A stretch of 64,000 bases of DNA. Origin: Pseudomonadota bacterium. Lineage in GTDB: Bacteria; Pseudomonadota; Alphaproteobacteria; Sphingomonadales; Sphingomonadaceae. The position numbers and the translations under genes are program-made. This document shows positions 1 through 64,000 of the stretch, in pieces. The stretch lies in contig JAKPHK010000038.1 in the NCBI GenBank assembly GCA_029550345.1, positions 1 through 64,000 of the forward strand, read 5' to 3'. The notes beneath the pieces were generated by a model. That model worked only from the letters and a program-made list of their open reading frames with translations. It had not been told where the DNA came from and ran no database searches. The first letter of the stretch is position 1. Each line of letters starts with the position of its first letter.

Positions 1-1
1 C

Positions 2-940
2 GAGCTCAGCTTTGCCTCGCACCACTGGCCGCGCTTCGGCACCACGGCGGTTGTTCAACACATTACCCATCAACGCGATGCCTACAAATTCATCCATGAT
101 CAGGCGGTACGCCGGATGAACCAGGGGCAGACGCCGACCGAGATCGCCGAGGGTCTGAAGTTGCCTCCGGAGCTGCGCAACGACTGGTCGGTTCGCGAAT
201 ACTATGGAACCGTCAGCCACAACGCCAAGGCGGTCTATGATCGCTATATGGGCTGGTACGATGGGGTTCCGGCCAACCTCAATCCGCTTCCGCCAGTCGA
301 GAAGGCCAAGCGGATGGTGCGGGCAATGGGCGGGGCCAAGGCCCTGCACAAGCAAGCCAAAGCCGCCTTTGCGGCGGGCGACTATCGCTGGTCGGTCGAA
401 CTGGCCAATTATGGCGTCTTTGCTGATCCGCAGGATCGCATCGCCCGTAACCTGCTGGCCGATAGCTACGAACAGCTGGGCTATCAGGCCGAAAGCGGGA
501 TCTGGCGCAACATCTACCTGACTGGCGCCCGAGAGCTTCGGCAGGGTCGCCCGGACGGCTTTGCCGAGGGCGGGCCGAGCTACCTGATGATGGCGACCCC
601 GCTAGGCAGCTTCCTGGACCTGCTGGCAACGACCCTGGTGCCGGAGCGCGCCGGTGAGACCCGGCTTGGCTTCAACCTGGTCGATAGCATCAGCGGCGAT
701 CGTTTTGCCGTGTCGCTCGGTCACTCGGTGCTCGTCAGCGAGAAGGGCCAGACCCTGACCGGCGCTCCAACGCTGACCGGGCCAAAGCCGGTCCTGCTTG
801 GGATCCTGTTCCGCCAAGTGCCGCTCGACCGGATGGTCGCTGCCGGGCAAGTGACCGTGGCCGGCGATCCCGCCCCGATCCAACAGCTTCTGCCGATGCT
901 GGAGCAGCCCAAGCTGGACTTCAACATCATCGAGCCGTGA
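2..940 (+). CDS. Alkyl/aryl-sulfatase (BDS1/SdsA type), 3' portion, cut by window edge
   Basis: The frame is open from base 2, so only the last 312 residues are visible; the track start at 116 is internal. Known family: class III (metallo-beta-lactamase fold) alkylsulfatases that hydrolyse sulfate esters. Seen: SHHWPRFG near the new N-terminus, as in the end of the zinc-hydrolase domain, then the dimerisation domain (QRDAYKFIHDQ, TPTEIAE, REYYGTVSHN, GDYRWSVELANYGVFADP, DSYEQLGYQAESG) and a C-terminal SCP2-like domain over roughly the last 130 residues. The catalytic metal site lies outside the window. It is followed after 97 bp by a regulator gene. A role in desulfating steroid sulfates is only a guess from position. 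Confidence 0.85.
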   Translation, partial: ELSFASHHWPRFGTTAVVQHITHQRDAYKFIHDQAVRRMNQGQTPTEIAEGLKLPPELRNDWSVREYYGTVSHNAKAVYDRYMGWYDGVPANLNPLPPVEKAKRMVRAMGGAKALHKQAKAAFAAGDYRWSVELANYGVFADPQDRIARNLLADSYEQLGYQAESGIWRNIYLTGARELRQGRPDGFAEGGPSYLMMATPLGSFLDLLATTLVPERAGETRLGFNLVDSISGDRFAVSLGHSVLVSEKGQTLTGAPTLTGPKPVLLGILFRQVPLDRMVAAGQVTVAGDPAPIQQLLPMLEQPKLDFNIIEP

Positions 941-1037
941 TCGTGCGGAAAGCAACGGTTGTCGGCAGGGCCATGAACGCATAAACCGGACAGCGGCACC
1001 GGTCTTTCCGGCCGGGCCGGGCTGACGGGAGCGGACT

Positions 1038-1484
1038 GTGGCAGGCGACCGCCTGGAGCGCAATTTCGGCAAGCTGCATGCCTTGCACCTCTCGGCATTC
1101 ACGCGACACCTGATCGAATGTCGCCGCGCCTGCGATGGCGATCTCGACCTGTTCCTGGTGCTGACCATCATCGGTGAGCGCACCTTCAGTCCGCGGTTCG
1201 CGCCCGACGCCATGAGCCACACCGAGTTCCTGGAAGGGACAGTCGAATCGGTCGAGCCGCTCGCCATCAACCTCCAGTCGATTGCCGACTACAGCGGCAT
1301 CCCGCGCGAGACCGTACGCCGCAAGGTTGAGCAGCTGATCGCGAAGGGTTGGGTACGGCGCGACGAGTTGCGCTTCGTGACCGCAACCGACCAGGCCAAT
1401 GAAGAGCTGCGCGACCTGACTGCCAGCACGCTGCGCTACCTGCGCGAGATGGAGACGGCGCTCGCCGCCTGTGGCAACGACTGA
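1038..1484 (+). CDS. Winged-helix transcriptional regulator
   Basis: A 148-residue protein with a GTG start at 1038, preceded by a purine-rich GACGGGAGCGGA stretch. The C-terminal half has a helix-turn-helix of winged type (QSIADYSGIPRETVRRKVEQ, then a wing-like segment KGWVRRDELRFV), similar to the DNA-binding part of MarR/Crp-like regulators. The N-terminal half is helical and I do not recognise a ligand domain. It lies between the sulfatase fragment and the first TonB receptor, with one of the nine 32-bp inverted repeats (1582-1613) just downstream. It is therefore one of three candidate regulators of the locus, with the two Lrp proteins at 14.5-15.4 kb. Family assignment beyond wHTH is uncertain. 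Confidence 0.7.
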   Translation: MAGDRLERNFGKLHALHLSAFTRHLIECRRACDGDLDLFLVLTIIGERTFSPRFAPDAMSHTEFLEGTVESVEPLAINLQSIADYSGIPRETVRRKVEQLIAKGWVRRDELRFVTATDQANEELRDLTASTLRYLREMETALAACGND

Positions 1485-1581
1485 AGCCAGCGTCGTTCCG
1501 CACAAACCGAATCCCCGATTCCGGCGATCAGGCCGGCAAATCCGACACATTCCTGCAAAACTAGGGGCAATCGCTGGTGTA

Positions 1582-1613
1582 TTGCGCAATCGTAGTTGAC
1601 ATTTTTTACGCAA
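1582..1613. promoter_or_regulatory. Inverted repeat site 1 (TTGCGC-N20-ACGCAA), putative operator
   Basis: Half-sites TTGCGC and ACGCAA are separated by exactly 20 bp, ending 54 bp before the TonB receptor start at 1668. Same element as the eight other sites listed here. Function is inferred from repeated promoter position. Confidence 0.7.
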
Positions 1614-1667
1614 ATGTGCATCCGGTCTTCATCTCAAGCCTGAAAACCGAGGTTGAGGGGAGGAATC

Positions 1668-4259
1668 ATGAAAGTTGCTCAAAGCCCGCGTGTTGCCGTT
1701 CGCCTGATGCTGGGCGCCAGCCTGCTTGCCGTTGCCAGCCCCGCTTTCGCTCAGGAAGCTGCCGAAGAGGGTGGGCTCGACGAGATCGTTGTGACCGCGC
1801 AGAAGCGCGAGCAGAACCTGCAGGACGTGCCGATCGCGATCAGCGCACTTGGTGCCGAGAAGCTTGAGAAGCTGGACGTCAAGGATGCCCGCGACCTTAG
1901 CGGCCTGGCCCCGAACGTCACCATTACGCAGGGTACCACTTCCGGTGCGGCTGCGGTGATTTCGATTCGCGGGATCCCGACCCCGGCCAGTGAAACCTTT
2001 GGCCTCGATACCGCCAATGGCCTTTATGTCGATGGCATCTATATCGGCCGTTCGGGTGCCAGCGCCCTCGACGTGATGGATATCGAGCGCGTCGAAGTGC
2101 TGCGCGGGCCGCAGGGTACCCTGTTCGGCCGCAACACCACCGGCGGTGCGATTGCCTTCATCTCGCGCAAGCCGTCCGACACCCTGCGCGTCAAGGCCGA
2201 TGCGGGCTATGGCAACTATGGCGCGTGGAATGGCCGGATCACTCTAGATCCGGGCCGGATTCTGGGCATCGACACCAGCATTTCCTACAGCCACCGTCAG
2301 CGCAACGGTGTGGTCGACAACATCCTCGAGGCTGACGATGCGAAGGATCCGGGCGCCCGCAAGAGCGATGCCGTGCGCTTTGCCGCTCGCGCCGAACTGG
2401 GTGGAACAGGCTCGTTCCAGTACATCTTCGACTGGTCCAAGACCACCAGCGCTCCTAGCAATTTCCAGCTGACCAATGTCTCGAACGGGGCGATCCGGCC
2501 GAACCTGCCGCTGGGCGGCGATACGGTGCTCGTCACTCAGCAGGCACCGGTGCAGCAGTACCTCGCCGGGGTGACCTGGGCCAATCCGGCCTGCGCCGCG
2601 CTCGCCGCTCCGACCCGGGTCTGGCGCGAGACCGTCTGCAACGACATCTCCAGCACTTCGCTCGACGAAATCTGGGGCCACAACATTCAGGTCCAGAACG
2701 ATTTCGGTCCGTTTGCGGTCAAGATGACCACCGGATACCGGATCTGGCACAACGACAGCAATTCGGACCTTGACGGGCTTGGTGCCTTCACCGGCCCGCA
2801 GTTCACCAATACCACGCTGTTCAACGGCTTCCCCTCGGCATTGCTGCAGAACCTGGGCTTCCCGGTCGCCACGTCAAACTTCCTGTCGGGCCTCTCGGTT
2901 CCGCGGGTGACCCAGAACCTGTTCGACACCAACAACAAGCGGCGCCACACCCAGTTCAGTCAGGAACTGGAATTCAGCGGCGATACCGACAACCTCGACT
3001 GGGTCGTCGGCGGCTTCTACTTCTGGGAAAAGGGCAGCGAGGACAACCCGCAGAACAGCGGCTTTATTCTCGATACCAATTCGCGCGTCTTCTCGGATAC
3101 CGCCTTCGTTGGCGTGCTTCAGGGGATCGGCTTCCCGCTGGCAACCGCTCAGACCTTCGCCCCGGTGCTGGCGCCGTCATTCCGCGCCACCAACCCGGCG
3201 CAATATCGCATGGTGCAGACCCGCGCGATCCTGAAGTACTCAGCAACCAGCGAGAGCACCGCGGTCTACGGCCAGTTCACGCTCTATCCGGGCGGTCGCG
3301 ACAGCGGGCTGCGTCTGACCGCCGGCGGGCGCTACAGCTGGGACAACAAGAAGATGTTCCGCACCCAGAACGGCGCTGCTTTGCTCGCTACGCCGGAAAC
3401 CGGTGAGGCCAGCTTCAGCAAGTTCACCTGGAACCTGATGCTGGGCTATGATCTGACTGCGGACGTTTCGACCTATGCGCGGGTGGCCACGGGCTATCGC
3501 TCGGGCGGCTTCAACGCTCAGGATGCTGCCATTGCCGGCGTGCTGCCCAGCTTCAAGCCTGAAAACGTGACCTCCTACGAAGTGGGCGTGAAGTCGACCC
3601 TGTTCGACCGCCGCTTGCGGTTCAACGTCGCCGGTTACCACAACGTTTACAAGGATCTGGCGGTCAATATCCCGTTGACCAATGCGCCTCCGGGAACCTT
3701 TGCTTCGGTGGTTGGCAATGCCGGCCGGGTGACTTACACCGGGATCGAAGTCGAAGCTCAGGCAGTCCTGTCGGACAACTTCAATATCGAAGGCAGCATT
3801 GGCTACGTCGACATCAACTACAAGGAGTTCATGTCCGGTCAGTCGACCACCCCGGGCAATCCGCCGATCAACGTCGCCTCGGTTGTAACTCCGGGCTATA
3901 CATCGCCGCTGACCGCCAATGCCGCGCTGAACTTCCAGTTCCCGCTCAGCAGCAACGGCCCGCGTCTGGTCGGCCGTGTCAGCTATACCTATGAAGACGG
4001 CAAGTATAGCTTCAGCAACGACATCTCGACCCCGTTCAGCTCGGCCCTCAAGGGTGACAACCGCAATCTGGTCGATGCCCAGATCGGGATTGACCGGATC
4101 CCGCTTGGCGGCGGCCAGGGCGAAATCAAGCTCTGGGTCAAGAACCTGACCGACAGCCACGATTTCGTCCGCGGGATTGACTTCGGCGCGCTCGGTTATG
4201 CCGGCGGCTACTATGCCGATCCCCGCGCCTACGGCGTAACCGTGGGCGTGAAGTTCTGA
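1668..4259 (+). CDS. TonB-dependent outer-membrane receptor 1
   Basis: 863 residues, the usual size for TonB receptors. I place the start at ATG 1668 rather than the track's TTG 1653, because GAGGGGAGG sits just upstream and the protein then begins with a clean signal peptide (MKVAQSPRVAVRLMLGASL, cleavage after AFAQ). The plug starts DEIVVTAQKREQNLQDVPIA and contains VLRGPQGTLFGRNTTGGAI. The barrel ends in aromatic VGVKF, typical of outer-membrane proteins. Probable role: energised import of a hydrophobic substrate such as a steroid, inferred from its position next to ring-degradation genes and from the shared operator upstream. A second receptor is at 35770. Substrate is not proven. Confidence 0.93.
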   Translation: MKVAQSPRVAVRLMLGASLLAVASPAFAQEAAEEGGLDEIVVTAQKREQNLQDVPIAISALGAEKLEKLDVKDARDLSGLAPNVTITQGTTSGAAAVISIRGIPTPASETFGLDTANGLYVDGIYIGRSGASALDVMDIERVEVLRGPQGTLFGRNTTGGAIAFISRKPSDTLRVKADAGYGNYGAWNGRITLDPGRILGIDTSISYSHRQRNGVVDNILEADDAKDPGARKSDAVRFAARAELGGTGSFQYIFDWSKTTSAPSNFQLTNVSNGAIRPNLPLGGDTVLVTQQAPVQQYLAGVTWANPACAALAAPTRVWRETVCNDISSTSLDEIWGHNIQVQNDFGPFAVKMTTGYRIWHNDSNSDLDGLGAFTGPQFTNTTLFNGFPSALLQNLGFPVATSNFLSGLSVPRVTQNLFDTNNKRRHTQFSQELEFSGDTDNLDWVVGGFYFWEKGSEDNPQNSGFILDTNSRVFSDTAFVGVLQGIGFPLATAQTFAPVLAPSFRATNPAQYRMVQTRAILKYSATSESTAVYGQFTLYPGGRDSGLRLTAGGRYSWDNKKMFRTQNGAALLATPETGEASFSKFTWNLMLGYDLTADVSTYARVATGYRSGGFNAQDAAIAGVLPSFKPENVTSYEVGVKSTLFDRRLRFNVAGYHNVYKDLAVNIPLTNAPPGTFASVVGNAGRVTYTGIEVEAQAVLSDNFNIEGSIGYVDINYKEFMSGQSTTPGNPPINVASVVTPGYTSPLTANAALNFQFPLSSNGPRLVGRVSYTYEDGKYSFSNDISTPFSSALKGDNRNLVDAQIGIDRIPLGGGQGEIKLWVKNLTDSHDFVRGIDFGALGYAGGYYADPRAYGVTVGVKF

Positions 4260-4298
4260 TCCGAACTCTCCCCGGCCTGCCAGTCAGGCCAGACCGGC

Positions 4299-4338
4299 GG
4301 GGCTGCCATCCGGACCTACGGGTCCAGATGGCGGCCCC
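4299..4338. terminator. Stem-loop between convergent genes, possible terminator
   Basis: GGGGCTGCCATC (4299-4310) pairs with GATGGCGGCCCC (4327-4338) with an inner GGACC/GGTCC stem, between the convergent TonB receptor and OYE genes. No clear T-run follows, so intrinsic termination is uncertain. The rest of 4260-4458 holds only a second short hairpin (GCTTGC-AAG-GCAAGC near 4359). Confidence 0.45.
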
Positions 4339-4458
4339 GCTCCCGTTTGGGACCAAGGCTTGCAAGGCAAGCGCTGCCATAAACGTGACACGGCACGATA
4401 AAGCGGGACCAGCGCCTCTGGCGCGGGCCCTGATTTCAGGTTGGTTGTCGGAACGGTA

Positions 4459-6582
4459 TCAGGCCGTAAGCCGAGCGGCGATTTCGGCACCGCCCCGGAT
4501 CGCGCCTTCGATGTAGGACACGCCGTTGCAATCCCCCACGGTCTCAACCGCGAAGCCTTGCCCGCGCAGCGCGTCGGCCAGCGCAGTGTCGCCGCTGGCA
4601 CCCATCGCCACGATCACGTGGTCGGCCTTGATCCGCTGCGCTGCACCGCTGGCATCGGTAAAGCAGACCGCGTCAGGCTCGATGGCGATGTCCTTCGCCC
4701 CGCCGTTCAGCGCAACGCCGTGCTCCTTCAGCTCGGCCAGGATCCGCATCCGGCGGACCAGCAGCAGGCCCTTGCCCAGCCGCGGTGCGGGATCGATCAC
4801 GGTGACGGTCCGGCCGCGTTCGTGGAGGAATTCGGCCAGCTCGATCCCGACCAGTTCACCGCCGATGATCACCACGTCCTGCCCCAGCGGCATCCACGCC
4901 CTGGTGGCGTTGCGGACGAAATCGAGGTTGGCGGTAATTCCGGTCGCCGCGCCGACCTTCGTGGCCAGCCGGGTCATCAGCCCGGTCTTGCGCTTGAGCT
5001 CATCCGATCCCTCGCCCAGCAGCAGCTTGCGCATGTCATCGCCGCTGAAGACATGGGGCAGGTCGTTGCCCGGCAGTTCAGGCATGTCGCGCCGCGCACC
5101 AGTCGCGACGATCACCGCATCGGGGGCAAGCTGGCGCAGCAGTTCGGGCGTGGCCGCCGTGTCCAGCCGGACCGTGACCGAGGAGCGCTCGATCTCGCGG
5201 ATCAGCCAGTCGAGCAGGCGCTCGTTGGCAGGATAGGCCAGGGCGGCAATCCGCAGCGTTCCGCCCAGACGCGGGCCTTGCTCGATCAGCGTGACCCGGT
5301 TGCCCTCGGCATTGAGGCGCCGGGCCGCTTCCATTCCGCCCGGCCCGCCGCCGATCACGACAAAGTGCTTGCCGACGACGCTGGCCGGCACGCGCTCGCA
5401 TTCAAAGCCGGTTTCCGGATTGACCGCGCAGCGCACCGGGGTGCGGACATAGGCGGTCGAGACGCACGTGTAGCAGTAGATGCAGGGCCGTACCGAATCC
5501 GGCGCATTGCCGGCGAGCTTTGCCGGCAGGTGCGGATCGGCCAGCAACTGGCGCCCCATGGCAAGGAAATCGTACTGGCCCGCCGCGATGTGGGCCGCAG
5601 CATTGGCCGGTTCCACCCGGCCCGAGGCGATCACCGGCACTTTCACCGCCGCGCGGATCGCCGTGGAGGCAGGAATGTTTGTTTCCGGCTCGTGCGGGAT
5701 GTTGGAGGCAGAGTGCAGCTTGCCCATCCCGGTGTTGTGATAGGACGTCGCGGTAATCGCATCGACCCCGGCGGCCTCGACCAGCCGGGCCGCTTCCAGC
5801 GCCAGGTCCAGCGTGATCCCGCCGTCCTTGCCATGTTCGGCCGTGTCGAGCTTTACCCAGACCGGGAAATCCGGTCCCACCGCATCGCGCACTGCGCCAA
5901 TCACCCGCAGCAGCAGACGCAGGCGGTTCTCCAGGCTGCCGCCATATTCATCGGTGCGGGTGTTGGTCTTGGGCGAAATGAACGAGGACAGCAGATAACC
6001 GTGCCCGCCGTGGATTTCGATTGCGTCGAAACCGGCCGCCTTGGCCCGGCCCGCCGCTGCGCCGAACTGGCTGACCACCAGATCGATATCGGCAGGTTCC
6101 ATTACCTTGAGCCGCGGCATCTTGCCCCCGGCAAAGCCGGCCAGCTCTTCCGGCAGGAAATAGTCAAGGAAATCGCCCTGCATCGGCGGCGGGAAGCACG
6201 GCGCCCACAGCTCCTGATCGAAGGCATCGGCCGAATAGCCCGCGACCAGCCCGCCGTGATGCAGCTGCGCCGCGATCTTGGCGCCGTGGCGGTGGACCCG
6301 CTCGGTCAGGGCCTTCAGGCCCGGCAGGAACCGGTCATCGGAAATGGCGGTCTGGTTGGGCTGGACCGCGCCGGTCGGCCAGGCGACCCCGGCCACCCCG
6401 GTGATGATCAGCCCCGCCCCGCCCTTGGCGTGTTCCTCGTGATAGGCCATCAGCCGCTCGCCGACATGGCCATCGGCTTCGGACAGGCTGACCCCCATCG
6501 CGGTCACGATGATCCGGTTGCGCAGTTCCATCGTGCCGATCCGGCCCGGTGCCAGAAGCGCGCCATAATCCTTGCCTGCCAT
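4459..6582 (-). CDS. 2,4-dienoyl-CoA reductase-like NADH:flavin oxidoreductase (OYE with Fe-S cluster)
   Basis: 707 residues from ATG 6582, which follows AAGGGACGGGATCG; the track start at 6642 adds an unlikely leader. Domains: FMN TIM barrel about 1-350 with the catalytic pair H191/H194 in HGGHGYL; Fe-S cysteines C367, C370, C373 and C385 (C-x2-C-x2-C-x11-C); then an FAD/NAD-binding domain (VVIGGGPGGMEAAR near 400) and a second dinucleotide fold (VVIIGGELVGIELAEFL). The family includes E. coli FadH, trimethylamine dehydrogenase and clostridial BaiCD/BaiH, which act on the 4-ene of 3-oxo bile-acid CoA esters. A role in reducing or introducing a steroid double bond is therefore plausible but inferred. 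It is divergent from the hsaC1 operon across an operator site. Confidence 0.88.
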   Translation of the reverse strand: MAGKDYGALLAPGRIGTMELRNRIIVTAMGVSLSEADGHVGERLMAYHEEHAKGGAGLIITGVAGVAWPTGAVQPNQTAISDDRFLPGLKALTERVHRHGAKIAAQLHHGGLVAGYSADAFDQELWAPCFPPPMQGDFLDYFLPEELAGFAGGKMPRLKVMEPADIDLVVSQFGAAAGRAKAAGFDAIEIHGGHGYLLSSFISPKTNTRTDEYGGSLENRLRLLLRVIGAVRDAVGPDFPVWVKLDTAEHGKDGGITLDLALEAARLVEAAGVDAITATSYHNTGMGKLHSASNIPHEPETNIPASTAIRAAVKVPVIASGRVEPANAAAHIAAGQYDFLAMGRQLLADPHLPAKLAGNAPDSVRPCIYCYTCVSTAYVRTPVRCAVNPETGFECERVPASVVGKHFVVIGGGPGGMEAARRLNAEGNRVTLIEQGPRLGGTLRIAALAYPANERLLDWLIREIERSSVTVRLDTAATPELLRQLAPDAVIVATGARRDMPELPGNDLPHVFSGDDMRKLLLGEGSDELKRKTGLMTRLATKVGAATGITANLDFVRNATRAWMPLGQDVVIIGGELVGIELAEFLHERGRTVTVIDPAPRLGKGLLLVRRMRILAELKEHGVALNGGAKDIAIEPDAVCFTDASGAAQRIKADHVIVAMGASGDTALADALRGQGFAVETVGDCNGVSYIEGAIRGGAEIAARLTA

Positions 6583-6710
6583 CGATCCCGTCCCTTGCCT
6601 TTCCTTGCCGCCAGCATTGGCCAAGCGGCCCGCTCCGGTCAATCACATTCGCTGCGCACCCCGCAGCATTATCCGCATAGGATTGCATTATATCTGCGTT
6701 GAATGCTCAA

Positions 6711-6742
6711 TTGCGTTATTCGAGACTATATTTGTTACGCAA
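6711..6742. promoter_or_regulatory. Inverted repeat site 2 (TTGCGT-N20-ACGCAA), putative operator
   Basis: A perfect copy of both half-sites in the 243-bp divergent region between the OYE gene (start 6582, -) and hsaC1 (start 6826, +). Its position could serve both promoters. Confidence 0.75.
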
Positions 6743-6825
6743 ATCGCGGTCAATTTGATTCCGGTCAATGTTTCGCAGCTCGTCTCCGACCTAGCCTCTG
6801 CTCGCAATCAAGGTGGAGGACCGGG

Positions 6826-7740
6826 ATGGACATTGCAGCACTTGGCTATGTGGTCGTCCAAGCGCGCGATCCGGAACAGTGGCGGCATTTCGGTCAGGAC
6901 GTGCTGGGCATGGCCGCGCATGATCTGCCGGGCGGCCTTGGACTGAAAATGGACGAGCGGGCTGGGCGGGTCTTCATCGCACCGGGTGCGGCAGATTGCT
7001 ATTTCGCCTCTGGCTGGGAACTGCGGAGCGAGGCCGCGTTCAAGGCTGCCTGCGATCAGCTGAAGTCGAGGGGTATCGCATTCCATGCCGGAACTGCTGC
7101 AGAGATTGCGCTCCGCCATGTCTTCGACATGGTCTGGCTGCTCGATCCCTCGGGCAATCGGCACGAGCTGGCCTGGGGCTACCAGACCGACTTCGCCCGG
7201 TTCGTATCGCCAGCCGGCGTGCCGCGCTTCGTTACCGGCGAACTGGGTCTGGGTCACATGGTCCTGCCCGCGCCCACGATTGCCGCAACCCGGACCTTCC
7301 TGATGGAGGTGTTGGGCTTCGGCCTGTCGGACATCCTCATTCACCGCCCGGCGCTTGGCTTCGCACAGCGGATCGATTTCATGCACTGCGGCAATGGCCG
7401 CCATCACAGCCTGGCTCTGTTCGAGGGTGAGGTCCCGTCGGGCTGTGTCCACCTGATGTTCGAGGTCGACAGCCTGGACGAGGTTGGCCGCGCCTATGAC
7501 CGGATGCTGGCCAGCGGTGTGCGGCTGATGGCGACGCTGGGCAAGCACACCAACGATCACATGACCAGCTTCTACTTCATGTCCCCAGGCGGCTTCGCGA
7601 TCGAATACGGCTTTGGCGGGCGGACGATCGACTGGGATCACCACACCGTTTTCGAAAGCACCTCGGTCAGCCTGTGGGGCCACGATTTCAGCGTTGGCTT
7701 CGGGGCGGACGAACAGGCTGCCCTGGCTGACGCAGCCTGA
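6826..7740 (+). CDS. hsaC: Extradiol dioxygenase, HsaC-like, copy 1 (ring A meta-cleavage)
   Basis: 304 residues from ATG 6826, preceded by AGGTGGAGGA; the track start 6703 lies upstream of the operator and is rejected. Two-domain vicinal-oxygen-chelate (type I extradiol) enzyme. Visible active site: H144 (GLGHMVL), H209 (GCVHLMF) and E260 (FAIEYG) as Fe(II) ligands and H194 (GRHHSLAL) as the catalytic histidine, numbered almost as in BphC (146, 210, 260, 195). Known role of HsaC/TesB: cleavage of the catecholic ring of 3,4-dihydroxy-9,10-seco steroids. It is first gene of a four-gene operon with hsaA1 and two Rieske oxygenases. A second copy is at 47496. Confidence 0.88.
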   Translation: MDIAALGYVVVQARDPEQWRHFGQDVLGMAAHDLPGGLGLKMDERAGRVFIAPGAADCYFASGWELRSEAAFKAACDQLKSRGIAFHAGTAAEIALRHVFDMVWLLDPSGNRHELAWGYQTDFARFVSPAGVPRFVTGELGLGHMVLPAPTIAATRTFLMEVLGFGLSDILIHRPALGFAQRIDFMHCGNGRHHSLALFEGEVPSGCVHLMFEVDSLDEVGRAYDRMLASGVRLMATLGKHTNDHMTSFYFMSPGGFAIEYGFGGRTIDWDHHTVFESTSVSLWGHDFSVGFGADEQAALADAA

Positions 7741-7763
7741 CCCATTCCAGCGGGAGTACACCC

Positions 7764-8954
7764 ATGCAGACCAATGCCGCCAAGACTGACCTCACCCAGA
7801 CCCTGGTCGACCAGGCCCGCGCCATGCTGCCCGCGCTGCGCGAACGCGCCCAGCAATGCGAGGACGAGTGCAAGGTGCCCGATGCGACGATCCGGGACTT
7901 CCAGGAGGCCGGCTTCTTCAAGATCCTTCAGCCGCGCCGCTGGGGTGGCTACGAGCTTGATCCGCAAAGCTTCTATGCCGTGCAGATGACGCTGGCCGAG
8001 GCCTGCATGAGCTCAGCCTGGGTGCTGGGCGTGGTTGCGGTCCACAACTGGCAGCTCGCCCTGTTCGATGCCCAGGCCCAGGCCGATGTCTGGGGCGATG
8101 ATCCCTCTATCCTCATCTCATCCTCCTACATGCCGCGCGCCGAAGTTACGCCGGTCGAAGGCGGCTACCGGATCAGCGGACGCTGGGGCTTCTCATCGGG
8201 CGTCGACCACTGCCAGTGGGCCTTCCTGGGCGGGCTGGTGCCCGATCCCGAAGGCGGGCCGCCGGACTATCGCACCTTCCTCGTCCCGCGCAGTGACTTC
8301 GTCGTTGACCGAGTCTGGGATACCCTGGGCCTGCGCGGCACCGGCAGCCAGGACGTGGTGGTCAAGGATGCTTTCGTTCCGGCCTATCGCACGCACCGTT
8401 CCAAGGACGGCTTCCAGACCACCAGCCCGGGACTGAAGGTCAACGATGCGCCGCTCTACAAGCTGCCGTTCGGGCAGATCTTCGTGCGGGCGGTCTCCTC
8501 CTCGGCGATCGGGACGCTCAAGGGCGCGCTCGATGCCTTCCGCGCCTATGGTTCGGAGCGGGTCAGCTCGAACGACTTCTCGCGCACGGCCAACGATCCC
8601 GATGCCCAGCGCGTGATTGCCGAAACCGCTGCTGCGGTGGACGAGATGCAGCTGGTGCTGAACCGCAATTTCGATGTGCTGATGGGCCAGGCCTCAGCCG
8701 GCGCCGATTATGACCTGGAACAGCGCCTGCTGTTCCGCTTCCAGTCGGGCCAGATCCTTGATCGCTGCGCCAACCTGATCACGCGGATGTTCTACTCCTG
8801 CGGGGCGCTGGGCATCTACCGTTCCAGTCCGCTGGTCCGGGCCTTCGTCGATATCCATTCGGGCCGCACTCACGTGGCCAACAATCCTGGTTCGGTCAGC
8901 CGAAACCTGGGCGCGGTGCTGCTCGGCAATCCGAATACCGACACGTTCATCTGA
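7764..8954 (+). CDS. hsaA: Flavin-dependent 9,10-seco-steroid phenol monooxygenase, HsaA-like, copy 1
   Basis: 396 residues, ATG preceded by GCGGGAG. Acyl-CoA-dehydrogenase fold of the group D flavin monooxygenases (HsaA, HpaB-type): N-terminal helical domain (AGFFKILQPRRWGGYELDP), central beta domain (ISGRWGFSSGVDHCQWAF), a segment LGLRGTGSQDVVVKD and a C-terminal helical domain. These enzymes take reduced flavin from a separate reductase (HsaB) and add a hydroxyl ortho to the phenol of the seco-steroid, producing the HsaC substrate. The reductase is not in this operon; the only hsaB in the window is at 44019. The similar HsaA2 at 45335 shares the same motifs, so the two are paralogues. Confidence 0.87.
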   Translation: MQTNAAKTDLTQTLVDQARAMLPALRERAQQCEDECKVPDATIRDFQEAGFFKILQPRRWGGYELDPQSFYAVQMTLAEACMSSAWVLGVVAVHNWQLALFDAQAQADVWGDDPSILISSSYMPRAEVTPVEGGYRISGRWGFSSGVDHCQWAFLGGLVPDPEGGPPDYRTFLVPRSDFVVDRVWDTLGLRGTGSQDVVVKDAFVPAYRTHRSKDGFQTTSPGLKVNDAPLYKLPFGQIFVRAVSSSAIGTLKGALDAFRAYGSERVSSNDFSRTANDPDAQRVIAETAAAVDEMQLVLNRNFDVLMGQASAGADYDLEQRLLFRFQSGQILDRCANLITRMFYSCGALGIYRSSPLVRAFVDIHSGRTHVANNPGSVSRNLGAVLLGNPNTDTFI

Positions 8955-8975
8955 GCCGCGAGAGGGAGAGAAATC

Positions 8976-10064
8976 ATGGCGAAGACTGCCGAATACGGGC
9001 TGGGCCCGCTGACCTTCCCGCGCGGCTGGTTCATGATCGCGGAAAGTGCGGAGATTGCCGACAAGCCAGTGCCGCTGCATTACTTCGGGCGTGAATTCGT
9101 GGCCTATCGCGGGCAAAGCGGGCGGGTTTACCTGGTCGACGCCTATTGCCCGCACATGCGGATCCACATCGGCCGCAATACGACCAGCTACGTGGTCAAG
9201 GACGGTGAGCAGATCCAGGGTGAATCGATCCGCTGCCCCGGTCACGGCTGGCGCTTTGGCCCGGACGGCAAGGCCGACGATATCCCCTATTCCACCCACG
9301 GCATCCCCAAGGCAGCCTGCATCAAGACCTTCCCGGTGGTCGAGCGGGCCGGCTGCATCTGGATGTGGCATGACGAGGAAGGCGGCCAACCGCACTTCGA
9401 CCTGCCGCTGTTCCCCGAATGGGACATGGAGGGCGAGGGCTGGGTCCGCTGGCGGATCGATCACCTGGGCACCCTGCCGATCCACCCGCAGGAGATTGTC
9501 GACAACATGGTCGATGTGGCCCACTTCGTGCCGGTCCACGGCAGCAAGGACATCGTCTATTTCGAGAACGAGTTTCGCGATCACCTGATCTTCCAGCGCT
9601 TCGGTGCCGGGCATCGCACCCTGGTTACCGACAGCAACGCCGACGTGCTGATCAACGACACCTGGTACACCGGCCCCGGCATCCTGCTTTCGCGGATGGA
9701 GGGCCAGCATCCCTCGATTATCATGATCTGCAACACGCCGGTCGAGGATGGCGAAGTCCGGGTGTGGTACGCATTGATGGTCAAGGTGGGCGATGGCCCC
9801 GCCGACGAGGCCGGGGTGTCGATGGCGCGGTCCTATCAGGACGTGGCGCTGGATGCCTTTGCTCAGGACTTCGAGGTCTGGAAGTACAAGGAACCAGCCC
9901 TCACCATCATGCAGATCCCCGATGACGGGCCGTTCCACAAGGAACGGATCTGGTACCGGCAATTCTACAACCCCCGCGACAAGGCTGCGGAATTCCAGCG
10001 CCGCGTGAACGGCGTCCACACCACAATCGACAAGCGGCCCGGCGCCAAGTCCAAGGCTGCGTGA
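8976..10064 (+). CDS. Rieske oxygenase, 3-ketosteroid 9alpha-hydroxylase (KshA)-like, copy 1
   Basis: 362 residues, strong SD GAGAGGGAGAG. Rieske cluster: C58, H60, C87, H90 (CPHM...CPGHGW); the spacing between pairs is 26 residues rather than the usual 16-17, because of an extra loop around NTTSYVVKDGEQ. Mononuclear iron site: NMVDVAHFVPVH, with H183, H188 and bridging D180. The C-terminal segment QDFEVWKYKEPAL with RIWYRQFYNPRD resembles KshA. Inferred role: hydroxylation of the steroid nucleus leading to ring B opening. It needs a reductase (KshB), which is not encoded here. A close paralogue with the same insertion lies at 13240. Regiospecificity is not determined by sequence. Confidence 0.82.
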   Translation: MAKTAEYGLGPLTFPRGWFMIAESAEIADKPVPLHYFGREFVAYRGQSGRVYLVDAYCPHMRIHIGRNTTSYVVKDGEQIQGESIRCPGHGWRFGPDGKADDIPYSTHGIPKAACIKTFPVVERAGCIWMWHDEEGGQPHFDLPLFPEWDMEGEGWVRWRIDHLGTLPIHPQEIVDNMVDVAHFVPVHGSKDIVYFENEFRDHLIFQRFGAGHRTLVTDSNADVLINDTWYTGPGILLSRMEGQHPSIIMICNTPVEDGEVRVWYALMVKVGDGPADEAGVSMARSYQDVALDAFAQDFEVWKYKEPALTIMQIPDDGPFHKERIWYRQFYNPRDKAAEFQRRVNGVHTTIDKRPGAKSKAA

Positions 10065-10077
10065 GGAGGCACTCAAG

Positions 10078-11199
10078 ATGAACAATCCGGCAAATGCCAC
10101 TGACGCCCGCACGGCCCCCGTGGCGGTCTGGCAGATCCTTGAAAAGCTGCGCGGCCAGGACCTGGTCGACTGGCGGGTTGCCCCGCTTGAGGACCGCCCC
10201 ACGCCGGCCGAGCGCGGGCTGGATATCGGTTTTCCGTTCGGCTGGTACGCGGTGGAGCAGGCCAATTTTGTCGCCACCGGGCAGGTGAAGCCGCTGCGCT
10301 ATTTCGCCAAGGACCTGGCGATCTGGCGCGGCGAGGATGGCCAGGTCCGCGTGACCGATGCCTGGTGCAAGCACCTGGGTGCGCACATGGGCCACGGCGG
10401 CAAGGTTCACGGCAACCTGCTGGAATGCCCGTTCCACGCCTGGCGCTATGACGGCGAGGAAGGCGTGGTGAAGGAGATCCCCTATGCCAAGGCAATTCCC
10501 CCGCAGGTCAAGCGCAAGTGCCTGCGTACCTGGCCAGTGACCGAGGCCAACGGGTGGATCTGGGTCTGGTACCATCCCGACCAGAACGTCGCGCCGATGT
10601 GGGATGTGGTTGTGCATGAAGAGTATGGCGATCCGGAGTGGACCGAGTACGACCTGCATGAATGGACGGTCTACGGCTCGATCCAGAACATGGCCGAGAA
10701 CGGCGTCGATGTTGCCCACTTCAAGTACATTCACGGCACAGCCGACGTGCCCAAGGCCGAACTGCGCTGGGGCGAATGGGGCCGCGGCGCCGATGTGAAG
10801 GCGCAGATGGGCACGCCCAGTGGCGTGGTCGATGGCCTGATCAGCTATGACACGATGGGCGCGGGGCAAAGCTGGGTGCGGTTCCGCGGCATCTCGGAGA
10901 CACTGCTGGTAGCCAGCCTGGTCCCGGTTGAAGAGGACGTCCTGCGGGTGCGCTATGGCTTCATGCAGCCCAAGAGCCAGGCGAGCGGCCCCAGCGCAGG
11001 TCTGGCCAAGGCGCTGATCCGCGACATCTGCAAGCAGCTCGATCAGGACAAGGTGATCTGGGACCGGATGCGGTACGAGCCTAACCCGATCATTTGCGAT
11101 GGCGACGGGCCGATCCCGCAATTCCGCCAGTGGTACAGCCGGTACTACGCCGCCCCCGAAAGCCAGGGCGACCAGCCCGGTCTGCGTGCCGTCGGCTGA
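10078..11199 (+). CDS. Rieske oxygenase, steroid type, family B copy 1
   Basis: 373 residues with SD GAGGAGG. Rieske ligands C97, H99, C117, H120 (CKHLGAHM...CPFHAW, normal x17 spacing), then NGVDVAHFKYIHG with H214, H219 and bridging D211 as the mononuclear iron site. The order and the KEIPYAKAIPPQVK segment recall KshA and the animal cholesterol 7-desaturases (DAF-36/Neverland). It differs clearly from the KshA-like gene just upstream, so the pair may act at different positions of the steroid. It is last gene of the hsaC1 operon and is followed by a terminator hairpin. A paralogue is at 21471. The exact reaction is unknown. Confidence 0.8.
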   Translation: MNNPANATDARTAPVAVWQILEKLRGQDLVDWRVAPLEDRPTPAERGLDIGFPFGWYAVEQANFVATGQVKPLRYFAKDLAIWRGEDGQVRVTDAWCKHLGAHMGHGGKVHGNLLECPFHAWRYDGEEGVVKEIPYAKAIPPQVKRKCLRTWPVTEANGWIWVWYHPDQNVAPMWDVVVHEEYGDPEWTEYDLHEWTVYGSIQNMAENGVDVAHFKYIHGTADVPKAELRWGEWGRGADVKAQMGTPSGVVDGLISYDTMGAGQSWVRFRGISETLLVASLVPVEEDVLRVRYGFMQPKSQASGPSAGLAKALIRDICKQLDQDKVIWDRMRYEPNPIICDGDGPIPQFRQWYSRYYAAPESQGDQPGLRAVG

Positions 11200-11219
11200 T
11201 CTCCCCGGCTGACGGCGGG

Positions 11220-11254
11220 AACGGGCTCCGGCACTGCGCCGGGGCCCGTTCTGT
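11220..11254. terminator. Bidirectional intrinsic terminator
   Basis: AACGGGC(T)CCGGC pairs with GCCGG(G)GCCCGTT (11220-11250), followed by CTGTTT. It lies between the convergent Rieske gene (stop 11199) and OYE gene (stop 11256). Confidence 0.75.
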
Positions 11255-11255
11255 T

Positions 11256-12323
11256 TCAGCCGGACCAGGCCGGGTAGTCGGTATAGCCGCGCTCTTCGCC
11301 GGTATAGAGCAGCGAGTAATCCGGCTTGGCCAGCGGCGCGCCGGCGGCGATCCGCTCGACCAGGTCGGGATTGGCGATGAAGGCGCGCCCGAAACTGACG
11401 GCCTCAGCCCGTCCGGTGTCGAGCAGGGCCGCCGCGCTCTCCGCCTTCAGGTTGTTGTTGGCGATGATCGGTCCGTCGAAGTTGGACCGCAGCAGGCCAA
11501 GCGTGTCGCAATCGGCCAGGCCCATGTCGACGACATGGAGATAGGCCAGCCCCAAACCATTTGCCGCTTTCGCAAAGGGGCCAAAGGTTGCCGCCGGGTC
11601 TGACGGATCCATTCCGTTGTAGGGGTTGCCGGGCGAAATGCGGAAGCCCACGCGCCCTGGCCCGATCGCTTCGGCCATCGCCTGCAGGACCGCGATCGGG
11701 AAACGGATGCGGTTTTCGACCGGCCCGCCGTATTCGTCGGTGCGGTGGTTGCTAGCCGGGTTGAGGAACTGGTTGATCAGGTAGCCACTGGCGCAGTGCA
11801 ACTCCACCCCATCCATTCCCGCCGCCACAGCATTGCGGGCAGCCTGGGCATATTCCGCAACAACCGCAGGAATCTCGTCCCGTGTAATTGCCTGCGGGAT
11901 GACACAGTCGGCCGGAACGCCGTCGGGCCCAGGTACCTGGGTAGGGCAGGGTACGGCCGAGGGGGCAATCACATCGGCATCGAACCCGCGGTTGGCCGCA
12001 ACGACGACCCGCCCGCAATGCATCAGCTGCATCACGATCCGTCCACCTCTGGCATGGACCGCATCGGCGACCTTGCGCCAGCCGGCGATCTGTTCCTCGC
12101 TGTGGATGCCTGGGGTGCGCCAATAGCCTTTGCCGACCGCGCTCGGCTGCACGCCTTCGGTCACGATCAGTCCGGCGCTTGCCCGCTGAGCATAGTATTC
12201 TACCATCAGGTCGGTGGGCACGTCGCCAGGTCCGGCGCGGTCCCGCGTCATCGGGGCCATGACCACGCGGTTGGCTAGCGCAATCTCGCCCAAGGCGGTA
12301 GGGGTGAAGAGGTTGCTGGGCAT
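11256..12323 (-). CDS. Old yellow enzyme family ene-reductase (NemA-like)
   Basis: 355 residues, single-domain FMN TIM barrel: NLFTPTALGEIALANRVVMAPMTRDRAG at the N-terminus, RIVMQLMHCGR, and NHRTDEYGGPVENRIRFP. It lacks the Fe-S and NAD domains of the OYE at 4459. The substrate-binding pair normally seen as HGANGY or HGAHGY appears as H176-C-A-S179-G-Y, so the usual Asn/His partner is replaced by Ser. Known role of the family: NAD(P)H-dependent reduction of activated C=C bonds, including enones. In this setting a 3-keto-4-ene or 3-keto-1-ene steroid could be the substrate (inference). It is divergent from an SDR across operator site 3. Confidence 0.85.
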   Translation of the reverse strand: MPSNLFTPTALGEIALANRVVMAPMTRDRAGPGDVPTDLMVEYYAQRASAGLIVTEGVQPSAVGKGYWRTPGIHSEEQIAGWRKVADAVHARGGRIVMQLMHCGRVVVAANRGFDADVIAPSAVPCPTQVPGPDGVPADCVIPQAITRDEIPAVVAEYAQAARNAVAAGMDGVELHCASGYLINQFLNPASNHRTDEYGGPVENRIRFPIAVLQAMAEAIGPGRVGFRISPGNPYNGMDPSDPAATFGPFAKAANGLGLAYLHVVDMGLADCDTLGLLRSNFDGPIIANNNLKAESAAALLDTGRAEAVSFGRAFIANPDLVERIAAGAPLAKPDYSLLYTGEERGYTDYPAWSG

Positions 12324-12360
12324 TCGAGTTTTGCTCCGGAATTCGGCGATTGACCGCTAT

Positions 12361-12392
12361 TTGCGTTATCCTGTAAGCCAAATTCTACGCAT
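12361..12392. promoter_or_regulatory. Inverted repeat site 3 (TTGCGT-N20-ACGCAT), putative operator
   Basis: It lies in the 85-bp gap between the OYE gene (-) and the SDR at 12409 (+), ending 16 bp before the SDR start codon, so a bound protein would probably block transcription. Confidence 0.7.
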
Positions 12393-12408
12393 ATCAAGGA
12401 GAGGCGGG

Positions 12409-13161
12409 ATGAATTACGGGTTTGACGGCAAGGTTGCGCTGGTGACCGGGGCCAGCGGCGGGATCGGCCGTGCGACCGCACTCGGTTTTGCGGCCTCTGG
12501 TGCAGCCGTGGTCGTCTCCGACGTCAACGATTCCGGCGGCGAGGAGACCGTTGCACTGATCGCGGCAGCCGGCGGCAAGGCGGTTTACCAGCGCTGCAAC
12601 GTGGCCGAGCCGGCCGAGGTCAAGACGCTGGTGGCGCGCGCGGTCAGCGCGTTCGGCCGGCTCGACTTCGCGCACAACAATGCCGGCATCAACAACATGG
12701 GTGCCAACGAATATGATGACGCGGTGTGGGACCGCGCGATCGCGATCAACCTTTCGGGCGTGATGTACTGCATGCGCGAGGAGGCCGAGGTAATGCTGGC
12801 CCAGGGCAAGGGTGCGATCGTCAACACGTCCTCGATCAATGGCCTGGTCGGCAATGGCGCGCAGCCGGGCTATACCGCCACCAAGCATGGCGTGATCGGC
12901 CTGACCCGCCACGGCGCGCTGCGCTGGGCCAAGAACGGCATTCGCGTCAACGCGGTCTGCCCCGGCGTGATCGAAACGCCGATGACCGCGCCGCTGACCG
13001 CCAATCCCGACATGAAGAAGGTGCTCGATAACATGACCCCGATGGGGCGGATGGGTCAGGCGGAGGAGATCGCAGCGGCCGTACTGTGGCTTTGTTCTGA
13101 CCAGGCGAGCTTTATTACCGGCCATCCGCTGGTGGTCGATGGCGGCGCTACCGTGAGCTAA
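12409..13161 (+). CDS. Short-chain dehydrogenase/reductase, probable hydroxysteroid dehydrogenase
   Basis: 250 residues from ATG 12409 (SD AAGGAGAGG); the longer track start runs through the upstream operator and is rejected. Classical SDR: cofactor motif TGASGGIG, NNAG, catalytic Ser region NTSSINGL, YTATK for the Tyr/Lys pair, and the C-terminal GHPLVVDGGATVS. An acidic residue at the end of beta-2 (VVSDVND) favours NAD(H). It stands alone between two operator-controlled genes and ends at a bidirectional terminator. One of ten SDRs in the window; the steroid position it oxidises cannot be told from sequence. Confidence 0.85.
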   Translation: MNYGFDGKVALVTGASGGIGRATALGFAASGAAVVVSDVNDSGGEETVALIAAAGGKAVYQRCNVAEPAEVKTLVARAVSAFGRLDFAHNNAGINNMGANEYDDAVWDRAIAINLSGVMYCMREEAEVMLAQGKGAIVNTSSINGLVGNGAQPGYTATKHGVIGLTRHGALRWAKNGIRVNAVCPGVIETPMTAPLTANPDMKKVLDNMTPMGRMGQAEEIAAAVLWLCSDQASFITGHPLVVDGGATVS

Positions 13162-13182
13162 GCGCGCGGGGCGAAGCTCTCG

Positions 13183-13220
13183 AAAAAAGGCCCGCTCCGG
13201 ATTGCCGGGGTGGGCCTTTT
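13183..13220. terminator. Bidirectional intrinsic terminator
   Basis: AAAAGGCCC (13185-13193) pairs with GGGCCTTTT (13212-13220), giving an A-run on one side and a T-run on the other, between the convergent SDR and KshA-like genes. Confidence 0.85.
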
Positions 13221-13239
13221 CAGTGGAGTGCTCAATCGA

Positions 13240-14322
13240 TCAGGCGGCGGTTTCCCACGGGGCGGTCTTGGTGCCCTTGGTGGTGTAGCGACCGTTGACG
13301 CGCTTCTGGAAAGTCTCGGCCTGGGCGCGCGGGTTATAGAACTGGCGGTACCAGATCCGCACCTTGTCGAACGGCCCATCGCCGCGCACCATCATCGGGT
13401 GCAGGCAAGGGCGCTTGTTCGACCAGATCTCGAAATCCTGGGCAAACGCGTCGACGCCCGCTTCCTCATAAGCCCGGGCCAGCGCGACATCGTCAGTCGA
13501 TGGCTCGGCATTGTCGACCTTCACCATCAGGCCGTACCAGACCTTGATCACGCCATCGTCGATCGGGGTATGGGCGATCAACATGTGCGACGGGTTGGCC
13601 CCGACCATTACCGACTGGAGAATGCCGGGGCCAGTGTACCAAGTGTCATTGGTCATCGGCTCCCCGCCATCGGAAGCCAGGGTCTTGTGCCCGGCGGAGA
13701 GGATCTGCCGGCAGACGTGATCGTCGAACGCGTTCTCGAACGAGACCATGTCGATCGAGCCATGGACCGGCTCGAGGTGGGCCTTGTCGGCCATGTTGTC
13801 GACCACTTCCTGCGGGTGGCACTTGAGCTCGCCCAGTTCGCGCACGTTCCAGTTTACCCAATGCGGCGCGTTATAGCCTTCAAAGGGCGGCAACTCGTAT
13901 TCGGGCTCCTGGTTTTCCGGGTCGTACCAGGTCCAGAGACAGCCGGCGCGTTCCACCACCTTCCAGCTCTTGATGCAGGCCGATTTGGGCACCGCAGCAG
14001 GCGAGTAGGGGATCTGGTTAACCCGGCCATCTGGTCCGAAGCGCCAGCCATGATACGGGCAGCGAATGTTGTCGCCCTCAACATGCTCGCCGTCTTTGAC
14101 GACATAAGAGGTGGTGTTACGCGCCAGGTGCGTGCCCATGTGCGGGCAATAGGCTTCAAGCATGAAGACCTTACCGCTCTGGCCGCCGCGATAGAGCACG
14201 ACGTCCTCGCCGAAATAGCGCGCCGCGACCGGCGTGGTGCCAATCTCTTCGGAGCGGGCAACCATGAACCAGCCGCGCGGATAGGTGAATTCGCCGAGGC
14301 CATAGTCTGCGGTCGTGGCCAT
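13240..14322 (-). CDS. Rieske oxygenase, 3-ketosteroid 9alpha-hydroxylase (KshA)-like, copy 2
   Basis: 360 residues, SD GGGGAGAG before ATG 14322. It is the paralogue of the gene at 8976: same start pattern (YGLGEFTYPRGWFMVA), Rieske ligands in CPHMGTHLARNTTSYVVKDG and CPYHGW with the same 26-residue spacing, mononuclear site NMADKAHLEPVH, and QDFEIWSNKRPCL with RIWYRQFYNPRAQ near the end. The first residues after the iron-site histidine differ from copy 1 (HLEPVHGS versus HFVPVHGS), which may reflect substrate choice. It is transcribed alone from a promoter carrying operator site 4. The reductase partner is not in the window. Confidence 0.82.
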   Translation of the reverse strand: MATTADYGLGEFTYPRGWFMVARSEEIGTTPVAARYFGEDVVLYRGGQSGKVFMLEAYCPHMGTHLARNTTSYVVKDGEHVEGDNIRCPYHGWRFGPDGRVNQIPYSPAAVPKSACIKSWKVVERAGCLWTWYDPENQEPEYELPPFEGYNAPHWVNWNVRELGELKCHPQEVVDNMADKAHLEPVHGSIDMVSFENAFDDHVCRQILSAGHKTLASDGGEPMTNDTWYTGPGILQSVMVGANPSHMLIAHTPIDDGVIKVWYGLMVKVDNAEPSTDDVALARAYEEAGVDAFAQDFEIWSNKRPCLHPMMVRGDGPFDKVRIWYRQFYNPRAQAETFQKRVNGRYTTKGTKTAPWETAA

Positions 14323-14421
14323 TGTCTCTCCCCTCAGGTTTGAGTCGGCAATAGCTCAAAACGCAGGGATAAGGCAAGTGCGATACGAGAATTGTGCGAT
14401 TATGCGTTCTGATCTTGAGAT

Positions 14422-14453
14422 ATGCGTAAAGTCCGTGAGGGACTTTTACGCGA
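14422..14453. promoter_or_regulatory. Inverted repeat site 4 (ATGCGT-N20-ACGCGA), putative operator
   Basis: It lies in the gap between the 3' end of the Lrp gene (14456) and the KshA-like gene (start 14322, -), about 100 bp upstream of that start. An extra half-site ATGCGT is at 14402-14407. Confidence 0.65.
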
Positions 14454-14455
14454 AC

Positions 14456-14947
14456 TCAGTCAAAATCCTCGGCGCCCGACTGCACCTCGGTGATCCGCAC
14501 GACGCGCGCATTGTACTTCAACGTCTTTACCGCGATCGAGGTTTCGACGTGATGAACCCCGGGGATGGCCAGGATCTTGTCGGAGGCCACTTCGTGCAGG
14601 TGATCGAGCGAATTGAACAGGCATATCGCCAGGATGTTGAACCGGCCCATGGTGACCATCACGGCATTGACCTGCGAAAGGTCGGCGATCTGGCGCGCCA
14701 CTTCGCGGACGTCGCTGACTTCGGCCTGAACCCCGATAAAGGCCATCCGGGCCGAATCCGCGAGACCGAAGCTGGTGATCGCGGTGAAGGAGATCAGGCC
14801 GTCCTGCTGCAATCGCTTGATCCGGCCCCGCACGGTCCCCTCGGTAACGCCAAGGTCCACCGCGATCTTGCGGTTGGAAACGCGGGCATCGCGGGCCAGC
14901 ACCTCGATCAGTTGGCGGTCGAGATCGTCAAGCTGTGGCGCGCTCAT
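14456..14947 (-). CDS. Lrp/AsnC family transcriptional regulator, copy A
   Basis: 163 residues. N-terminal HTH (NRKIAVDLGVTEGTVRGRIK) at about residues 22-45, then an alpha/beta RAM ligand/oligomerisation domain ending VKTLKYNARVV. Its start codon overlaps the stop of the upstream Lrp paralogue (ATGA), so the two are translated together and could form hetero-oligomers. Lrp/AsnC proteins respond to small effectors, usually amino acids, and can repress or activate. Position in the middle of the locus makes it a candidate for binding the repeated 32-bp operators, but this is not shown by the sequence. Confidence 0.88.
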   Translation of the reverse strand: MSAPQLDDLDRQLIEVLARDARVSNRKIAVDLGVTEGTVRGRIKRLQQDGLISFTAITSFGLADSARMAFIGVQAEVSDVREVARQIADLSQVNAVMVTMGRFNILAICLFNSLDHLHEVASDKILAIPGVHHVETSIAVKTLKYNARVVRITEVQSGAEDFD

Positions 14948-15426
14948 AGATCCCCCCCCCGCGCTTCGATCGGCGCAACGTCGAACTTGTACTTGATCAC
15001 GTCGACGGCAATCGCCGGGACCATCGACCGGATGCCGCGTACCTTGGAGAACTTTTCCAGCAACAGGCCGGGCAGGTCATCGAATTCACGCAGCACAACC
15101 AGCATGTCGATGTCGTAGCGGCCGGTCACCAGGTGTGCGGCAAAGACTTCCGGGAAGGCGGCCAGCTCGGCCGCCACTTCTGAAGCCGGGCGGCCATCAA
15201 CCTCGATCGCCACTTCCATCAGCACGTTATAGCCATGGGCCGAGAAGTCCGACACGGCGACCACGCGCAACTTGTCGGCGTCCTCCATGCGGCGGATCCG
15301 CGCGGAAACGGTCGCCGCCGTAAGCCCCAGCACATTGGCGATCTGCTGATTGGTGGCGCGGCCGTTCAGCCGCAACTGCTCGACAATCGCGCGGTCGATA
15401 TCGTCGATCGGGAAATCATCACTCAT
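14944..15426 (-). CDS. Lrp/AsnC family transcriptional regulator, copy B
   Basis: 160 residues from ATG 15426 (MSDDFPIDDIDRAIVEQL); the track start at 15462 adds a low-quality leader. HTH NQQIANVLGLTAATVSARIR followed by a RAM domain with DIDMLVVLREF and VDVIKYKF. It is a divergent paralogue of copy A, with which it overlaps by 4 nt. It follows the SnoaL-like gene after 60 bp on the same strand. The tandem arrangement of two unlike Lrp proteins in a catabolic locus is uncommon and suggests a dedicated regulatory pair. Confidence 0.88.
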   Translation of the reverse strand: MSDDFPIDDIDRAIVEQLRLNGRATNQQIANVLGLTAATVSARIRRMEDADKLRVVAVSDFSAHGYNVLMEVAIEVDGRPASEVAAELAAFPEVFAAHLVTGRYDIDMLVVLREFDDLPGLLLEKFSKVRGIRSMVPAIAVDVIKYKFDVAPIEARGGDL

Positions 15427-15486
15427 CGTGCCGGAACAACCCCCATTTCCTTGCCAGGTCAACCGTCCGGACCATCTTGGGCCCGT

Positions 15487-15987
15487 TCAATCCACCGCTG
15501 CGAACCCCTGCAGTTCCTTACCCAGCATGCTTGCGCTGAATGGCCGCACCCGCCGGGATTCGACCCACAGAACTTCCAGCGCGCGTTCGGCGAACTTCCA
15601 CGCACCGTCTTCGATCGCATAGCGGTTGTGGTAGCGCATGGCAAAGTCGAGCAGCGGCTGTTCCGCCGCGTCCGGTTCCGCGCGCAGGACATGGCTGGCC
15701 ACCCCGGTCGTCAGCCCGGTTATGGTGCCGTCAGGCGCGATCTCGAAGGTCTGGTTGAAGACATTGTGCATGGTCCGCCCAAAGCTGGCGCTGACCTCGG
15801 CGATCATATTGTCCCAGCCTGCCGGACCGGCGTAGCGCGCCCCGCTTTGCCCATGGCCGCGGATCACGCCGTCGCGGATGAAGATCGATCCCAGCATCGC
15901 CGCATCGCGGTTATCGACGGCAAGACCATAGCGAAAGGCCAGGTCGTGTAGTTCCTGCGGGGCGGTGTAGGGTTTGCTGTCGGCCAT
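15487..15987 (-). CDS. SnoaL/NTF2-like protein, possible steroid dehydratase or isomerase
   Basis: 166 residues with the alpha+beta cone fold pattern of SnoaL_4 proteins: LHDLAFRYGLAVDNRDAAMLGSIF at the N-terminus (helix carrying Y and D), then FGRTMHNVFNQTFEIAPDGTITG and HNRYAIEDGAWKFAERALE. The family contains small lyases and isomerases; in Sphingobium Chol11 the 7alpha-hydroxysteroid dehydratase Hsh2 is of this type. It is downstream of an SDR and an MFS transporter in the same orientation (5-nt gap), consistent with a bile-acid hydroxyl-elimination role, which remains inference. Related small proteins are at 32375, 38099 and 39338. Confidence 0.72.
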   Translation of the reverse strand: MADSKPYTAPQELHDLAFRYGLAVDNRDAAMLGSIFIRDGVIRGHGQSGARYAGPAGWDNMIAEVSASFGRTMHNVFNQTFEIAPDGTITGLTTGVASHVLRAEPDAAEQPLLDFAMRYHNRYAIEDGAWKFAERALEVLWVESRRVRPFSASMLGKELQGFAAVD

Positions 15988-15992
15988 TTCGG

Positions 15993-17262
15993 CTAGCCAG
16001 CCTCTGCCAGTCGAGCACGGTCATCTTCTACCCGGTTGGCGGCGAGCAAGGCAAACAGTGCAGCGGCAAAGCCAGCCGGCACGACAGCAGTCATGGCCAG
16101 CTTCAGCGACTGCGCATCATCGCCCAGCGCCTGGCTCAGTGCGCCAGTTGCCCAAGGGCCAACGAAGTAGCCCAAAAGCGTGATGAACGCGATGAACAGG
16201 GCCGTGGCGCTGGCACGGTAGCTGGCGGGTAGCATGTGCTGGAGTCCGGCGTAGAGCCCCACCGACCACCCTCCGCCGAGCAGCCCGCAAGGAACGGCCA
16301 CCAGCATTGCGATATCAAAGCTGGGTGCCCAAACTGCCACCAGCACCAAGGCCGTTGCAGATAGCAAGGCGAGCCCGGAGAGCCGCACCGGCCAGACCCG
16401 TCCTCGGCGCGAAAGCCGGTCGGACAAGGCCCCGAAGGCCAGCATCCCGCACAGTCCGGCCAGGCCGAAGTTCAGCGCAAAGGCCGTCTTTATGGTAACA
16501 GGATCGAGCGCAAAGCTGCGCGCGAACATTTCCGGCCCCCAGTAGCCAAACGTAACGCCGGACAGCGTCCCGAGGCCGAAGCCCAGCGCCATCATCACAT
16601 AGCCGGGGCTGCGCAGCAGCAGCCCGACCAGCCGCCCCAGCGGGATCGGCGCCACCGGCGTGCCATCGGCCGCCATGGTGCGCGGTGGCTCCTTCACCAG
16701 CAGCAAGGCCAGTGCTCCCAAGATGACACCGGGAAGGCCAACGAGCAGGAAGGTCATGCGCCAGCCATGTTCAGCGGCGAGTGCTGGGCCGCCGGCCTGA
16801 CCGGCAATCTGGCCAATGTAAGTCGCAAGCCCAAGGATTGCGAAGGCGAGACCCCCGTCGTTCAGGTTTGAAGTAGTCCGTTAGCAGGGAGTAAGCCGGA
16901 GCCACGAAGGCCGCTTCACCCACGCCCACACCAACCCGGGCCAAGCCCAGCGAAACAGGTCCGGTCGCCAGGCCGGTTGCCGCTGTCGCCAGGCTCCATA
17001 GCACGCAGCCCGCCGCAATGATCCGGATTCTCGATCCCCGATCGGCAAGGCGCGCAAAGGGGACGCCCATCAGGACATAAAGCACCACGAAGGCCGGCCC
17101 CATCAGCAGGCCGATCAGGTTGTCACCGATGTCGAACTCCGCCTTGATCGGGCCGATCAGTCCGGTCAGCAGATAGCGGTCGGCAAAGTTGAAGATGTAG
17201 ATGACCAGCAGGGTGGCCAGCACCACCCAGGGGTTCGAAAGGCGGGGTGCGGTGCTGTCCAT
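15993..17262 (-). pseudogene. MFS transporter with a frameshift in a C5 run
   Basis: Two ORFs together make one 12-helix major facilitator. The N-terminal part starts at ATG 17262 (MDSTAPRLSNPWVVLATLLV, with DRYLLTGLIGPIKAEF and the loop motif RLADRGSR) and runs out of frame after DYFKPERRG. Removing one base from the run CCCCC at 16852-16856 (+ strand) restores LAFAILGLATYIGQIAGQAG and joins directly to RMTFLLVGLPGVILG in the second ORF, giving about 422 residues. The start overlaps the SDR stop (ATGA). It may be a real inactivating mutation or a homopolymer base-calling error; the rest of the gene is intact, which favours an error or a very recent event. Probable role: inner-membrane uptake of steroid or an intermediate. 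Confidence 0.85.
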
Positions 17263-18020
17263 CAGTCGCGCTTGATCATGCCGCCGTTGACGTGCCAGAC
17301 CTGTCCATTGACCCATGCGCCATCGTCCGAGGCGAGGAAGGCCACGGCGGCAGCAATGTCCTCAGGTTCACCAAGGCGAGTGTGCGGCACGGTCTTGAGG
17401 GCACCCGCGACATAGTCATCGGTCAGATGCTGCTTGACCGCCTCGGTCAGCACCACGCCCGGGCAGATGCCGTTCGAGCGGATACCCTTCTTGCCATACT
17501 TGGCGGCAACATGGCGGACCAGCGCGTGGATCGCGTTCTTGGTCATCGGATAGGCCACCTGGAAGGCATTGCCGCCGATCGCCGCGCCCGACGAGGTATA
17601 GATCATCGCCCCGCCGCCGCGTTCGATCATGACCGGCAGTGCGGCCTGGGTGGCGAACATGTGGCTCTTGGTGTTGATCGCGAAGGATCGGTCGAGCACC
17701 TCTTCGGGGCAGTTGAGCGCGTCGATATCGCCCTCGGTGCCGCCGGCGAGGTTCGAATGGTAGAAATCGAGACCGCCAAATTCGTCCAGCGCGGCCTGGA
17801 CGATCGCCGCTTGCGAGGCGGCCTTGGTCCCGTCGAGGTAGACGCCGATTGCCCGGCCGCCAGCGGCGCGGATCGTCTCGGCGGTTTCCCTGGCCCATTC
17901 CTCGGTAATGTCGCCAATCACCACGGCGGCGCCTTCCTCGGCCAGCCGCCGCGCCGTGGCCGCGCCAATCCCGCGCCCGCCCCCGGCAACGACACCGACC
18001 TTGCCCTCCAAACCACGCAT
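17262..18020 (-). CDS. Short-chain dehydrogenase/reductase
   Basis: 252 residues from ATG 18020 (SD GGAGAG, 4-nt spacer), preferred over the track start at 18047, which lies inside the operator. Cofactor motif AGGGRGIG; the NNAG motif is altered to SNLAGG; catalytic region YTSSGAA and YPMTK; C-terminal NGQVWHVNGGMIKRD. The acidic residue after beta-2 (VIGDITEE) suggests NAD(H). It is first gene of a unit with the MFS transporter and a SnoaL-like gene, under operator site 5. Probably a hydroxysteroid dehydrogenase; position and stereochemistry unknown. Confidence 0.83.
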   Translation of the reverse strand: MRGLEGKVGVVAGGGRGIGAATARRLAEEGAAVVIGDITEEWARETAETIRAAGGRAIGVYLDGTKAASQAAIVQAALDEFGGLDFYHSNLAGGTEGDIDALNCPEEVLDRSFAINTKSHMFATQAALPVMIERGGGAMIYTSSGAAIGGNAFQVAYPMTKNAIHALVRHVAAKYGKKGIRSNGICPGVVLTEAVKQHLTDDYVAGALKTVPHTRLGEPEDIAAAVAFLASDDGAWVNGQVWHVNGGMIKRD

Positions 18021-18036
18021 GACACTCTCCATGAAT

Positions 18037-18068
18037 TTGCGTTTCAATAATGGCTATTTCATACGCAA
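18037..18068. promoter_or_regulatory. Inverted repeat site 5 (TTGCGT-N20-ACGCAA), putative operator
   Basis: Perfect half-sites with 20-bp spacing, starting 17 bp upstream of the SDR start (18020, -) and 134 bp upstream of the flavin oxidase (18202, +). One more half-site, TTGCGTA, lies at 18101-18107 on the oxidase side. Confidence 0.75.
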
Positions 18069-18201
18069 ACTGCTATCAAAACCAAAGCTCAATTTACTTT
18101 TTGCGTATTTCGGACCAGTCAAGGGTCGGATCGAGAGGATGTCGACCCAGGCCGCCCGGCGCAAGGGGGCGGATGGGCCGGGGATGGAAGGAACGGGTAC
18201 A

Positions 18202-19632
18202 ATGCGGATTGGTAGACGAACCCTGCTGGCCGGCACTGCCGCCGTTGCCGCAGGTGCCGCCGGGGCCTGGTGGTGGGGCGGTGAACCGCCCGTGCCGAAG
18301 GCCGACCGCGCCGCACGGACCGAGGGCCAGCTGTTCGAACGCGGCCTGATCGGGATCGAACGGAGCGGCTGGACCCGGCCCGAAGGCGTGGCGGCGCCCT
18401 GGCCGGTGCTGGCCGCCGATCTTGCCGCCGACGTGCTGGTGGTGGGCGCGGGGCTGGCCGGATCGTCGCTGGCGCTGCACCTGGCCGAAGCTGGCCTGAA
18501 GGTCGCCGTGATCGAGGCCCGCCAGCCGGGCTGGGGCGCTTCGGGGCGCAATGCCGGGCACGTGCTGCCAACCCTGCGCGATGCGGCCGTGTTCGAACGC
18601 TTCCCAGATGGCGGCAAAGCCTTCCTCGATGCTTTCCGCAAACACCGCAACCTGCCCTATGATCTTGCCGCGCGGCATGGCGCGGCGCAGGATGCGGTCC
18701 GTTCGGGCTATCTCAACGTCGCCGAGAATGCCGAGGCCGCGGCCGAATTCCGCGCCAAATCGGCCTGGATGGAGCGGCAGGGCCTGCTGCGGATCGAGGA
18801 GACCGGCGGCGAGGAGCTGGTCCGGCAGACCGGCAGCAGGTTGTGGACCCACGCGATTTCCTTCCCCGATGGCGGCCAGGTCAATCCCTATCGGCTGACC
18901 AACGCCATGACCGCCGCGGCAGCGCGGCTGGGCGCGCTGGTGTTTGGCGAGAGCCCGGCGATCCGGATCGACCAAGCCGGTTCGCGCTGGACGGTGCGCA
19001 CCCCGCGCGGCAGCGTCACCGCCGAACGGGTGGTGTTCTGCACCAATGCCTATCCGACCGATGTGGTGCCGGAATTCGCCACCGCCTTCTATCCGCTGAC
19101 CGCCTATGCCCTGACCACCCGGACGTTGCCTGACGAGGCGAAGGCATTGATCATGCCCGGCCGCCAGACGCTCAGCCAGCTGCCGCTCGACATCAATCCG
19201 CTGGTCCGCGACCGGCATGACCGGCTTATCCTGTCATCGATCCCGACCGTGTCGTCACCCGAAGACGCCGTCTGGCATTTCCGCAACCAACTGGCCTGGC
19301 TGCACCATGCCTGGCCGGAAACGAAAGCCATGAAGATCGAGCTGGAAGCCTACTGGACCGGGCGCGTGGCAATGCGCGACCGGGAATTTCCCGGCGTGTT
19401 CCAGCCACGCGCGGGCATCTACGGCCTGATGTACTTCAACGCCTGGGGCAACCTGATGGCGCCGCTGATGGGCAAGCTCCTGGCCAGGGGCCTGGCAGCC
19501 GACCGCACCGACGCCCTGCCCTTCCCGATCGAGAAGCCGCTGGCCGTATCGAACCAGGGCAAGATGGACCGGATCATCCGCCACCTGCTGATCCCGGCGG
19601 CGCGCACCGCGCAGAACCTGGGCGTACTTTAA
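18202..19632 (+). CDS. Tat-exported FAD-dependent oxidoreductase (DAO/PuuB-like)
   Basis: 476 residues if started at ATG 18202, which has GGAAGGAACGGG upstream and puts a twin-arginine signal at the N-terminus (IGRRTLLAGTAAVAAGAAGA). The track's start at 17908 would overlap the divergent SDR. FAD-binding Rossmann motif VLVVGAGLAGSSLALHLAEAG, then PGWGASGRNAGHVLPT typical of the DadA/gamma-glutamylputrescine oxidase group, and a C-terminal GLMYFNAWGNLMAPLMGK flavin contact. Family members oxidise C-N bonds of amino acids or amines. Export by Tat would place it in the periplasm with bound FAD, unusual for this family. The substrate is unknown; the neighbouring exported amidase invites the idea of amide conjugates, but this is speculation. 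Confidence 0.8.
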   Translation: MRIGRRTLLAGTAAVAAGAAGAWWWGGEPPVPKADRAARTEGQLFERGLIGIERSGWTRPEGVAAPWPVLAADLAADVLVVGAGLAGSSLALHLAEAGLKVAVIEARQPGWGASGRNAGHVLPTLRDAAVFERFPDGGKAFLDAFRKHRNLPYDLAARHGAAQDAVRSGYLNVAENAEAAAEFRAKSAWMERQGLLRIEETGGEELVRQTGSRLWTHAISFPDGGQVNPYRLTNAMTAAAARLGALVFGESPAIRIDQAGSRWTVRTPRGSVTAERVVFCTNAYPTDVVPEFATAFYPLTAYALTTRTLPDEAKALIMPGRQTLSQLPLDINPLVRDRHDRLILSSIPTVSSPEDAVWHFRNQLAWLHHAWPETKAMKIELEAYWTGRVAMRDREFPGVFQPRAGIYGLMYFNAWGNLMAPLMGKLLARGLAADRTDALPFPIEKPLAVSNQGKMDRIIRHLLIPAARTAQNLGVL

Positions 19633-19928
19633 CCGAGAAAGTGCCCCACGAGGTACGGGATCCCGGCCGGGAAGACCCATCCCAGCCGGCCCCAGCGGGC
19701 CAGCTTCGGTACCTGGTGGTTCCACAGGCCGAGCGCCCCGGCCGCGCCCATCGCGCCCGCCCCGTCGATCCAGATGCCGGCGAAGCCGGCAAGGCCAAGG
19801 ATGCCCAGCAGCCGCACCGCCGCTCCGGCGCGGTCCTTGGCGACGGGGTTCTTGATCCCCGCCAGGCCCGCGAGGCCGATCAGACCCAGAAGGCCGACAA
19901 ATGGCGCAATTGTCTCAAGCATGTGCAT
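19629..19928 (-). CDS. Small hypothetical membrane protein
   Basis: 99 residues (or 97 from the second ATG at 19922) with two hydrophobic stretches, LETIAPFVGLLGLIGLAGLAG near the N-terminus and AVRLLGILGLAGFAGIWI in the middle, and a conserved-looking tail WVFPAGIPYLVGHFLG. It has SD GGAGGGG. I do not recognise the family. It is the last gene of the minus-strand operon that includes the amidase and Rieske oxygenase, and its stop overlaps the end of the convergent flavin oxidase gene by a few bases. Confidence 0.6.
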   Translation of the reverse strand: MHMLETIAPFVGLLGLIGLAGLAGIKNPVAKDRAGAAVRLLGILGLAGFAGIWIDGAGAMGAAGALGLWNHQVPKLARWGRLGWVFPAGIPYLVGHFLG

Positions 19929-19946
19929 TCCCCTCCACGATCCCCG

Positions 19947-21467
19947 TCAGGCAATCTGCGGCCGTTTTCCGGCCCAGGGCAGGGCCTTCTCAAGTTGTCC
20001 GGCAAGACGGTAAAGCAGCGCCTCGTCGCCATAGCGGCCGGTGAACATCACCCCGATCGGCAGGCCAGACTTCGCCTGGGCGAGCGGCACCGACATGGCC
20101 GGCTGCCCGGTCAGGTTGGCCAGCTGGCAGAACGGCGAGTAGACCGCCGCGCGCTGGCCCCATTCCTGAAAACCGCAGTCCGGCGTCAGGTTGATCCGCC
20201 CCAGCGCGATCGGCGGGGCGGCCAGCGTCGGGGTCAGGATCAGGTCGAAACGTTCCATGAAGCGGGCGACCTTGATTGCCGCGTCCTGCAACACGCCGCT
20301 GGCCCGGGCCGCGTCCATCGCGGAAAAGGTCTTGCCGTATTCCGCAAAGGCCAGAACCATCGGCTCGACCACATCCGGTCCCGGCGTAATGCCCAGAACC
20401 TTGCAGCGATCGGCGATGTCCGCGGCCACTGCCGGGCCGATCGAGACGAAACTGGCCCACCCCAGCAGCGCGGCATCGAGCTGCGGAGCGGCCTCCTCGA
20501 CATGATGCCCCAGGCTTTCACACAGCTTCGCCGCCGCCTTGGCCGCATCGATGCATTCGGGATCGACCGGAGATCCGGCAATCGGCCGGGTCATCAGCGC
20601 GATCCGCAACTTGCCGGGGTGCTTGCCCACCTGCGAGAGGAAGGTTCCGTCGGGCGTCGGCGCGCCATAGCGCGATCCGGGCTCGATCCCGTGGCTTGCA
20701 TCAAGCATCGCGGCGGAATCGCGCACGCTACGGGTAATCGCGTGGTTGGTGGAAAGCCCACCCCAGCCCTCGGTGCGGATCGGCCCCATCGGCACCCGGC
20801 CACGGCTGGGCTTCATCCCGAACAGCCCGCAGCACGATGCCGGAATGCGGATTGACCCGCCCCCGTCGCTGGCATGGGCCGCCGGGATGACACCCGACGC
20901 CACCGCCGCTGCCGCCCCGCCGGAGGACCCGCCGGAGCTGTGCGCCGGGTTCCACGGATTGCGCGTATCGCCGGTCAGCTTGTTTTCGGTCGTCCCGGTC
21001 AGGCCGTATTCGGGCGTAGTGGTCTTGCCGAAGATGACGAAGCCCGCCGCCTGGTAGCGCCGCACCAGTTCCGACGTCACCGGCGCGCGATAGCCCTTGT
21101 ACAGGCGGCTGCCGCCTTCGCTCAGTTCGCCCGCGATATGGGTGTTCAAATCCTTGAGCAGCAATGGAACGCCGGTGAACGGACCCTTGGGCAGCCCTTT
21201 GGCAATGGCCGTGCGGCCGAAATCATAGTGCTTCTGCGCCATGAAGTTGAAGCGCGGATTGAGCGCTTCGGCCCGGGCAATCGCCGCTTCGAGCAGTTCG
21301 GACGGCGAGACCTTGCGCTGGCGCACCAGCCCGGCCAGCCCCAGCGCGTCATGGCTGGAGAGCAAGTCCCCGGTTCCGCCGCCTGCCTTCATCGCCTGTG
21401 CTCCACCCGCCGCGCCCAGCACGGCTGCGGCCGCGCCGCCTGCCACCACCTCGCGCCGGGTCGGCAC
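19947..21467 (-). CDS. Tat-exported amidase (amidase signature family)
   Basis: 506 residues with a GTG start at 21467, just after the Rieske stop codon. Twin-arginine type leader TRREVVAGGAAAAVLGAAGG. Amidase-signature triad is complete: K105 (LLLKDLN), S181 (SGGSSGG) and S205 (SDGGGSIRIPA), with the 24-residue Ser-Ser spacing seen in FAAH. Known role: hydrolysis of linear amide bonds. In a steroid operon with CoA ligases it could deconjugate amide-linked side chains (for example glycine or taurine conjugates), but the family is broad and this is inference. It lies between a Rieske oxygenase and a small membrane protein. Confidence 0.87.
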   Translation of the reverse strand: MPTRREVVAGGAAAAVLGAAGGAQAMKAGGGTGDLLSSHDALGLAGLVRQRKVSPSELLEAAIARAEALNPRFNFMAQKHYDFGRTAIAKGLPKGPFTGVPLLLKDLNTHIAGELSEGGSRLYKGYRAPVTSELVRRYQAAGFVIFGKTTTPEYGLTGTTENKLTGDTRNPWNPAHSSGGSSGGAAAAVASGVIPAAHASDGGGSIRIPASCCGLFGMKPSRGRVPMGPIRTEGWGGLSTNHAITRSVRDSAAMLDASHGIEPGSRYGAPTPDGTFLSQVGKHPGKLRIALMTRPIAGSPVDPECIDAAKAAAKLCESLGHHVEEAAPQLDAALLGWASFVSIGPAVAADIADRCKVLGITPGPDVVEPMVLAFAEYGKTFSAMDAARASGVLQDAAIKVARFMERFDLILTPTLAAPPIALGRINLTPDCGFQEWGQRAAVYSPFCQLANLTGQPAMSVPLAQAKSGLPIGVMFTGRYGDEALLYRLAGQLEKALPWAGKRPQIA

Positions 21468-21470
21468 GCC

Positions 21471-22577
21471 TCAGCCCGCCTGCCGCTGGGATGACGGCAC
21501 GCCATCACCGCCGGCATAGAAGCGCTGATAGAACTTGCGGAAATGCGGGATCGGCCCGTCACCGTCGCAGATGATCGGGTTGGGTTCGTAGCGCATCCGG
21601 TCCCACACCACCTTGTCCTGATCGAGCTGCTTGTTGACGTCCTTGATGATCGCCCGGGCAAGGCCCGCCATCGGCCCTTCGGCCTGTTCGCGCGGCTGGG
21701 TGTAGCAATAGATCACCTGCAGTTCGTCCTGCTCGACCGGGATGATGCAGGCCACCAGCAGCGTCTCGCAAATGCCGGTAAAGCGCACCCAGGCCTGGCC
21801 CGGGCCAACCGAATTGCTGGTGATTGCGCCATCGACCATGCCTTTGGGTGTGCCCATCTTGGCTCGGACAATCCCGCAGCGGTCCCATTCGCCCCATGAG
21901 AGTTCCGAGGTCGGCAGTTCGGCGGTGCCGTGAATGTACTTGAAGTGGGCAAAGTCCACCCCGTTCTCGGCCATGTTCTGGAGCGAGCCGAAAATCCGCC
22001 ACTCGACGATGTCATAGGGGGTCCAGTCCGGATCGCTGGCCTCGGGCAGATGCACCACATCGTAAAGCGGCGCCGCATCTTCCGGGTGATACCACACCCA
22101 CAGCCACTGGTTCGCCTCGCGGATGTGCCAGGTACGGGTGCACTTGCGCTTCACCTGCGGCGGGATCGCCTTGGCATAGGGGATCTCCTTGACCACCCCT
22201 TCCTCGCCGTCATAGCGCCATGCGTGGAACGGGCATTCCAGCAGGTTTCCGTGGACCTTGCCGCCGTGGCCCATGTGCGCGCCAAGGTGCTTGCAATAGG
22301 CATCGACCATCCGCACCTGCCCGTCTTCGCCGCGCCACACGGCCAGGTCCCGCGCGAAATAGCGGGCCGGCTTGACCTCGCCCACGGCCAGGTCCTTCGC
22401 CAGCATGAACGGGTACCAGCCGAACGGGAACCCGATGTCGAGGTTGCGCGCTTCCGGGCTGGGGCGGTTGGCGATCGGCGCGACGCGCCAGGCCTCGCGC
22501 TCTTCCTTCGTCATCTTTTCAAGGACCTGCCAGACCGCGACAGGCGCGGTGCGGGCATCGGTGGCGGCTTCGGTCAT
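21471..22577 (-). CDS. Rieske oxygenase, steroid type, family B copy 2
   Basis: 368 residues, SD GGGGAGAACGAC. Paralogue of the gene at 10078: N-terminal DARTAPVAVWQVLEKM, Rieske ligands in CKHLGAHMGHGGK and CPFHAW with the normal spacing, KEIPYAKAIPPQVKRKC, mononuclear site NGVDFAHFKYIHG and the C-terminal LDQDKVVWDRMRYEPNPI. It is part of the SDR-ligase-ligase-amidohydrolase-amidase operon, unlike copy 1, which is with hsaA/hsaC. The shared fold but different operon suggests a different steroid substrate or step. Electron-transfer partners are not encoded in the window. Confidence 0.82.
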   Translation of the reverse strand: MTEAATDARTAPVAVWQVLEKMTKEEREAWRVAPIANRPSPEARNLDIGFPFGWYPFMLAKDLAVGEVKPARYFARDLAVWRGEDGQVRMVDAYCKHLGAHMGHGGKVHGNLLECPFHAWRYDGEEGVVKEIPYAKAIPPQVKRKCTRTWHIREANQWLWVWYHPEDAAPLYDVVHLPEASDPDWTPYDIVEWRIFGSLQNMAENGVDFAHFKYIHGTAELPTSELSWGEWDRCGIVRAKMGTPKGMVDGAITSNSVGPGQAWVRFTGICETLLVACIIPVEQDELQVIYCYTQPREQAEGPMAGLARAIIKDVNKQLDQDKVVWDRMRYEPNPIICDGDGPIPHFRKFYQRFYAGGDGVPSSQRQAG

Positions 22578-22623
22578 GTCGTTCTCCCCGGTGATTCGGT
22601 TCTTGTCGTTGCGGTTTGGGCAA

Positions 22624-23490
22624 TCAGAGCTTGAAGACGCGCGCGGCGTTGTCGCGCAGGAACTTCGGCCAGACCTCGTCCTTCAGCGGCACGTTCTCCA
22701 TGTCGGACATGATCCGCTCAAGGCTGAGGCCCATCGGGAAATAGCCGGCGTAGATGATCTTGTCCGCGCCGCGGGTGTTGGCGTAATCGATGATCGCCTT
22801 GGGATAGTGCTTGGGTGCGAAGGCGCTGGTCGAATAGTACAGGTTCGGCCACTTCAGCATCAGCTTGACCGCAAGGTCCTGCCACGGTTCGGCCCCGTGG
22901 CGCATCACGATCTTGAGGTCCGGGAAGAACCAGCAGACCTCGTCCAGATGCTCGACCTTCTGGGTTTCCATCGGAATGCGCGGGCCGGGAATGCCGACGT
23001 TGAGGCAGATCGGAAGGTCCAGCTCCACCGCGCAGGCATAAAGCGGGAACATGTACTTGTGGTTGATCGCCACCTGCGGCAGCGTTCCGGCCGGGAATAC
23101 CGAAATGGCCGAAAGTCCGACCTCGGCATGGATGCGCTTGATCCGGCGCACTTCCTCCATCCCCTTGTTGGGATCGCAGGGCAGGTCGAAGAAGAACCGG
23201 TCGCCATAAAGCTCCTTGGCCCGGCGCGAGGTTTCGTTGTCGTTCCAGCCGACCAGCGCCTTGGCAATGCCGTGCTTGTCCATCTGCTCGACCGTCCACT
23301 TGACGTAATCGTCGGCATGGCCGGTCTGCGGCACGTCCTTGAACATGTACTGCGCCGGCATCGAGAACTGCTGCAGGGTCTGCGCGTCCTTGATCAGCGG
23401 GCGGAACGCGGTGAACCAATCGGACCGGTCCTCCGCTTCGGGGATGCCCAGCATGCAGTCGATGATACCGATATCCTTGGGCATGCCCAT
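22624..23490 (-). CDS. Amidohydrolase 2 family metal-dependent hydrolase/decarboxylase-like
   Basis: 288 residues. TIM-barrel amidohydrolase_2 pattern: N-terminal DIGIIDCMLGIPE (the usual HxH is not obvious), PLYACAVELDLPICLNVGIPG, DLKIVMRHGAEPWQD with the conserved barrel histidine, and a C-terminal ADKIIYAGYFPMGLSLERI, where the usual D/S-x-D/W-P motif is YAGYFP. Family members hydrolyse C-N or C-C bonds or decarboxylate; comparable genes occur in sphingomonad and actinobacterial steroid clusters. The missing HxH suggests an altered or absent metal site. It starts 1 nt after the ligase stop, so it is co-translated. Reaction unknown. Confidence 0.75.
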   Translation of the reverse strand: MGMPKDIGIIDCMLGIPEAEDRSDWFTAFRPLIKDAQTLQQFSMPAQYMFKDVPQTGHADDYVKWTVEQMDKHGIAKALVGWNDNETSRRAKELYGDRFFFDLPCDPNKGMEEVRRIKRIHAEVGLSAISVFPAGTLPQVAINHKYMFPLYACAVELDLPICLNVGIPGPRIPMETQKVEHLDEVCWFFPDLKIVMRHGAEPWQDLAVKLMLKWPNLYYSTSAFAPKHYPKAIIDYANTRGADKIIYAGYFPMGLSLERIMSDMENVPLKDEVWPKFLRDNAARVFKL

Positions 23491-23491
23491 A

Positions 23492-25159
23492 TCACTGTTC
23501 TCCGATCAGATTTGACCAGGCGGCGCGCAACGCCACCTTGTTGACCTTGCCGACGTCGTTGCGCGGCAAGGGCTGTGAAACAATCGCGACGCGGCCCGGG
23601 GCCTTGTAACGGGCCAGCCGTTCGCCGACCTGGTCGATCACCGCACGCTCGGTCAGGCCTTCGCCCCTGACCACGGCGACCAGCAGTTCGCCCAGCCGCT
23701 CGTCCGGAATGCCGAAGGCGGCGCACTCGCCCACTCCGGGGATTTCGCCCATCACCCGCTCGACCTCGGCGCAATAGATGTTCTCGCCGCCGGAAATGAC
23801 CATGTCCTTCACCCGGTCGACGATGAAGATGTAGCCCTCGGCATCGACGTAGCCGACATCGCCGGTGCGCAGCCAGCCGTCCTCGGTAAAGGCGGCCGCC
23901 GTTTCCTCCGGGCGGTTCCAGTACCCGGCCATGACCATCGCGCCCTTGAGCTGGATTTCCCCGCTCTCGCCGGTCGGCAGCACGGTGCCGTCGGGCGCGA
24001 CGATCCGCACCTCGGCCAGCGGCAGCACCCGGCCGGCCGAAGCGCGGTTGCGGATGAAATCCTCGCCCACCGCCTGGGCCAGCGAGCCCGAGGCCTCGGT
24101 CATGCCGTAACCGGTACCCATCACCGCCTGCGGGCAGGCCGCGCGGATCTCGTCCAGCAGGTTGACCGGCAGCGCCTGCCCGCCCGAGGCGATATTGCGC
24201 AGCGAGGACAGGTCCGCATCGCCCAACCTGGCGCCGTGCAACAGGTCCCACAGCATGGTCGGCACAGCGGAAAACATCGTGATCTTTTCCGCCTCGATCA
24301 GCCGCACCGCTTCCTGCGCGTCCCAGCGGCGCATGATCACGATCTTGGATCCGGCAAACAAGGGCGACAGGAACGCCGCGCCCAGGCCGGAAATGTGGAA
24401 CAGCGGATAGACCAGCAGCACCGCCTGCTGCGGCAGGTTCGCCATCAGCGTTTCGGCCGGAATACCGTGGGCGCGTGCCATGTTGTGCAGCACCATCACG
24501 CCCGACAGCTGCATCAGCATCAGCCCGGTGATCAGGCTGCGGTGGGTCAGCACCGCGCCCTTGACCCGACCGGTCGTGCCGGAAGTGAACAGGATGGTGG
24601 CGGGATCGAGCGGCCGGGCCAGGCCGGGATCGGGCATTGCCTCACCGGCGCGTCGCTCGATTTCCTGCCCTTCGAAGGGCTTGGTCAGATCGAGCATCCG
24701 GCCCTGATAGCCGCCTTCGCGGATCAGCGCAGCGCGGCGGCTGTCGGCGAGGACCAGTTCCGGAGTGACATCATCGATCATCGCCACCAGTTCGGCCGGC
24801 GAGCCGCGGCTGTTCAGCACGGCGGCAATCCCCCCGGCCTTCATCACCGCCATGAAGGCGATGATCCATTCGGCCCGGTTGCGCATGCAGATCGCGACCC
24901 GGTCGCCGCGCCGGATGTGCAGCATCGGGGCCAGCTGATCGCGCCAGGCAAAGACCTGTTCGAAAGTCAGGCGCCGCTCCGCCCCGTCGGACGAGAAGTC
25001 GACCAGGAAAGTCTTGTCACCGTGCCGCCGGGCGTGCTCGATCATCAGGTTGAGATCGGGCGCCGCGTTGGCGAACTGGCGCAGACCGTCGCGCTCGGTC
25101 AGTTCGAACGGGGTGCCGGGGGCCGTGACGGCAGCGAAAACGGGATCGATCTGGCTCAT
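23492..25159 (-). CDS. Acyl-CoA synthetase (class I adenylate-forming) 1
   Basis: 555 residues, ATG overlapping the stop of the upstream ligase (ATGA), SD CAGGAG. Adenylate-forming motifs: P-loop FTSGTTGRVKGAVLTH, YGMTEASG, TGDVGYVDAEGYIFIVDRVK and a C-terminal catalytic-lysine region NDVGKVNK. It activates a carboxylic acid as CoA ester via acyl-AMP. Two ligases in a row with an SDR upstream suggest activation of steroid side-chain carboxylates or of two successive acids. The FadD3-like ligase for the C/D-ring acid is separate, at 60874. Substrate is inferred from context only. Confidence 0.88.
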   Translation of the reverse strand: MSQIDPVFAAVTAPGTPFELTERDGLRQFANAAPDLNLMIEHARRHGDKTFLVDFSSDGAERRLTFEQVFAWRDQLAPMLHIRRGDRVAICMRNRAEWIIAFMAVMKAGGIAAVLNSRGSPAELVAMIDDVTPELVLADSRRAALIREGGYQGRMLDLTKPFEGQEIERRAGEAMPDPGLARPLDPATILFTSGTTGRVKGAVLTHRSLITGLMLMQLSGVMVLHNMARAHGIPAETLMANLPQQAVLLVYPLFHISGLGAAFLSPLFAGSKIVIMRRWDAQEAVRLIEAEKITMFSAVPTMLWDLLHGARLGDADLSSLRNIASGGQALPVNLLDEIRAACPQAVMGTGYGMTEASGSLAQAVGEDFIRNRASAGRVLPLAEVRIVAPDGTVLPTGESGEIQLKGAMVMAGYWNRPEETAAAFTEDGWLRTGDVGYVDAEGYIFIVDRVKDMVISGGENIYCAEVERVMGEIPGVGECAAFGIPDERLGELLVAVVRGEGLTERAVIDQVGERLARYKAPGRVAIVSQPLPRNDVGKVNKVALRAAWSNLIGEQ

Positions 25160-26745
25160 TGTGCTCCTGCCGCCATGTCCTTGGCCCAGCGGTAATCCTG
25201 CTTGCCGGCGGGCGAACGCTTGACCTCGTCCACCCAGACCAGGGCCTTGGGCAGCTTGTATCCGGCCAGCTTGCCGGACAGGTAGGTCTTGATCTCCTCA
25301 TAGGGCGGACGCGCCGCACCGGCGCGCGGCGATACCACCGCGATTACCCGTTCGCCCCAGCGTTCGTCCGGCTGCCCGGCGACCACCGCATCAAAGATGG
25401 CTGGATGGGTGCGCAGCGCCTCTTCGACTTCCTCGGGGAAGACCTTTTCCCCGCCGGTGTTGATGCAGGTCGATCCGCGCCCGAAGACGGTGATCATGCC
25501 ATCCGCATCGAGCCGCCCGGCATCGCCCGACACGGCCCACAGCGTGCCGTCGATCATCACGAATGTCTCGGCGGTCTTCACCGGATCGTTATAGTAGCCG
25601 ATCGGGGTATTGCCGGTGCGGGCAATTAGGCCGGTTTCGCCGACCTTGCCCAGCCGGCCATCGACCACGATCTGCTGCTGGGCATTGGCCGGCAGGCGCA
25701 TCACGCCTTCGTCCGACTTTTCGGCCGTACCGGACATGCCGGTTTCCGAAGAGCCGAGTCCGTCGGTGATGTTCGCGCTGGGCACCAGCGCTTTCAGATC
25801 GTCCTTCAGATGCTGCGAGAACACCGCCCCGCCCGAACCGAGGTTCATGACTGCCGACAGGTTCCAGCGCCCCGGATGGGCGCGCAGGCAATCGCGCAGC
25901 GGGGTCGCCATGGCATCGCCGACGAACTGGATCAGGTTGGCCCCCTCGCGCTCGGCGATATCGAACACCCGTTCGGGATCGAACACCCGGCCTTCATCGA
26001 GGATGATCGTCACCCCGTTGAGCAGCGCGCTCCACAGCGCCCACATCGCCGCCATGTGCATCAGCGGAGCGAGCGGGAACATCTTGAGCGGATAGCCGTC
26101 GCGCGCGCGGCTTTCGATGTCCTGCGGCTGCTGGATCGGGCCGTGCGGGTTGAAATACCCCGCCCCGCCGGCACAGGCGAAAACGAAAGCCCGGTGCGGC
26201 CACATCACGCCCTTGGGCATGCCGGTGGTGCCGCCCGTGTAGCACAGCAGATAGTCCTCCTCGCTGCGCTCCCACGGTCCGCCCGGCTCATGCGCGAGGA
26301 GCTCGGCATAAGGAACCGACCCGGCAATATCCGCGCCCGACCCGTCCTCGACCGCGACGGTCAGCTTCAGCGTCGGCACGTCGGCCCGCAGGTCGCGGAT
26401 GATGGGAGAGAACCCCGCGCCGTGGATGATTGCCACGCTGTCGGCATTGGTGAAGAGATAGCGCAGCTCGTCCGCGCGGTAGCGGTAATTGACGTTATAG
26501 GGCACCGCGCCCAGCTTGCAGGCGGCAATGAACGCCTCGAGATAGGCCGGGCAGTTGTAGAGGTAGAGCGCGACCGCGTCGCCGCGCCCCACGCCGTGCG
26601 CGGCAAGGCCCGCGGCCAGCCGGTCGCACCGTTCGTCCAGTTCCGCAAAGGTCAGCCGCTCGTTCGCGCCGATCAGCGCGATCCGGTCGGGGACCGTCCG
26701 TGCGACTGTCTCGAACAGGTCGGCAAGGTGGAACCGGCCGGCCAT
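25156..26745 (-). CDS. Acyl-CoA synthetase 2 (FadD17/FadD19-like)
   Basis: 529 residues. Motifs: YTGGTTGMPKGVMWPHRAF (with TGG in place of TSG in the P-loop, as in mycobacterial FadD19-type ligases), LGSSETGMSG, SGDAGRLDADGMITVFGRG, NTGGEKVFPEEVEEAL and SPAGKQDYRW. FadD19/FadD17 and relatives are known as steroid side-chain CoA ligases, which supports a bile-acid or sterol side-chain substrate here. It is separated by 1 nt from the upstream SDR and overlaps the downstream ligase. Confidence 0.87.
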   Translation of the reverse strand: MAGRFHLADLFETVARTVPDRIALIGANERLTFAELDERCDRLAAGLAAHGVGRGDAVALYLYNCPAYLEAFIAACKLGAVPYNVNYRYRADELRYLFTNADSVAIIHGAGFSPIIRDLRADVPTLKLTVAVEDGSGADIAGSVPYAELLAHEPGGPWERSEEDYLLCYTGGTTGMPKGVMWPHRAFVFACAGGAGYFNPHGPIQQPQDIESRARDGYPLKMFPLAPLMHMAAMWALWSALLNGVTIILDEGRVFDPERVFDIAEREGANLIQFVGDAMATPLRDCLRAHPGRWNLSAVMNLGSGGAVFSQHLKDDLKALVPSANITDGLGSSETGMSGTAEKSDEGVMRLPANAQQQIVVDGRLGKVGETGLIARTGNTPIGYYNDPVKTAETFVMIDGTLWAVSGDAGRLDADGMITVFGRGSTCINTGGEKVFPEEVEEALRTHPAIFDAVVAGQPDERWGERVIAVVSPRAGAARPPYEEIKTYLSGKLAGYKLPKALVWVDEVKRSPAGKQDYRWAKDMAAGAQ

Positions 26746-26746
26746 G

Positions 26747-27616
26747 TCAGTAGACGGCGGCCGGGTTCTTGGGCCGCGGGCTGCCCAGCATGTCGCGGTA
26801 GCTGGGCTTTTCCCGGCCGCGGTCGGTCACGCCCAGTTCCCTGGCGATTTCCGCGCCGATCAGGGTCTGGCCGGAGAGCTCGTCGCGGTTGGGGGCCTTG
26901 CTGATCGCATCGATGATGTGGGCGGTGAATTCGGGGTTCTCCGCCGCGTCGATGAAGCCCTCGTACTGTTCCGGGTTGGTCTTCTGCGCGATCAGCGAGC
27001 GTTCGGTGACCAGCGGACCCATCCAGATCGAAACGGTCGTCACCCCGGTGCCGCGCAGGTCGTGCTCCATATCGTGGGCGAACTTGTCGACCCCCGCCTT
27101 CTGCGCGCCGTAGGCCGGGCCGTGCATGTAGCATGAGCCGCCGAAGGACGAGCCGAACGCGATCACGCCCGAACCGCGCTTCACCATCATCCGCGCCGCG
27201 TGCCAGCTGGCAACATAGGCGCTGCGCAGCCCGACATCGAGAATCTTCACCGCGTCGAGTTCCTTCTCCCAGAAGGGCTTCTTCTCGATCAACTGGTGGT
27301 GGATGTAGGTGGCATTGTTGACCAGCACGTCGAGGTGGCCCTGCTCGCGCTCGATCCGTTCGAACAGCGCGGCGACCTGGGCATCGTCGGCATGGTCGCA
27401 CATCACGGCAATGCCCTTGCCCCCTGCCGCGGTGACTTCGGCGGCGGTTTCGGCAACCGTGCCGGGCAGGACCGTGCCGTCCCAGCCCTTGGCATCGCCG
27501 GGCGCAACGGTGCGGCCGGTGACATAGACGGTATAGCCCAGCTCACCAAAGCCGCGGGCAATCCCGCGACCCGCGCCGCGGCTGGCGCCGGTGACGAGTG
27601 CTACCTTTGTCGTCAT
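26747..27616 (-). CDS. Short-chain dehydrogenase/reductase (DHRS1-like)
   Basis: 289 residues from ATG 27616 (MTTKVALVTGASRGAG; SD GAGAGG), preferred over 27643. Cofactor motif TGASRGAGRGIA with R after beta-2 (VYVTGRTVAPGDAK), favouring NADP(H). NNAT, GSSFGGSCYMHGPAYGAQK gives the Ser and Tyr-x3-Lys residues. The length, the long C-terminal tail (GREKPSYRDMLGSPRPKN) and the WMGPLVTERS segment resemble the DHRS1 subgroup. First gene of the seven-gene minus-strand operon ending at 19629, with operator site 6 and a 14-bp palindrome upstream. Confidence 0.83.
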   Translation of the reverse strand: MTTKVALVTGASRGAGRGIARGFGELGYTVYVTGRTVAPGDAKGWDGTVLPGTVAETAAEVTAAGGKGIAVMCDHADDAQVAALFERIEREQGHLDVLVNNATYIHHQLIEKKPFWEKELDAVKILDVGLRSAYVASWHAARMMVKRGSGVIAFGSSFGGSCYMHGPAYGAQKAGVDKFAHDMEHDLRGTGVTTVSIWMGPLVTERSLIAQKTNPEQYEGFIDAAENPEFTAHIIDAISKAPNRDELSGQTLIGAEIARELGVTDRGREKPSYRDMLGSPRPKNPAAVY

Positions 27617-27637
27617 CCCAACCTCTCCCATGATTCG

Positions 27638-27651
27638 ACGCATTAATGCGT
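27638..27651. promoter_or_regulatory. Perfect 14-bp palindrome ACGCATTAATGCGT
   Basis: Two overlapping copies of the operator half-site core (ACGCA/TGCGT) head to head, 22 bp upstream of the SDR start at 27616, in addition to the 32-bp site at 27675. May be an extra regulator contact. Confidence 0.45.
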
Positions 27652-27674
27652 TTCGATGCGCTTATAGCGCCGCT

Positions 27675-27706
27675 TTGCGGATTTCAAACAGTATTTAGTT
27701 ACGCAA
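27675..27706. promoter_or_regulatory. Inverted repeat site 6 (TTGCGG-N20-ACGCAA), putative operator
   Basis: It lies 59 bp upstream of the SDR at 27616 (-) and overlaps the stop codon of the next gene upstream (27695). The constant 20-bp spacing is kept. Confidence 0.65.
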
Positions 27707-28456
27707 ATTGCGACGGTTCGGGCAAAACGCTTGGGCTTCGCGTGAAAGACGGCCTGAGGCAGTGTATTGCCCGGTCGGGATCACGTCGATGGTCCCGCGC
27801 TCGATGAAGCGGTCGCAGCTTTCCATCATGCGATCAAGGTTGGCCTTGAACCTGGCCGGATCACCGACGGCGTCGAAGAAGGCGAAGGGATCGGTCAGGG
27901 CTGCCTCGGCAAAGCACTCCTCAACGATGGCCGCATAGGGCGGCGCATTGTCGGTGAGCGGGCGAACGACAAGGTTCTGGACATATTCGAAGTTTGCCTG
28001 GGTCTCGATCGCCACCTGGGTATGGCGATCCTGCCAGAGTGCAAGCCATTCACCGTGCGAAAGGCGCTCGGGCAGCGTCAGGAAGGCCAATTGGGCCCAG
28101 CCGGCCGTGCGCTGGCCAGGCTTGGCCGGATGCGCTGTGTTGGCGATGATGGTTGATTCCGCCACGATCCAGCCGTGCCAATAGTCAGCGGCGGCCGAGA
28201 GGGCTGCGTCGATCCCACCGCGCAGCAGGCGGTTGGCCGATGGTAGCCAGAATTGCACCACGGCATCATGCTGCCGGGCACCGCGCGACTGGCGCAGGTG
28301 CGCGCCGGCTGCGCTGATCGCGTCCTCCAGATTGAGCCGGATATTGCTGGCTCCTGCGGCGGCCAAGGCTCCTGGCAGCCGCGCGAGGAGCCGGGCATTG
28401 AACGCGGCCCGGTCAGTACCGTCCGCAGACCAGAGCAGGGCGATGACCTTTTCCAT
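27695..28456 (-). CDS. EthD-like dimeric alpha-beta barrel protein, uncertain
   Basis: 253 residues if started at ATG 28456 (MEKVIALLWSADGTDRAAF), just after the upstream SDR stop; the track start 28492 overlaps that SDR. The opening pattern (KVIALLW...DRAAFNARLLARLP) and the repeated second half (LSHGEWLALWQDRHTQVAIETQ) look like two EthD/ferredoxin-like domains, as in small EthD family proteins often found with degradation genes. No catalytic residues can be named. It forms a two-gene unit with the SDR at 28464. Function not recognised. Confidence 0.6.
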   Translation of the reverse strand: MEKVIALLWSADGTDRAAFNARLLARLPGALAAAGASNIRLNLEDAISAAGAHLRQSRGARQHDAVVQFWLPSANRLLRGGIDAALSAAADYWHGWIVAESTIIANTAHPAKPGQRTAGWAQLAFLTLPERLSHGEWLALWQDRHTQVAIETQANFEYVQNLVVRPLTDNAPPYAAIVEECFAEAALTDPFAFFDAVGDPARFKANLDRMMESCDRFIERGTIDVIPTGQYTASGRLSREAQAFCPNRRNLRN

Positions 28457-28463
28457 CCGCCGG

Positions 28464-29225
28464 TCAGTCGAAATTGGCCTGCCCGCCATCAAGCGGGATC
28501 GTTGCGCCGGTCAGGTAGGCCATGTCCGATAAACATAATGCCGCGACAGCGCGGCCGATATCCTCTTCCAGCTTGCCGATCCGGCCGAGCGGGATCGTGC
28601 GGAAGAAGGCCTCGGCCTCTTCCGGATTGTTGGCGATCCACCATTTCAGGCCCGGGCTTTCGGCATGGGGCGCGATAGTGAGGACGCGAATGCCCTGCCG
28701 ACCCCATTCTGCTGCTGCCGCGCGGGTCAGTACCCGGGTTGCCTGCTTGACCGCGCCATAGGCGCCATAGCCGGTCATGTCCCAGCGGATCCCAGCCGAG
28801 GAGGCGAGGTTGACGATAACCCCGCCGCCCCGCGTCACCATGTGCGGGTGGGCCAGTTTCATAAGCCGGAAGCTGGCCAGCGGCCCGGATTCAAATCCAG
28901 CCAGGAAAGCCTCGTCGCTGACGTCCAGCAGTTTGCCGTTCGGCACTTCCTGGGCATTGTTCACCAGGATATCGAGCCCGCCGAAGTGCGCGACGGTCTG
29001 CGCCACCATGTTGGCCAGGCTGGCGGCATCCTTGACGTTTCCGGCAATCGCCATGGCACCGCCGCCGCGCTCGGCAATCAGGCCGCAGGACGTCTCCAGC
29101 TTGGCCAGGGTCCTGCCGGTTACCGCCACTTTTGCGCCGGCCGCTGCCAGCGCCAGGGCGATTCCCTGTCCGACCCCTTGCCCGGCACCCGTTACCAGTG
29201 CCACCTTGCCGGAAAGATCGGTCAT
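28464..29225 (-). CDS. Short-chain dehydrogenase/reductase
   Basis: 253 residues. TGAGQGVGQGIALAL cofactor motif with TGRT after beta-2 (NADP-type Arg), NNAQ in place of NNAG, NLASSAGI and YGAVK catalytic residues, C-terminal LTGATIPLDGGQANFD. The unusual TGYGAYGAVKQATR and HAESPGLKWWIANNPEEAEAFF segments form the substrate loop. It is divergent from the SDR-KstD operon at 29365, sharing operator site 7, and is followed by the EthD-like gene. Likely a hydroxysteroid or hydroxyacyl dehydrogenase; substrate unknown. Confidence 0.83.
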   Translation of the reverse strand: MTDLSGKVALVTGAGQGVGQGIALALAAAGAKVAVTGRTLAKLETSCGLIAERGGGAMAIAGNVKDAASLANMVAQTVAHFGGLDILVNNAQEVPNGKLLDVSDEAFLAGFESGPLASFRLMKLAHPHMVTRGGGVIVNLASSAGIRWDMTGYGAYGAVKQATRVLTRAAAAEWGRQGIRVLTIAPHAESPGLKWWIANNPEEAEAFFRTIPLGRIGKLEEDIGRAVAALCLSDMAYLTGATIPLDGGQANFD

Positions 29226-29245
29226 GCGCGTTCCTAACTCGAAAG

Positions 29246-29277
29246 ATTCGTAATTGTCAGACAGTTTGATTACGCAT
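29246..29277. promoter_or_regulatory. Inverted repeat site 7 (ATTCGT-N20-ACGCAT), putative operator
   Basis: A weaker left half but exact spacing, in the 139-bp divergent region between SDRs at 28464 (-) and 29365 (+). Extra half-sites CTGCGT and TTGCGT occur at 29300-29314. Confidence 0.55.
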
Positions 29278-29364
29278 TAGGTTGACAGTAACCGCATAGC
29301 TGCGTCAATTGCGTTCTTGAATATCCGCCAATCGGGCGGCAGATGAATTGGGGCAGGAGCGGGC

Positions 29365-30138
29365 ATGAGCCAGGATCTGAGCGGCAAGGTAGCCATTGTC
29401 ACCGGGGGAAGCGACGGAATCGGCCTTGCCACGGCCGCATTGCTGGCCCGGCGCGGCGCGCAGGTGGTAATCTGCGGCCGTCGGCAGGAGCTGCTCGATT
29501 CCGCCCGTGCACAGATCGAGAGCGAAGGCGGCAAGGTTGAGGCCGTGCAGCTCGACGTGACCGACTATCCCGCTTTCGAAGCCCTGATCGAGGATGTCGC
29601 CGCGCGCCACGGGCGGCTCGACATGCTGGTCAACAATGCCATGTCGACTCATTACGCTCCGATTGCCCGACTGAAGCTGGAACACTGGCGCAAGGACTTC
29701 GCGGTCAACAGCGAGGCCGTGTTCATCGGCACCAAGGCGGCGATGAAAGTCATGGCGGCCCAGGGCAAAGGCTCCATCGTCAACATCAGCTCCACCACCG
29801 CGATCCGGGCCATGGCGAACTATTCCAGCTATTCGGCATCCAAGGCCGCGCTGATCCAGTTCACCGCCGTCGCCGCGATGGAAGGCGCGCGGCAGGGCAT
29901 CCGGGTCAACGCCATTGTCCCCGGCCAGGTCAACACGGCAGCCACGCTGGACTTTGCCACCAAGGCCCCGGACCTTGCCGCCAAGACTGCCGACGCGATC
30001 CCGATGGGCCGCGGCGGGCAGCCTGAGGAACTGGCCGAAGCAATCGTCTTCATGCTGTCGGATGCTGCCAGCTACATCACCGGTGTGGCCCTGCCGGTCG
30101 ATGGCGGCAAGGCCGCGCAGCTCTACATTCCGTCCTGA
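29365..30138 (+). CDS. Short-chain dehydrogenase/reductase
   Basis: 257 residues. TGGSDGIGLATAAL cofactor site, CGRRQE after beta-2 (NADP-type), NNAM, NISSTTAIR, YSASKAAL for Tyr/Lys, VDGGKAAQLYIPS at the end. SD GGGGCAGGAGCGGGC precedes ATG 29365. It is 17 nt upstream of the KstD-like flavoprotein, so the two probably act in sequence: the SDR making a 3-ketosteroid or similar ketone and the flavoprotein introducing a double bond. Inference from adjacency. Confidence 0.84.
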   Translation: MSQDLSGKVAIVTGGSDGIGLATAALLARRGAQVVICGRRQELLDSARAQIESEGGKVEAVQLDVTDYPAFEALIEDVAARHGRLDMLVNNAMSTHYAPIARLKLEHWRKDFAVNSEAVFIGTKAAMKVMAAQGKGSIVNISSTTAIRAMANYSSYSASKAALIQFTAVAAMEGARQGIRVNAIVPGQVNTAATLDFATKAPDLAAKTADAIPMGRGGQPEELAEAIVFMLSDAASYITGVALPVDGGKAAQLYIPS

Positions 30139-30155
30139 AACGGGGAGCCCGCAGC

Positions 30156-31850
30156 ATGAGCGCCAGCTGGGACAAGGAAGTCGACGTTCTGGTCGTCGGT
30201 TCGGGCGCGGGCGGAATGCTGTCCGCGCTGGTCGCGGCGAAGAATCACGCCGACGTGCTGATTGTCGAGAAGGAAAAGCTGTGGGGCGGCACTTCTGCCA
30301 CCTCCGGCGCGGGGATCTGGATTCCGGCCAGCGACCAGGCCGCCGCGGCCGGCTTTCACGACAATGTCGACGATGCGTTCAAATATGTCCGCGCGCTATC
30401 CGCTGACAACGTGCCGGACGAGAACATCCGCGCCTATGTCGAGAATGCGTCGAAGATGCTGCGCTGGATGAGCAGCAACACCGAAATCGAATACCACGCC
30501 TTCCCCTATCCCGATTATCATGCCGAGAACCCCGGCGGTTCGCCGACCGGATACCGCACCCACATGCCGCTGCCGCTCGACGGCAAGCAGCTGGGCGACG
30601 ATGTCCGCACGCTGCGCTTTGCCTCTCCGGCGGCATCGCTGTTCGGCTATCTCAACTGGCACTTCGACGAGACCTACATCCTGCTGTTCCGGGCCAAAGG
30701 CTGGTGGTGGCATCTGGCCAAGAGCCTGATGCGCTACTGGCTGGACTGGCCGTTCCGCTTCACTTCGCGCAAGGATCGTCGCCTGACGCTGGGCAATGCC
30801 CTGGCGGGCGGGCTGCGGCTGGCGCTGAACAAGGCGAAAGTCCCGTTGTGGCTGGACAGCGGCCTGGAGGAACTGGTCAGCGAGAACGGCAGGGTTGTGG
30901 GCGCGGTGGTGCGCCGTGACGGCAAGGCCATGCGGATCAGGGCGCGCAAGGGCGTGATTCTGGCGGCAGGGGGCTTCGACAAGAACCAGGCGATGCGCGA
31001 TGTCCACGCGCCGCTCTATCCCAACGCGCTCTATTCCGGCGGGACCAGCGGCAACACCGGCGATGCGATCCGCGCCGGGCAGACTCTGGGCGCGGATACC
31101 ATGAACCTGCAATCGACCTGGGCCGCGCCGGTGTTCTACGTACCGGGCGAGGACCGCGGCCGGCTCTGCACGATCGAGCGGGCGCTCCCCGGCAGCCTGA
31201 TGGTCAACCAGCAGGGCGAACGCTATCTCAACGAAGCGGCCTCCTATCACATCACCGGCCAGCAGATGGCCCGCCGCCAGCGCGAACATGGCGATGCCAG
31301 CCCCAGCTGGTTCGTGTTCGATCACACCTATCGCCACAGCTACCCGGTCGGCCCGGTCTATCCGCTGGTGCCGGACTGGCTGCAGAACGGCATGGTCAAG
31401 ACGATCCTGAAGAAGGGGCGGACCATTGCCGAACTGGCTGAACAGATGGGTGTCGATCCGGCCCGGCTGGAAGCCACCATCGCCCGCTTCAACGCCAACG
31501 CCGAAAAGGGGGAAGACCCCGATTTTCACCGCGGCGAAGCGGCCTATGACAAGATGTATGGCGATCCGCGCGTCGCGCCCAACCCCTGCCTGCGCCCACT
31601 CACCAAGGGCCCGTTCTATGCCATGCCGATTTACCCCGGCGATATCGGCACCAATGGCGGGCTAAAGACCGATGCCCTGGCCCGCGTACTCGATGCCAAG
31701 GGCAAGCCGGTTGCCGGGCTTTATGCCATCGGCAACAGCGCGGCCTCGGCCATGGGTGAGAGCTATCCCGGCGCAGGCGTGACCATCGGTCCCGCGCTGA
31801 CGTTTGGCTATATCGCGGCGAACGACCTGACCGGGGCCAACGCAGAATAG
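30156..31850 (+). CDS. FAD-dependent 3-ketosteroid dehydrogenase-like flavoprotein (KstD family)
   Basis: 564 residues, length as for KstD. N-terminal FAD motif DVLVVGSGAGGMLSALVAAK, EKLWGGTSATSGAGIWIP as in KstD/fumarate-reductase flavoproteins, ILAAGGFDKNQAMR, and C-terminal GPFYAMPIYPGDIGTNGGLKTD, which carries the Tyr and the GTxGG signature of 3-ketosteroid dehydrogenases, then SYPGAGVTIGPALTFGYIAAND. Known role: delta1- (or delta4-) dehydrogenation of 3-ketosteroids using FAD. Odd: a Trp-rich amphipathic stretch KGWWWHLAKSLMRYWLDWPF near residues 188-207, suggesting membrane contact. Second gene of the operon starting at 29365. Confidence 0.85.
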   Translation: MSASWDKEVDVLVVGSGAGGMLSALVAAKNHADVLIVEKEKLWGGTSATSGAGIWIPASDQAAAAGFHDNVDDAFKYVRALSADNVPDENIRAYVENASKMLRWMSSNTEIEYHAFPYPDYHAENPGGSPTGYRTHMPLPLDGKQLGDDVRTLRFASPAASLFGYLNWHFDETYILLFRAKGWWWHLAKSLMRYWLDWPFRFTSRKDRRLTLGNALAGGLRLALNKAKVPLWLDSGLEELVSENGRVVGAVVRRDGKAMRIRARKGVILAAGGFDKNQAMRDVHAPLYPNALYSGGTSGNTGDAIRAGQTLGADTMNLQSTWAAPVFYVPGEDRGRLCTIERALPGSLMVNQQGERYLNEAASYHITGQQMARRQREHGDASPSWFVFDHTYRHSYPVGPVYPLVPDWLQNGMVKTILKKGRTIAELAEQMGVDPARLEATIARFNANAEKGEDPDFHRGEAAYDKMYGDPRVAPNPCLRPLTKGPFYAMPIYPGDIGTNGGLKTDALARVLDAKGKPVAGLYAIGNSAASAMGESYPGAGVTIGPALTFGYIAANDLTGANAE

Positions 31851-31851
31851 G

Positions 31852-32316
31852 TCACGCGGTCAAGGGATTGCTTCGCTCATCAATCCTGGCAAGCGTAACC
31901 GCGAAACCCAAGCGGGCACTCGAGTTGAGCGTTATTTCCTGATAGCGCTCAAACATCCCCTGAAGATGCTTGTCGATTTCCTCTTGAGTGTAATCAAGGG
32001 CATTGACGCTTGCAAAACCTTCCGCCTGCGCCATTCGGGCTGCGACTTCGCAATCGTCCACGCCGAAGAACACGCTCATGATGCCCTCGCCCTTGTGAGC
32101 AAGGAATTGAGAAACGGCGCTGTCATCTTCTCTGCCGGGCCTCGGTGCGCAGAGCTCGATTCCCGCATCCCAAGCAATCGATACGTTTATCCCGAATGGC
32201 TCACCAGTCCAGTGGGCGTCAACAAAGGTCGCGCCGAGCAGTGCACTGTATTCTCGCTTGGACTTCTCAAGATCGTGCACTGCAATCATCACACGATTCA
32301 CCCCTCTCAACCCCAT
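31852..32316 (-). CDS. VOC family (glyoxalase/dioxygenase superfamily) small protein
   Basis: 154 residues, SD GGGAGGCG. Single VOC-domain pattern: VNRVMIAVHDLEKSKREYSALLGATFVD at the N-terminus, GINVSIAWDAGIELCAPRPG, MSVFFGVDDCEVAARMAQAEG. Metal-ligand positions are not clear, so it may be a binding protein rather than an enzyme. Base composition and codon use look less GC-biased than in the neighbours, which hints at separate acquisition. It is convergent with the KstD-like gene with a single base between the stops, and 58 nt downstream of the SnoaL-like gene on the same strand. Confidence 0.7.
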   Translation of the reverse strand: MGLRGVNRVMIAVHDLEKSKREYSALLGATFVDAHWTGEPFGINVSIAWDAGIELCAPRPGREDDSAVSQFLAHKGEGIMSVFFGVDDCEVAARMAQAEGFASVNALDYTQEEIDKHLQGMFERYQEITLNSSARLGFAVTLARIDERSNPLTA

Positions 32317-32374
32317 GTCACGCCTCCCGATTTTCCGCGCTCATTTTGATCGTGTTCCCTCGTCGTGCTGTGCG

Positions 32375-33037
32375 CTAATCCGCCCGCACCTTCACCTTCG
32401 GCGCGGCGGCACCCCGGCGCATCGCGTTGAGGAAACCTTCTAGCGGTGCAGGCTCGGCCACCGGGCCGCCGTGGTCCCCTTCGCGCGCCCAGAATTCGGC
32501 ATAGCTCGGGAACAGCTTGTGGAAGTTGCCTTCCGCCCGGTCAGTGCCGGGCCAGCGCATCTTGTTCTCGCCCACCGGCGGCTTGTTGAGATCGGTCGCG
32601 TACCAGTAAAGCGGCAGGCGCCGGGCAAAGTACCAGCGCCCGTCTTGGCGGATGTAATCGTCGACATACATCATCTGCATGATCACCCATTCGTCCGCGC
32701 CGCCCGGCACCGGGGTTTCGTGCTCGTTCTTGGAATAGACCACACCGTGGGCATGATCGGGATCGTCGAATTCGATCACGTGGCCGCCGATGTGGTGCGA
32801 TGTGCCGGTAAAGGGCGAACGCAGCGTGTGGTCCATATAGGCCCGCAGCGCCTGGCGGCCGCTGGCATCCTTGCCGACCCGGACATCGGCCGGAAACAGC
32901 GAGACCATCGCGTCCATATCGCGCATGTCGAGCGCCAGGGCATATTTGGCCGGGAGCTGGCGGATCGCGTCGAGGGATTCCAGGCGGTCGATGCGGGCTT
33001 CAAGGTCAGTCATGGTCATGGCTCTCGTCGTAATCAT
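32375..33037 (-). CDS. SnoaL-like domain protein, possible steroid dehydratase
   Basis: 220 residues if started at ATG 33037, which overlaps the P450 stop (ATGA); ATG 33019 or 33013 are alternatives. SnoaL_4 pattern: LESLDAIRQLPAKYALALDMRDMDAMVSLF at the start, TSHHIGGHVIEFDDPDHAHGVVYSKNEHE, MMYVDDYIRQDGRWYFARRLPLYWYATD, and a longer tail with FPSYAEFWAREG. The helix with Y and the DMRDMD motif match small lyases/isomerases such as Hsh2-type dehydratases. It follows the P450 gene directly, so it may act on the hydroxylated product. Function is inferred. Confidence 0.72.
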   Translation of the reverse strand: MITTRAMTMTDLEARIDRLESLDAIRQLPAKYALALDMRDMDAMVSLFPADVRVGKDASGRQALRAYMDHTLRSPFTGTSHHIGGHVIEFDDPDHAHGVVYSKNEHETPVPGGADEWVIMQMMYVDDYIRQDGRWYFARRLPLYWYATDLNKPPVGENKMRWPGTDRAEGNFHKLFPSYAEFWAREGDHGGPVAEPAPLEGFLNAMRRGAAAPKVKVRAD

Positions 33038-34278
33038 TGCATCGTTACCCGCACCGGCAGGCGCTTCAGTCCGCCGGTGTGGTTGGTCTTGACCCATTCG
33101 GGCTCGCCAGCAAGCTCGATCGTCGCGACGCGCGCGGCAATCTCGGCAAACAGGGCCTCCAGCTCCATCTCGGCCAGGATCCGGCCAAGACAGTGGTGCG
33201 CGCCATAGCCGAAGCCAAGGTGGCGGTTGGGGCTGCGGTCGATCCGGAAGGCGTCGGGCTCGTCAAAGGCGCGCTCGTCGCGGTTGCCGGACAGATAGAG
33301 GATGGCCACCTGCTCTCCCGCCGCGATAGGCTGACCGGCCAGCTCGGTATCGACGGCAGCGGTGCGCATGAAGTGGCGTACCGGGGTGGCCCAGCGGAAA
33401 ATCTCCTGCGCAGCCGGAGCAATCAGGGCGGGATCGGCCTTGAGCTTGGCCAACTCTGCGGGATTGCGGGCCAATTGCATCAGGCCAACCCCGACACTGG
33501 AGCTGGTCGTGTCATGTCCGGCCGCCGCCAGCAGCATGCCGTAGGACAGCGAATCCATGTCGGACAGCGGTTCGCCGTCGATCAAGGCGGTCGCGATCAC
33601 CGACATCAGGTCATCCTGCGGATCCTGGCGCCGCTCCTGCACCACGCCCCCCAGGTAGCCGAAGAACTCCATCGCAGTCGCCAGCCCGAAATCGCCGTTG
33701 GCATTGCGATCGGGATCGCTGGCTCCGAACAGCTCCTGGGTAAGGCGCAGCACCAGCGGCGCATCGCTTTCGGGCAGGCCGAGGATCGAGGTGATCATGA
33801 TCAGCGGATAGGGCACCGCGATTTCCTCGACGAAGTCGAACTCGCCCTGCGGTGCAAGCCGTTCGATCTTGTCGACATATTCGCGGGCCAGCAGCCGCAT
33901 CCGTTCACGCAGAGTGCCCAGGAACTTTGAATTGAACCATGACTGGGTCAGTTGGCGGTGCTTGCGATGATCAGGCTCGTCCAAGTCGAGCAGAGTCCGC
34001 ACCGGCCCGGTCCTGCTGCCGAACTGGGCGATGGTGCGATCCTCGAACCAGGCAGGCAACAGGGTCAGGCGCGGGGCATTGAGCCAGACCTTGGTGTTGC
34101 GCTCCACCTCCATGATGTCCTGGTGGCGCAGCACGGCCCAGAACGGGCGATAGGGCTCCTGCTCGATCCACAGGATGTCGCCCTGGGCACGCATGGCAGC
34201 GAACTTGGCGGCAATCCCGGCCTCGTCGGCATAGACTTCGGGAGAGAAGGCATCGATATCGGTGGTTGGCCTGATCAC
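33034..34278 (-). CDS. Cytochrome P450 (CYP125/142-like)
   Basis: 414 residues. Class I bacterial P450: I-helix AAGHDTTS (about 252-259), EIFR as the ExxR motif (292-295), heme-binding HLGFGYGAHHCLGRILAEME with Cys363. The LGFGYGAHHCLG signature and overall spacing resemble actinobacterial steroid P450s of the CYP125/CYP142 type. Possible roles: side-chain terminal hydroxylation, or A-ring hydroxylation as by the estradiol 4-hydroxylase EdcA of Novosphingobium tardaugens. Neither can be chosen from sequence. No ferredoxin or ferredoxin reductase lies beside it. It is flanked with 4-nt overlaps by the DUF1254 gene and the SnoaL-like gene. Confidence 0.9.
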   Translation of the reverse strand: MIRPTTDIDAFSPEVYADEAGIAAKFAAMRAQGDILWIEQEPYRPFWAVLRHQDIMEVERNTKVWLNAPRLTLLPAWFEDRTIAQFGSRTGPVRTLLDLDEPDHRKHRQLTQSWFNSKFLGTLRERMRLLAREYVDKIERLAPQGEFDFVEEIAVPYPLIMITSILGLPESDAPLVLRLTQELFGASDPDRNANGDFGLATAMEFFGYLGGVVQERRQDPQDDLMSVIATALIDGEPLSDMDSLSYGMLLAAAGHDTTSSSVGVGLMQLARNPAELAKLKADPALIAPAAQEIFRWATPVRHFMRTAAVDTELAGQPIAAGEQVAILYLSGNRDERAFDEPDAFRIDRSPNRHLGFGYGAHHCLGRILAEMELEALFAEIAARVATIELAGEPEWVKTNHTGGLKRLPVRVTMQ

Positions 34279-35618
34279 GGCTCGATCCTTTCGATCGGGG
34301 GCAGGGCATAGCGCCCGTCAAGCGCCTCGGCGCGCGGCAGGTAGAGCCGCAGCACGACATGGAACGCGCCGGCCGGTACCGGCAACCAGTTCGAGGACCC
34401 TGCTGGCGGCTTTGCGTCGGACAGATAGAGTGACAGCGATCCGTCCCGAGCCTGGCGCAGGCCGGGCGTGCGATCGCCAATGTTGTAGCGCTTCAACGGG
34501 TTGGCCACGAGCTGCGAGGTGGTGCGATCATAAGCGGTCAGCGACCAGAAGGCGGCGACCGAGGGCAGCTGTCCCTTGGCAAAGCGAATGCGATAGAGCC
34601 GCTTACCGTCGAGCATTTCGCCGCGATTATCGGTGATTGCAGCGGGATAGATCGATTCCTCGGGTGCGTTGACATAGCCGCCGCGCGCCACTTCGGCGCG
34701 GAGCAGGAAGTCGTTGCCCGGATCGGCCATGGCCCCAGACCACATCCAGCCGTTCTGGATACGGGATGGACGAAATCCGCGCTGAGCCAGGACTTTCGGC
34801 CCCAGTCGCACCGCGCAGCCCAGCCCCAGCGCTTCGGCGGGCCTGAGTTTTGCCGGGTCGAACTGCCGACCCGGACCGAACCCGGCCTGGTCGAACTGCG
34901 CCATCAGGGCGGCTTCGCCCGGCTTGGCCGGAACCATGCGCAAGGCTCGATTGAGCAGTTCGAAGTAATGCAGGCTGTCGAAGGGTTGCAGCTGGGCGGC
35001 GGCAGTCACTGGCTCACCCGCTGTGCCGGTCATCCGGATCGCGGCAGCCAGCGCCTTTGCCTTGACCAGGTCGGCATTGTCGGTCGCCAGGACACGGCCC
35101 AACATCCAGACCGTATCGGTCGAAAGGGGGAAGGCCTCGTACCCCGCCGGAACATTCCCCCCGGATGGACCGATCAGCGCGTACCGCCGCGCAGAACCGC
35201 CATTGGTCCTGGTGCCCAGGTGCTGGGGGCGGCCGTAAAGGTCCATGAAGGCCAAAGTGTAATAGCGCGCGCCGAACGCCGGGACATCGACCAGCACCGG
35301 TCCCTTCGAGAGATCGAGCCAGGCATTGAGATAGAGCGTATCGGCATTGGCAGCGCGTAGCTGCCCCTGCGTTTCCGGGGTCAGCAGATGCGGATAGGTC
35401 GCGATAGTGTTGACTGGCGCGGTAACCGGCTGGTCCGGGCTGATGCGGTGCGTTTCGTTGTGCCGCTGCTTGAGCAGATCGACCAATGGATAGCCGTAGA
35501 TGAACCCCTGCAGCCCGTTGGCATAGGCCAGGGCAGCTTCCGGATCCTGCGCGATCGAGCGGCACTGCCCGTCATCGGGGAGGCTGCCCGCCGCCAGGGC
35601 GAGTGCAATCGTTAGCAT
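34275..35618 (-). CDS. DUF1254/DUF1214 domain secreted protein
   Basis: 447 residues with a short signal-like N-terminus (MLTIALALAAGSLPDD). The DUF1254 part contains FIYGYPLVDLLKQRHNE and ANADTLYLNAWLDLSKGPVLVDVP followed by YYTLAFMDLYGRPQHLGTRTNG. The DUF1214 part contains KGQLPSVAAFWSLTAYDRTTSQLV, LKRYNIGDRTPGL and a closing GSSNWLPVPAGAFHVVLRLYLP. Such proteins have no established enzymatic role that I know of. The 4-nt overlap with the P450 gene suggests a linked function, such as periplasmic binding or processing of the P450 substrate. It is divergent from TonB receptor 2 across operator site 8. Confidence 0.82.
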   Translation of the reverse strand: MLTIALALAAGSLPDDGQCRSIAQDPEAALAYANGLQGFIYGYPLVDLLKQRHNETHRISPDQPVTAPVNTIATYPHLLTPETQGQLRAANADTLYLNAWLDLSKGPVLVDVPAFGARYYTLAFMDLYGRPQHLGTRTNGGSARRYALIGPSGGNVPAGYEAFPLSTDTVWMLGRVLATDNADLVKAKALAAAIRMTGTAGEPVTAAAQLQPFDSLHYFELLNRALRMVPAKPGEAALMAQFDQAGFGPGRQFDPAKLRPAEALGLGCAVRLGPKVLAQRGFRPSRIQNGWMWSGAMADPGNDFLLRAEVARGGYVNAPEESIYPAAITDNRGEMLDGKRLYRIRFAKGQLPSVAAFWSLTAYDRTTSQLVANPLKRYNIGDRTPGLRQARDGSLSLYLSDAKPPAGSSNWLPVPAGAFHVVLRLYLPRAEALDGRYALPPIERIEP

Positions 35619-35690
35619 ACCTCTCCAATCGCGTAGATGTACTCCACAAACGCTACGATATCGCGTTTATGATTGCGCCTCAAGCAATGA

Positions 35691-35722
35691 TCGCGTAATC
35701 ATGCCCATATTGAGCTACGCAG
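35691..35722. promoter_or_regulatory. Inverted repeat site 8 (TCGCGT-N20-ACGCAG), putative operator
   Basis: In the divergent region between the DUF1254 gene (start 35618, -) and TonB receptor 2 (start 35770, +), ending 47 bp before the receptor start. A degenerate second copy may lie at 35629-35660 (TCGCGT-N20-ACGATA). Confidence 0.6.
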
Positions 35723-35769
35723 AAGCTTGCCGCCCACGACGGCAGGGCTGCGTCAAGAGAGGGATCGAA

Positions 35770-38085
35770 ATGCGCCTGTTGAGCACCGTTTCGCTGGTCG
35801 CCCTGACGACCTTAGCTGCCGCCCCCGCGTTTGCGCAGGATGCCGCGCAGAATCAGGACGATGGGATCGGCGATATCGTCGTCACCGCGCAGAAGCGCTC
35901 GGAAAACGTCCAGGACGTGCCGATCGCGATCTCGGCGTTGGGTAGCCAGTTCCTCGAAAGCCGGGGGATCGATTCGATCGACAAGCTGGGTGCGGTTGCC
36001 CCGAACGTGAAGATTGAACGTGCGCCCGCTTCCAAGACCATCTCGCAGATCTCGATCCGCGGCTCGGTCACGATCAATCCGGCGATCACCTGGGAGCCGG
36101 CGGTCGGGCTGTATCTTGACGGGGTCTATATCGCCAAGGCGCAGGGCTCGATCTTCGACGTAGCCGATCTTGAGCGGGTCGAACTGCTGCGCGGACCGCA
36201 GGGCACGCTCTATGGCCGCAATGCTCTGGCCGGCGCGGTCAACCTCGTCACCCGCAAGCCCAGCGGTGAGGCCGGCGGATCGATCGATCTGACCTATGGC
36301 AGCTTCAATGATCGGCGCGTGCGCGGCGTGCTCGACCTGCCCAAGTTCGGTCCCTTTTCGGTCAAGGTTGCCGGGCAGTACCGCAAGCGCGACGGGCTGA
36401 TCGATCTGGTGCCCAATTCGCCTTCCGGCGCGGACCGCGCGGATTCGATCGATTCCGGCAGTTTCATGGTCCAGCTCCGCGCCGAACTGTCGGACGCGAT
36501 TACCGCCGACTATACCTATGACTATAGCAAGGCGAGCCAGGATCCGCCGTTCTCGCAGCTGCTGCGCGTCAACCGCAACGGCGATCCGCGCGATATCTTC
36601 GACCCGGCTTCGCCCGGCTATGCCTTTGGCGGGGCGTTCTTCCCGCTCAACCTCTACACCAACCCGAACCGGGTTGAGACGGCGGCGATCAATGCCCCGG
36701 CCTATGAGCGTTCGCGCAGCTATGGCCACGCCTTGACGCTCACCGCCGATCTTGGCGCTGCCACGCTCAAGTCGATCACCGCCTATCGCGATCTGGCCTG
36801 GGCGGATGGCCTCGATCTGGATGGCTCGCCGCTGCCGGTCGCCTTTACCCAGCGCATCACGGACTATCATGCCTTCAGCCAGGAACTGCAACTGACCGGA
36901 GAGCTGGGTGATGGCCGCCTGAACTACGTGCTGGGTGCCTTCTATTTTGACGAGAAGGCCGAGACACTGAACCCGCAGACCTATTTCGGCGGCGGGGTTG
37001 ATCTGCAATCGGACTATGGCTCGAACACGAAGGCTTTGGCGCTCTATGCCCAGCTTGATTACAAGTTCACCGATGCCCTGAAGGTCAGCCTGGGCGGCCG
37101 CTATACGCACGAGAAGAAGGACGTGCGGCGCTTCTTCCGGGTCAACTTCGATGCCGGCAGCGGGATCTTCTCGCCGCTGGTCGTTGCCAACCTGCCTTAC
37201 GGCGCGATCCCGGAAGCGAAGTACAACAACTTCTCGCCCGCCGCGACCCTGGCCTGGGAAGCAAGCGACAACATCAATGTCTATGCCCGCTTCGCCCAGG
37301 GCTTCAAGTCGGGCGGCTTCAACGGCGAAACCAATGTCTTCGCCGCGCCGACTGCCGGTTGTCCGAGTGGCGCGACCGAGCTGTGCAGTCCCTATCGTCC
37401 GGAAAAGGTCGACAGCTACGAAGTGGGGATCAAGACCAAGCTGGCCGATGGCCGGGTGATTTTCAATTTCGCCGCCTTCCGCGACGAGCACAAGGACATG
37501 CAGCTTTCGGTCTTCACCGCCACAACCGGTGCGGCATCGATCATCCGCAATGCTGCCGGGGCCCGCATCCAGGGGCTGGAATTCGAAACGGTGCTGCGCC
37601 CGGTCGATGGCCTGACGATCAATGGCTCGCTCGCGATCCTCGATCCGAAGTACAAGAGCTTCATCGATGGCGGCGTGGATGTATCGAACAACCGCGCCTT
37701 CCCGCACGCGCCCAAGACCACGGCCTCGGTCGGCTTCGACTGGGCCGTGCTGAGCGGGGACTGGGGCAAGCTGAACCTCTACGGCGATCTCAACTACGTC
37801 TCGAAGTACTATACTTTTCCCTATCCGCTGCTGACGCCGACCCGTTCGGACCAGAATGCCAACTCCAGCCAGTCAAAGGGGCGCACGATCGTCAACCTGC
37901 GGGCCAGCCTGTCTGACATCCCGCTGGGCGGAGTCAAGGCCGAGATCTCGGGCTTTGTCCGCAACCTGACCAAGGAAACCGATCCGTCGAACTTCATCGA
38001 CTTCGGCCCTGGTTTCGGCGGGATCCTGCTTGGTTACTTCCCTGAACCGCGCACCTTCGGGGTAACAGTCGGCGTCAAGTTCTGA
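35770..38085 (+). CDS. TonB-dependent outer-membrane receptor 2
   Basis: 771 residues from ATG 35770 (preceded by GAGAGGGATCGAA); the track start 35701 lies within the operator. Signal peptide MRLLSTVSLVALTTLAAAPA cleaved after AFAQ. Plug: GIGDIVVTAQKRSENVQDVP, VELLRGPQGTLYGRNALAGAV. Barrel ends RTFGVTVGVKF. About 90 residues shorter than receptor 1 and clearly different in the extracellular loops, so the two may take different ligands. It is followed after 13 nt by a SnoaL-like gene and an SDR, which argues for a steroid or its derivative as cargo. Confidence 0.93.
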   Translation: MRLLSTVSLVALTTLAAAPAFAQDAAQNQDDGIGDIVVTAQKRSENVQDVPIAISALGSQFLESRGIDSIDKLGAVAPNVKIERAPASKTISQISIRGSVTINPAITWEPAVGLYLDGVYIAKAQGSIFDVADLERVELLRGPQGTLYGRNALAGAVNLVTRKPSGEAGGSIDLTYGSFNDRRVRGVLDLPKFGPFSVKVAGQYRKRDGLIDLVPNSPSGADRADSIDSGSFMVQLRAELSDAITADYTYDYSKASQDPPFSQLLRVNRNGDPRDIFDPASPGYAFGGAFFPLNLYTNPNRVETAAINAPAYERSRSYGHALTLTADLGAATLKSITAYRDLAWADGLDLDGSPLPVAFTQRITDYHAFSQELQLTGELGDGRLNYVLGAFYFDEKAETLNPQTYFGGGVDLQSDYGSNTKALALYAQLDYKFTDALKVSLGGRYTHEKKDVRRFFRVNFDAGSGIFSPLVVANLPYGAIPEAKYNNFSPAATLAWEASDNINVYARFAQGFKSGGFNGETNVFAAPTAGCPSGATELCSPYRPEKVDSYEVGIKTKLADGRVIFNFAAFRDEHKDMQLSVFTATTGAASIIRNAAGARIQGLEFETVLRPVDGLTINGSLAILDPKYKSFIDGGVDVSNNRAFPHAPKTTASVGFDWAVLSGDWGKLNLYGDLNYVSKYYTFPYPLLTPTRSDQNANSSQSKGRTIVNLRASLSDIPLGGVKAEISGFVRNLTKETDPSNFIDFGPGFGGILLGYFPEPRTFGVTVGVKF

Positions 38086-38098
38086 ACCGGCCGCCAGC

Positions 38099-38593
38099 AT
38101 GACGCTGGAAGAGCGACTGCTGCGCCTTGAGGATGACCGGGCCATCCGGGATCTCAAGGCGCGCTATCTGCGGGCCTGCGATACCAAGGACCCGGCAACG
38201 GTTCGCGATTGCCTGCTGCCGGATGGGGCCGTCATTGCCTATGACGGCTTCCCGCCTTTTGCCGATCGCGAAGCCTTCGTAGCGATCTATGCCGAGATGG
38301 GCTGCGCACCCGGGACCTTCGACATTCACCACGGCGCCAACGGGGTGATCACCTTCGATGGCGATAGCTGCGCGGCGGGGCAATGGTCGCTGTTGTTCCA
38401 CAACATCAACCTGGCAAACCGCACGCTGACGCAGATGGGCGTCGAATACGACGACGTCTACGTGAAGCAGAGCGGGCGCTGGTGGATCGCGGAAACACGG
38501 TCGCGGCGGCTTTCATGCCTGATCCACAGCGTGGACGGGGAAGGGCGGCCCACGGTGACCGTCATGGGCGAAGCGCCCGCAACATTCGGCTGA
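38099..38593 (+). CDS. SnoaL-like protein, possible steroid dehydratase or isomerase
   Basis: 164 residues, 13 nt after the TonB receptor. Pattern: LEERLLRLEDDRAIRDLKARYLRACDTKDP (N-terminal helix with R-Y and D), then YAEMGCAPGTFDIHHGANGVITFDGDSCAAG, VEYDDVYVKQSGRWWIAETRSRR. This is the SnoaL_4 fold shared with 32375 and 39338. The D/H residues (DIHHGAN) in the cavity are in the region used for catalysis in such lyases. Possible role: water elimination from a hydroxysteroid; not proven. Followed by an SDR. Confidence 0.72.
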   Translation: MTLEERLLRLEDDRAIRDLKARYLRACDTKDPATVRDCLLPDGAVIAYDGFPPFADREAFVAIYAEMGCAPGTFDIHHGANGVITFDGDSCAAGQWSLLFHNINLANRTLTQMGVEYDDVYVKQSGRWWIAETRSRRLSCLIHSVDGEGRPTVTVMGEAPATFG

Positions 38594-38604
38594 GGAGAAC
38601 GGTA

Positions 38605-39345
38605 GTGCGGTTTGCAGGCAAGCGAGTGCTGGTGACCGGGGCGGCATCGGGAATTGGGCGGGCCACCGCGCAGCTATTTGCCAAGGAGGGCGCGCAGGTA
38701 ATCATCGGCGACATCAACGCTGCCGGCCTCGCCGAGACAGCAGCGCTGATCGGCGCGGCGGCCACGCCTGTGGTCTACGATGCCGAGGACCATGCCTCGT
38801 GCCGCGCATTGGTCGCCAACGCTGCCGAGGGCGGGATCGATGTGCTGTGCAACGTTGCCGGCATGCTGAAGTGGGCGCCGACCGAAACCTTTGCCGTCGA
38901 GGATTTCGAGAAGATCCTGCGGATCAACACGACCAGTGTCTTCGTGCTCAGCCAGGCGGCCCTGCCGCATCTGGTCGAGAGCAAGGGCAACATCGTCAAT
39001 ATCGGCTCGACCTCGGGCCTGCGCGGCATGATCTATACCGCCGCCTATTGCGCCTCGAAACATGCAGTGGTCGGCATGACCACGGCGCTGGCGGCGGAAT
39101 ATGCGCCCAAGGGCGTGCGGATCAACGCGGTCTGCCCCGGCCACGTCAACACGCCGATGACCAAGCAGCAACCGCCGGAGGGCGATATCGACTGGCCGAT
39201 GGTGATGCGCGGCATGCCCAAGCTGGTCGATGGCAGTTGTGATCCGGAAGACATTGCCGAGGCCGTGGCCTTCCTCGCCTCGGACAAGGCGCGCAAGGCA
39301 ACCGGCACCGTGCTGGTCGTGGACGGCGGTCAGCTCGTCAGCTGA
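38605..39345 (+). CDS. Short-chain dehydrogenase/reductase
   Basis: 246 residues from GTG 38605, which follows GAGGAGAACGGTA, 11 nt after the previous stop; the track's longer start overlaps the SnoaL-like gene. TGAASGIGRATAQLF cofactor motif with IIGDINAA (acidic residue, NAD-type), NVAGM in place of NNAG, NIGSTSGL, YCASKHAV, VLVVDGGQLVS at the end. It completes the receptor-SnoaL-SDR unit and overlaps the end of the convergent SnoaL-like gene by 8 bp. Likely a hydroxysteroid dehydrogenase. Confidence 0.83.
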   Translation: MRFAGKRVLVTGAASGIGRATAQLFAKEGAQVIIGDINAAGLAETAALIGAAATPVVYDAEDHASCRALVANAAEGGIDVLCNVAGMLKWAPTETFAVEDFEKILRINTTSVFVLSQAALPHLVESKGNIVNIGSTSGLRGMIYTAAYCASKHAVVGMTTALAAEYAPKGVRINAVCPGHVNTPMTKQQPPEGDIDWPMVMRGMPKLVDGSCDPEDIAEAVAFLASDKARKATGTVLVVDGGQLVS

Positions 39346-39790
39346 GCAGGGCGCGCGCCGCGGCGCTGCCGTCAAGCAGGGCATTCTCGCGGCGGGTCAC
39401 GTGCCAGCCTGCGCTGGTTCGGGCCAATTCCCAGCGGTTGGCCGATACCCGCACGGGTGCCCATTCCCCGTCCTCATGCCGGAAGACCACGCTGTGGCAG
39501 CGTGCCACTGCGCTGTCTCCAGCAAGATCGATAGCCGGGCTGGTCAGGATATGGGCGCAGCCGTCCGCCAGCAGCGACTGGTGGACGGGACCGCTGATCA
39601 GCGCGGCAATGGCGGCGCGGCCACGCGCTTCGCCCATGCCGCCCACGGCATAGCTGCCGTCCTCGCTCCACAGCGCGGCAACCGCCAAGGCATCCCCGGC
39701 ATCAGCCAATGGTCCGTAACGGGCAATCAGGTCGCGGATCGCCTCGCGGTCCTCCAGGGCCCGCAGGCGTTCGGCGACCGACTCAGGCAT
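39338..39790 (-). CDS. SnoaL-like protein, possible steroid dehydratase or isomerase
   Basis: 150 residues from ATG 39790, which overlaps the upstream flavoprotein stop; the track start 39820 lies further inside that gene. SnoaL_4 pattern: LRALEDREAIRDLIARYGPLADAGDALAV, GMGEARGRAAIAALI, CAHILTSPAIDLAGDSAVARCHSVVF, NRWELARTSAGWHVTRRENALLDG. Last gene of the hsaA2-hsaD-hsaB-hsaE-hsaG-hsaF operon. Paralogous in fold to 15487, 32375 and 38099, but sequence similarity between them looks modest. Confidence 0.7.
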   Translation of the reverse strand: MPESVAERLRALEDREAIRDLIARYGPLADAGDALAVAALWSEDGSYAVGGMGEARGRAAIAALISGPVHQSLLADGCAHILTSPAIDLAGDSAVARCHSVVFRHEDGEWAPVRVSANRWELARTSAGWHVTRRENALLDGSAAARALLS

Positions 39791-41255
39791 AGGCCGCCTT
39801 GCGTCCGGCCTGGCGGCCAAAGAAGGTGCAGTCGGCCAGGCTCATCCCCGATGAATAGCCGTGCCCCCAGGCAGGAAGGCCCGATGTGCAGCGCCCCGCG
39901 GCGAACAGGCCGGGGATTGCCGCACCGCCGCGATCGAGCACTTCGCCATCGGGAGAGGTTTTCAGCCCGCCCAGGGTGAAGAAGCTGAAATAGCTGTCGT
40001 GGAAATCCAGTTCGAGCGCGATGAACGGTCCCTGATCCAGGGGCGTCAGGATCGGCGGGCGCTTGTCGAACAGCGGATCGCGACCTTTGCGGGCATGTTC
40101 GTTGTAGACCGCCATGGTCGCGCTGAGCGTGCCCTGCGGCAGTTCCAGTTCGGCCTCGACCTCTTCCCAGGTCTCGCCGGTCCCGGCGATGCGCATCCGG
40201 GCGAAATCCATCGGCTGGACGAAATGGGCATTGTCGAGCAGCAGGTAAACCTTGCCATCAGGCTGGTCGACCGCGCAGCGGCTGACGCGCCCATGATAGC
40301 AGTCTTCGTTGATGAAGCGTTGGCCCTTGGTGTTGACGAACACGCCGTAGGCATGGCTTTCCGGCATGGTCCAGGGGCAGGTGGTGAAGAACTGGTCCAT
40401 GTGGATTGCATCGCCGCCCGCACCCAGGCCCAGCTCGATGCCTGAGCCATCGTCCTTGTCGCCGATCGGATCGTTCAGCTTGAAGGTGTCGGGGCAGTAC
40501 TTACGCCGCATGGCCTCGTTGAAGACGAAGCCGCCCGTGGCCAGGACCACACCTTTCTCCGCCTTCACGAAGCGCGGCTGGTTGTCGATCCGCACGACCA
40601 GGCCGACGATCCGGTCGCCGTCGCGCACCAGCGCCAGGGCCCGGGCATCGGTGATGACCTCAATCCCTTTGGCGCGAGCGCTGGTTTCGAGCACATCGAC
40701 CAGCGGACGCCCGCCGCCCCAGCCCATGTGCTGGATCACATGGCCGCGCGGAGCGGGTTTGGCGAGATCGCAAAATGGCGCCGCCGCCTCGCTACCCGAC
40801 CAGATCAGGGTCGAATCGTCGGTCGGTTCGATAAGCTTTCCGGGCAGGTAATTGCCGCGGTAGGGCACGCCCTGGGCCTTGAGCCAGGCGTAGTGGTTCA
40901 GCGCCTCGCGGCCGTAACTCTCGCACTTGGCCTCATCGACGCAAGGTCCGCCGGCCAGCTTGAGATAGGCGATGAAGTCTTCGGTTGAATCCGCGAAGCC
41001 CGCCGCGCGCTGGGTATCGGTACCGCCGCCGCCGCCGATGTAGATCTCGCCGCCCGAGAGGCCCGATGCGCCGCCGCTGCCCGAATTGCGTTCGAACAGC
41101 ATGACGCGCGAACCCGCATCGGCCGCCTCGATCGCGGCGCAGGCCCCGGTCGCGCCAAAGCCGATGATGGCAACGTCAGTCTCGAAGTCCCAGGCCGCAA
41201 CCTCGCTGGCGGGGTAAGGGCGGTGCAGCGAAATCTCAGCCATGCTCTCAGTCAC
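39783..41255 (-). CDS. FAD-dependent flavoprotein of the KstD/fumarate-reductase group
   Basis: 490 residues (486 if started at the second ATG, 41243). FAD motif [60 protein letters not shown], and C-terminal [26 protein letters not shown]. The segment equivalent to PFYA...GTxGG of ketosteroid dehydrogenases reads GPFIALELD...SFFTLGGL, so the conserved Tyr is missing. It is therefore probably a dehydrogenase or reductase for a different enoyl or keto substrate. Its start overlaps the end of hsaF by 8 nt. Confidence 0.8.
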
Positions 41256-42285
41256 CCTTGGCCTTCACCATATCCAGCGCAACATCGACGATCATGTCCT
41301 CCTGCCCGCCGACCATCTTGCGGCGGCCGAGTTCGAGCAGGATTTCGCGGGTATCGATCCCATAGGTTTTGCTGGCCTTTTCGGCGTGGCGCAGGAAGCT
41401 GGAATAGACCCCGGCATAGCCCAGGCTCAAGGTTTCGCGATCGACCCGCACCGGGCGGTCCTGCAGCGGGCGGACCAGGTCCTCGGCCGCGTCCATCAGC
41501 AGGCTGACATCACAGCCGTGGTTCCAGCCCTTGCGGTCAGCTGCAGCCACGAAGACTTCAAGCGGGGCATTGCCAGCGCCCGCGCCCATGCCGGTCAGGC
41601 TGGCGTCGATCCGCACCGCGCCGCACTGGGCCGCGACAATCGAATTGGCGACACCAAGCGAAAGGTTGTGGTGCGCGTGCATGCCGCGCTGGGTTTCGGG
41701 CTTCAGCACCCGGTCATAAGCCTCGAACCGGGCGCGCACGCCGTCCATGTCAAGCGCGCCGCCGCTGTCGGTGACATAGACGCAGTGTGCGCCATAGCTT
41801 TCCATCAGCAGGGCCTGCTGTGCGAGCAGCTCCGGTTCAATCATGTGGCTCATCATCAGAAAGCCAGAGACATCCATGCCCAGGTCGCGGGCGATGCCAA
41901 TGTGCTGCTTGCTGACATCCGCCTCGGTGCAGTGAGTCGCGACGCGGACCGAGCGGACGCCAATGTCATAGGCGCGGCGCAGTTCCTCGACCGTGCCGAC
42001 GCCGGGCAGGATCAGCGTGGTAAGCACGCATTTGTCGAGCACGTCGGCCACGGCCTCCAGCCATTCCCAATCGGTATGGGCACCGAAGCCATAGTTGAAG
42101 CTTGCGCCCGAGAGGCCGTCGCCATGCGCCACCTCGATCGCATCGACCCCCGATGCCTCGATCGCCGCGGCAATCGCGCGGACGTGGTCGATCCCGTACA
42201 TGTGGCGCACGGCGTGCATGCCATCGCGCAGGGTAACGTCCTGGACATAGAGCTTGTCACCTGCTTCGACGTTGAACGTGCTCAT
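41248..42285 (-). CDS. hsaF: 4-hydroxy-2-oxoacid aldolase (HsaF/BphI/MhpE)
   Basis: 345 residues, the size of BphI. TIM-barrel DmpG family: [16 protein letters not shown] (catalytic Arg-Asp), [22 protein letters not shown], and [15 protein letters not shown] with the metal-binding HxH pair. Known role: Mn-dependent retro-aldol cleavage of 4-hydroxy-2-oxohexanoate to pyruvate and propanal, with the aldehyde channelled to HsaG. Overlaps hsaG by 4 nt as expected for subunits of one bifunctional complex. Part of the hsaA2 operon. Confidence 0.92.
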
Positions 42286-43229
42286 TGTGCCACCCCCCCC
42301 TGCTTCATTCGGCGCGCTGCCAGCAGTTCGCCGGTGGCCTTGGCTGCAGCGGTCATGATGTCGAGGTTGCCGGAATAGCTCGGCAGGTAATCGCCCGCGC
42401 CTTCTACCTCGAGCATGATCATCGACTTGATGCCGGTGAATTCGCCCATTCCGGGGATCTTCAGCTTGTTGTTGTCGCCGAAGCGCTCGAACTGCACTTC
42501 CTGCTTGAGTCGGTAGCCGGGAACATATTTCTGCACTTCGGCAACCATTTCTTCGACCGAGCGGCGGATCGCATCCTCGCTGCCGCCTTCGGACAGGGTG
42601 AAGACCGTGTCGCGCATGATCATCGGCGGTTCGGCCGGGTTAAGGATGATGATCGCCTTGCCCTTGGTGGCGCCACCGACGACTTCGATCGCCCGCGCCG
42701 TGGTGCGGGTGAATTCGTCGATGTTGGCGCGGGTGCCGGGGCCGGCTGAGCGAGACGAGACCGAAGCAACGATCTCGGCATAGTGCAGCTTGTCGGAGAC
42801 GCGGGCGACGGCGGCCACCATCGGGATCGTCGCCTGGCCGCCGCAGGTCACCATGTTGACGTTCGGCTGATCGAGATGCTGGCTCATGTTGACCGGCGGC
42901 ACGGTGAAGGGGCCGATCGCGGCCGGGGTCAGGTCAACCACCTGGATGCCGTCGGCGCGCAGCGCCTCGTCGTGGCCCTTGTGGGCATAGGCGCTGGTCG
43001 CATCGAAGGCGATGCCGATTTCCGGATAACAAGGCAGCTTCTTCAGGCCTTCAATCCCCTCGTGCGTGGTGGCGATGCCATGCTCGCGCGCCATCGCCAG
43101 CCCTTCGCTGTTCGGGTCAATCCCGACAACTGCCGCCAATTCCATGTTCTGGGGATACTTGATCATCTTCATCATCAGGTCGGTGCCGATATTGCCCGAG
43201 CCGATGATTGCGGCCTTCACGCGTGCCAT
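42282..43229 (-). CDS. hsaG: Acylating acetaldehyde/propanal dehydrogenase (HsaG/BphJ/MhpF)
   Basis: 315 residues from ATG 43229 ([29 protein letters not shown]), not the track's 43268. NAD-binding GSGNIGTDL, the [11 protein letters not shown] segment, and the catalytic Cys in [14 protein letters not shown]. Known role: oxidises propanal made by HsaF to propionyl-CoA with NAD+ and CoA. Completes the HsaE-F-G trio for the C6 side product of ring A. Downstream of hsaE with a 10-nt gap, upstream of hsaF with overlap. Confidence 0.92.
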
Positions 43230-43239
43230 TGCTGCTTCC

Positions 43240-44022
43240 TTAGACAAACCGTGCCGTGCAGGTGCCAATACCGTGCAGGGTCATTTCGAAGACGTCGCCT
43301 TTCACTGCCGGCTCCAGCGGAACCAGGCTGCCGGACAGGATCACGTCTCCACCATTGAGCGTCACGCCATAGGCGCCCAGCGTGTTGGCCAGCCAGGCTA
43401 CGGCCTGGGCCGGATCACCCTGGACCGCGCGGCCATAACCTTCGGACAGCGGCGCACCGTTCTTGGTGACCGTGACATGCAGGGCCGGCAGGTCATGGTC
43501 GCGGGGATCGACCTTGGCCTCGCCCAGGACGAAAACTCCGCATGAGGCGTTGTCGGCCACCGTATCGACAATCCCGATCTTCCAGTCGCGGATCCGGCTG
43601 TCGACGATCTCGAAGCAGGGGGTGATATAGTCGGTGGCCGCTACGACATCGGCGGCGGTGATGCCGGGCCCATTGAGGCTGTCCTTGAGCACGAAGGCAA
43701 TCTCGGCCTCGGCGCGCGGGGCGATCAGGGCCTTGGCATCGATGTCGATTTCTTCGCCGGTACGCATCCAGTCGGTCAGGAAGCCAAAGTCAGGTTGGTG
43801 CACGCCCAGCATGTCCTGCACTGCCTTGCTGGTGACGCCGATCTTCTTGCCGACCACCCGCTCGCCATCCTGGCGGCGGCGGGCGAGGAAGCCGAGCGAG
43901 ATGGCATAGGCATCGTTGATGGTCAGGTCGGGATAGCGCTCGATCAGCGGGCTGACCACGTGGCGGCCGCGCAGCGCGTCGTAAAGTTCGCCAGCCAGGC
44001 GGTCATTGCGGTTGTCGGTCAC
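43240..44022 (-). CDS. hsaE: 2-hydroxyhexa-2,4-dienoate hydratase (HsaE/BphH/MhpD)
   Basis: 260 residues from GTG 44022, overlapping the hsaB stop (GTGA); the track start 44139 would add a low-quality leader. FAA-hydrolase/MhpD fold: [27 protein letters not shown], metal site [46 protein letters not shown]. Known role: adds water to 2-hydroxyhexa-2,4-dienoate released by HsaD, yielding 4-hydroxy-2-oxohexanoate for HsaF. Position between hsaB and hsaG fits. Confidence 0.9.
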
Positions 44023-44513
44023 AGGTAGGCTCCGTCCTGGTAGATCAGGGGCGTCACCGCATCGCTGACCGTGGCGCGCAGGACGCGGGCGATGACGATC
44101 GAATGCGTGCCATAGGCCAGCATGGCATCGATCACGCAACCGAGGTTGGCCTGGGCTCCGACGAGCTCAGGCACGCCATCCGGGCCTTCGCGCCATTCCC
44201 CGATCCGGAAGCGCTCATCCTGCGGAACGCCGCCGCCGAAAGCCGCCGAAACATCCTGCTGGTCGCGAGCGAGCAGGTTGACTGACAAGGGGGCGGTCGG
44301 CACCAGCAAGCCATGCAGGGCGGTCGCGCGGTTGACGCAGACCAGCACGGCAGGTGGATCGATCGTCAGCGAAGTCACCGAAGTTGCGGCCATGCCGACT
44401 GGGCCGTTCTCACCACGCGCTGCCACGACAGCCACCGAGGCTGCGAGCCGCCGCATCGCCGCGCGGAATTGCGCCGGCAATTCCTCCGGGATCAGCGGAT
44501 AGCCGTCAGCCAC
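44019..44513 (-). CDS. hsaB: Flavin reductase, HsaB-like
   Basis: 164 residues. Flavin-reductase-like domain: FRAAMRRLAASVAVVAARGENGPVGMAATSVTSLTIDPPAVLVCVN with the typical G-x-T-(A/V)-(S/T)-S region, LSVNLLARDQQDVSAAF and CVIDAMLAYGTHSIVIARV. Known role: NADH-dependent FMN reductase that supplies reduced flavin to HsaA. It is the only such gene in the window, so it may serve both HsaA1 (7764) and HsaA2 (45335). Overlaps hsaD by 8 nt and hsaE by 4 nt. Confidence 0.88.
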   Translation of the reverse strand: MADGYPLIPEELPAQFRAAMRRLAASVAVVAARGENGPVGMAATSVTSLTIDPPAVLVCVNRATALHGLLVPTAPLSVNLLARDQQDVSAAFGGGVPQDERFRIGEWREGPDGVPELVGAQANLGCVIDAMLAYGTHSIVIARVLRATVSDAVTPLIYQDGAYL

Positions 44514-45324
44514 GCAGAAATTCCAGGCTGTAGCGGTTGAACTCTTCGGCCCGTTCGACCTGAACCCAGTGGCCGGTGCGGGTGAAGGTCATGCAGCGGG
44601 CATCGTCACAGCGATCGAGGAAATGGCGCGCGCCGCTTTCGGGGCAGAACTCGTCATTCAGGCCCCACAGTACGAAAATTGGCACCTTCAGCTCGCCCAC
44701 CAATGGCCCGAGGTTGGGCGTGCGCATGCGCATCAGCACGTCCTTTGGCTGGGTCCGGGCCACGGCAAACCGCTCCTCGACCAGGGCATCCGGAATTTGT
44801 GCGGCGAAATCGGGATGAACCAGATTGCTGATCAGGCGGCGCTGCTCATCCAGATTGAAGTCCGGCCCGCCGAAGTTGGAGACCATCTTGGTGATGCCCG
44901 GCATCTTGAAGTAGTCGGCCTGCTCCTCGATGCAGCCGGGCGCCATCAGGATCAGCCGCTCGGTGAACTCCGGATGGTCCAGCGTCAGATGAATCGCCAC
45001 CCCGCCGCCCAGCGAATTGCCAACCAGCACCGCTCGCTCGATGCCGTGCGCCCGCAGCGCCTGGTACAAGGTGTCGGTGAACAGCTGGAGGGTGTAGTCG
45101 ATCCCCTCAGGCTTCGAAGAGGCGCCATAGCCGATCAGGTCGGGCAGGATGACCTGGTAGCCGGCCTCGACAAAGGCCGGCCAGTTCTGCCGAAAGTTCG
45201 AAGCCCCCGATGCACCGGGGCCGCTGCCGTGGACAAAGACCACGACCGGGCCTTCGCCCGCCGACTTGAGGTGGATCCGGTAGCCGCCATCGACCTCGTA
45301 GGTTGCTTCCGCCAAGCCAGTCAT
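44506..45324 (-). CDS. hsaD: Meta-cleavage product hydrolase (HsaD/BphD-like)
   Basis: 272 residues. Alpha/beta hydrolase: oxyanion motif VFVHGSGPGASGASNF, nucleophile S104 in VGNSLGGGVAIHL, acid in LWGLNDEFCP, His in GHWVQVERAEEFNR. The HGSGPGASG motif is typical of BphD/HsaD carbon-carbon hydrolases. Known role: cleaves the ring-A meta-cleavage product into a 2-hydroxydienoate and the propanoate-bearing C/D-ring acid (HIP-type). Between hsaA2 and hsaB in the operon. Confidence 0.92.
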   Translation of the reverse strand: MTGLAEATYEVDGGYRIHLKSAGEGPVVVFVHGSGPGASGASNFRQNWPAFVEAGYQVILPDLIGYGASSKPEGIDYTLQLFTDTLYQALRAHGIERAVLVGNSLGGGVAIHLTLDHPEFTERLILMAPGCIEEQADYFKMPGITKMVSNFGGPDFNLDEQRRLISNLVHPDFAAQIPDALVEERFAVARTQPKDVLMRMRTPNLGPLVGELKVPIFVLWGLNDEFCPESGARHFLDRCDDARCMTFTRTGHWVQVERAEEFNRYSLEFLRG

Positions 45325-45334
45325 GCCGCGCTCC

Positions 45335-46549
45335 TTACAGGAAAGGGTTCAGCGGGGCCTGGCCCAGCATGGCGTTGACAGCATCGCTGGTGCGGTTGCC
45401 AGGATCGTTGGCAACGTGCGCGCGGCCGGCATGAAGATCGAGCCAGGGCTGAATGATGTCGCTGCTGGTATAGATCGCGCGGCCGCCGAACAGCTGCACC
45501 ACATCGTCGATCAGGCCGGCCAGCCGGCGCACGACAGTTGCCGACTGATAGGTATAGAACGCCCGCTTTTCCATCGGGATGTCCTCGCCGCGCTCGGCGT
45601 AGCCCATCAGATCTTCGAAGGTCAGGCGCAACGTGATTTCCATTTCGCGCTTTTCAGCCACGGCCCGGGCAATTGCGGCATGGAGGATCGGATCGTCCTT
45701 CGATGCCTTGCCGGTATTGGTCGAAACGCGGCTCTGCATGATCGCCATGGCCGCATTGATCGCGGCCTGAGCCCCGCCGAATGCTGCTGTCGAAACCGAA
45801 CGGACGAAAACCTGAGCCCAGGGCAGCCGGTAAAGCGGGCCGGTGTTCACTTCCTGCCCCGGATTCTTGCAGAGGAACCCGTCGATCGAGCGGTGGGTGC
45901 GGTAATCGGGCACGAAAACGTCATCGACAATGATGTCATGGCTGCCAGTGCCCTGGAGGCCGAACACGTGCCAGGCGTCTTCATCGATCGCGTAGTCGCT
46001 GCGCGGGAGCAGGAAGGTCCGCATCTCGGCCGGGGTGCCATCGTCCTTGGGCGGGCAGAACGCGCCCAGCAGGACCCAGCCGCAGTGACTCGATCCGGTC
46101 GAGAAGCCCCAGCGGCCAGACAGGCGGAACCCGCCTTCGACGTGCGTGACCTTGCCGACCGGCTGATAGGTAGACGAAACCAGCATGTCCGGGTTGCCGC
46201 CCCAGACTTCTTCCTGGGCCTTGTCGTGGAACAGCGCCAGCTCATAGGGGTGGCAACCGACGACGCCATACATCCAGCCGGTCGACATGCAGCCTTCTGC
46301 CAGCGCCTTCTGGACTTCGAAGAACACGTTGGGGTGCATTTCATAACCGCCCCAGCGCTTGGGCTGGACGATCTTGAAAAAGCCCGCCGCTTGCATCTCG
46401 GCAATGGTCTCGGCCGGGACGTTCCGGTTGCGCACACAATCGCGTGCGCGCTCCTTTAGAACGGGGATCATCGCGCGGGCACGGCTGATCAATTCTTCGC
46501 TGGTCGGCACCGAGCCTGAATGCTCGGCCTGCAGGGCTGCGGTGGCCAT
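45335..46549 (-). CDS. hsaA: Flavin-dependent seco-steroid phenol monooxygenase, HsaA-like, copy 2
   Basis: 404 residues, first gene of the minus-strand hsa operon. Acyl-CoA-dehydrogenase fold as in HsaA1: AGFFKIVQPKRWGGYEMHP, LAEGCMSTGWMYGVVGCHPYELALF, LSGRWGFSTGSSHCGWVLLGAF, FGLQGTGSHDIIVDDVFVPDYRTHRS. Because hsaB, hsaD and hsaE-G follow directly, this is the canonical ring-A monooxygenase copy, whereas HsaA1 sits with hsaC1 and Rieske genes. The two may handle seco-steroids that differ in substituents (inference). Confidence 0.9.
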   Translation of the reverse strand: MATAALQAEHSGSVPTSEELISRARAMIPVLKERARDCVRNRNVPAETIAEMQAAGFFKIVQPKRWGGYEMHPNVFFEVQKALAEGCMSTGWMYGVVGCHPYELALFHDKAQEEVWGGNPDMLVSSTYQPVGKVTHVEGGFRLSGRWGFSTGSSHCGWVLLGAFCPPKDDGTPAEMRTFLLPRSDYAIDEDAWHVFGLQGTGSHDIIVDDVFVPDYRTHRSIDGFLCKNPGQEVNTGPLYRLPWAQVFVRSVSTAAFGGAQAAINAAMAIMQSRVSTNTGKASKDDPILHAAIARAVAEKREMEITLRLTFEDLMGYAERGEDIPMEKRAFYTYQSATVVRRLAGLIDDVVQLFGGRAIYTSSDIIQPWLDLHAGRAHVANDPGNRTSDAVNAMLGQAPLNPFL

Positions 46550-46597
46550 CTCCCGGATTCCTTTTCCTTGCTTCGACTCAGCCCCTCTGAACGCGGG

Positions 46598-46629
46598 CTT
46601 CGTAAAATTTTCTAACGTTTGATACGCAA
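46598..46629. promoter_or_regulatory. Inverted repeat site 9 (CTTCGT-N20-ACGCAA), putative operator
   Basis: In the 179-bp divergent region between hsaA2 (start 46549, -) and the SDR/ipd operon (start 46729, +). The left half is degenerate, the right half is perfect and the spacing is exact. It would control the two largest operons of the locus. Confidence 0.6.
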
Positions 46630-46728
46630 ATCGTCAATTGAAAAGCCGTTTGACTTCCGATAATGCGGATTCAACACAGAGTTGGTGTCGCGATTCACTG
46701 AAGCGGACCATTTGGGAGAATTGCCGGC

Positions 46729-47496
46729 TTGACCCAGGGAGTGCACATCGACCTTGCAGGGAAAGTTGCCCTGGTCACTGGCGGAACCCGCGGGTTGGGC
46801 CGGGCGATTTCGGCGCGGCTGGCTGAGGCTGGCTGCACGGTTGTTGCTTGTGCCCGGAATGCACCGGACGACCTGCCGCCGGGCGTATCCTTCCAGGCGG
46901 CCGACATCCGCGATGCCGATGTGGCCCGCGCGCTGGTCGACGGCATTGCCGACGCGCACGGCCGGTTCGATATCCTGATCAACAATGCCGGCGGTTCGCC
47001 CGCAACGGCAGCCGAGCAGGCCAGCGCGCGCTTCATCGACGCTATCCTGAAGCTCAACCTGGTTGCTCCGCTTTACCTGGCCCAGGCTGCCTATCCGCAC
47101 ATGGTTGCGGTGGGCGGCGGCGCGGTGGTCAATATTGCCAGCGTTTCCGGAATTCGTCCGTCGCCCGGCACGGCAGTCTATGGTGCCGCCAAGGCGGGGC
47201 TGCTGAACCTGACGCAAAGCCTGGCGCAGGAATGGGGTCCCGCCGGCATCCGCGTCAACGCAATCATTGCCGGGCTGATGCAGACCGAGAATGCCGAGGC
47301 AACCTATGGCGATGCCGAGGCCCAGGCGGCGGTCGGCCGGTCGATGCCGCTGCAGCGCATGGGTACCGGCGATGATCTGGCCGGGGCCGTGCTGTGGCTT
47401 TGCTCCCCGCTTGCCGCCTGGGTCAGCGGCGCAAAAATCAACGTCGATGGCGGGGGCGAGCGCCCTTATTTCCTCGACCTCGTGAAAGGACACTGA
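46729..47496 (+). CDS. Short-chain dehydrogenase/reductase
   Basis: 255 residues with a TTG start at 46729, preceded by GGGAGA at a suitable distance; GTG 46741 is the alternative. TGGTRGLGRAISARL cofactor motif, NNAGGSPAT, NIASVSGI, YGAAKAGL, NVDGGGERPYFL at the end. First gene of the 17-gene plus-strand operon, and its stop overlaps the start of hsaC2 (TGATG). Probably a hydroxysteroid or hydroxyacyl-CoA dehydrogenase; substrate unknown. Confidence 0.83.
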   Translation: MTQGVHIDLAGKVALVTGGTRGLGRAISARLAEAGCTVVACARNAPDDLPPGVSFQAADIRDADVARALVDGIADAHGRFDILINNAGGSPATAAEQASARFIDAILKLNLVAPLYLAQAAYPHMVAVGGGAVVNIASVSGIRPSPGTAVYGAAKAGLLNLTQSLAQEWGPAGIRVNAIIAGLMQTENAEATYGDAEAQAAVGRSMPLQRMGTGDDLAGAVLWLCSPLAAWVSGAKINVDGGGERPYFLDLVKGH

Positions 47497-48431
47497 TGCC
47501 CATGGCCATCAAGGCACTTGGCTATGTGGTTATCCAGACGGCGCAGTTGCAGCGCTGGGACCACTTTCTGACTCAGGTCGCCGGCGTGATGCGCGCGGCC
47601 GATGCCACTGACGGGGCGCATCTCTACCGGATCGATCAGCGCCCATTCCGCTTCCGGATCGAACCGGGCGCGCAAGACCGCTTCGTGGCCGCTGCATACG
47701 AAATTGATGACGCTGCCGCGCTGGCCGCTCTGGCGGAGCGGATCGCCGCTGCTGGACGGCCGGTCGAATTCGGCTCTGATGCGGGCGCGGCCCTGCGCGG
47801 TGTTGACCGGTACTTTGCAACCAGCGACCCGGCCGGCAACGGGCTTGAATTCTATTGCGGCGACAGCGTGGCCGAGGCGCCCTTCGTTTCGCCGCTGGGG
47901 ATCCCGGCCTTCGTAACTGGCGAAATGGGAATGGGTCACGCGGTGTTTTCCGCCCCCAACTTCAATGAATGCGTCACTTTCTATCGCGACGTGGTCGGCT
48001 TTCATGAAACCGACATGCCGCGGTTCTTCTTCGGTGACGGCAGTGCCGACGATCCGGGCATGGGCTTTGCCTTCATGCACGCTGACAATGGCCGCCATCA
48101 CTCAATCGCGCTGGGCGAAGGACCGGTGCCGCCATCGGGCTGCGTCCACCTGATGCTCGAACTGCCCAGCCTGGTTGAGGTGGGCAAGGCTTATGACCGC
48201 ATGAAGGCGCTGGGCTATGCCGAAAGCGCTTCACTGGGCCAGCACTACAATGACGAGACGGTCGGCTTCTATGTGCAGACCCCCGGCGGCTTCGATCTGG
48301 AGATCGGCTGCGACAGCCTGGTGATCGACCCGGCCACCTGGGAAGTTACCCGACACAAGGGGATCAGCATCTGGGGCCATGAATGGGCCTGGCAGAAGGC
48401 GATGAAAGAGCAACAGGCGGCAGCGGAATGA
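47496..48431 (+). CDS. hsaC: Extradiol dioxygenase, HsaC-like, copy 2
   Basis: 311 residues from ATG 47496 (SD AAAGGA), overlapping the SDR stop; ATG 47502 is also possible. Paralogue of 6826: MAIKALGYVVIQTAQLQRW, Fe(II) ligands H148 (GMGHAVF), H218 (GCVHLML), E269 (FDLEIG) and catalytic H202 (GRHHSIAL). Known role: meta-cleavage of the catecholic seco-steroid. It is divergent from hsaA2, so this pair, with hsaD/B/E/G/F, forms the canonical set. Differences between copies in the segment before the third ligand could tune substrate choice. Confidence 0.9.
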   Translation: MPMAIKALGYVVIQTAQLQRWDHFLTQVAGVMRAADATDGAHLYRIDQRPFRFRIEPGAQDRFVAAAYEIDDAAALAALAERIAAAGRPVEFGSDAGAALRGVDRYFATSDPAGNGLEFYCGDSVAEAPFVSPLGIPAFVTGEMGMGHAVFSAPNFNECVTFYRDVVGFHETDMPRFFFGDGSADDPGMGFAFMHADNGRHHSIALGEGPVPPSGCVHLMLELPSLVEVGKAYDRMKALGYAESASLGQHYNDETVGFYVQTPGGFDLEIGCDSLVIDPATWEVTRHKGISIWGHEWAWQKAMKEQQAAAE

Positions 48432-49312
48432 CCATGTTGGACAAACGCATGACCCCGGCGGACATCGTCGGGCGGCTGAGCGACGGGATGACGCTCGGGA
48501 TCGGGGGCTGGGGTCCCCGACGCAAGCCGATGGCGCTAGTGCGCGAGATCCTGCGCTCGGAACTCAAGGACCTGACCGTGGTCGCCTATGGCGGGGCCGA
48601 TGTCGGGATGCTTTGCGCTGCGGGCAAGGTGAAGAAGCTGGTCTTCGCCTTCGTCTCGCTCGATGCGATCCCGCTCGAACCCTGGTTCCGCAAGGCCCGT
48701 GAGGCCGGGCAGATCGAAGTGCTGGAGCTGGACGAAGGGATGTTCCAGTGGGGCCTCAAGGCCGCCGCCTTTGGCCTCCCGTTCCTGCCGACGCGGGTTG
48801 GCCTGGGCACGGACCTGGCCGAACTGGGCGGACTCAAGACCGTGCAATCACCCTATGACGATGGCGAAACGCTGATCGCGATGCCTGCGCTGAAGCTTGA
48901 TGCGGCGCTGCTCCACGTCAACCGCAGCGATTGGCGCGGCAATATCCAGGCGTTCGGACCGGACGTCTATTACGACGAATGGTTCGCCCGCGCTGCCGCC
49001 AAGACCTATGTCAGCTGCGAGGAACTGGTTGATCGGATGGAAGACCACTATCCCGAGCAGGCCCAGGCCAACATCGTGGAACGCGCGTTCATCAGCGGTG
49101 TGACGGAGATCGCTGGCGGTGCGCACCCCAGCTCAATGCCCCCGGCCTATGGCTGGGACATGAAGGCCTTCAAGGCCTATGCCGATGCCGCGAAGGACCC
49201 AGGCGACTGGGATGCGGTGCGTGATCGCTTCGTCGGAGCAAGCGAGGAAGCCTACCTCGCCGGCTTTGGCGGCAAGGAGGCGGTGGCGGCTTTGCCGTTG
49301 CCGATTTTCTGA
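48428..49312 (+). CDS. ipdA: COCHEA-CoA hydrolase subunit alpha, IpdA-like (CoA-transferase fold)
   Basis: 294 residues (292 from the second ATG), like mycobacterial IpdA. Opening RLSDGMTLGIGGWGPRRKPMALVREILRS and TVVAYGGADVGMLCAAGKVKKL match IpdA closely; the ELDEGMFQWGLKAAAFGLPFLP segment carries a DEGM motif in the region of the essential glutamate. Known role with IpdB: opens the last steroid ring (ring D remnant) of COCHEA-CoA by hydrolytic C-C cleavage. ATGA overlap with hsaC2 and TGATG with ipdB. Confidence 0.92.
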   Translation: MTMLDKRMTPADIVGRLSDGMTLGIGGWGPRRKPMALVREILRSELKDLTVVAYGGADVGMLCAAGKVKKLVFAFVSLDAIPLEPWFRKAREAGQIEVLELDEGMFQWGLKAAAFGLPFLPTRVGLGTDLAELGGLKTVQSPYDDGETLIAMPALKLDAALLHVNRSDWRGNIQAFGPDVYYDEWFARAAAKTYVSCEELVDRMEDHYPEQAQANIVERAFISGVTEIAGGAHPSSMPPAYGWDMKAFKAYADAAKDPGDWDAVRDRFVGASEEAYLAGFGGKEAVAALPLPIF

Positions 49313-50118
49313 TGACTGACGTTTCCCTCGCAGAACTCTGCATCTTCGCCTGTTCGCAGGCCTTCCGGAACAATGGCGAGATCATTGCCACCGGCGTCGG
49401 CCCCGTGCCGCGCGTGGCGGCTGGTCTCGCCAAGCTCACCCATACGCCTGAGCTGATAATGACCGATGGTGAAGCCTACCTGGTCGAGCAGCCGGTGCCG
49501 CTGGGGCCGCGCCGGTACGAGGACCGCAAGCCCGCGGGCTATCTGCCGTTCTCGCGCTTCTTCGACGCCGCGGTCTGGACCGGGCGCCGCCATGCCATGG
49601 TTACGCCGACCCAGATTGACCGGTTCGGCCAGATCAACCTCTCGCAACTGGGCGGTACCCACCGCCAGCCCAAGACCCAGATGCTGGGCGTGCGGGGCTT
49701 TCCGGGGAACACGATCTACCATCCCAACAGCTTCTTCTTCCCCAGCCATACCCCCCGGGTCTTCGTGGCCGGCGAAGTCGATATGGTCTCAGGGGTGGGC
49801 TACAATCCCGCCAAGCGGGTGCCGGGCGGGAACTATTCCGCAGTCGACCTTCGGACGATTGTCACCAACCTGTGCGTGATGGACTTCGGCGGACCGGACC
49901 ATGCTATCCGCGTGCTCTCGCTCCATCCCGGCGTTACGTTTGCCGAGGTCCAGGAAGCAACCGGGTTCGAACTGATCGACGCAGTGGCAGCAGAAACCCC
50001 GCTGCCCGATGCCGAGGCCCTGTCGATCATCGCCAGCCTCGATCCGCACAATATCCGCGCCAGCGTGATCAAGGATAACCCGCCTGCACAGCGACAGGCC
50101 GAAGGGAGTGCCGCATGA
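49312..50118 (+). CDS. ipdB: COCHEA-CoA hydrolase subunit beta, IpdB-like
   Basis: 268 residues. CoA-transferase family I beta-type fold: LAELCIFACSQAFRNNGEIIATGVGPVPRVA, ARRLAK-like LAKLTHTPELIMTDGEAYLV, VTPTQIDRFGQINLSQLGG, FFFPSHTPRVFVAGEVDMVSG. Partner of IpdA in the alpha2beta2 hydrolase. Slightly longer than mycobacterial IpdB because of a C-terminal extension (IRASVIKDNPPAQRQAEGSAA). Start and stop overlap ipdA and the crotonase gene. Confidence 0.92.
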   Translation: MTDVSLAELCIFACSQAFRNNGEIIATGVGPVPRVAAGLAKLTHTPELIMTDGEAYLVEQPVPLGPRRYEDRKPAGYLPFSRFFDAAVWTGRRHAMVTPTQIDRFGQINLSQLGGTHRQPKTQMLGVRGFPGNTIYHPNSFFFPSHTPRVFVAGEVDMVSGVGYNPAKRVPGGNYSAVDLRTIVTNLCVMDFGGPDHAIRVLSLHPGVTFAEVQEATGFELIDAVAAETPLPDAEALSIIASLDPHNIRASVIKDNPPAQRQAEGSAA

Positions 50119-51026
50119 GCAAGGGCAACGATCTGGTCGAACCGAAACAGGTCGACATCGTCTACGAAACCGACCAGCCGATCCGCTATGAGGTGATCGA
50201 TCACGTCGCCTGGGTGACGATGACCCGGCCGACCTTCAACAATGCGCAAAACGGGCAGATGACCTATGCGCTGGACGATGCCTTCAATCGCGCCGTCAAG
50301 GACGACGACGTTCGGGTGATCGTGCTGGCGGGTGAGGGCAAGCATTTCTCCGCCGGGCATGACATCGGCACGCCGGGGCGCGACCTGCATCATGAATTCG
50401 ACAAGCGCCTGATGCTGGCTCCGCACACCAACAAGCCGGGGGCCGAACTGCTCTACACGCGCGAGCAGGAACAGTACCTGGGCATGTGCCGCCGCTGGCG
50501 CGACATCCCCAAGCCGACCATCGCGATGGTCCAGGGCGCCTGCATTGCCGGTGGACTGATGCTGGCCTGGGTCTGCGACCTGATCGTGGCCAGCGAGGAC
50601 GCGTTCTTCCAGGATCCGGTCAATCCGCTGATGGGCATTCCCGGGGTGGAATACTTCGCGCACGGCTTCGAACTGCCGACCCGCGTGGCCAAGGAATTCC
50701 TGCTGCTGGGCGAACGGATGAGTGCCGAGCGCGCCCACAGCTTCGGCATGGTCAACAAGGTGGTTCCGCGCGAGGAACTGCGCGAAGCGACCGCTGCTTG
50801 GGCGGCCAAGCTGGCGGCTAACCCGCGGTTGGGCAACTGGCTGACCAAGCAGTCGATCAACCATGTCGAGGAACTGCGCGGCAAGCGCTCGGCGATGGAT
50901 GCGGTCTTCCACATGCACCACTTCGCCCACGCCCATAATGACCTGGTTACCGGGGATTCGATCGTCGGCGTCAGCGGCAAATCAGCTGCTGCCACCAACA
51001 AGAAGCAGCAGGCGGGCGAGGGCTGA
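50115..51026 (+). CDS. Enoyl-CoA hydratase/crotonase family protein (long form)
   Basis: 303 residues, about 40 longer than typical crotonases, from an insertion around DLHHEFDKRLMLAPHTNKPG and a basic tail ATNKKQQAGEG. Crotonase fold: VAWVTMTRPTFNNAQNGQM, oxyanion regions KHFSAGHDIG and GACIAGGLMLAWVCDLIVASEDAFFQDPV. A long crotonase beside ipdAB/ipdC may be the hydratase acting before IpdF on the C/D-ring CoA ester, or a side-chain hydratase. EchA20 itself is the other crotonase, at 52103. Overlaps ipdB by 4 nt. Confidence 0.84.
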   Translation: MSKGNDLVEPKQVDIVYETDQPIRYEVIDHVAWVTMTRPTFNNAQNGQMTYALDDAFNRAVKDDDVRVIVLAGEGKHFSAGHDIGTPGRDLHHEFDKRLMLAPHTNKPGAELLYTREQEQYLGMCRRWRDIPKPTIAMVQGACIAGGLMLAWVCDLIVASEDAFFQDPVNPLMGIPGVEYFAHGFELPTRVAKEFLLLGERMSAERAHSFGMVNKVVPREELREATAAWAAKLAANPRLGNWLTKQSINHVEELRGKRSAMDAVFHMHHFAHAHNDLVTGDSIVGVSGKSAAATNKKQQAGEG

Positions 51027-51029
51027 ACC

Positions 51030-52097
51030 TTGGCTGATCCGCTCGCCACGGCCCTGACCAGGCGGCTCGGTTGCCGCTTGCCCGTGATCCAGACCGCAAT
51101 GGGCTGGATCGCGACGCCGCAGCTTGTGGCCGCGACCAGCAATGCCGGCGCCTTTGGCTTTCTGGCCGGTGCCGTGATGAAGCCGGCCGAACTGGGCGAG
51201 GCGATCGCCCGGCTCAAGGACCTGACGCCGCACGCCTTCGGGGTAAACTTCCACTCGTTCCAGCCCGGCGCGGCCGAGATCGTGGAGATCATCCTGGCCA
51301 ATGCCGATCGGGTTCGCGCGGTCAGCTTTGGCCGGGGGCCGGACGCGAAGATGATCGGCCGGTTTTGCGATGCCGGGATCCTGTGCATTCCCACCGTTGG
51401 TGCGGTGAAGCACGCCGAAAAGATGGTCCAGCTGGGCTGCGAGATGATCACGGTCCAAGGCGGCGAGGGCGGGGGCCATACCGGTTCGGTCCCGACTACC
51501 GTGCTGTTGCCGCAGGTGCTGGACGCTGTCGATGTGCCGATCGTTGCGGCTGGCGGCTTTGGCGACGGGCGCGGCCTTGCCGCAGCGCTGGCTTGGGGTG
51601 CCTGCGGGATCGCCATGGGCACGCGCTTCCTGATGACCGCCGAAAGCCCGGTTCCGGCGGCGCCCAAATCGGCCTACGTCAAGGCCGGCACCGGCGACAT
51701 CATCGTTTCGACCAAGGTTGATGGCATCCCGCAGCGGATGATCCTCAATCCCCTTCTGCGTCGGATCGAGGGGTCCGGACGGACCGCGATGTGGCTGCGG
51801 GCGATCGAGGCGGGCCTTGAGATGAAGCGCCAGACGGGGATGACCTGGGGCGAAGTGCTGGGCGCAGCCCGCGGCATGACCAGCCATGGGGAAATGCCGC
51901 TCAGCGCCGCGATGATGGCGGCCGCCGCGCCGGTCATGATCCAGCGCGCGGTTGTTTCCGGCGATGCCGAGCAGGGCCTTATGGCCACCGGCATGGTCGC
52001 CGGGCGGCTGACCGACCTGCCGACTGCTGCCGAACTGCTCCAATCGATCGAAACCCAAGCCCGCGAACGCATCGCGGCGCTCTGCGCGAAGGACTGA
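51030..52097 (+). CDS. ipdC: IpdC-like flavin-dependent enoyl-CoA reductase (nitronate monooxygenase fold)
   Basis: 355 residues with a TTG start at 51030, 3 nt after the crotonase stop; same length as mycobacterial IpdC. TIM-barrel of the 2-nitropropane dioxygenase/FabK type: LPVIQTAMGWIATPQLVAATSNAGAFGFLA, VQGGEGGGHTGSVPTTVLLPQVLDAV, AAGGFGDGRGLAAALAWGACGIAMGTRFL. The GGEGGGHTG flavin-phosphate motif and the QTAMGW start match IpdC. Known role: reduction of the ring-opened C/D intermediate after EchA20. Confidence 0.9.
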   Translation: MADPLATALTRRLGCRLPVIQTAMGWIATPQLVAATSNAGAFGFLAGAVMKPAELGEAIARLKDLTPHAFGVNFHSFQPGAAEIVEIILANADRVRAVSFGRGPDAKMIGRFCDAGILCIPTVGAVKHAEKMVQLGCEMITVQGGEGGGHTGSVPTTVLLPQVLDAVDVPIVAAGGFGDGRGLAAALAWGACGIAMGTRFLMTAESPVPAAPKSAYVKAGTGDIIVSTKVDGIPQRMILNPLLRRIEGSGRTAMWLRAIEAGLEMKRQTGMTWGEVLGAARGMTSHGEMPLSAAMMAAAAPVMIQRAVVSGDAEQGLMATGMVAGRLTDLPTAAELLQSIETQARERIAALCAKD

Positions 52098-52102
52098 ACG
52101 CC

Positions 52103-52858
52103 ATGCCGATCACCACCACGATCCAGGATCGCATCGCCGAAATCATCTTCGACGTGCCCCCGGTCAACGCCTTCGACAGCGAGACCTGGATGTCGCTTCC
52201 CGCGATCATCACGGCGGCAGCCAGCAACCCCGAAGTCAACTGCGTCCTGATCCGCGCCGCCGAGGAGGCCCGCGGGTTCTGCGGCGGGGTCGATATCAAG
52301 GAGATGCAGGCCCACCCCGAGCGGATCACCGTGCTCAATCGCGGCAATTACCTGACTTTCAAGGCGATCCGCGATGCCGAAGTGCCGGTCGTGGTGGCCG
52401 CTCACAAGTTCGTGATCGGCGGCGGGATCGGAATCTGCGGCGCCAGTGACACGATCATCGCGGCCGACGATGCCTTCTTCAGCCTGCCCGAGGTCGATCG
52501 CGGGGCGATGGGCGGGGCGAGCCACCTTTCGCGGATGTTGCCGCTGCACAAGGTCCGCGCGGCCTTTTTCACGGGTGGAAATATTCCGGCGGAAGAAGCT
52601 TACCGCCTCGGCGCGGTCGAAAAGGTCGTGCCGCGCGCTGACCTGGTGGCCGAGGCCCGTGCGTTTTGCGCAGTCATCGCCAGCAAGAGCCGCAAGGCAC
52701 TGGTCATCGCCAAGGAAGCTCTCAACGGCCTCGAGCCGCGCGATGTCGATCGTGGCTATCGCTGGGAGCAGGGCTTCACGCTTGAAATGTACATGCACGA
52801 AGACAGCCAGAAGAGCCGCGATGCCTTCGTCGAAACGGGCAAGGCCGCGAAGTTCTGA
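52103..52858 (+). CDS. echA20: EchA20-like ring-opening hydrolase (crotonase family)
   Basis: 251 residues, close to mycobacterial EchA20. PPVNAFDSETWMSLPAII, oxyanion segment GFCGGVDIKEMQAHPE, GGGIGICGASDTIIAADDAFFSLPEVDRGAMGGASHLSRMLP and YRWEQGFTLEMYMHEDSQKSRDAFV; the DIKEM and EVDRGAMGGASHLSR stretches are EchA20 signatures. Known role: hydrolytic opening of ring C in the bicyclic 1,5-dioxo CoA intermediate. Its stop overlaps the acyl-CoA dehydrogenase start (TGATG). Confidence 0.9.
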   Translation: MPITTTIQDRIAEIIFDVPPVNAFDSETWMSLPAIITAAASNPEVNCVLIRAAEEARGFCGGVDIKEMQAHPERITVLNRGNYLTFKAIRDAEVPVVVAAHKFVIGGGIGICGASDTIIAADDAFFSLPEVDRGAMGGASHLSRMLPLHKVRAAFFTGGNIPAEEAYRLGAVEKVVPRADLVAEARAFCAVIASKSRKALVIAKEALNGLEPRDVDRGYRWEQGFTLEMYMHEDSQKSRDAFVETGKAAKF

Positions 52859-54021
52859 TGGACCTGGCCTATACCCCCGAACAGCAGGCGTTCCGGGCCG
52901 AAGTACGTGCGTGGATGGACGCGCACGTGCCGAAGGAGCCGCTTGTCACGCTGGAATGCCGCGAAGGCTATGACCAGCATGTGGCCTGGGAGCGCACGCT
53001 TGCCAGCGGCAACTGGGGCATGGTCACCTGGCCGGAAGCCTATGGTGGACGCGGGCTGGACCTGATCCAGTGGCTGATTTTCGAAGAAGAGTACTTCCGC
53101 GCTGGCGGCCCCAACCGGGCCAACCAGAACGGCATCTTCCTGCTGGGTCCGACCATCATGGAATTCGGCACCGAGGAGCAGAAGGCCCGCTTCCTCCCGC
53201 CGATGGCGCGCGGCGAAGTGATCTGGGCCCAAGCCTGGTCTGAGCCGGGCGCCGGCAGCGACATGGCCGCGATCCAGTCCAAGGCGGTGCGGGATGGCGA
53301 TCACTACGTCATCACCGGGCAGAAGACCTGGTCGAGCCGCGCCGCCTTTGCCGACTGGGGCTTTGGCATCTTCCGGACCGACCCTGACAGCAAGCGCCAC
53401 AAGGGGCTGACCTTCATCCTGTTCGATCTGAACAGCCCGGGCATCACCCGCCGCCCGATCCGCCAGCTCCACGGCGATACTGGTTTCGCGGAACTGTTCT
53501 TCGACGAAGTGCGGGTGCCGGTCGAGAACTGCCTGGCGGGCGAAGGCGAGGGCTGGAACGTAGCCATGGCCACAGCCGGGTTCGAACGCGGCCTGATGCT
53601 GCGCTCGCCGGGTCGGTTTCAGGCGACTGCCAAGCGCCTGGTCGAGCTCTACCGCGCGCATGAAGCCGAGGCTTCGCCGGCCGCGCGCGAAGCCGTGCTG
53701 CAAGCCTGGATGCAAACCCAGACCTATGCCTACAATACCTATGCCGTGGCCTCGAAGATCATGGCTGGGGGCAAGATTGGGGCCGAGGCCAGCCTCAACA
53801 AGATCTTCTGGTCCGAGCTTGACCGGATGATGCACCGCACCGCGATGCAGATCCTGGGTGCCCATGCGGAGCTGAAGCGCTTCGGCAACGGCAAGATTAA
53901 CCAGTGGCTGGAGGGCTACATCTTCTCGCTGTCCGGGCCGATCTATGCCGGATCGAACGAGGTCCAACGCAACATCATCGCCGAACGCTTGCTGGGCCTT
54001 CCGCGGGTGGGAGCAGGCTGA
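52858..54021 (+). CDS. Acyl-CoA dehydrogenase, alpha-type subunit of pair 1
   Basis: 387 residues with all three acyl-CoA dehydrogenase domains: N-terminal helices (YTPEQQAFRAEVRAWM), beta domain (AQAWSEPGAGSDMAAIQSKA, ITGQKTWSSRAAFADWG), and C-terminal helices with the FAD loop near PIYAGSNEVQRNIIAERLLGLP. Directly followed by a shorter dehydrogenase; such unlike pairs form alpha2beta2 enzymes in steroid catabolism (FadE26/27, FadE28/29 types). Likely dehydrogenates a C/D-ring or side-chain CoA ester; FadE30-like identity is possible but not certain. Confidence 0.88.
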   Translation: MDLAYTPEQQAFRAEVRAWMDAHVPKEPLVTLECREGYDQHVAWERTLASGNWGMVTWPEAYGGRGLDLIQWLIFEEEYFRAGGPNRANQNGIFLLGPTIMEFGTEEQKARFLPPMARGEVIWAQAWSEPGAGSDMAAIQSKAVRDGDHYVITGQKTWSSRAAFADWGFGIFRTDPDSKRHKGLTFILFDLNSPGITRRPIRQLHGDTGFAELFFDEVRVPVENCLAGEGEGWNVAMATAGFERGLMLRSPGRFQATAKRLVELYRAHEAEASPAAREAVLQAWMQTQTYAYNTYAVASKIMAGGKIGAEASLNKIFWSELDRMMHRTAMQILGAHAELKRFGNGKINQWLEGYIFSLSGPIYAGSNEVQRNIIAERLLGLPRVGAG

Positions 54022-54953
54022 TGGACTTCCGCTTCAGCGATGATCAGCTGACCCTGACTGAAAGCGTCCGGGAATACCTGGCCGGAACGCACGGCCCCGA
54101 GGTGCTGCGCCGCCTGGATGAACAGGGCAACCGCGATCCGGCAATCTGGCAGGGACTCGTCGAGATGGGCCTGACTGGCCTGTTGGTGCCCGAGGAGCAT
54201 GGCGGGCTGGGCCTTGGCCTGGTGGAAGCTGCGCTGATAGCTGCCGAATGCGGCCGCGCCTGCCTGGCCGAACCGCTGGTCGACACGGCCTTTGTTGCCG
54301 TGCCGTGGCTGGTTCGGAGGGGCGAGCTGGGTGATCTTGCGGCCATCGCTGCGGGCGAGCGCCAGGTGCCGCTGCCGCACGTGTTAAATCCCTGGGTGGC
54401 AGATGGAACGGGCCAGCCCATCCAAAGCGTCGACCCGCTGCGCAACCTGGTGATGTTCCCGGCCGCGGGCAGTTCCGACCCCTACCTGCTCGATCTTGGC
54501 GCACTGATGAGCGCGGCTCAACTAGTAGGCCTGGCCGATGCGATGCTTCATCAGGCGGTCGAATATGCCAAGATCCGGACCCAGTTCGGCCAGCCCGTTG
54601 GCGCGTTCCAGGCGCTGAAGCACCAGCTGGCCAGCTGCGCCGTGGCGATCGAATTCGCCAAGCCGGCCGTTTGGCGCGCCGCCCAAGCGCTGCAGGATGG
54701 AGGCGACAGCGCCTCGGTCCATGTCAGCCATGCCAAGGTCGCTGCGGGCGATGCCGCCCTGCTGACGGCCGAAACGGCGATCCAGGTCCACGGCGCGATG
54801 GGCTATACCTATGAAGTGGACCTGCACTTCTGGATGAAGCGGAGCTGGGCGCTCAACGGCGCCTGGGGCGACCGGGCCTGGCATCTCAAGCGGATCGATC
54901 AAGCGGTGATCGGCGGCGCCCTGCCGATCGGCCCCGAACACACCTTTGCGTGA
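54021..54953 (+). CDS. Acyl-CoA dehydrogenase, short beta-type subunit of pair 1
   Basis: 310 residues, much shorter than a standard 380-residue enzyme because the central beta domain is reduced. N-terminal MDFRFSDDQLTLTESVREYL and VPEEHGGLGLGLVEAALIAAECG, then RTQFGQPVGAFQALKHQLA with the FAD/substrate Arg and Gln, QVHGAMGYTYEVDLHFWMKR at the C-terminus. ATG 54021 overlaps the stop of the first subunit; the track start at 53904 is rejected. The short form is typical of the partner in steroid alpha2beta2 acyl-CoA dehydrogenases, which have one active site per heterodimer. Confidence 0.87.
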   Translation: MDFRFSDDQLTLTESVREYLAGTHGPEVLRRLDEQGNRDPAIWQGLVEMGLTGLLVPEEHGGLGLGLVEAALIAAECGRACLAEPLVDTAFVAVPWLVRRGELGDLAAIAAGERQVPLPHVLNPWVADGTGQPIQSVDPLRNLVMFPAAGSSDPYLLDLGALMSAAQLVGLADAMLHQAVEYAKIRTQFGQPVGAFQALKHQLASCAVAIEFAKPAVWRAAQALQDGGDSASVHVSHAKVAAGDAALLTAETAIQVHGAMGYTYEVDLHFWMKRSWALNGAWGDRAWHLKRIDQAVIGGALPIGPEHTFA

Positions 54954-54961
54954 GGAACACC

Positions 54962-56113
54962 ATGGCTGAAGCTTATATCATCGACGCTGTCCGCACGCCC
55001 ATCGGGCGCAAGAAGGGCAGCCTGGCCCATCTCCACCCGGCTGATCTGGGCGCGCACCCGATCAAGGCCCTGGTCGAACGCACCGGGATCGACGCCAATG
55101 CCGTCGATGACGTGGTCTGGGGCTGCTGCGACACGATCGGCCCGCAAGCGGGCGACATCGGCCGGACGGTCTGGCTGGTTGCCGGACTGCCGCTGCACGT
55201 GCCGGGCACGACGATTGACCGCCAGTGCGGATCGAGCCAGCAGGCCGTGCACTTTGCGGCTCAGGGGGTGATGAGCGGTACCCAGGACCTGGTCGTCGCC
55301 GGCGGCAGCCAGGCGATGAACGCGATCCCGATTTCGGCGGCGATGTTTGCGGGTCAGCCCTATGGCTTCGACAATCCGTTCAACACCAGCAAGGGCTGGA
55401 TCGAGCGGTTCGGCGACGGCATCCTCAACCAGATCAACTCGGCCGAGATGATTGCGCAGAAGTGGGGGATCAGCCGCGCGGCGATGGAAGAATTCGCGCT
55501 CACCAGCCACCAGCGCGCCCATGCGACCAGCGAAGGCGGGCTGTTCAAGAGCGAGATTGCCCCGCTGGAAGGGCTGGAAGCCGACGAGACGGTCCGACCC
55601 GGTACTACGCTCGAAGGACTGGCCAGCCTTAAGACGGTGCAGGAGGGCGGGGTGATCACCGCTGGGGTCGCTAGCCAGAACTGCGATGGCGCCGCTGCTC
55701 TGCTGATCGCCAGCGAACAGGCAGTAAAGGATCATGGCCTGAAGCCGCGCGCCCGCATCCACCACATTTCGGTTCGCGCCGATGATCCCGTGTGGATGCT
55801 CACCGCCCCGATTCCCGCCACCCAGCACGCGCTGAAGAAGGCCGGAATGACGGTTGCCGATATCGACCTGTTCGAATGCAATGAGGCTTTCGCCTCGGTG
55901 CCGATGGCCTGGATGAAGGAGCTCGGTATCCCGCATGAGAAGGTCAATGTCCGCGGCGGGGCGATCGCGCTGGGCCATCCGCTGGGCGCTACTGGTGCGC
56001 GGCTGATGACCACGCTGCTCAACGCGCTGGAGGCGACTGGCGGCCGCTATGGGCTTCAGACCATGTGCGAAGGCGGCGGCCAGGCCAACGTCACGATCAT
56101 CGAGAGGCTGTAA
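54962..56113 (+). CDS. fadA6: Thiolase, FadA6-like (acetyl-CoA acyltransferase)
   Basis: 383 residues from ATG 54962 (SD GAGGAAC); the GTG at 54950 overlapping the previous stop is less likely. Thiolase motifs: nucleophilic Cys in DRQCGSSQQAVHFAAQGVM, ECNEAFASVP, ALGHPLGATGARLMTTLLNAL with the catalytic His, and the second Cys in TMCEGGGQANVTIIERL. Known role of FadA6/ScdF: thiolysis of the C/D-ring derived 3-oxoacyl-CoA late in HIP degradation. Located with ipdABC and echA20 as in actinobacterial clusters. Confidence 0.88.
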   Translation: MAEAYIIDAVRTPIGRKKGSLAHLHPADLGAHPIKALVERTGIDANAVDDVVWGCCDTIGPQAGDIGRTVWLVAGLPLHVPGTTIDRQCGSSQQAVHFAAQGVMSGTQDLVVAGGSQAMNAIPISAAMFAGQPYGFDNPFNTSKGWIERFGDGILNQINSAEMIAQKWGISRAAMEEFALTSHQRAHATSEGGLFKSEIAPLEGLEADETVRPGTTLEGLASLKTVQEGGVITAGVASQNCDGAAALLIASEQAVKDHGLKPRARIHHISVRADDPVWMLTAPIPATQHALKKAGMTVADIDLFECNEAFASVPMAWMKELGIPHEKVNVRGGAIALGHPLGATGARLMTTLLNALEATGGRYGLQTMCEGGGQANVTIIERL

Positions 56114-57018
56114 TGGGAATCTGTGCAAACCGCACCGTCATCATCACCGGCGCCGCGCGCGGCCTGGGCCGGGCCTATGCCCTGGCCTTCGGCGCGGAAG
56201 GCGCCAACGTGGTGGTCAACGACATTGGCACATCGCTCCACGGCGAAGGGCGTGACACATCGGCCGCCGACGCCGTTGTTGCCGAGATCATTGCCGCCGG
56301 CGGCAAGGCGATCGCCAATTACGAGGACATCACCGACTGGGATGCCGCCAAGCGGATCGTCGATGCTGCGCTTGAGGCGTTTGGTGACCTGCACGTGGTG
56401 GTCAACAATGCCGGGATCGTGCGGGACCGGATGTTCGTTTCCGCCACGCTCGAGGAATGGGACGCGACCATGCACGTCCACCTGCGCGGGCATTTCTGCC
56501 TGGCACGTCATGCCGTGAATTACTGGCGTGAAAAGCAGAAGGGCGGTGCCAATCCCGATGCCCGGATCATCAACACCTCGTCGGGCGCCGGGCTGCAGGG
56601 CTCGATCGCCCAGGCCGCCTATTCAACCGCCAAGGGCGGGATTGCCTCGCTGACACTGGTCCAGGCAGCCGAGCTGGGCCGCTATGGCATTACGGCCAAT
56701 GCCCTGGCCCCCTCTGCCCGTACCCGGATGACCGAGCAGGCCTTTGCCGACAAGATGGCGACCGAAGGCCAGAGCTTCGACGTGATGGATCCGGCGAATA
56801 TCGCCCCGACCGTGGTCTGGCTGGGCAGCGCGGCAAGCGCCGATGTCACCGGCTGCGTCTTCGAACTCGAAGGTGGCAAGATCATGCTGGAAGACGGCTG
56901 GCGTGAAGGTCCGGTCGTAGACAAGGGCGCGCAGTGGGCGCCGGCCGAAGTCGGCCCGGTGGTCGAGCGACTGCTGGCGGAGCGGGTGCCGCCGCGAAAG
57001 GTTTGGGGGACTGCGTAA
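56113..57018 (+). CDS. SDR family hydroxyacyl-CoA dehydrogenase (HSD17B4/Rv3548c-like)
   Basis: 301 residues from ATG 56113 (TAATG overlap with the thiolase stop); the track start 56065 is within the thiolase. TGAARGLGRAYALAF cofactor motif followed by VVNDIGTSLHGEGRDTSAADAVVAEI, characteristic of the peroxisomal multifunctional enzyme/17beta-HSD4 subgroup. NNAGIVRDRMF, NTSSGAGLQG, YSTAKGGI for the catalytic residues and a long C-terminal tail (LEDGWREGPVVDKGAQWAP). Probable role: oxidation of a 3-hydroxyacyl-CoA in side-chain or C/D-ring beta-oxidation. Confidence 0.87.
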   Translation: MGICANRTVIITGAARGLGRAYALAFGAEGANVVVNDIGTSLHGEGRDTSAADAVVAEIIAAGGKAIANYEDITDWDAAKRIVDAALEAFGDLHVVVNNAGIVRDRMFVSATLEEWDATMHVHLRGHFCLARHAVNYWREKQKGGANPDARIINTSSGAGLQGSIAQAAYSTAKGGIASLTLVQAAELGRYGITANALAPSARTRMTEQAFADKMATEGQSFDVMDPANIAPTVVWLGSAASADVTGCVFELEGGKIMLEDGWREGPVVDKGAQWAPAEVGPVVERLLAERVPPRKVWGTA

Positions 57019-58076
57019 TGGAATTCGTCTTCACCGAAGAACAGGCGATGATCGGCGAGACGGCGCGTGCCTTCTTTGCCGAGAACGCTACCAGCGAACG
57101 GACCCGCGCGGCGATGGCCGCCGACGGCATCGACCGGGCGCTGTGGACCGCCTTTTGCCAGGAATTGGGCCTGTCGGGCATCGGTATAGCCGAAGCCGCT
57201 GGCGGGGCCGGACTTGGCTTGGTCGAACTGGCGATCATTGCCGAAGCAGCGGGCGCGCAGGTCGCCGCACTGCCGATGCTTGGGTCCTTGGCGCTGTCAG
57301 CGCAGGCCATCGCGGCAGGCGGCAGTGCGGCGCAACAGGCGGCGCACTTGCCCGGCCTGCTCTCGGGCGAGACGATAGCCGCCTATGCCTACGATGCCGG
57401 GCTCAAGGCCGATGGCGATCGCTTGACCGGCACAGCGAGCTTTGTGGCTCATGGCGCTTCGGCGCACATCTTTGTCGTCACCAGCAACACTGGCGCCTGG
57501 ATCGTTCCGGCCGATGCGGCTGGCGTTACGGTCTCTGCGCTCACCACCATGGACCAGACCCGTCCCTATGCGCGGGTTGCCCTGGATGGGGCCGTCGGCG
57601 AAGCGCTCACCGATCAAGCAGCAGCGATCGCCGCAGCCCATCGGGCCGGGTTTGTGACGGTCGCGGCTGAGGCACTCGGCGGCGCCCAGGCTGCGCTCGA
57701 CCGGACGGTTGCCTATGCCAGGGAACGCGTCCAGTTCGGGCGGCCGATTGGTTCGTTTCAGGCCTACAAGCACCGCCTGGCCGACATGATGATCGAGATC
57801 GAACAGGCCCGCTCGGCGGTCTACTGGGCTGCCTGCGCGGTGGACGAAGGCTCGGATGAGGCTGAACTCGCAGTCCATGCCGCCAAGTGCTTTGCGGCCG
57901 ATACCTATTTCATGTGTGCCGGTAACATGATCCAGCTCCATGGCGGGATCGGCTTCACCTGGGAGCACGATGCGCACCTTTACTTCAAGCGCGCGCGAGC
58001 GATCCAATCGATGCTTGGCAGCGGCGAATGGCATCGTGAACGGATTGCCACGATGATCCTGGGAGAAGCAGCATGA
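57018..58076 (+). CDS. Acyl-CoA dehydrogenase, beta-type subunit of pair 2
   Basis: 352 residues from ATG 57018 (TAATG). N-terminal MEFVFTEEQAMIGETARAFF, EAAGGAGLGLVELAIIAEAAG, a shortened central domain, RERVQFGRPIGSFQAYKHRLADMMIEIEQAR and QLHGGIGFTWEHDAHLYFKRAR at the end. The HGGIGFTWEHD motif is seen in steroid-type dehydrogenase partners. Paired with the next gene by a 4-nt overlap, presumably as one heterotetramer. Substrate unknown. Confidence 0.88.
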   Translation: MEFVFTEEQAMIGETARAFFAENATSERTRAAMAADGIDRALWTAFCQELGLSGIGIAEAAGGAGLGLVELAIIAEAAGAQVAALPMLGSLALSAQAIAAGGSAAQQAAHLPGLLSGETIAAYAYDAGLKADGDRLTGTASFVAHGASAHIFVVTSNTGAWIVPADAAGVTVSALTTMDQTRPYARVALDGAVGEALTDQAAAIAAAHRAGFVTVAAEALGGAQAALDRTVAYARERVQFGRPIGSFQAYKHRLADMMIEIEQARSAVYWAACAVDEGSDEAELAVHAAKCFAADTYFMCAGNMIQLHGGIGFTWEHDAHLYFKRARAIQSMLGSGEWHRERIATMILGEAA

Positions 58077-59251
58077 AGCTTGGTTTTTCACCAGCGGATG
58101 AACTGTTCCGCCAGGAATGTGCCGACTGGCTCAACTGGCAGATGGCGGGCGAATTCCGTGACATCAAAGGCATCACCAAGCTGACGGCGAGCCCCGAACG
58201 TCGCAAGGAATGGGAGCAGCAGCTCGCCGCCTACAAGTGGTCGTGCATTGGCTGGCCAGAGGAATGGGGCGGCCGCAATGCAACGCTGGCCCAGCAGGTG
58301 ATCTTTGCCGAGGAATATGCCCGTGCCGGCGTGCCTGGGCGGGTCAACCACATCGGCATCGAGCTGGCCGGTCCAACGATCCTGGCTTTCGGCACTGACG
58401 AGCAAAAGCGCCGGTTCCTGCCCGATATCGCCGCCGGCAAGACGATCTTTTGCCAGGGCTTCTCCGAACCTGGCGCCGGATCGGACCTCGCTTCGGTCCG
58501 CACCAAAGGGCGGCTCGAAAGCGGGGAATGGGTGGTCAACGGCCAGAAGATCTGGACCAGCCTGGCCCATATCTCTGACTGGATCTTCGTTGTCACCCGA
58601 ACCGAAGAGGGATCGAAGGGACCGAAGGGTCTGACCTTCCTGATGATGCCGATCGATCAGCCCGGCATTGAGATACGCGGCATCAAGCAGATCAACGGCG
58701 ATGCTGAGTTCAACGAGACATTCTTCACCGACGCGCGCTGTCCTGCGGACAGCATGATCGGCGGGGTCGGTGATGGCTGGAAGATCGCGATGGGCCTGCT
58801 CGCCTTCGAGCGCGGGGTATCGACGCTGGGCCAGCAGATGGCGTTCCGCAACGAGCTGGACGAGATCATTGCGGCAGCCAAGGCCAACGGTGCGGCGCGC
58901 AATCCGCTCATCCGCCAGCGCATTGCCCAGGCCGAGATCGGGCTGCGGCTGATGCGCTACGGTGCGCTGCGGATGCTCTCCAACACCGACCATTCGAAGA
59001 TCGACGGGGCTGCACTGACCTACAAGATCCAGTGGGCCACCTGGCGCCGCAGCCTGGGCGAGCTGGCGATGGACGTGCTGGGCCAGCAGGGCGAAGTGGC
59101 GGACGGCAGCGACTATGAATGGGGCACGCTGCCCAACCTGTTCCTCTATTCGCGCGCCGACACGATCTATGGCGGGACCAACCAGATCCAGCGCAACCTG
59201 ATCGCCGAACGCGGGCTCGGGATGCCCCGCGAACCGCGAGGAGACGTGTGA
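58073..59251 (+). CDS. Acyl-CoA dehydrogenase, alpha-type subunit of pair 2
   Basis: 392 residues. Full-length acyl-CoA dehydrogenase: FSPADELFRQECADWLNWQM, CIGWPEEWGGRNATLAQQVIFAEEYARAG, FCQGFSEPGAGSDLASVRTK, VNGQKIWTSLAHISDWIFVVTRT, and the C-terminal TIYGGTNQIQRNLIAERGLGMPREP. Downstream and overlapping with its short partner. Together with pair 1 the window provides two alpha/beta dehydrogenase sets, which fits two separate dehydrogenation steps of the C/D-ring or side-chain CoA esters. Confidence 0.89.
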   Translation: MKLGFSPADELFRQECADWLNWQMAGEFRDIKGITKLTASPERRKEWEQQLAAYKWSCIGWPEEWGGRNATLAQQVIFAEEYARAGVPGRVNHIGIELAGPTILAFGTDEQKRRFLPDIAAGKTIFCQGFSEPGAGSDLASVRTKGRLESGEWVVNGQKIWTSLAHISDWIFVVTRTEEGSKGPKGLTFLMMPIDQPGIEIRGIKQINGDAEFNETFFTDARCPADSMIGGVGDGWKIAMGLLAFERGVSTLGQQMAFRNELDEIIAAAKANGAARNPLIRQRIAQAEIGLRLMRYGALRMLSNTDHSKIDGAALTYKIQWATWRRSLGELAMDVLGQQGEVADGSDYEWGTLPNLFLYSRADTIYGGTNQIQRNLIAERGLGMPREPRGDV

Positions 59252-60036
59252 TGGCAGCTCCGATCCCGCCCTATCCGAAGGGGCGCAACCTTCTCGCCGG
59301 CAAGACCGTGGTTGTGACTGCGGCCGCTGGCACAGGCATCGGCTTTGCTGCCGCCAAGCGCGCCGCCGAAGAAGGTGCAACGGTCCTGATCAGCGATTTC
59401 CACGAGCGGCGGCTGGGCGAAGCCGCTGACCGGATTGCCGCCGAGGTGGGCTGCTCGCGGCCTGCCACCGTGGTCTGCGATGTCACCAGCCAGGCGCAAG
59501 TCGACGCGCTCCATGCCGCTGCCCTGCAGGAACTCGGCCGCATCGACGTCCTGATCAACAATGCCGGCCTGGGCGGTGAGGTCGCGGTGGTCGACATGAC
59601 CGACGAGCAATGGTTCCGCGTGCTCGACGTCACACTCAATTCGGTCTTCCGGATGACCCGGGCTTTCCTGCCCAGCATGTATGCGCAAGGTTCAGGCGCA
59701 ATCGTCAACAACGCGTCGGTACTTGGCTGGCGGGCGCAGAAAGGTCAGGCCCATTATGCTGCGGCCAAGGCTGGGGTCATGGCCTTCACCCGTTGCTCGG
59801 CGGTCGAGGCGGCGGAACACAACGTCCGCATCAACGCGGTAGCGCCCAGCATTGCGATGCACGCGTTCCTGGCCAAAGTGACGACGGACGAATTGTTGGC
59901 CGAGCTCTCTGCCAAGGAAGCCTTCGGTCGCCCGGCCGAGGTTTGGGAAGTGGCGAACGTGATGATGTTCCTGGCTTCGGACCTGTCCTCCTACATGACC
60001 GGCGAAGTGCTCTCGGTCTCAAGCCAGCGGGCCTGA
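59251..60036 (+). CDS. ipdF: IpdF-like SDR (5-hydroxy C/D-ring CoA dehydrogenase)
   Basis: 261 residues from ATG 59251 (TGATG overlap); the track start 59119 is in the dehydrogenase gene. N-terminal extension PIPPYPKGRNLLAGKTVVVTAAAGTGIGFAAAKR, then LISDFHERRLGEAADRIAAE: the AAAGTGIG motif in place of TGxxxGIG and the SDxHERR segment recall mycobacterial IpdF (Rv3559c). NNAGLGGEVAVVDM, NNASVLGWRAQ, YAAAKAGVMAF. Known role: oxidises the 5-hydroxyl of the bicyclic CoA intermediate to the ketone used by EchA20. Confidence 0.86.
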   Translation: MAAPIPPYPKGRNLLAGKTVVVTAAAGTGIGFAAAKRAAEEGATVLISDFHERRLGEAADRIAAEVGCSRPATVVCDVTSQAQVDALHAAALQELGRIDVLINNAGLGGEVAVVDMTDEQWFRVLDVTLNSVFRMTRAFLPSMYAQGSGAIVNNASVLGWRAQKGQAHYAAAKAGVMAFTRCSAVEAAEHNVRINAVAPSIAMHAFLAKVTTDELLAELSAKEAFGRPAEVWEVANVMMFLASDLSSYMTGEVLSVSSQRA

Positions 60037-60038
60037 CG

Positions 60039-60500
60039 ATGGCGAAGATCTTCAGCAATCCCCGCGATCTGATCGGCCAGGAAGGGACCCAGTTGGGTCC
60101 GACCGACTGGCTCATCATTGACCAGGACCGGGTCAACGGCTTTGCCGAGGTGACCGGCGATCATCAATGGATCCACGTCGACGTAGAGCGGGCCAAGGCC
60201 GGACCGTTTGGGGGGACCATCGCGCACGGCTATCTGACGATGAGCCTGGTCAACTTCTTCCTGCCGGATCTGATTGAGGTTCGCGGCTTCACCCACGCGG
60301 TGAATGTCGGGGCAGACCGGCTGCGTTTTCTGGCTCCAGTCAAGGTTGGCAGCCGGATCCGCGGGGTTGGCGAGATTGTCTCGGTCGAAGAGGTCAAGGG
60401 CGCGATCCAGTCGGTCGTTCGCGTCACGGTCGAGATCGAGGGTAGCGACAAGCCGGCCTGCGTTGTCGACACGATCAGCCGTTATTTCCCGGAAGGATGA
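60039..60500 (+). CDS. MaoC-like (R)-specific enoyl-CoA hydratase
   Basis: 153 residues from ATG 60039, 2 nt after ipdF. Hot-dog fold MaoC/hydratase 2: catalytic D and H in FAEVTGDHQWIHVD, FGGTIAHGYLTMSLVNFFLPDL, GADRLRFLAPVKVGSRIRG. Single-domain form, which normally dimerises. Likely hydrates an enoyl-CoA of the C/D-ring or side-chain branch, possibly together with the HSD17B4-like SDR at 56113, which in eukaryotes is fused to a MaoC domain. Substrate is inferred. Confidence 0.88.
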   Translation: MAKIFSNPRDLIGQEGTQLGPTDWLIIDQDRVNGFAEVTGDHQWIHVDVERAKAGPFGGTIAHGYLTMSLVNFFLPDLIEVRGFTHAVNVGADRLRFLAPVKVGSRIRGVGEIVSVEEVKGAIQSVVRVTVEIEGSDKPACVVDTISRYFPEG

Positions 60501-60502
60501 CC

Positions 60503-60877
60503 ATGCCGACGCCCGAACAGATCGAAGCGGCAGTCCACGCCTATGTCGAGGCCTTCGCCAAGGGTGATCCGGAACTGGCCGTCGCGATTTTCGCCGAGGA
60601 TGCGACGATCGAGGATCCCGTCGGCTCGCCGCTGAAACGCGGTCATGACGAGATCCGCGCATTCTATCAGGCGTCAATGGCGACCGGGGCCCGGCTGGTG
60701 CTCGACGGTCCGATCCGTGTCGCCGAAGGCCATGCTGCCTTTGCCTTCCACGTGCCCTTGCACTTCGACGGCAAGGACATGGAAATCCACGTGATCGATA
60801 CCTTTGCGTTCAATGCTGCCGGGAAAGTCCGCGAAATGCGGGCCTTCTTTGGTCCGGGCAACATGATCGCGAAATGA
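60503..60877 (+). CDS. ksi: Steroid delta5-3-ketosteroid isomerase
   Basis: 124 residues from ATG 60503, with GGAAGGA five bases upstream; the ATG at 60497 has no room for an SD. With this start the catalytic residues fall exactly at the Comamonas testosteroni KSI numbers: Y14 (HAYVEAF), D38 (IEDPVGSP) and D99 (HVIDTFAF). The DATIEDPVGSP, EIRAFYQASM, HAAFAFHVPL and FNAAGKVREMRAFFG segments align along the whole length. Known role: moves the 5,6 double bond of 3-oxo-delta5 steroids to 4,5. Odd placement in the C/D-ring operon, between MaoC and fadD3. Confidence 0.92.
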   Translation: MPTPEQIEAAVHAYVEAFAKGDPELAVAIFAEDATIEDPVGSPLKRGHDEIRAFYQASMATGARLVLDGPIRVAEGHAAFAFHVPLHFDGKDMEIHVIDTFAFNAAGKVREMRAFFGPGNMIAK

Positions 60878-62397
60878 TCCCGCCGACCATTCCCCACGCC
60901 GCCGAGGCAGCCGCCAAGCGCTGGCCGAACGAGCTGGCACTGATCGAAGGGCGCGAAACCCGCACTTTTGCGCAACTTTGGGCCGAGTGCCGCCGCACGG
61001 CATCCGCTCTGCTCGAGGCCGGGATCGGGCGTGGTGACCGGGTTGCAATATGGGCGCCCAACTCACGCCAGTGGGTTGTAGTGGCAGTCGCTGCGCAGAG
61101 CTGCGGCGCGGCCATTGTCCCGCTCAACACGCGGCTCAAGGGACGCGAAGCGGGCGACATTCTGCGCCGGACCCGGAGCCGCATGCTGCTGACGGTGGAG
61201 AGCTTCCTGGGGATCGATTACCCCGCTCTGATTGCGAAGGAAGACCTGCCCGACCTTGAGCAGACCGTGATGCTTGAGCGGCTCGACGAATACAGCGCAA
61301 TCGGTGCGGGCGAGAACGATCCGCGCATCGATGCGGCCCTGGCGGCAATCGGCCCTGACGACATCTCCGACATCATGTTCACCAGCGGCACTACGGGCCT
61401 GCCCAAGGGGGTCCTGATGACCCATGGCCGGATCCTGCCGCAGGTCGGCGTGTGGATCGGCAATACCGGGCTGGCACACGGTGAGCGTTACCTGATCGCC
61501 AATCCGTTCTTCCATTCATTCGGAATGAAGGTCGGCTGGGTTGCCTGCCTGCTGGCCGGGGCGGTGATGGTGCCGATGCCGCAGTTCGACGTGGCCGAAG
61601 CGATCCGGCTGATCGAGCACGAGCGGATCGCCTTCCTGCCCGGTCCGCCAACGATCTTCCAGATGCTGCTGGCCGAGCGCGAGAAGCAGCCGTTCGATTG
61701 CTCGTCGCTGCGCGGCGGAACGACCGGCGCGGCGACGGTGCCGCCGGTGCTAATCGAGCGGATCCGGAGCGAGCTGGGGATGCGCGACATCATCACGGCC
61801 TACGGCATGACTGAATGCGTCAACATCACCTCGTGTCGTCCGGGCGATCCGGTCGAGCTGATCGCCCAGACCTGCGGCGCTGCGATCCCCGGAAACGAAG
61901 TCATCATCGCCGGTGACGACGGCCGCGAGGTGCCGCGCGGCGAAACTGGAGAAATCTGGGTCCGGGGCATTGGCGTAATGCTCGGCTACCTTGACGATCC
62001 CGCCGCGACGACCGAGGCGATCGATCCCGCTGGCTGGCTCCACACCGGCGATGTCGGGACCATGGATGCCAATGGCTATGTCCGGATCACGGATCGCAAG
62101 AAGGACATGTTCATTTCCGGCGGATTCAACGTCTATCCCGCCGAGGTCGAGAAAATCCTCGCGGCGCATCCGGCGGTCGGCATGATCGCCGTTGTCGGCA
62201 CGCCGGATGAACGGATGGGTGAAGTGGGCGTGGCCTTCATCGTCCCCCGGCCCGATGCCCGTGTCGTGCCGGAAGAGATCATCGCCTGGTCGCGCGATAA
62301 CATGGCCAATTACAAGGTGCCGCGGCGGGTGGTCGTGGTTGATGATCTGCCGCGGAACGCTTCGGGCAAGGTTCTCAAGATCGATCTTAAGCCCTAG
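60874..62397 (+). CDS. fadD3: FadD3-like acyl-CoA synthetase (HIP-CoA ligase)
   Basis: 507 residues, the size of FadD3. Adenylate-forming motifs: MFTSGTTGLPKGVLMTH, AYGMTECVNITSC, HTGDVGTMDANGYVRITDRK, SGGFNVYPAEVEKILAAHP, catalytic Lys in RNASGKVLKIDLKP. Known role of FadD3: CoA activation of the 3aalpha-H-4alpha(3'-propanoate)-7a-methylhexahydroindane-dione (HIP) released by HsaD, the entry to C/D-ring degradation. Its operon with ipdABC, echA20, fadA6 and ipdF supports this over a generic fatty-acid ligase. Overlaps ksi by 4 nt. Confidence 0.87.
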   Translation: MIPPTIPHAAEAAAKRWPNELALIEGRETRTFAQLWAECRRTASALLEAGIGRGDRVAIWAPNSRQWVVVAVAAQSCGAAIVPLNTRLKGREAGDILRRTRSRMLLTVESFLGIDYPALIAKEDLPDLEQTVMLERLDEYSAIGAGENDPRIDAALAAIGPDDISDIMFTSGTTGLPKGVLMTHGRILPQVGVWIGNTGLAHGERYLIANPFFHSFGMKVGWVACLLAGAVMVPMPQFDVAEAIRLIEHERIAFLPGPPTIFQMLLAEREKQPFDCSSLRGGTTGAATVPPVLIERIRSELGMRDIITAYGMTECVNITSCRPGDPVELIAQTCGAAIPGNEVIIAGDDGREVPRGETGEIWVRGIGVMLGYLDDPAATTEAIDPAGWLHTGDVGTMDANGYVRITDRKKDMFISGGFNVYPAEVEKILAAHPAVGMIAVVGTPDERMGEVGVAFIVPRPDARVVPEEIIAWSRDNMANYKVPRRVVVVDDLPRNASGKVLKIDLKP

Positions 62398-62424
62398 ACT
62401 AGCGTCGGTAAGGGAGAATACGCG

Positions 62425-63219
62425 ATGACCGCAGGCCTCATTGCAATCACCGGCGCTGCGCACGGCATCGGCGAGGCCTTGGCGCTCGAGGCTATTGCTC
62501 GCGGCTATCGGGTGGCTTTGTTTGACCGAGACCAAGCGGCGCTTGAGAGACTTTCGACAGGGGCTGGATCAGGTCAGTGCATTGTATGCGCGGGCGACGT
62601 TACCTGTGCGGATGATCTCAACCGTTTGAGAGACGCAGTCGCCCGCCAGGCTGAACCGCTGCGCATGGTCTTTGCCAACGCGGGAATTTTGCGCGCGGGC
62701 GAAATCCTTGATCAGGACATCGCCGATTTCGAGCAGATGTTCGCAGTGAACGTGTCCGGTACCATTCTCACTGCCCAGGCACTGGTTCCCTCGATGGAGG
62801 CGCAGGTAGAGGCTTCCGTGTTTGTAGTTACAGGTTCGACTTCGATGCTTTCGGCGGGACCGGGATTTGGCGGATACGCTGCCAGCAAGCACGCCTTGCT
62901 GGCTTTGACCGAGGCACTCGATGCCGAACTTGTGCGGCGAGGGTCCTCGGTGCGGGCTGCCTTGCTTTGCCCCGCTGCGGTCCAGACTGAGATCGCCGAT
63001 GGAGGTTCCGAATTGCTCGACAAGTTGAAGCGGCGAATGGCGACCCACGGCATCACGCCTAACGAGATGGCCAGGATTGCTTTTGATGAACTGGCCAATG
63101 GCCAAAGCGTCGTGTTTTCCAGCGAGCCATCCAAGGTGGTTGCACTAGAGCGATTGCAGAGCCTGCTTTCCGGCCGCTTCATAACTAGCACGCGCGCACC
63201 GGAGACTGGTTCGCGCTAG
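62425..63219 (+). CDS. Short-chain dehydrogenase/reductase, last gene of the operon
   Basis: 264 residues, SD AAGGGAGAA, 27 nt after fadD3, the largest gap in the operon. ITGAAHGIGEALALEA cofactor motif with LFDRDQAA (acidic, NAD-type), FANAG in place of NNAG, VVTGSTSML, YAASKHALLAL. Codon use looks less GC-rich than in the rest of the operon (more A/T third positions), so it may have a separate origin. The final part (FSSEPSKVVALERLQSLLSG) resembles other DltE-type SDRs. Function unknown. Confidence 0.8.
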   Translation: MTAGLIAITGAAHGIGEALALEAIARGYRVALFDRDQAALERLSTGAGSGQCIVCAGDVTCADDLNRLRDAVARQAEPLRMVFANAGILRAGEILDQDIADFEQMFAVNVSGTILTAQALVPSMEAQVEASVFVVTGSTSMLSAGPGFGGYAASKHALLALTEALDAELVRRGSSVRAALLCPAAVQTEIADGGSELLDKLKRRMATHGITPNEMARIAFDELANGQSVVFSSEPSKVVALERLQSLLSGRFITSTRAPETGSR

Positions 63220-64000
63220 GATGGCACTGCCGCCATCAATGTAATCTCGTTGAGCTTAGGCTAAGGACTCATTTTCGGCGCCCGAAGCACACTACGGCTG
63301 CTATCGAGATAGCCGATACGAAAGTGTGCGCGTACCGGTCATGGCGCGTCGCCAAATGGACCTAGGATTTAGACCTTCCGAACACGTTCCCCATCTCCGA
63401 GCTGCGATCCTTCGTGCAACCGGCGAGACACAGATCTCGGCACTCTTCAGCATATCGTCACTACGGTCGGATTGAGTTTGGGCTAAGATGCTGGCGGTAG
63501 TTGCAGCCGCTGCAGGCAAAATTTCTCATGATAGGTCAGATGATCTGGTGATGATAATCGAGCGTGAGCACGCAGACGGTCTAGTCAAACTGCACCGCTA
63601 TAAAGGTTTCTTTCAAGCGCCAATTTGGCTGTGCACCGTTCGGAATTTAAGTTCATTTTCCCGAAAATCGCGAGCAGCAGCTTTTTGAAATAACTCGCAC
63701 GAATTGGAAACAGATTCTGGCACACCGTACCCGGGAGCCCGGCGTTGAGGATTGGCGCAATTCAGCCATTGGATAGCTGATCGGCGCCCTGTCCCCGCCT
63801 GATGTCATCTGATGTCAGGCCAGATTGCCCAACTCAGATCAAAGTAGGTTGCGCCTAAAGCATTGATCCTATTTTGATAAAAACAACTTTCCTACAGCCT
63901 TAAACTGGCAGTAGCGTAATGTCTCGAAGCTGAGGGGTTTCCGGCCGAGGTGGGCGGCCAACGTGAGTGAGCCCCATGCGCTTTGCGCTGCAATGCTATG
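63220..64000. other. 780-bp stretch without a supportable gene, right end of the locus
   Basis: Visibly lower in GC than the rest. It contains a weak GATGGC/GCCATC hairpin right after the last stop, a near-repeat TTGAGCTTAGGCTAAG (about 63250) versus TTGAGTTTGGGCTAAG (about 63473), and a tandem TGATGTCA-TC-TGATGTCA near 63800. The track ORFs 63301-63519 (-) and 63488-63688 (+) lack SD, family motifs or coding bias. It may be a degraded or foreign segment, but I see no transposase or integrase. Confidence 0.5.

Follow-up and report, generated by a model that had tools for sequence, protein, structure and literature searches.

At positions 6826-11199 of the window, by which we mean the whole stretch of 64,000 nucleotides that was analysed, there are four oxygenase genes preceded by two putative regulatory sites:

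6712..6741, unstranded: operator of 30 bp, TGCGTTATTCGAGACTATATTTGTTACGCA, of the form TGCGT-N20-ACGCA with a 10/10 match
6755..6768, unstranded: Fnr box, TTGATTCCGGTCAA, a predicted FnrL/FnrN binding site
6826..7740, plus strand: hsaC1, a type I extradiol dioxygenase with a predicted role in ring A meta-cleavage
7764..8954, plus strand: hsaA1, the predicted oxygenase component of a flavin-dependent C4-hydroxylase
8976..10064, plus strand: kshA1 (RieA1), a Rieske 3-ketosteroid 9alpha-hydroxylase-like oxygenase
10078..11199, plus strand: rieB1, a second and more distant Rieske oxygenase, 69% identical to RieB2

All four genes share one strand with intergenic gaps of 13-23 bp, so that their grouping as a single operon in an earlier, sequence-only reading of this DNA holds, and the module is a real and compact operon of intact oxygenase genes, separate from the hsaA2 and hsaC2 of the main steroid cluster. 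The proteins belong to the same enzyme families as the HsaA, HsaC and KshA of Mycobacterium and Rhodococcus, though HsaA1 and HsaC1 score below the NCBIfam equivalog cut-offs. HsaA is the best family for both HsaA1 (409 bits) and HsaA2 (367 bits), yet both are under the threshold of 450 for NF045629; likewise, HsaC1 (266 bits) and HsaC2 (221 bits) stay under the curated cut-off of 450 for the HsaC model NF045631. Matches to solved structures were obtained for HsaC1 (PDB 2zi8, E=5e-63), HsaA1 (2rfq, E=7e-95) and KshA1 (4qdc, E=4e-47), and the two Rieske proteins exceed the Pfam cut-offs (Rieske and KshA_C, 52 and 196 bits for kshA1, 67 and 93 bits for rieB1). Neither copy has lost its catalytic motifs: by alignment and pattern, the iron ligands (two His and one Glu) are conserved in HsaC1 and HsaC2, the D-x-H-x-G-R-x-H motif of the solved HsaA in HsaA1 and HsaA2, and the Rieske and mononuclear-iron motifs are present in KshA1. 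The presence of rieB1 in the module is restricted to genomes on the Novosphingobium side. Rfam yielded no RNA families, and no tRNA was found.

The module comprises O2-consuming steps only, with hsaB and hsaD to hsaG encoded outside it. The remaining steroid genes of interest in the window are:

13240..14322, minus strand: kshA2 (RieA2), a KshA-like paralogue; an operator of the shared type lies at 14423-14452
21471..22577, minus strand: rieB2, a Rieske gene within an amidase and steroid-CoA-ligase-like operon (19947-27643)
41248..44139, minus strand: hsaG, hsaF and hsaE (aldolase, acetaldehyde dehydrogenase and hydratase)
44019..44513, minus strand: hsaB candidate, a flavin reductase (PF01613, RutF-like)
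44506..45324, minus strand: hsaD, whose product is the genome's sole full HsaD and is required downstream of both copies
45335..46549, minus strand: hsaA2, the main steroid cluster copy, of the Nov2c349 type
46599..46628, unstranded: operator of the shared type, located between hsaA2 and a divergent operon containing hsaC2
47496..48431, plus strand: hsaC2, the extradiol dioxygenase of copy 2

Paralogues of the two copies are 42% (HsaC2), 46% (HsaA2), 55% (RieA2) and 69% (RieB2) identical to their module counterparts. The claim of two hsaA and two hsaC genes with a single hsaD agrees with the genome, a draft with an estimated contamination of 7%. The earlier reading's count of Rieske genes was right as to the paralogues RieA2 and RieB2, but the genome encodes six KshA_C Rieske proteins, including two extra ones on another contig (C43). 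Similarly, copy 2 had been described as spread over three places (13240, 21471 and 45335/47496), where the paralogues do lie; RieB2, however, probably acts on the side chain instead of forming one half of another ring A/B set, because its operon contains amidase and steroid-CoA-ligase-like genes, like Nov2c227, Nov2c228 and Nov2c230 of Sphingobium sp. Chol11, among which rieB2 resembles Nov2c228 (PMC8399759, PMC12175502).

The operator before hsaC1 had been taken as the module's own. TGCGT-N20-ACGCA (at least 9/10) occurs instead at nine sites in the window, all of them before genes (mean 2.4 and maximum 6 in shuffled sequence), so the hsaC1 operator recurs at copy 2, where it lies before hsaA2 at 46599, and at seven other promoters.

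What is new about the module is its second site, since the gene set itself was already known. Of 30 distinct hsaC1 promoters, 29 have the Fnr box (TTGA-N6-TCAA, 8/8) about 70 bp upstream of the gene, against a chance expectation of about 0.4% for each promoter, whereas all 22 hsaA2 promoters lack it; the box is also invariant in 25 promoters that are less than 60% identical to each other. No such box was found in the operator region at 46599, nor for KshA2 or RieB2, though both of these consume O2. The box is also kept in rearranged modules, one with hsaA1 alone (G012) and one with an extra box before kshA (L012). Its distance to the hsaC1 start is mostly 65-84 bp upstream and, judged solely by this spacing, the box would serve as an activator rather than a repressor site. 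The sequence fits the consensus TTGAc/t-N4-g/aTCAA of the Sphingopyxis granuli TFA Fnr regulon, derived experimentally with a sphingomonad fnrN/fixK mutant in a paper that nowhere mentions the word 'steroid' (PMC7713065). This consensus is found at only 12 places in the present genome, including sites before ccoN beside an FnrL-like gene, by narK, and upstream of trxC and of a gene for a globin-like protein. Our search of the open-access literature found no report linking Fnr to kshA or hsaC.

A candidate regulator is encoded in the same genome. Its four cysteines are arranged as in FnrN and its recognition helix contains the E..SR residues; FnrL is the best-matching family, although at 229 bits the score is short of the cut-off of 300. 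Boxes of this kind are also recognised by other CRP/FNR proteins, such as the FixK and Dnr types, for which O2 may not be the signal. From the box and its conservation, it is very likely that the module is under the control of an FNR-type protein.

The distribution among genomes gives a similar picture. Among 401 genomes, the module occurs in 19, all nested within the 44 that carry copy 2, and 25 of those 44 lack it; its position relative to copy 2 differs between genomes. An FnrL homologue was detected in 19/19 module genomes vs 18/25 of the others (p=0.013, a value that ignores kinship). In three of the 19, two of them from one genus, the module is part of the FixLJ-FnrL-cbb3 oxidase island, fixLJ-fnrL-ccoNOPGHI, or adjoins it (G141, G073 and G275). 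For copy 2, none of the 24 stretches examined, about 12-21 kb long, contained fixLJ-fnrL-cco genes, but in one genome (G109) it is copy 2 that has an FnrL gene roughly 11 kb away.

As a gene set, the module has known relatives. The hsaA1/kshA1 pair corresponds to EGO55_13440 and EGO55_13445 (TesA2-like and KshA) of Caenibius (Novosphingobium) tardaugens, where the orthologous order hsaC1-hsaA1-kshA1 is found at 69-72% identity, also with an Fnr box and a shared-type operator but, unlike here, without rieB1. Those genes were published only as responding to testosterone (7.2x and 7.8x induction) and, for the hsaA1 orthologue EGO55_13440, also to estradiol (8.0x), in descriptions with no link to oxygen; because steroid-grown and pyruvate cells were compared, these 7-8-fold inductions are a response to steroid and not to O2. 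For Sphingomonas sp. KC8, oecB (KC8_16650, gene cluster I) is the very probable counterpart of hsaA1 by orthology, on condition that genome G073 is KC8, itself very probable; the positions of the HsaA1 and EdcB-like matches in G073 fit the ratio between the locus tags of oecB and oecC, with 53% identity to EdcB (published, 52.3%). The module of this genome lies beside fixLJ-fnrL-ccoN with a globin-like gene at its end. In Chol11, the main-cluster genes Nov2c347-350 correspond to copy 2 (hsaB, hsaD, hsaA2 and hsaC2), and copy 1 is taken to be missing because a single HsaA homologue was reported (PMC8540908).

Altogether, we favour, at a probability of roughly 0.5, a reading in which the operon duplicates those enzymes of the 9,10-seco route of steroid degradation that consume O2, is regulated by oxygen, and shares the remaining enzymes with copy 2. 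KshA1 would open ring B by 9alpha-hydroxylation, HsaA1 would hydroxylate the new phenolic ring A and HsaC1 would cleave it, and copy 2 would supply the single HsaD-HsaE-HsaF-HsaG route for the product. Transcription would respond to two inputs, the steroid-regulon operator, also present at copy 2, and the Fnr box, where a regulator of the FnrL/FnrN type, active with an intact Fe-S cluster at low O2, might bind and activate the promoter. The oxygenase steps could thus be kept going at scarce O2, alongside the cbb3 oxidase, by enzymes presumably suited to such conditions, although the benefit of the module at low O2 is an evenly balanced proposition. Tentatively, and with somewhat less assurance, we extend this view to sphingomonads as keeping dedicated low-oxygen isozymes for all O2-consuming ring-opening steps, controlled as part of the FnrL/FixLJ micro-oxic respiration regulon and, in some lineages, joined to the cbb3 island in one locus, with the OecB of KC8 as a member and not as an estrogen-specific enzyme. 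If true, such a set would explain why the oxygenases alone are duplicated, as well as the O2-dependent degradation of steroids and bile salts in oxygen-poor zones of sludge and sediment. It would also cast a new light on oecB, a gene cited in work on estrogen degradation as a candidate estrone hydroxylase.

The sequence-only reading had proposed parallel routes for two classes of steroid nucleus. A second oxygenase module converging on the shared HsaD and later steps is indeed what we find, whereas the substrate classes have no independent support. A preference of copies 1 and 2 for different 9,10-seco-steroids (e.g., delta-6 or 12-hydroxy) would fit HsaA1 and HsaA2 being old and well-supported separate clades in two trees, even if a common sphingomonad clade survives an AU test (p=0.094). 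It would also fit HsaC1 being nearer to actinobacterial HsaC and HsaC2 nearer to BphC, and the growth of Chol11 on cholate even without its single reported HsaA homologue (PMC8540908). We consider this rather unlikely, given that the two copies share the steroid operator, that the C. tardaugens orthologues answer to testosterone as well as to estradiol, and that the module has no other substrate-specific item and its Fnr box would be left unexplained. The features separating both copies, the Fnr box and the linkage to the cbb3/FnrL island, point to oxygen and not to substrate, and an Fnr-type switch suggests a reserve for times of low oxygen, not a set for another steroid.

It is more doubtful still that the opening of C19-androgen rings relies mainly on the module, with copy 2 as an auxiliary and the box merely fine-tuning or repressing it. 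The hsaA1 orthologue of C. tardaugens is induced above the cluster copy (PMC6895838), and copy 1 outscores copy 2 against the HsaA and HsaC models, but more than half of the sampled copy-2-type genomes (25/44) do without the module, and the position of the box suggests activation.

A dedication to estrogens, with HsaA1 as the estrone 4-hydroxylase proposed for OecB in KC8, is very improbable. Although the probable orthologue oecB is upregulated on estradiol in KC8, as EGO55_13440 is in C. tardaugens, mutants and heterologous expression in the latter indicate that the P450 EdcA is the estrone 4-hydroxylase. Moreover, the module contains a kshA that estrogens, with their aromatic ring A, should not need, and a likely EdcB orthologue occurs in only 8 of the 19 module genomes and not in the present one.

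Finally, simple dosage redundancy after a recent duplication or mobile insertion is the least credible option, in spite of there being two copies with a variable relative location, since these are 46% identical in deep separate clades (the AU result notwithstanding) and show no sign of mobility. In this regard, the module had been called mobile-looking, but its GC content and codon use are ordinary and no long repeats flank it. The flanking genes identified are for steroid-type enzymes and a TonB receptor. The steroid-gene flanks are conserved in close relatives, and the gene order and promoter of the module are conserved over many genera.

Family and structure searches place the first three copy 1 proteins with HsaC/BphC, HsaA and KshA, respectively, and the fourth is a more remote KshA_C Rieske; their genes form a compact module:

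6826-11199, + strand: hsaC1, hsaA1, kshA1 (RieA1) and rieB1, in that order, with inter-gene gaps of 13-23 bp

HsaA1 and HsaC1 score under the strict NCBIfam cut-offs, and hence hsaA1 and hsaC1 stand for 'HsaA-like' and 'HsaC-like'; both copies keep intact catalytic motifs. The window corresponds to contig C94 in a draft genome of 3.1 Mb (143 contigs, 93.7% complete, 7.1% contamination) from a Novosphingobium-like bacterium, with Novosphingobium sp. UBA6722 giving the closest HsaA1 match (98% identity). Two HsaA-type and two HsaC-type proteins versus a single full HsaD, as proposed from the window, were borne out throughout this genome, whose KshA_C Rieske proteins number six, with two encoded beyond the window. 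An alkyl-sulfatase-like gene upstream of the module (116-940), near the window edge, is conserved in close relatives.

The enzymes and the gene pair are already known, since they have counterparts in C. tardaugens (EGO55_13440/13445, which we take to be the module of genome G191) and very probably in Sphingomonas sp. KC8 (oecB). Testosterone induces EGO55_13440/13445 7.2x and 7.8x, and estradiol raises EGO55_13440 8.0x. The genome that is very probably KC8 (G073) shows an EdcB-like match at 1.112 Mb and an HsaA1 match at 3.464 Mb, a ratio in agreement with tags KC8_05325 (oecC) and KC8_16650 (oecB).

The sequence-only reading gave copy 1 an operator of its own, but the same 30-bp motif, TGCGT-N20-ACGCA, also occurs at copy 2 and elsewhere in the window, always ahead of genes if likely start codons are considered (shuffles: mean 2.4, maximum 6):

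1583, 6712 (copy 1), 12362, 14423, 18038, 27676, 29247, 35692 and 46599 (copy 2): nine operator sites with at least 9/10 matches

These sites would define a steroid regulon; the genes and operons that they precede include TonB receptors, both copies, kshA2 and the side-chain operon. Two adjacent Lrp/AsnC-like genes (14456-15462, upstream of kshA2; named by eye) encode candidates for the operator's regulator, and a similar pair lies near the C. tardaugens module (L100:12262-13225; named by eye).

What is peculiar to copy 1 is a second element:

6755-6768: predicted Fnr box TTGATTCCGGTCAA, downstream of the operator at 6712

A complete TTGA-N6-TCAA was found in 29/30 distinct hsaC1 upstream regions, in none of 22 hsaA2 regions and in ~0.4% of shuffled regions. 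These counts serve as the test, because the alignment of 25 promoters (mutual identity <60%), where the eight box columns are nearly all invariant and most flanking positions variable, was anchored on the motif. The sole boxless region belongs to L017, a divergent outgroup with different gene order; the box is retained in G012, where hsaA1 stands alone, and locus L012 has a second one ahead of kshA. In G058 (L190:7607-7657) the box lies farther than the operator from hsaC1, opposite to the usual order, and its fifth base deviates. For Sphingopyxis granuli TFA, work with an fnrN/fixK mutant gave the Fnr box TTGAc/t-N4-g/aTCAA (PMC7713065). This consensus occurs at only 12 places in our genome, including ahead of ccoN, which neighbours an FnrL-like gene, next to narK and ftrB, and ahead of trxC and a globin-like gene. 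The FnrL-like protein has four cysteines with FnrN spacing and an E..SR recognition helix. A truncated-globin-like gene on contig C12 of our genome (L183:1483-1893; named by eye) has a perfect Fnr-type box ~67 bp upstream. One other TTGA-N6-TCAA site exists in the window (TTGAGTGTAATCAA, 31984-31997), between the gene at 30156-31850 and opposite-strand genes. Both extra KshA_C Rieske genes lie on contig C43 (L149, 8146 bases), where the scan gave no box.

In some relatives the module is physically linked to fnrL and cbb3 oxidase genes: fnrL and cco genes directly upstream of hsaC1 in G141; fixJ, fixL, a uspA-like gene, fnrL and ccoNOPGHI upstream of hsaC1 in G073; and an adjoining fixLJ-fnrL-ccoNOPGHI island in G275. 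In G073 a truncated-globin-like gene (L102:7386-7832; named by eye) overlaps the kshA1 end. Around copy 2, none of them turned up in 24 stretches of ~12-21 kb each; G109 has an FnrL gene ~11 kb from copy 2. An FnrL homologue is encoded in 19/19 module genomes versus 18/25 others (p=0.013). The HsaA2 type is present in 44 of 401 family genomes and the HsaA1 type in 19, every one of which also has the HsaA2 type (hypergeometric 9e-21, without correction for phylogeny). In 40 loci, those passing the search for all three genes and several repeating one genome, hsaC1, hsaA1 and kshA1 are same-strand neighbours, with correlated divergences (Mantel r 0.70-0.78, 26 distinct sets). Layouts differ in L017, L014 and G012, and RieB1 is in the module only on the Novosphingobium side.

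Since the module comprises O2-consuming ring-opening steps without the O2-independent ones, carries the Fnr box and is linked to these islands, the sequence data are most economically read as an isozyme set for low oxygen. For its flavin reductase and for the steps from HsaD on, the module has to rely on copy 2 or on genes elsewhere. The module would respond to steroids through the common operator and to O2 through FnrL at the predicted box; we infer FnrL binding, the direction of regulation and a better performance of the module at low O2. It is also possible, as the sequence-only reading proposed, that both copies act on different substrates, an idea compatible with a low-oxygen set. Within the open-licence literature searched, where no report of it was found, the proposed oxygen wiring is the new part.

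The main cluster of copy 2 (hsaA2, hsaD, hsaB, hsaE, hsaF, hsaG and hsaC2) resembles Nov2c347-350 of Sphingobium sp. Chol11 (PMC8399759). In the trees, HsaA1 and HsaA2 fall into two distinct clades with good support; a single sphingomonad clade was not rejected (AU p=0.094). The proposed pairing of RieB2 (21471) with ring A/B cleavage looks doubtful, because its operon also encodes an amidase and a steroid-24-oyl-CoA-synthetase-like protein, an arrangement that resembles Chol11 Nov2c227 (Bsa), Nov2c228 and Nov2c230 (SclA), where Nov2c228 is suspected of a role in side-chain degradation (PMC12175502).

Follow-up and report, generated by a model that had tools for sequence, protein, structure and literature searches.

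A DUF1254/DUF1214 protein in a sphingomonad steroid-degradation cluster has a TonB-dependent receptor and a SnoaL-type protein as more constant neighbours than the adjoining cytochrome P450

Introduction

The locus described here raises the question of whether a protein of unknown function encoded directly upstream of a cytochrome P450 is a partner of that P450 or belongs with other genes around it. The protein belongs to DUF1254/DUF1214, a widespread family with no known function for any of its solved members; one table of protein folds gives "VPA0735-like" a class to itself, among the folds seen in two DUF families (PMC2744874). In a literature search that took in few subscription papers, no link of DUF1254 to steroids or to a function was found. 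In the window, namely the whole stretch of 64,000 nucleotides analysed here, which comes from a Novosphingobium-like MAG, the gene for this protein (hereafter, DUF) precedes genes for a P450 and a SnoaL-like protein. The original prediction had read these three genes as a translationally coupled trio, in which the link to a CYP125-like P450 would point to a role of DUF in substrate handling.

Results

The trio in a steroid-degradation cluster

The trio itself was confirmed: DUF, P450 and SnoaL are encoded on the minus strand in this order, and all of their domains clear the Pfam cut-offs by wide margins. Both DUF domains are found in a single ORF of 447 residues (34275-35618), namely DUF1254 (PF06863; E-value 2.7e-32, 112.2 bits against a curated cut-off of 22.2) and DUF1214 (PF06742; 2.8e-34, 118.4 bits against 25), and the nearest orthologue, in Novosphingobium sp. 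UBA6722, is 97% identical. The P450 (33034-34278; 3.4e-25) is followed by a SnoaL_4 (NTF2-like) protein (32375-33013; 1.4e-21), which has 212 residues from the start common to its relatives (MTxLEARIDRL, at 33013) and alternative starts at 33019 and 33037.

A TonB-dependent receptor (35770-38085, plus strand) is transcribed divergently from DUF across a presumed promoter region (35619-35769), in which no sigma-70-like match was found, the scan for promoters and terminators having returned nothing. On the other side, an FAD enzyme related to 3-ketosteroid delta1-dehydrogenase (KstD; 30156-31850, plus strand) is convergent with the trio, and a glyoxalase-fold protein (31852-32316, minus strand), present in some relatives only, lies between SnoaL and KstD. 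HsaA/C/D/E/F/G-type ring-degradation genes (41248-48431) flank the trio, and the window also holds a KshA_C Rieske oxygenase (by Pfam), a DmpG/DmpF-type aldolase and dehydrogenase, and a CoA transferase. With KstD, HsaA, HsaC, HsaD and KshA-type Rieske genes occurring together, the trio sits within a sphingomonad 9,10-seco steroid-degradation cluster, where the NCBIfam models of KstD, HsaA, HsaC and HsaD are the best or near-best matches yet score below their equivalog cut-offs; the steroid context that had been predicted is thus borne out. Elsewhere in the window, a SnoaL_2 protein of 126 residues (60497-60877, plus strand) presumably resembles delta5-3-ketosteroid isomerase in size and setting. 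Also, an EthD-domain protein (27695-28492, minus strand; EthD 1.7e-7) conserved beside the trio may be a relative of Hsh3, since this 7beta-hydroxysteroid dehydratase of Sphingobium Chol11 has been described as an EthD-domain protein (PMC12175502).

The P450 has an intact heme motif (FGYGAHHCLG at 356, for FxxGxxxCxG), an ExxR motif (EIFR at 292) and an I-helix motif (AGHDTT at 253, for [AG]GxDT[TS]). Its nearest solved structures are CYP108D1 and CYP108A1, and global alignment gave identities of 41.1% and 40.4%, respectively, borderline at the 40% family limit. The predicted likeness to CYP125, which we took to require more than 40% identity to CYP125 with CYP125 nearest among P450s, was not upheld: the P450 shares 38% identity with a reconstructed CYP125 ancestor, CYP108 proteins rank higher, and native CYP125 chains rank far below. 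Judging from these alignments, we regard the P450 as CYP108-like, borderline by the family limit; its intact motifs are common to P450terp (CYP108A1) and CYP108D1 of Novosphingobium, but it differs from the CYP108 family in its placement in a steroid cluster.

The SnoaL protein shares its fold family, SnoaL_4, with the NTF2-like hydroxysteroid dehydratases BaiE and Hsh2, and its Tyr24, Asp29 and His74, which are invariant in 18 orthologues, align with Tyr30, Asp35 and His83 of BaiE in a weak match (E 0.0013). These residues of BaiE reportedly have a catalytic role, as described by Bhowmik and colleagues in 2016. The protein differs from BaiE and Hsh2, however, in its greater length and in a similarity of only E ~1e-3, and its AF2 model (pLDDT 44) was unusable. 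A second SnoaL_4 protein, encoded downstream of the TonB receptor (38099-38593, plus strand), is clearly closer to BaiE (E 2e-9) and is a candidate Hsh2-type 7alpha-hydroxysteroid dehydratase.

Neighbours of DUF in relatives

The locus was compared with 26 relatives, namely 25 contigs of the genome collection having a DUF orthologue (59-97% identity) and one further genome (G035), which were counted after repeat copies of the same genomes had been set aside; at least 58% identity was taken as the orthologue level in the neighbourhood counts. A divergent TonB receptor followed by DUF, P450 and SnoaL recurs in nine of the 26, one of which has a DUF3604 gene between P450 and SnoaL, and the order of the trio is hence conserved, as the original prediction would have it. 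In 11 relatives, DUF is followed by SnoaL with no P450; ten of these have the divergent TonB receptor, and one has DUF3604 replacing the P450. The P450 is upstream of DUF in three others that have neither TonB nor SnoaL there (L039, L050 and L042, the last with a GMC oxidoreductase between P450 and DUF), and DUF is located elsewhere in the remaining three, two of which have it adjoining a different, only distantly similar SnoaL_4-type gene. Counted by neighbour, the divergent TonB receptor accompanies 19 of the 26 DUF orthologues and SnoaL is in the same operon in 20, with KstD and Hsa genes around them, whereas 14 have no adjoining P450. One genome with DUF and no adjacent P450 is that of the cultured sphingomonad Chakrabartia godavariana (L057). 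The constant unit is the divergent TonB receptor, SnoaL and the convergent KstD, and these, rather than the P450, are the stronger constant partners of DUF.

The association of DUF with SnoaL and TonB holds down to about 61% DUF identity and in several bacterial families. SnoaL retains 91-96% identity across 18 orthologues, whereas DUF drops to about 60%. In a family screen of 401 genomes, furthermore, SnoaL was present in all 11 genomes with a DUF orthologue, compared with 43 of the 401 overall. Homologues of both KstD and HsaA were found in all of six genomes with an off-locus DUF orthologue, two of which are gammaproteobacterial MAGs, and this ties the DUF clade to steroid degraders. As the reading of the locus, we favour, tentatively and at somewhat less than an even chance, an accessory cassette for steroid uptake and early processing, in which DUF and P450 would share a pathway without being an obligate pair.

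In keeping with this reading, several other genes were noticed within or next to the trio in relatives. The DUF3604 protein found between DUF or P450 and SnoaL (L037:9302-11203; L038, ~10540-12435) has a lipoprotein-like N-terminus, and its start overlaps the preceding gene by 4 bp. Predicted exported proteins come after SnoaL, namely PAP2 and a family of 522/537 residues with a hydrophobic N-terminus, which directly follows SnoaL (L043:11187-12755; L047:9928-11541) and of which the 522-residue copy has no Pfam family.

Fold, N-terminus and paralogues of DUF

The AF2 model of DUF (pLDDT 85, from a 22-row alignment) matches VPA0106 and VPA0735 (Foldseek E 1e-28 to 3e-25) and, more loosely, 6ans; the Foldseek search gave no match to an enzyme or catalytic fold, only to proteins of unknown function. 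VPA0735 and VPA0106 (PDB 2p3y, 3vb9 and 3u07) have both domains and the same fold as DUF of the window, but they are Vibrio proteins with 16-23% identity to it.

DUF had been described as signal-bearing, which stands only in part: a short hydrophobic N-terminal segment (MLTIALALAAGSLP) is kept in most orthologues, but it is weak, with about 10-14 hydrophobic residues and usually no positive charge. Given this weak signal peptide, mostly without charge in the n-region, a cytosolic location is possible, and DUF might then be an enzyme with a steroid or acyl intermediate as its substrate, adjacent to the TonB gene only through a shared regulator. TonB receptors are abundant in sphingomonads, and the adjacency can, therefore, be regulatory. 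Many residues are invariant across the DUF orthologues, as would suit an enzyme, and of 63 paralogous DUF1254 loci in the same bacterial family, 17 have a thiolase gene and 21 an enoyl-CoA hydratase gene within two genes, a set that is largely one repeated neighbourhood. We nonetheless consider a cytosolic enzyme rather unlikely, in view of the persistence of the hydrophobic segment among orthologues, the more clearly signal-like N-termini of many DUF1254 paralogues, and the lack of a catalytic fold among the matches of the model.

The same 63 loci bear on the neighbours of DUF. TonB was found within two genes in 18 and P450 in none, counts that are approximate, as the models used to assign gene families had been built from proteins of the window; a comparison set of distant genes had 5 TonB among 212. 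A neighbouring TonB gene is, therefore, more typical of DUF1254 in general than a neighbouring P450. Across the family, a thiolase and enoyl-CoA hydratase pair also lies repeatedly divergent from a different DUF1254 paralogue (L093-L096, L132, L136-L138, L141, L143, L149, L151, L155, L162 and L163).

Separability of DUF and P450

The predicted overlap of DUF and P450 is present: the DUF stop TGA (34277-34275) and the GTG start of the P450 (34278) overlap by 4 bp as GTGA (34278-34275), and an A/GTGA overlap is kept in eight of the ten loci where the two genes co-occur in this order (the window and nine relatives). At the junction of P450 and SnoaL, an ATG at 33037 in the SnoaL reading frame overlaps the P450 stop (ATGA), but the start shared by relatives lies 24 nt later and would leave a gap of 20 nt. 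Such overlaps are common in operons. We rejected the 4-bp overlap as a sign of a special tie between DUF and P450, since equal overlaps join DUF to SnoaL in L047, L048 and L051 (with a similar one in L041) and to DUF3604 in L037; DUF is coupled to the next gene, whatever that gene is, and the overlap hence indicates an operon rather than a particular partner.

The P450 is indeed an optional member of the locus. Among SnoaL loci with no DUF orthologue, six have an empty slot between the divergent TonB and SnoaL (L107, L108, L109, L112, L114 and L121), and one (L106) has P450 and SnoaL beside TonB with DUF absent. In a tally of this slot, DUF alone was found in 11 loci, P450 alone in one and both in nine, and loci with neither also occur; because of the loci with neither and the P450-only locus, DUF and P450 are regarded as independent inserts in one slot. 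A P450 orthologue is present elsewhere in four DUF genomes (G052, G299, G330 and G391), and in eight examined genomes with a DUF orthologue (those of L035/G220, L037, L041, L044, L046, L047, L052 and L054) P450 matches are below 45% only. On the DUF tree, adjacency of P450 requires about six changes, and those P450s that follow DUF group in a single clade with a branching order that agrees with that tree. The history of the two genes thus appears to be co-inheritance with gain and loss.

Some functional tie between DUF and P450 is, all the same, favoured by the second arrangement with P450 upstream (L039, L050 and L042) and by the family screen, in which 8 genomes have the P450 orthologue and 7 of these have DUF as well (Fisher p 8e-12, a statistic that ignores relatedness and has a small effective sample because the genomes concerned come from only three or four genera). 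The P450 orthologue is also two genes from a 6ans-type protein in two other genomes, and Foldseek places 6ans near the DUF fold. In these genomes (L068:6921-10369 and L069:3692-7133), the P450 is accompanied by a small HTH-like regulator, a polyketide-cyclase-like protein and the 6ans-type protein; a DUF1214 domain was sought in the nearby protein of ~375 residues and rejected, with no Pfam match and an insignificant profile comparison, leaving only the structural link via 6ans.

An obligate pair was rejected, given the genomes with DUF and no P450, the locus L106 and the 63 paralogous loci in which no P450 was detected within two genes. The proposal that DUF handles substrates for the P450, or assists it in some other way, is supported only in part: the conserved order and the agreement of the trees within the clade speak for it, but the link is weakened by the 14 of 26 orthologues with no adjoining P450, by L106, by the paralogues and by the equal coupling of DUF to other genes. 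The probable compartments also differ, with DUF exported and the P450 cytosolic, and we consider this partnership improbable. Chance hitch-hiking of unrelated genes into a hot spot between TonB and SnoaL, as the variable contents of this slot (nothing, DUF, P450, DUF3604 or combinations) might suggest, is very improbable, given the persistence of the DUF-SnoaL-TonB association across bacterial families and the prediction of every off-locus orthologue genome checked as a steroid degrader.

Discussion

The accessory cassette that we tentatively favour would be an insertion with the divergent TonB-dependent receptor on one side and, on the other, the SnoaL-type enzyme, which is strongly conserved and adjoins KstD. 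The receptor would carry a steroid across the outer membrane, and DUF, probably exported, may bind or condition the steroid (or its ester or conjugate) in the periplasm. Where present, the cytosolic CYP108-like P450 would hydroxylate certain steroids and thereby widen the substrate range, and SnoaL may work in the manner of a hydroxysteroid dehydratase, ahead of delta1-dehydrogenation or at about that step, followed by KstD. A comparable locus is the edc estrogen cluster of Novosphingobium (Caenibius) tardaugens, where a TonB receptor and a P450 are likewise found in a sphingomonad steroid-degradation locus (PMC7793797); its TonB receptor, EdcT, has a part in the use of estradiol, and EdcA is an estrone 4-hydroxylase (PMC7793797). 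The edc cluster differs in that the text of PMC7793797 names, in those words, neither a SnoaL gene nor a gene of unknown function.

In conclusion, the comparison of gene neighbourhoods appears to connect DUF1254 more with the uptake and early processing of steroids than with the P450. The tie of this DUF1254/DUF1214 clade to steroid catabolism is a new link, for which we infer the mechanism outlined above. As a broader and doubtful extension, DUF1254/DUF1214 might be a periplasmic binding or processing family for hydrophobic substrates loaded by TonB receptors, of which this clade would be specific to steroids. To our knowledge, the passage of steroids through the Gram-negative periplasm is poorly understood, and with the clade placed in steroid catabolism beside a TonB receptor, its function becomes directly testable. 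If the reading of periplasmic binding or processing is true, it would provide the first function for a fold without known activity.
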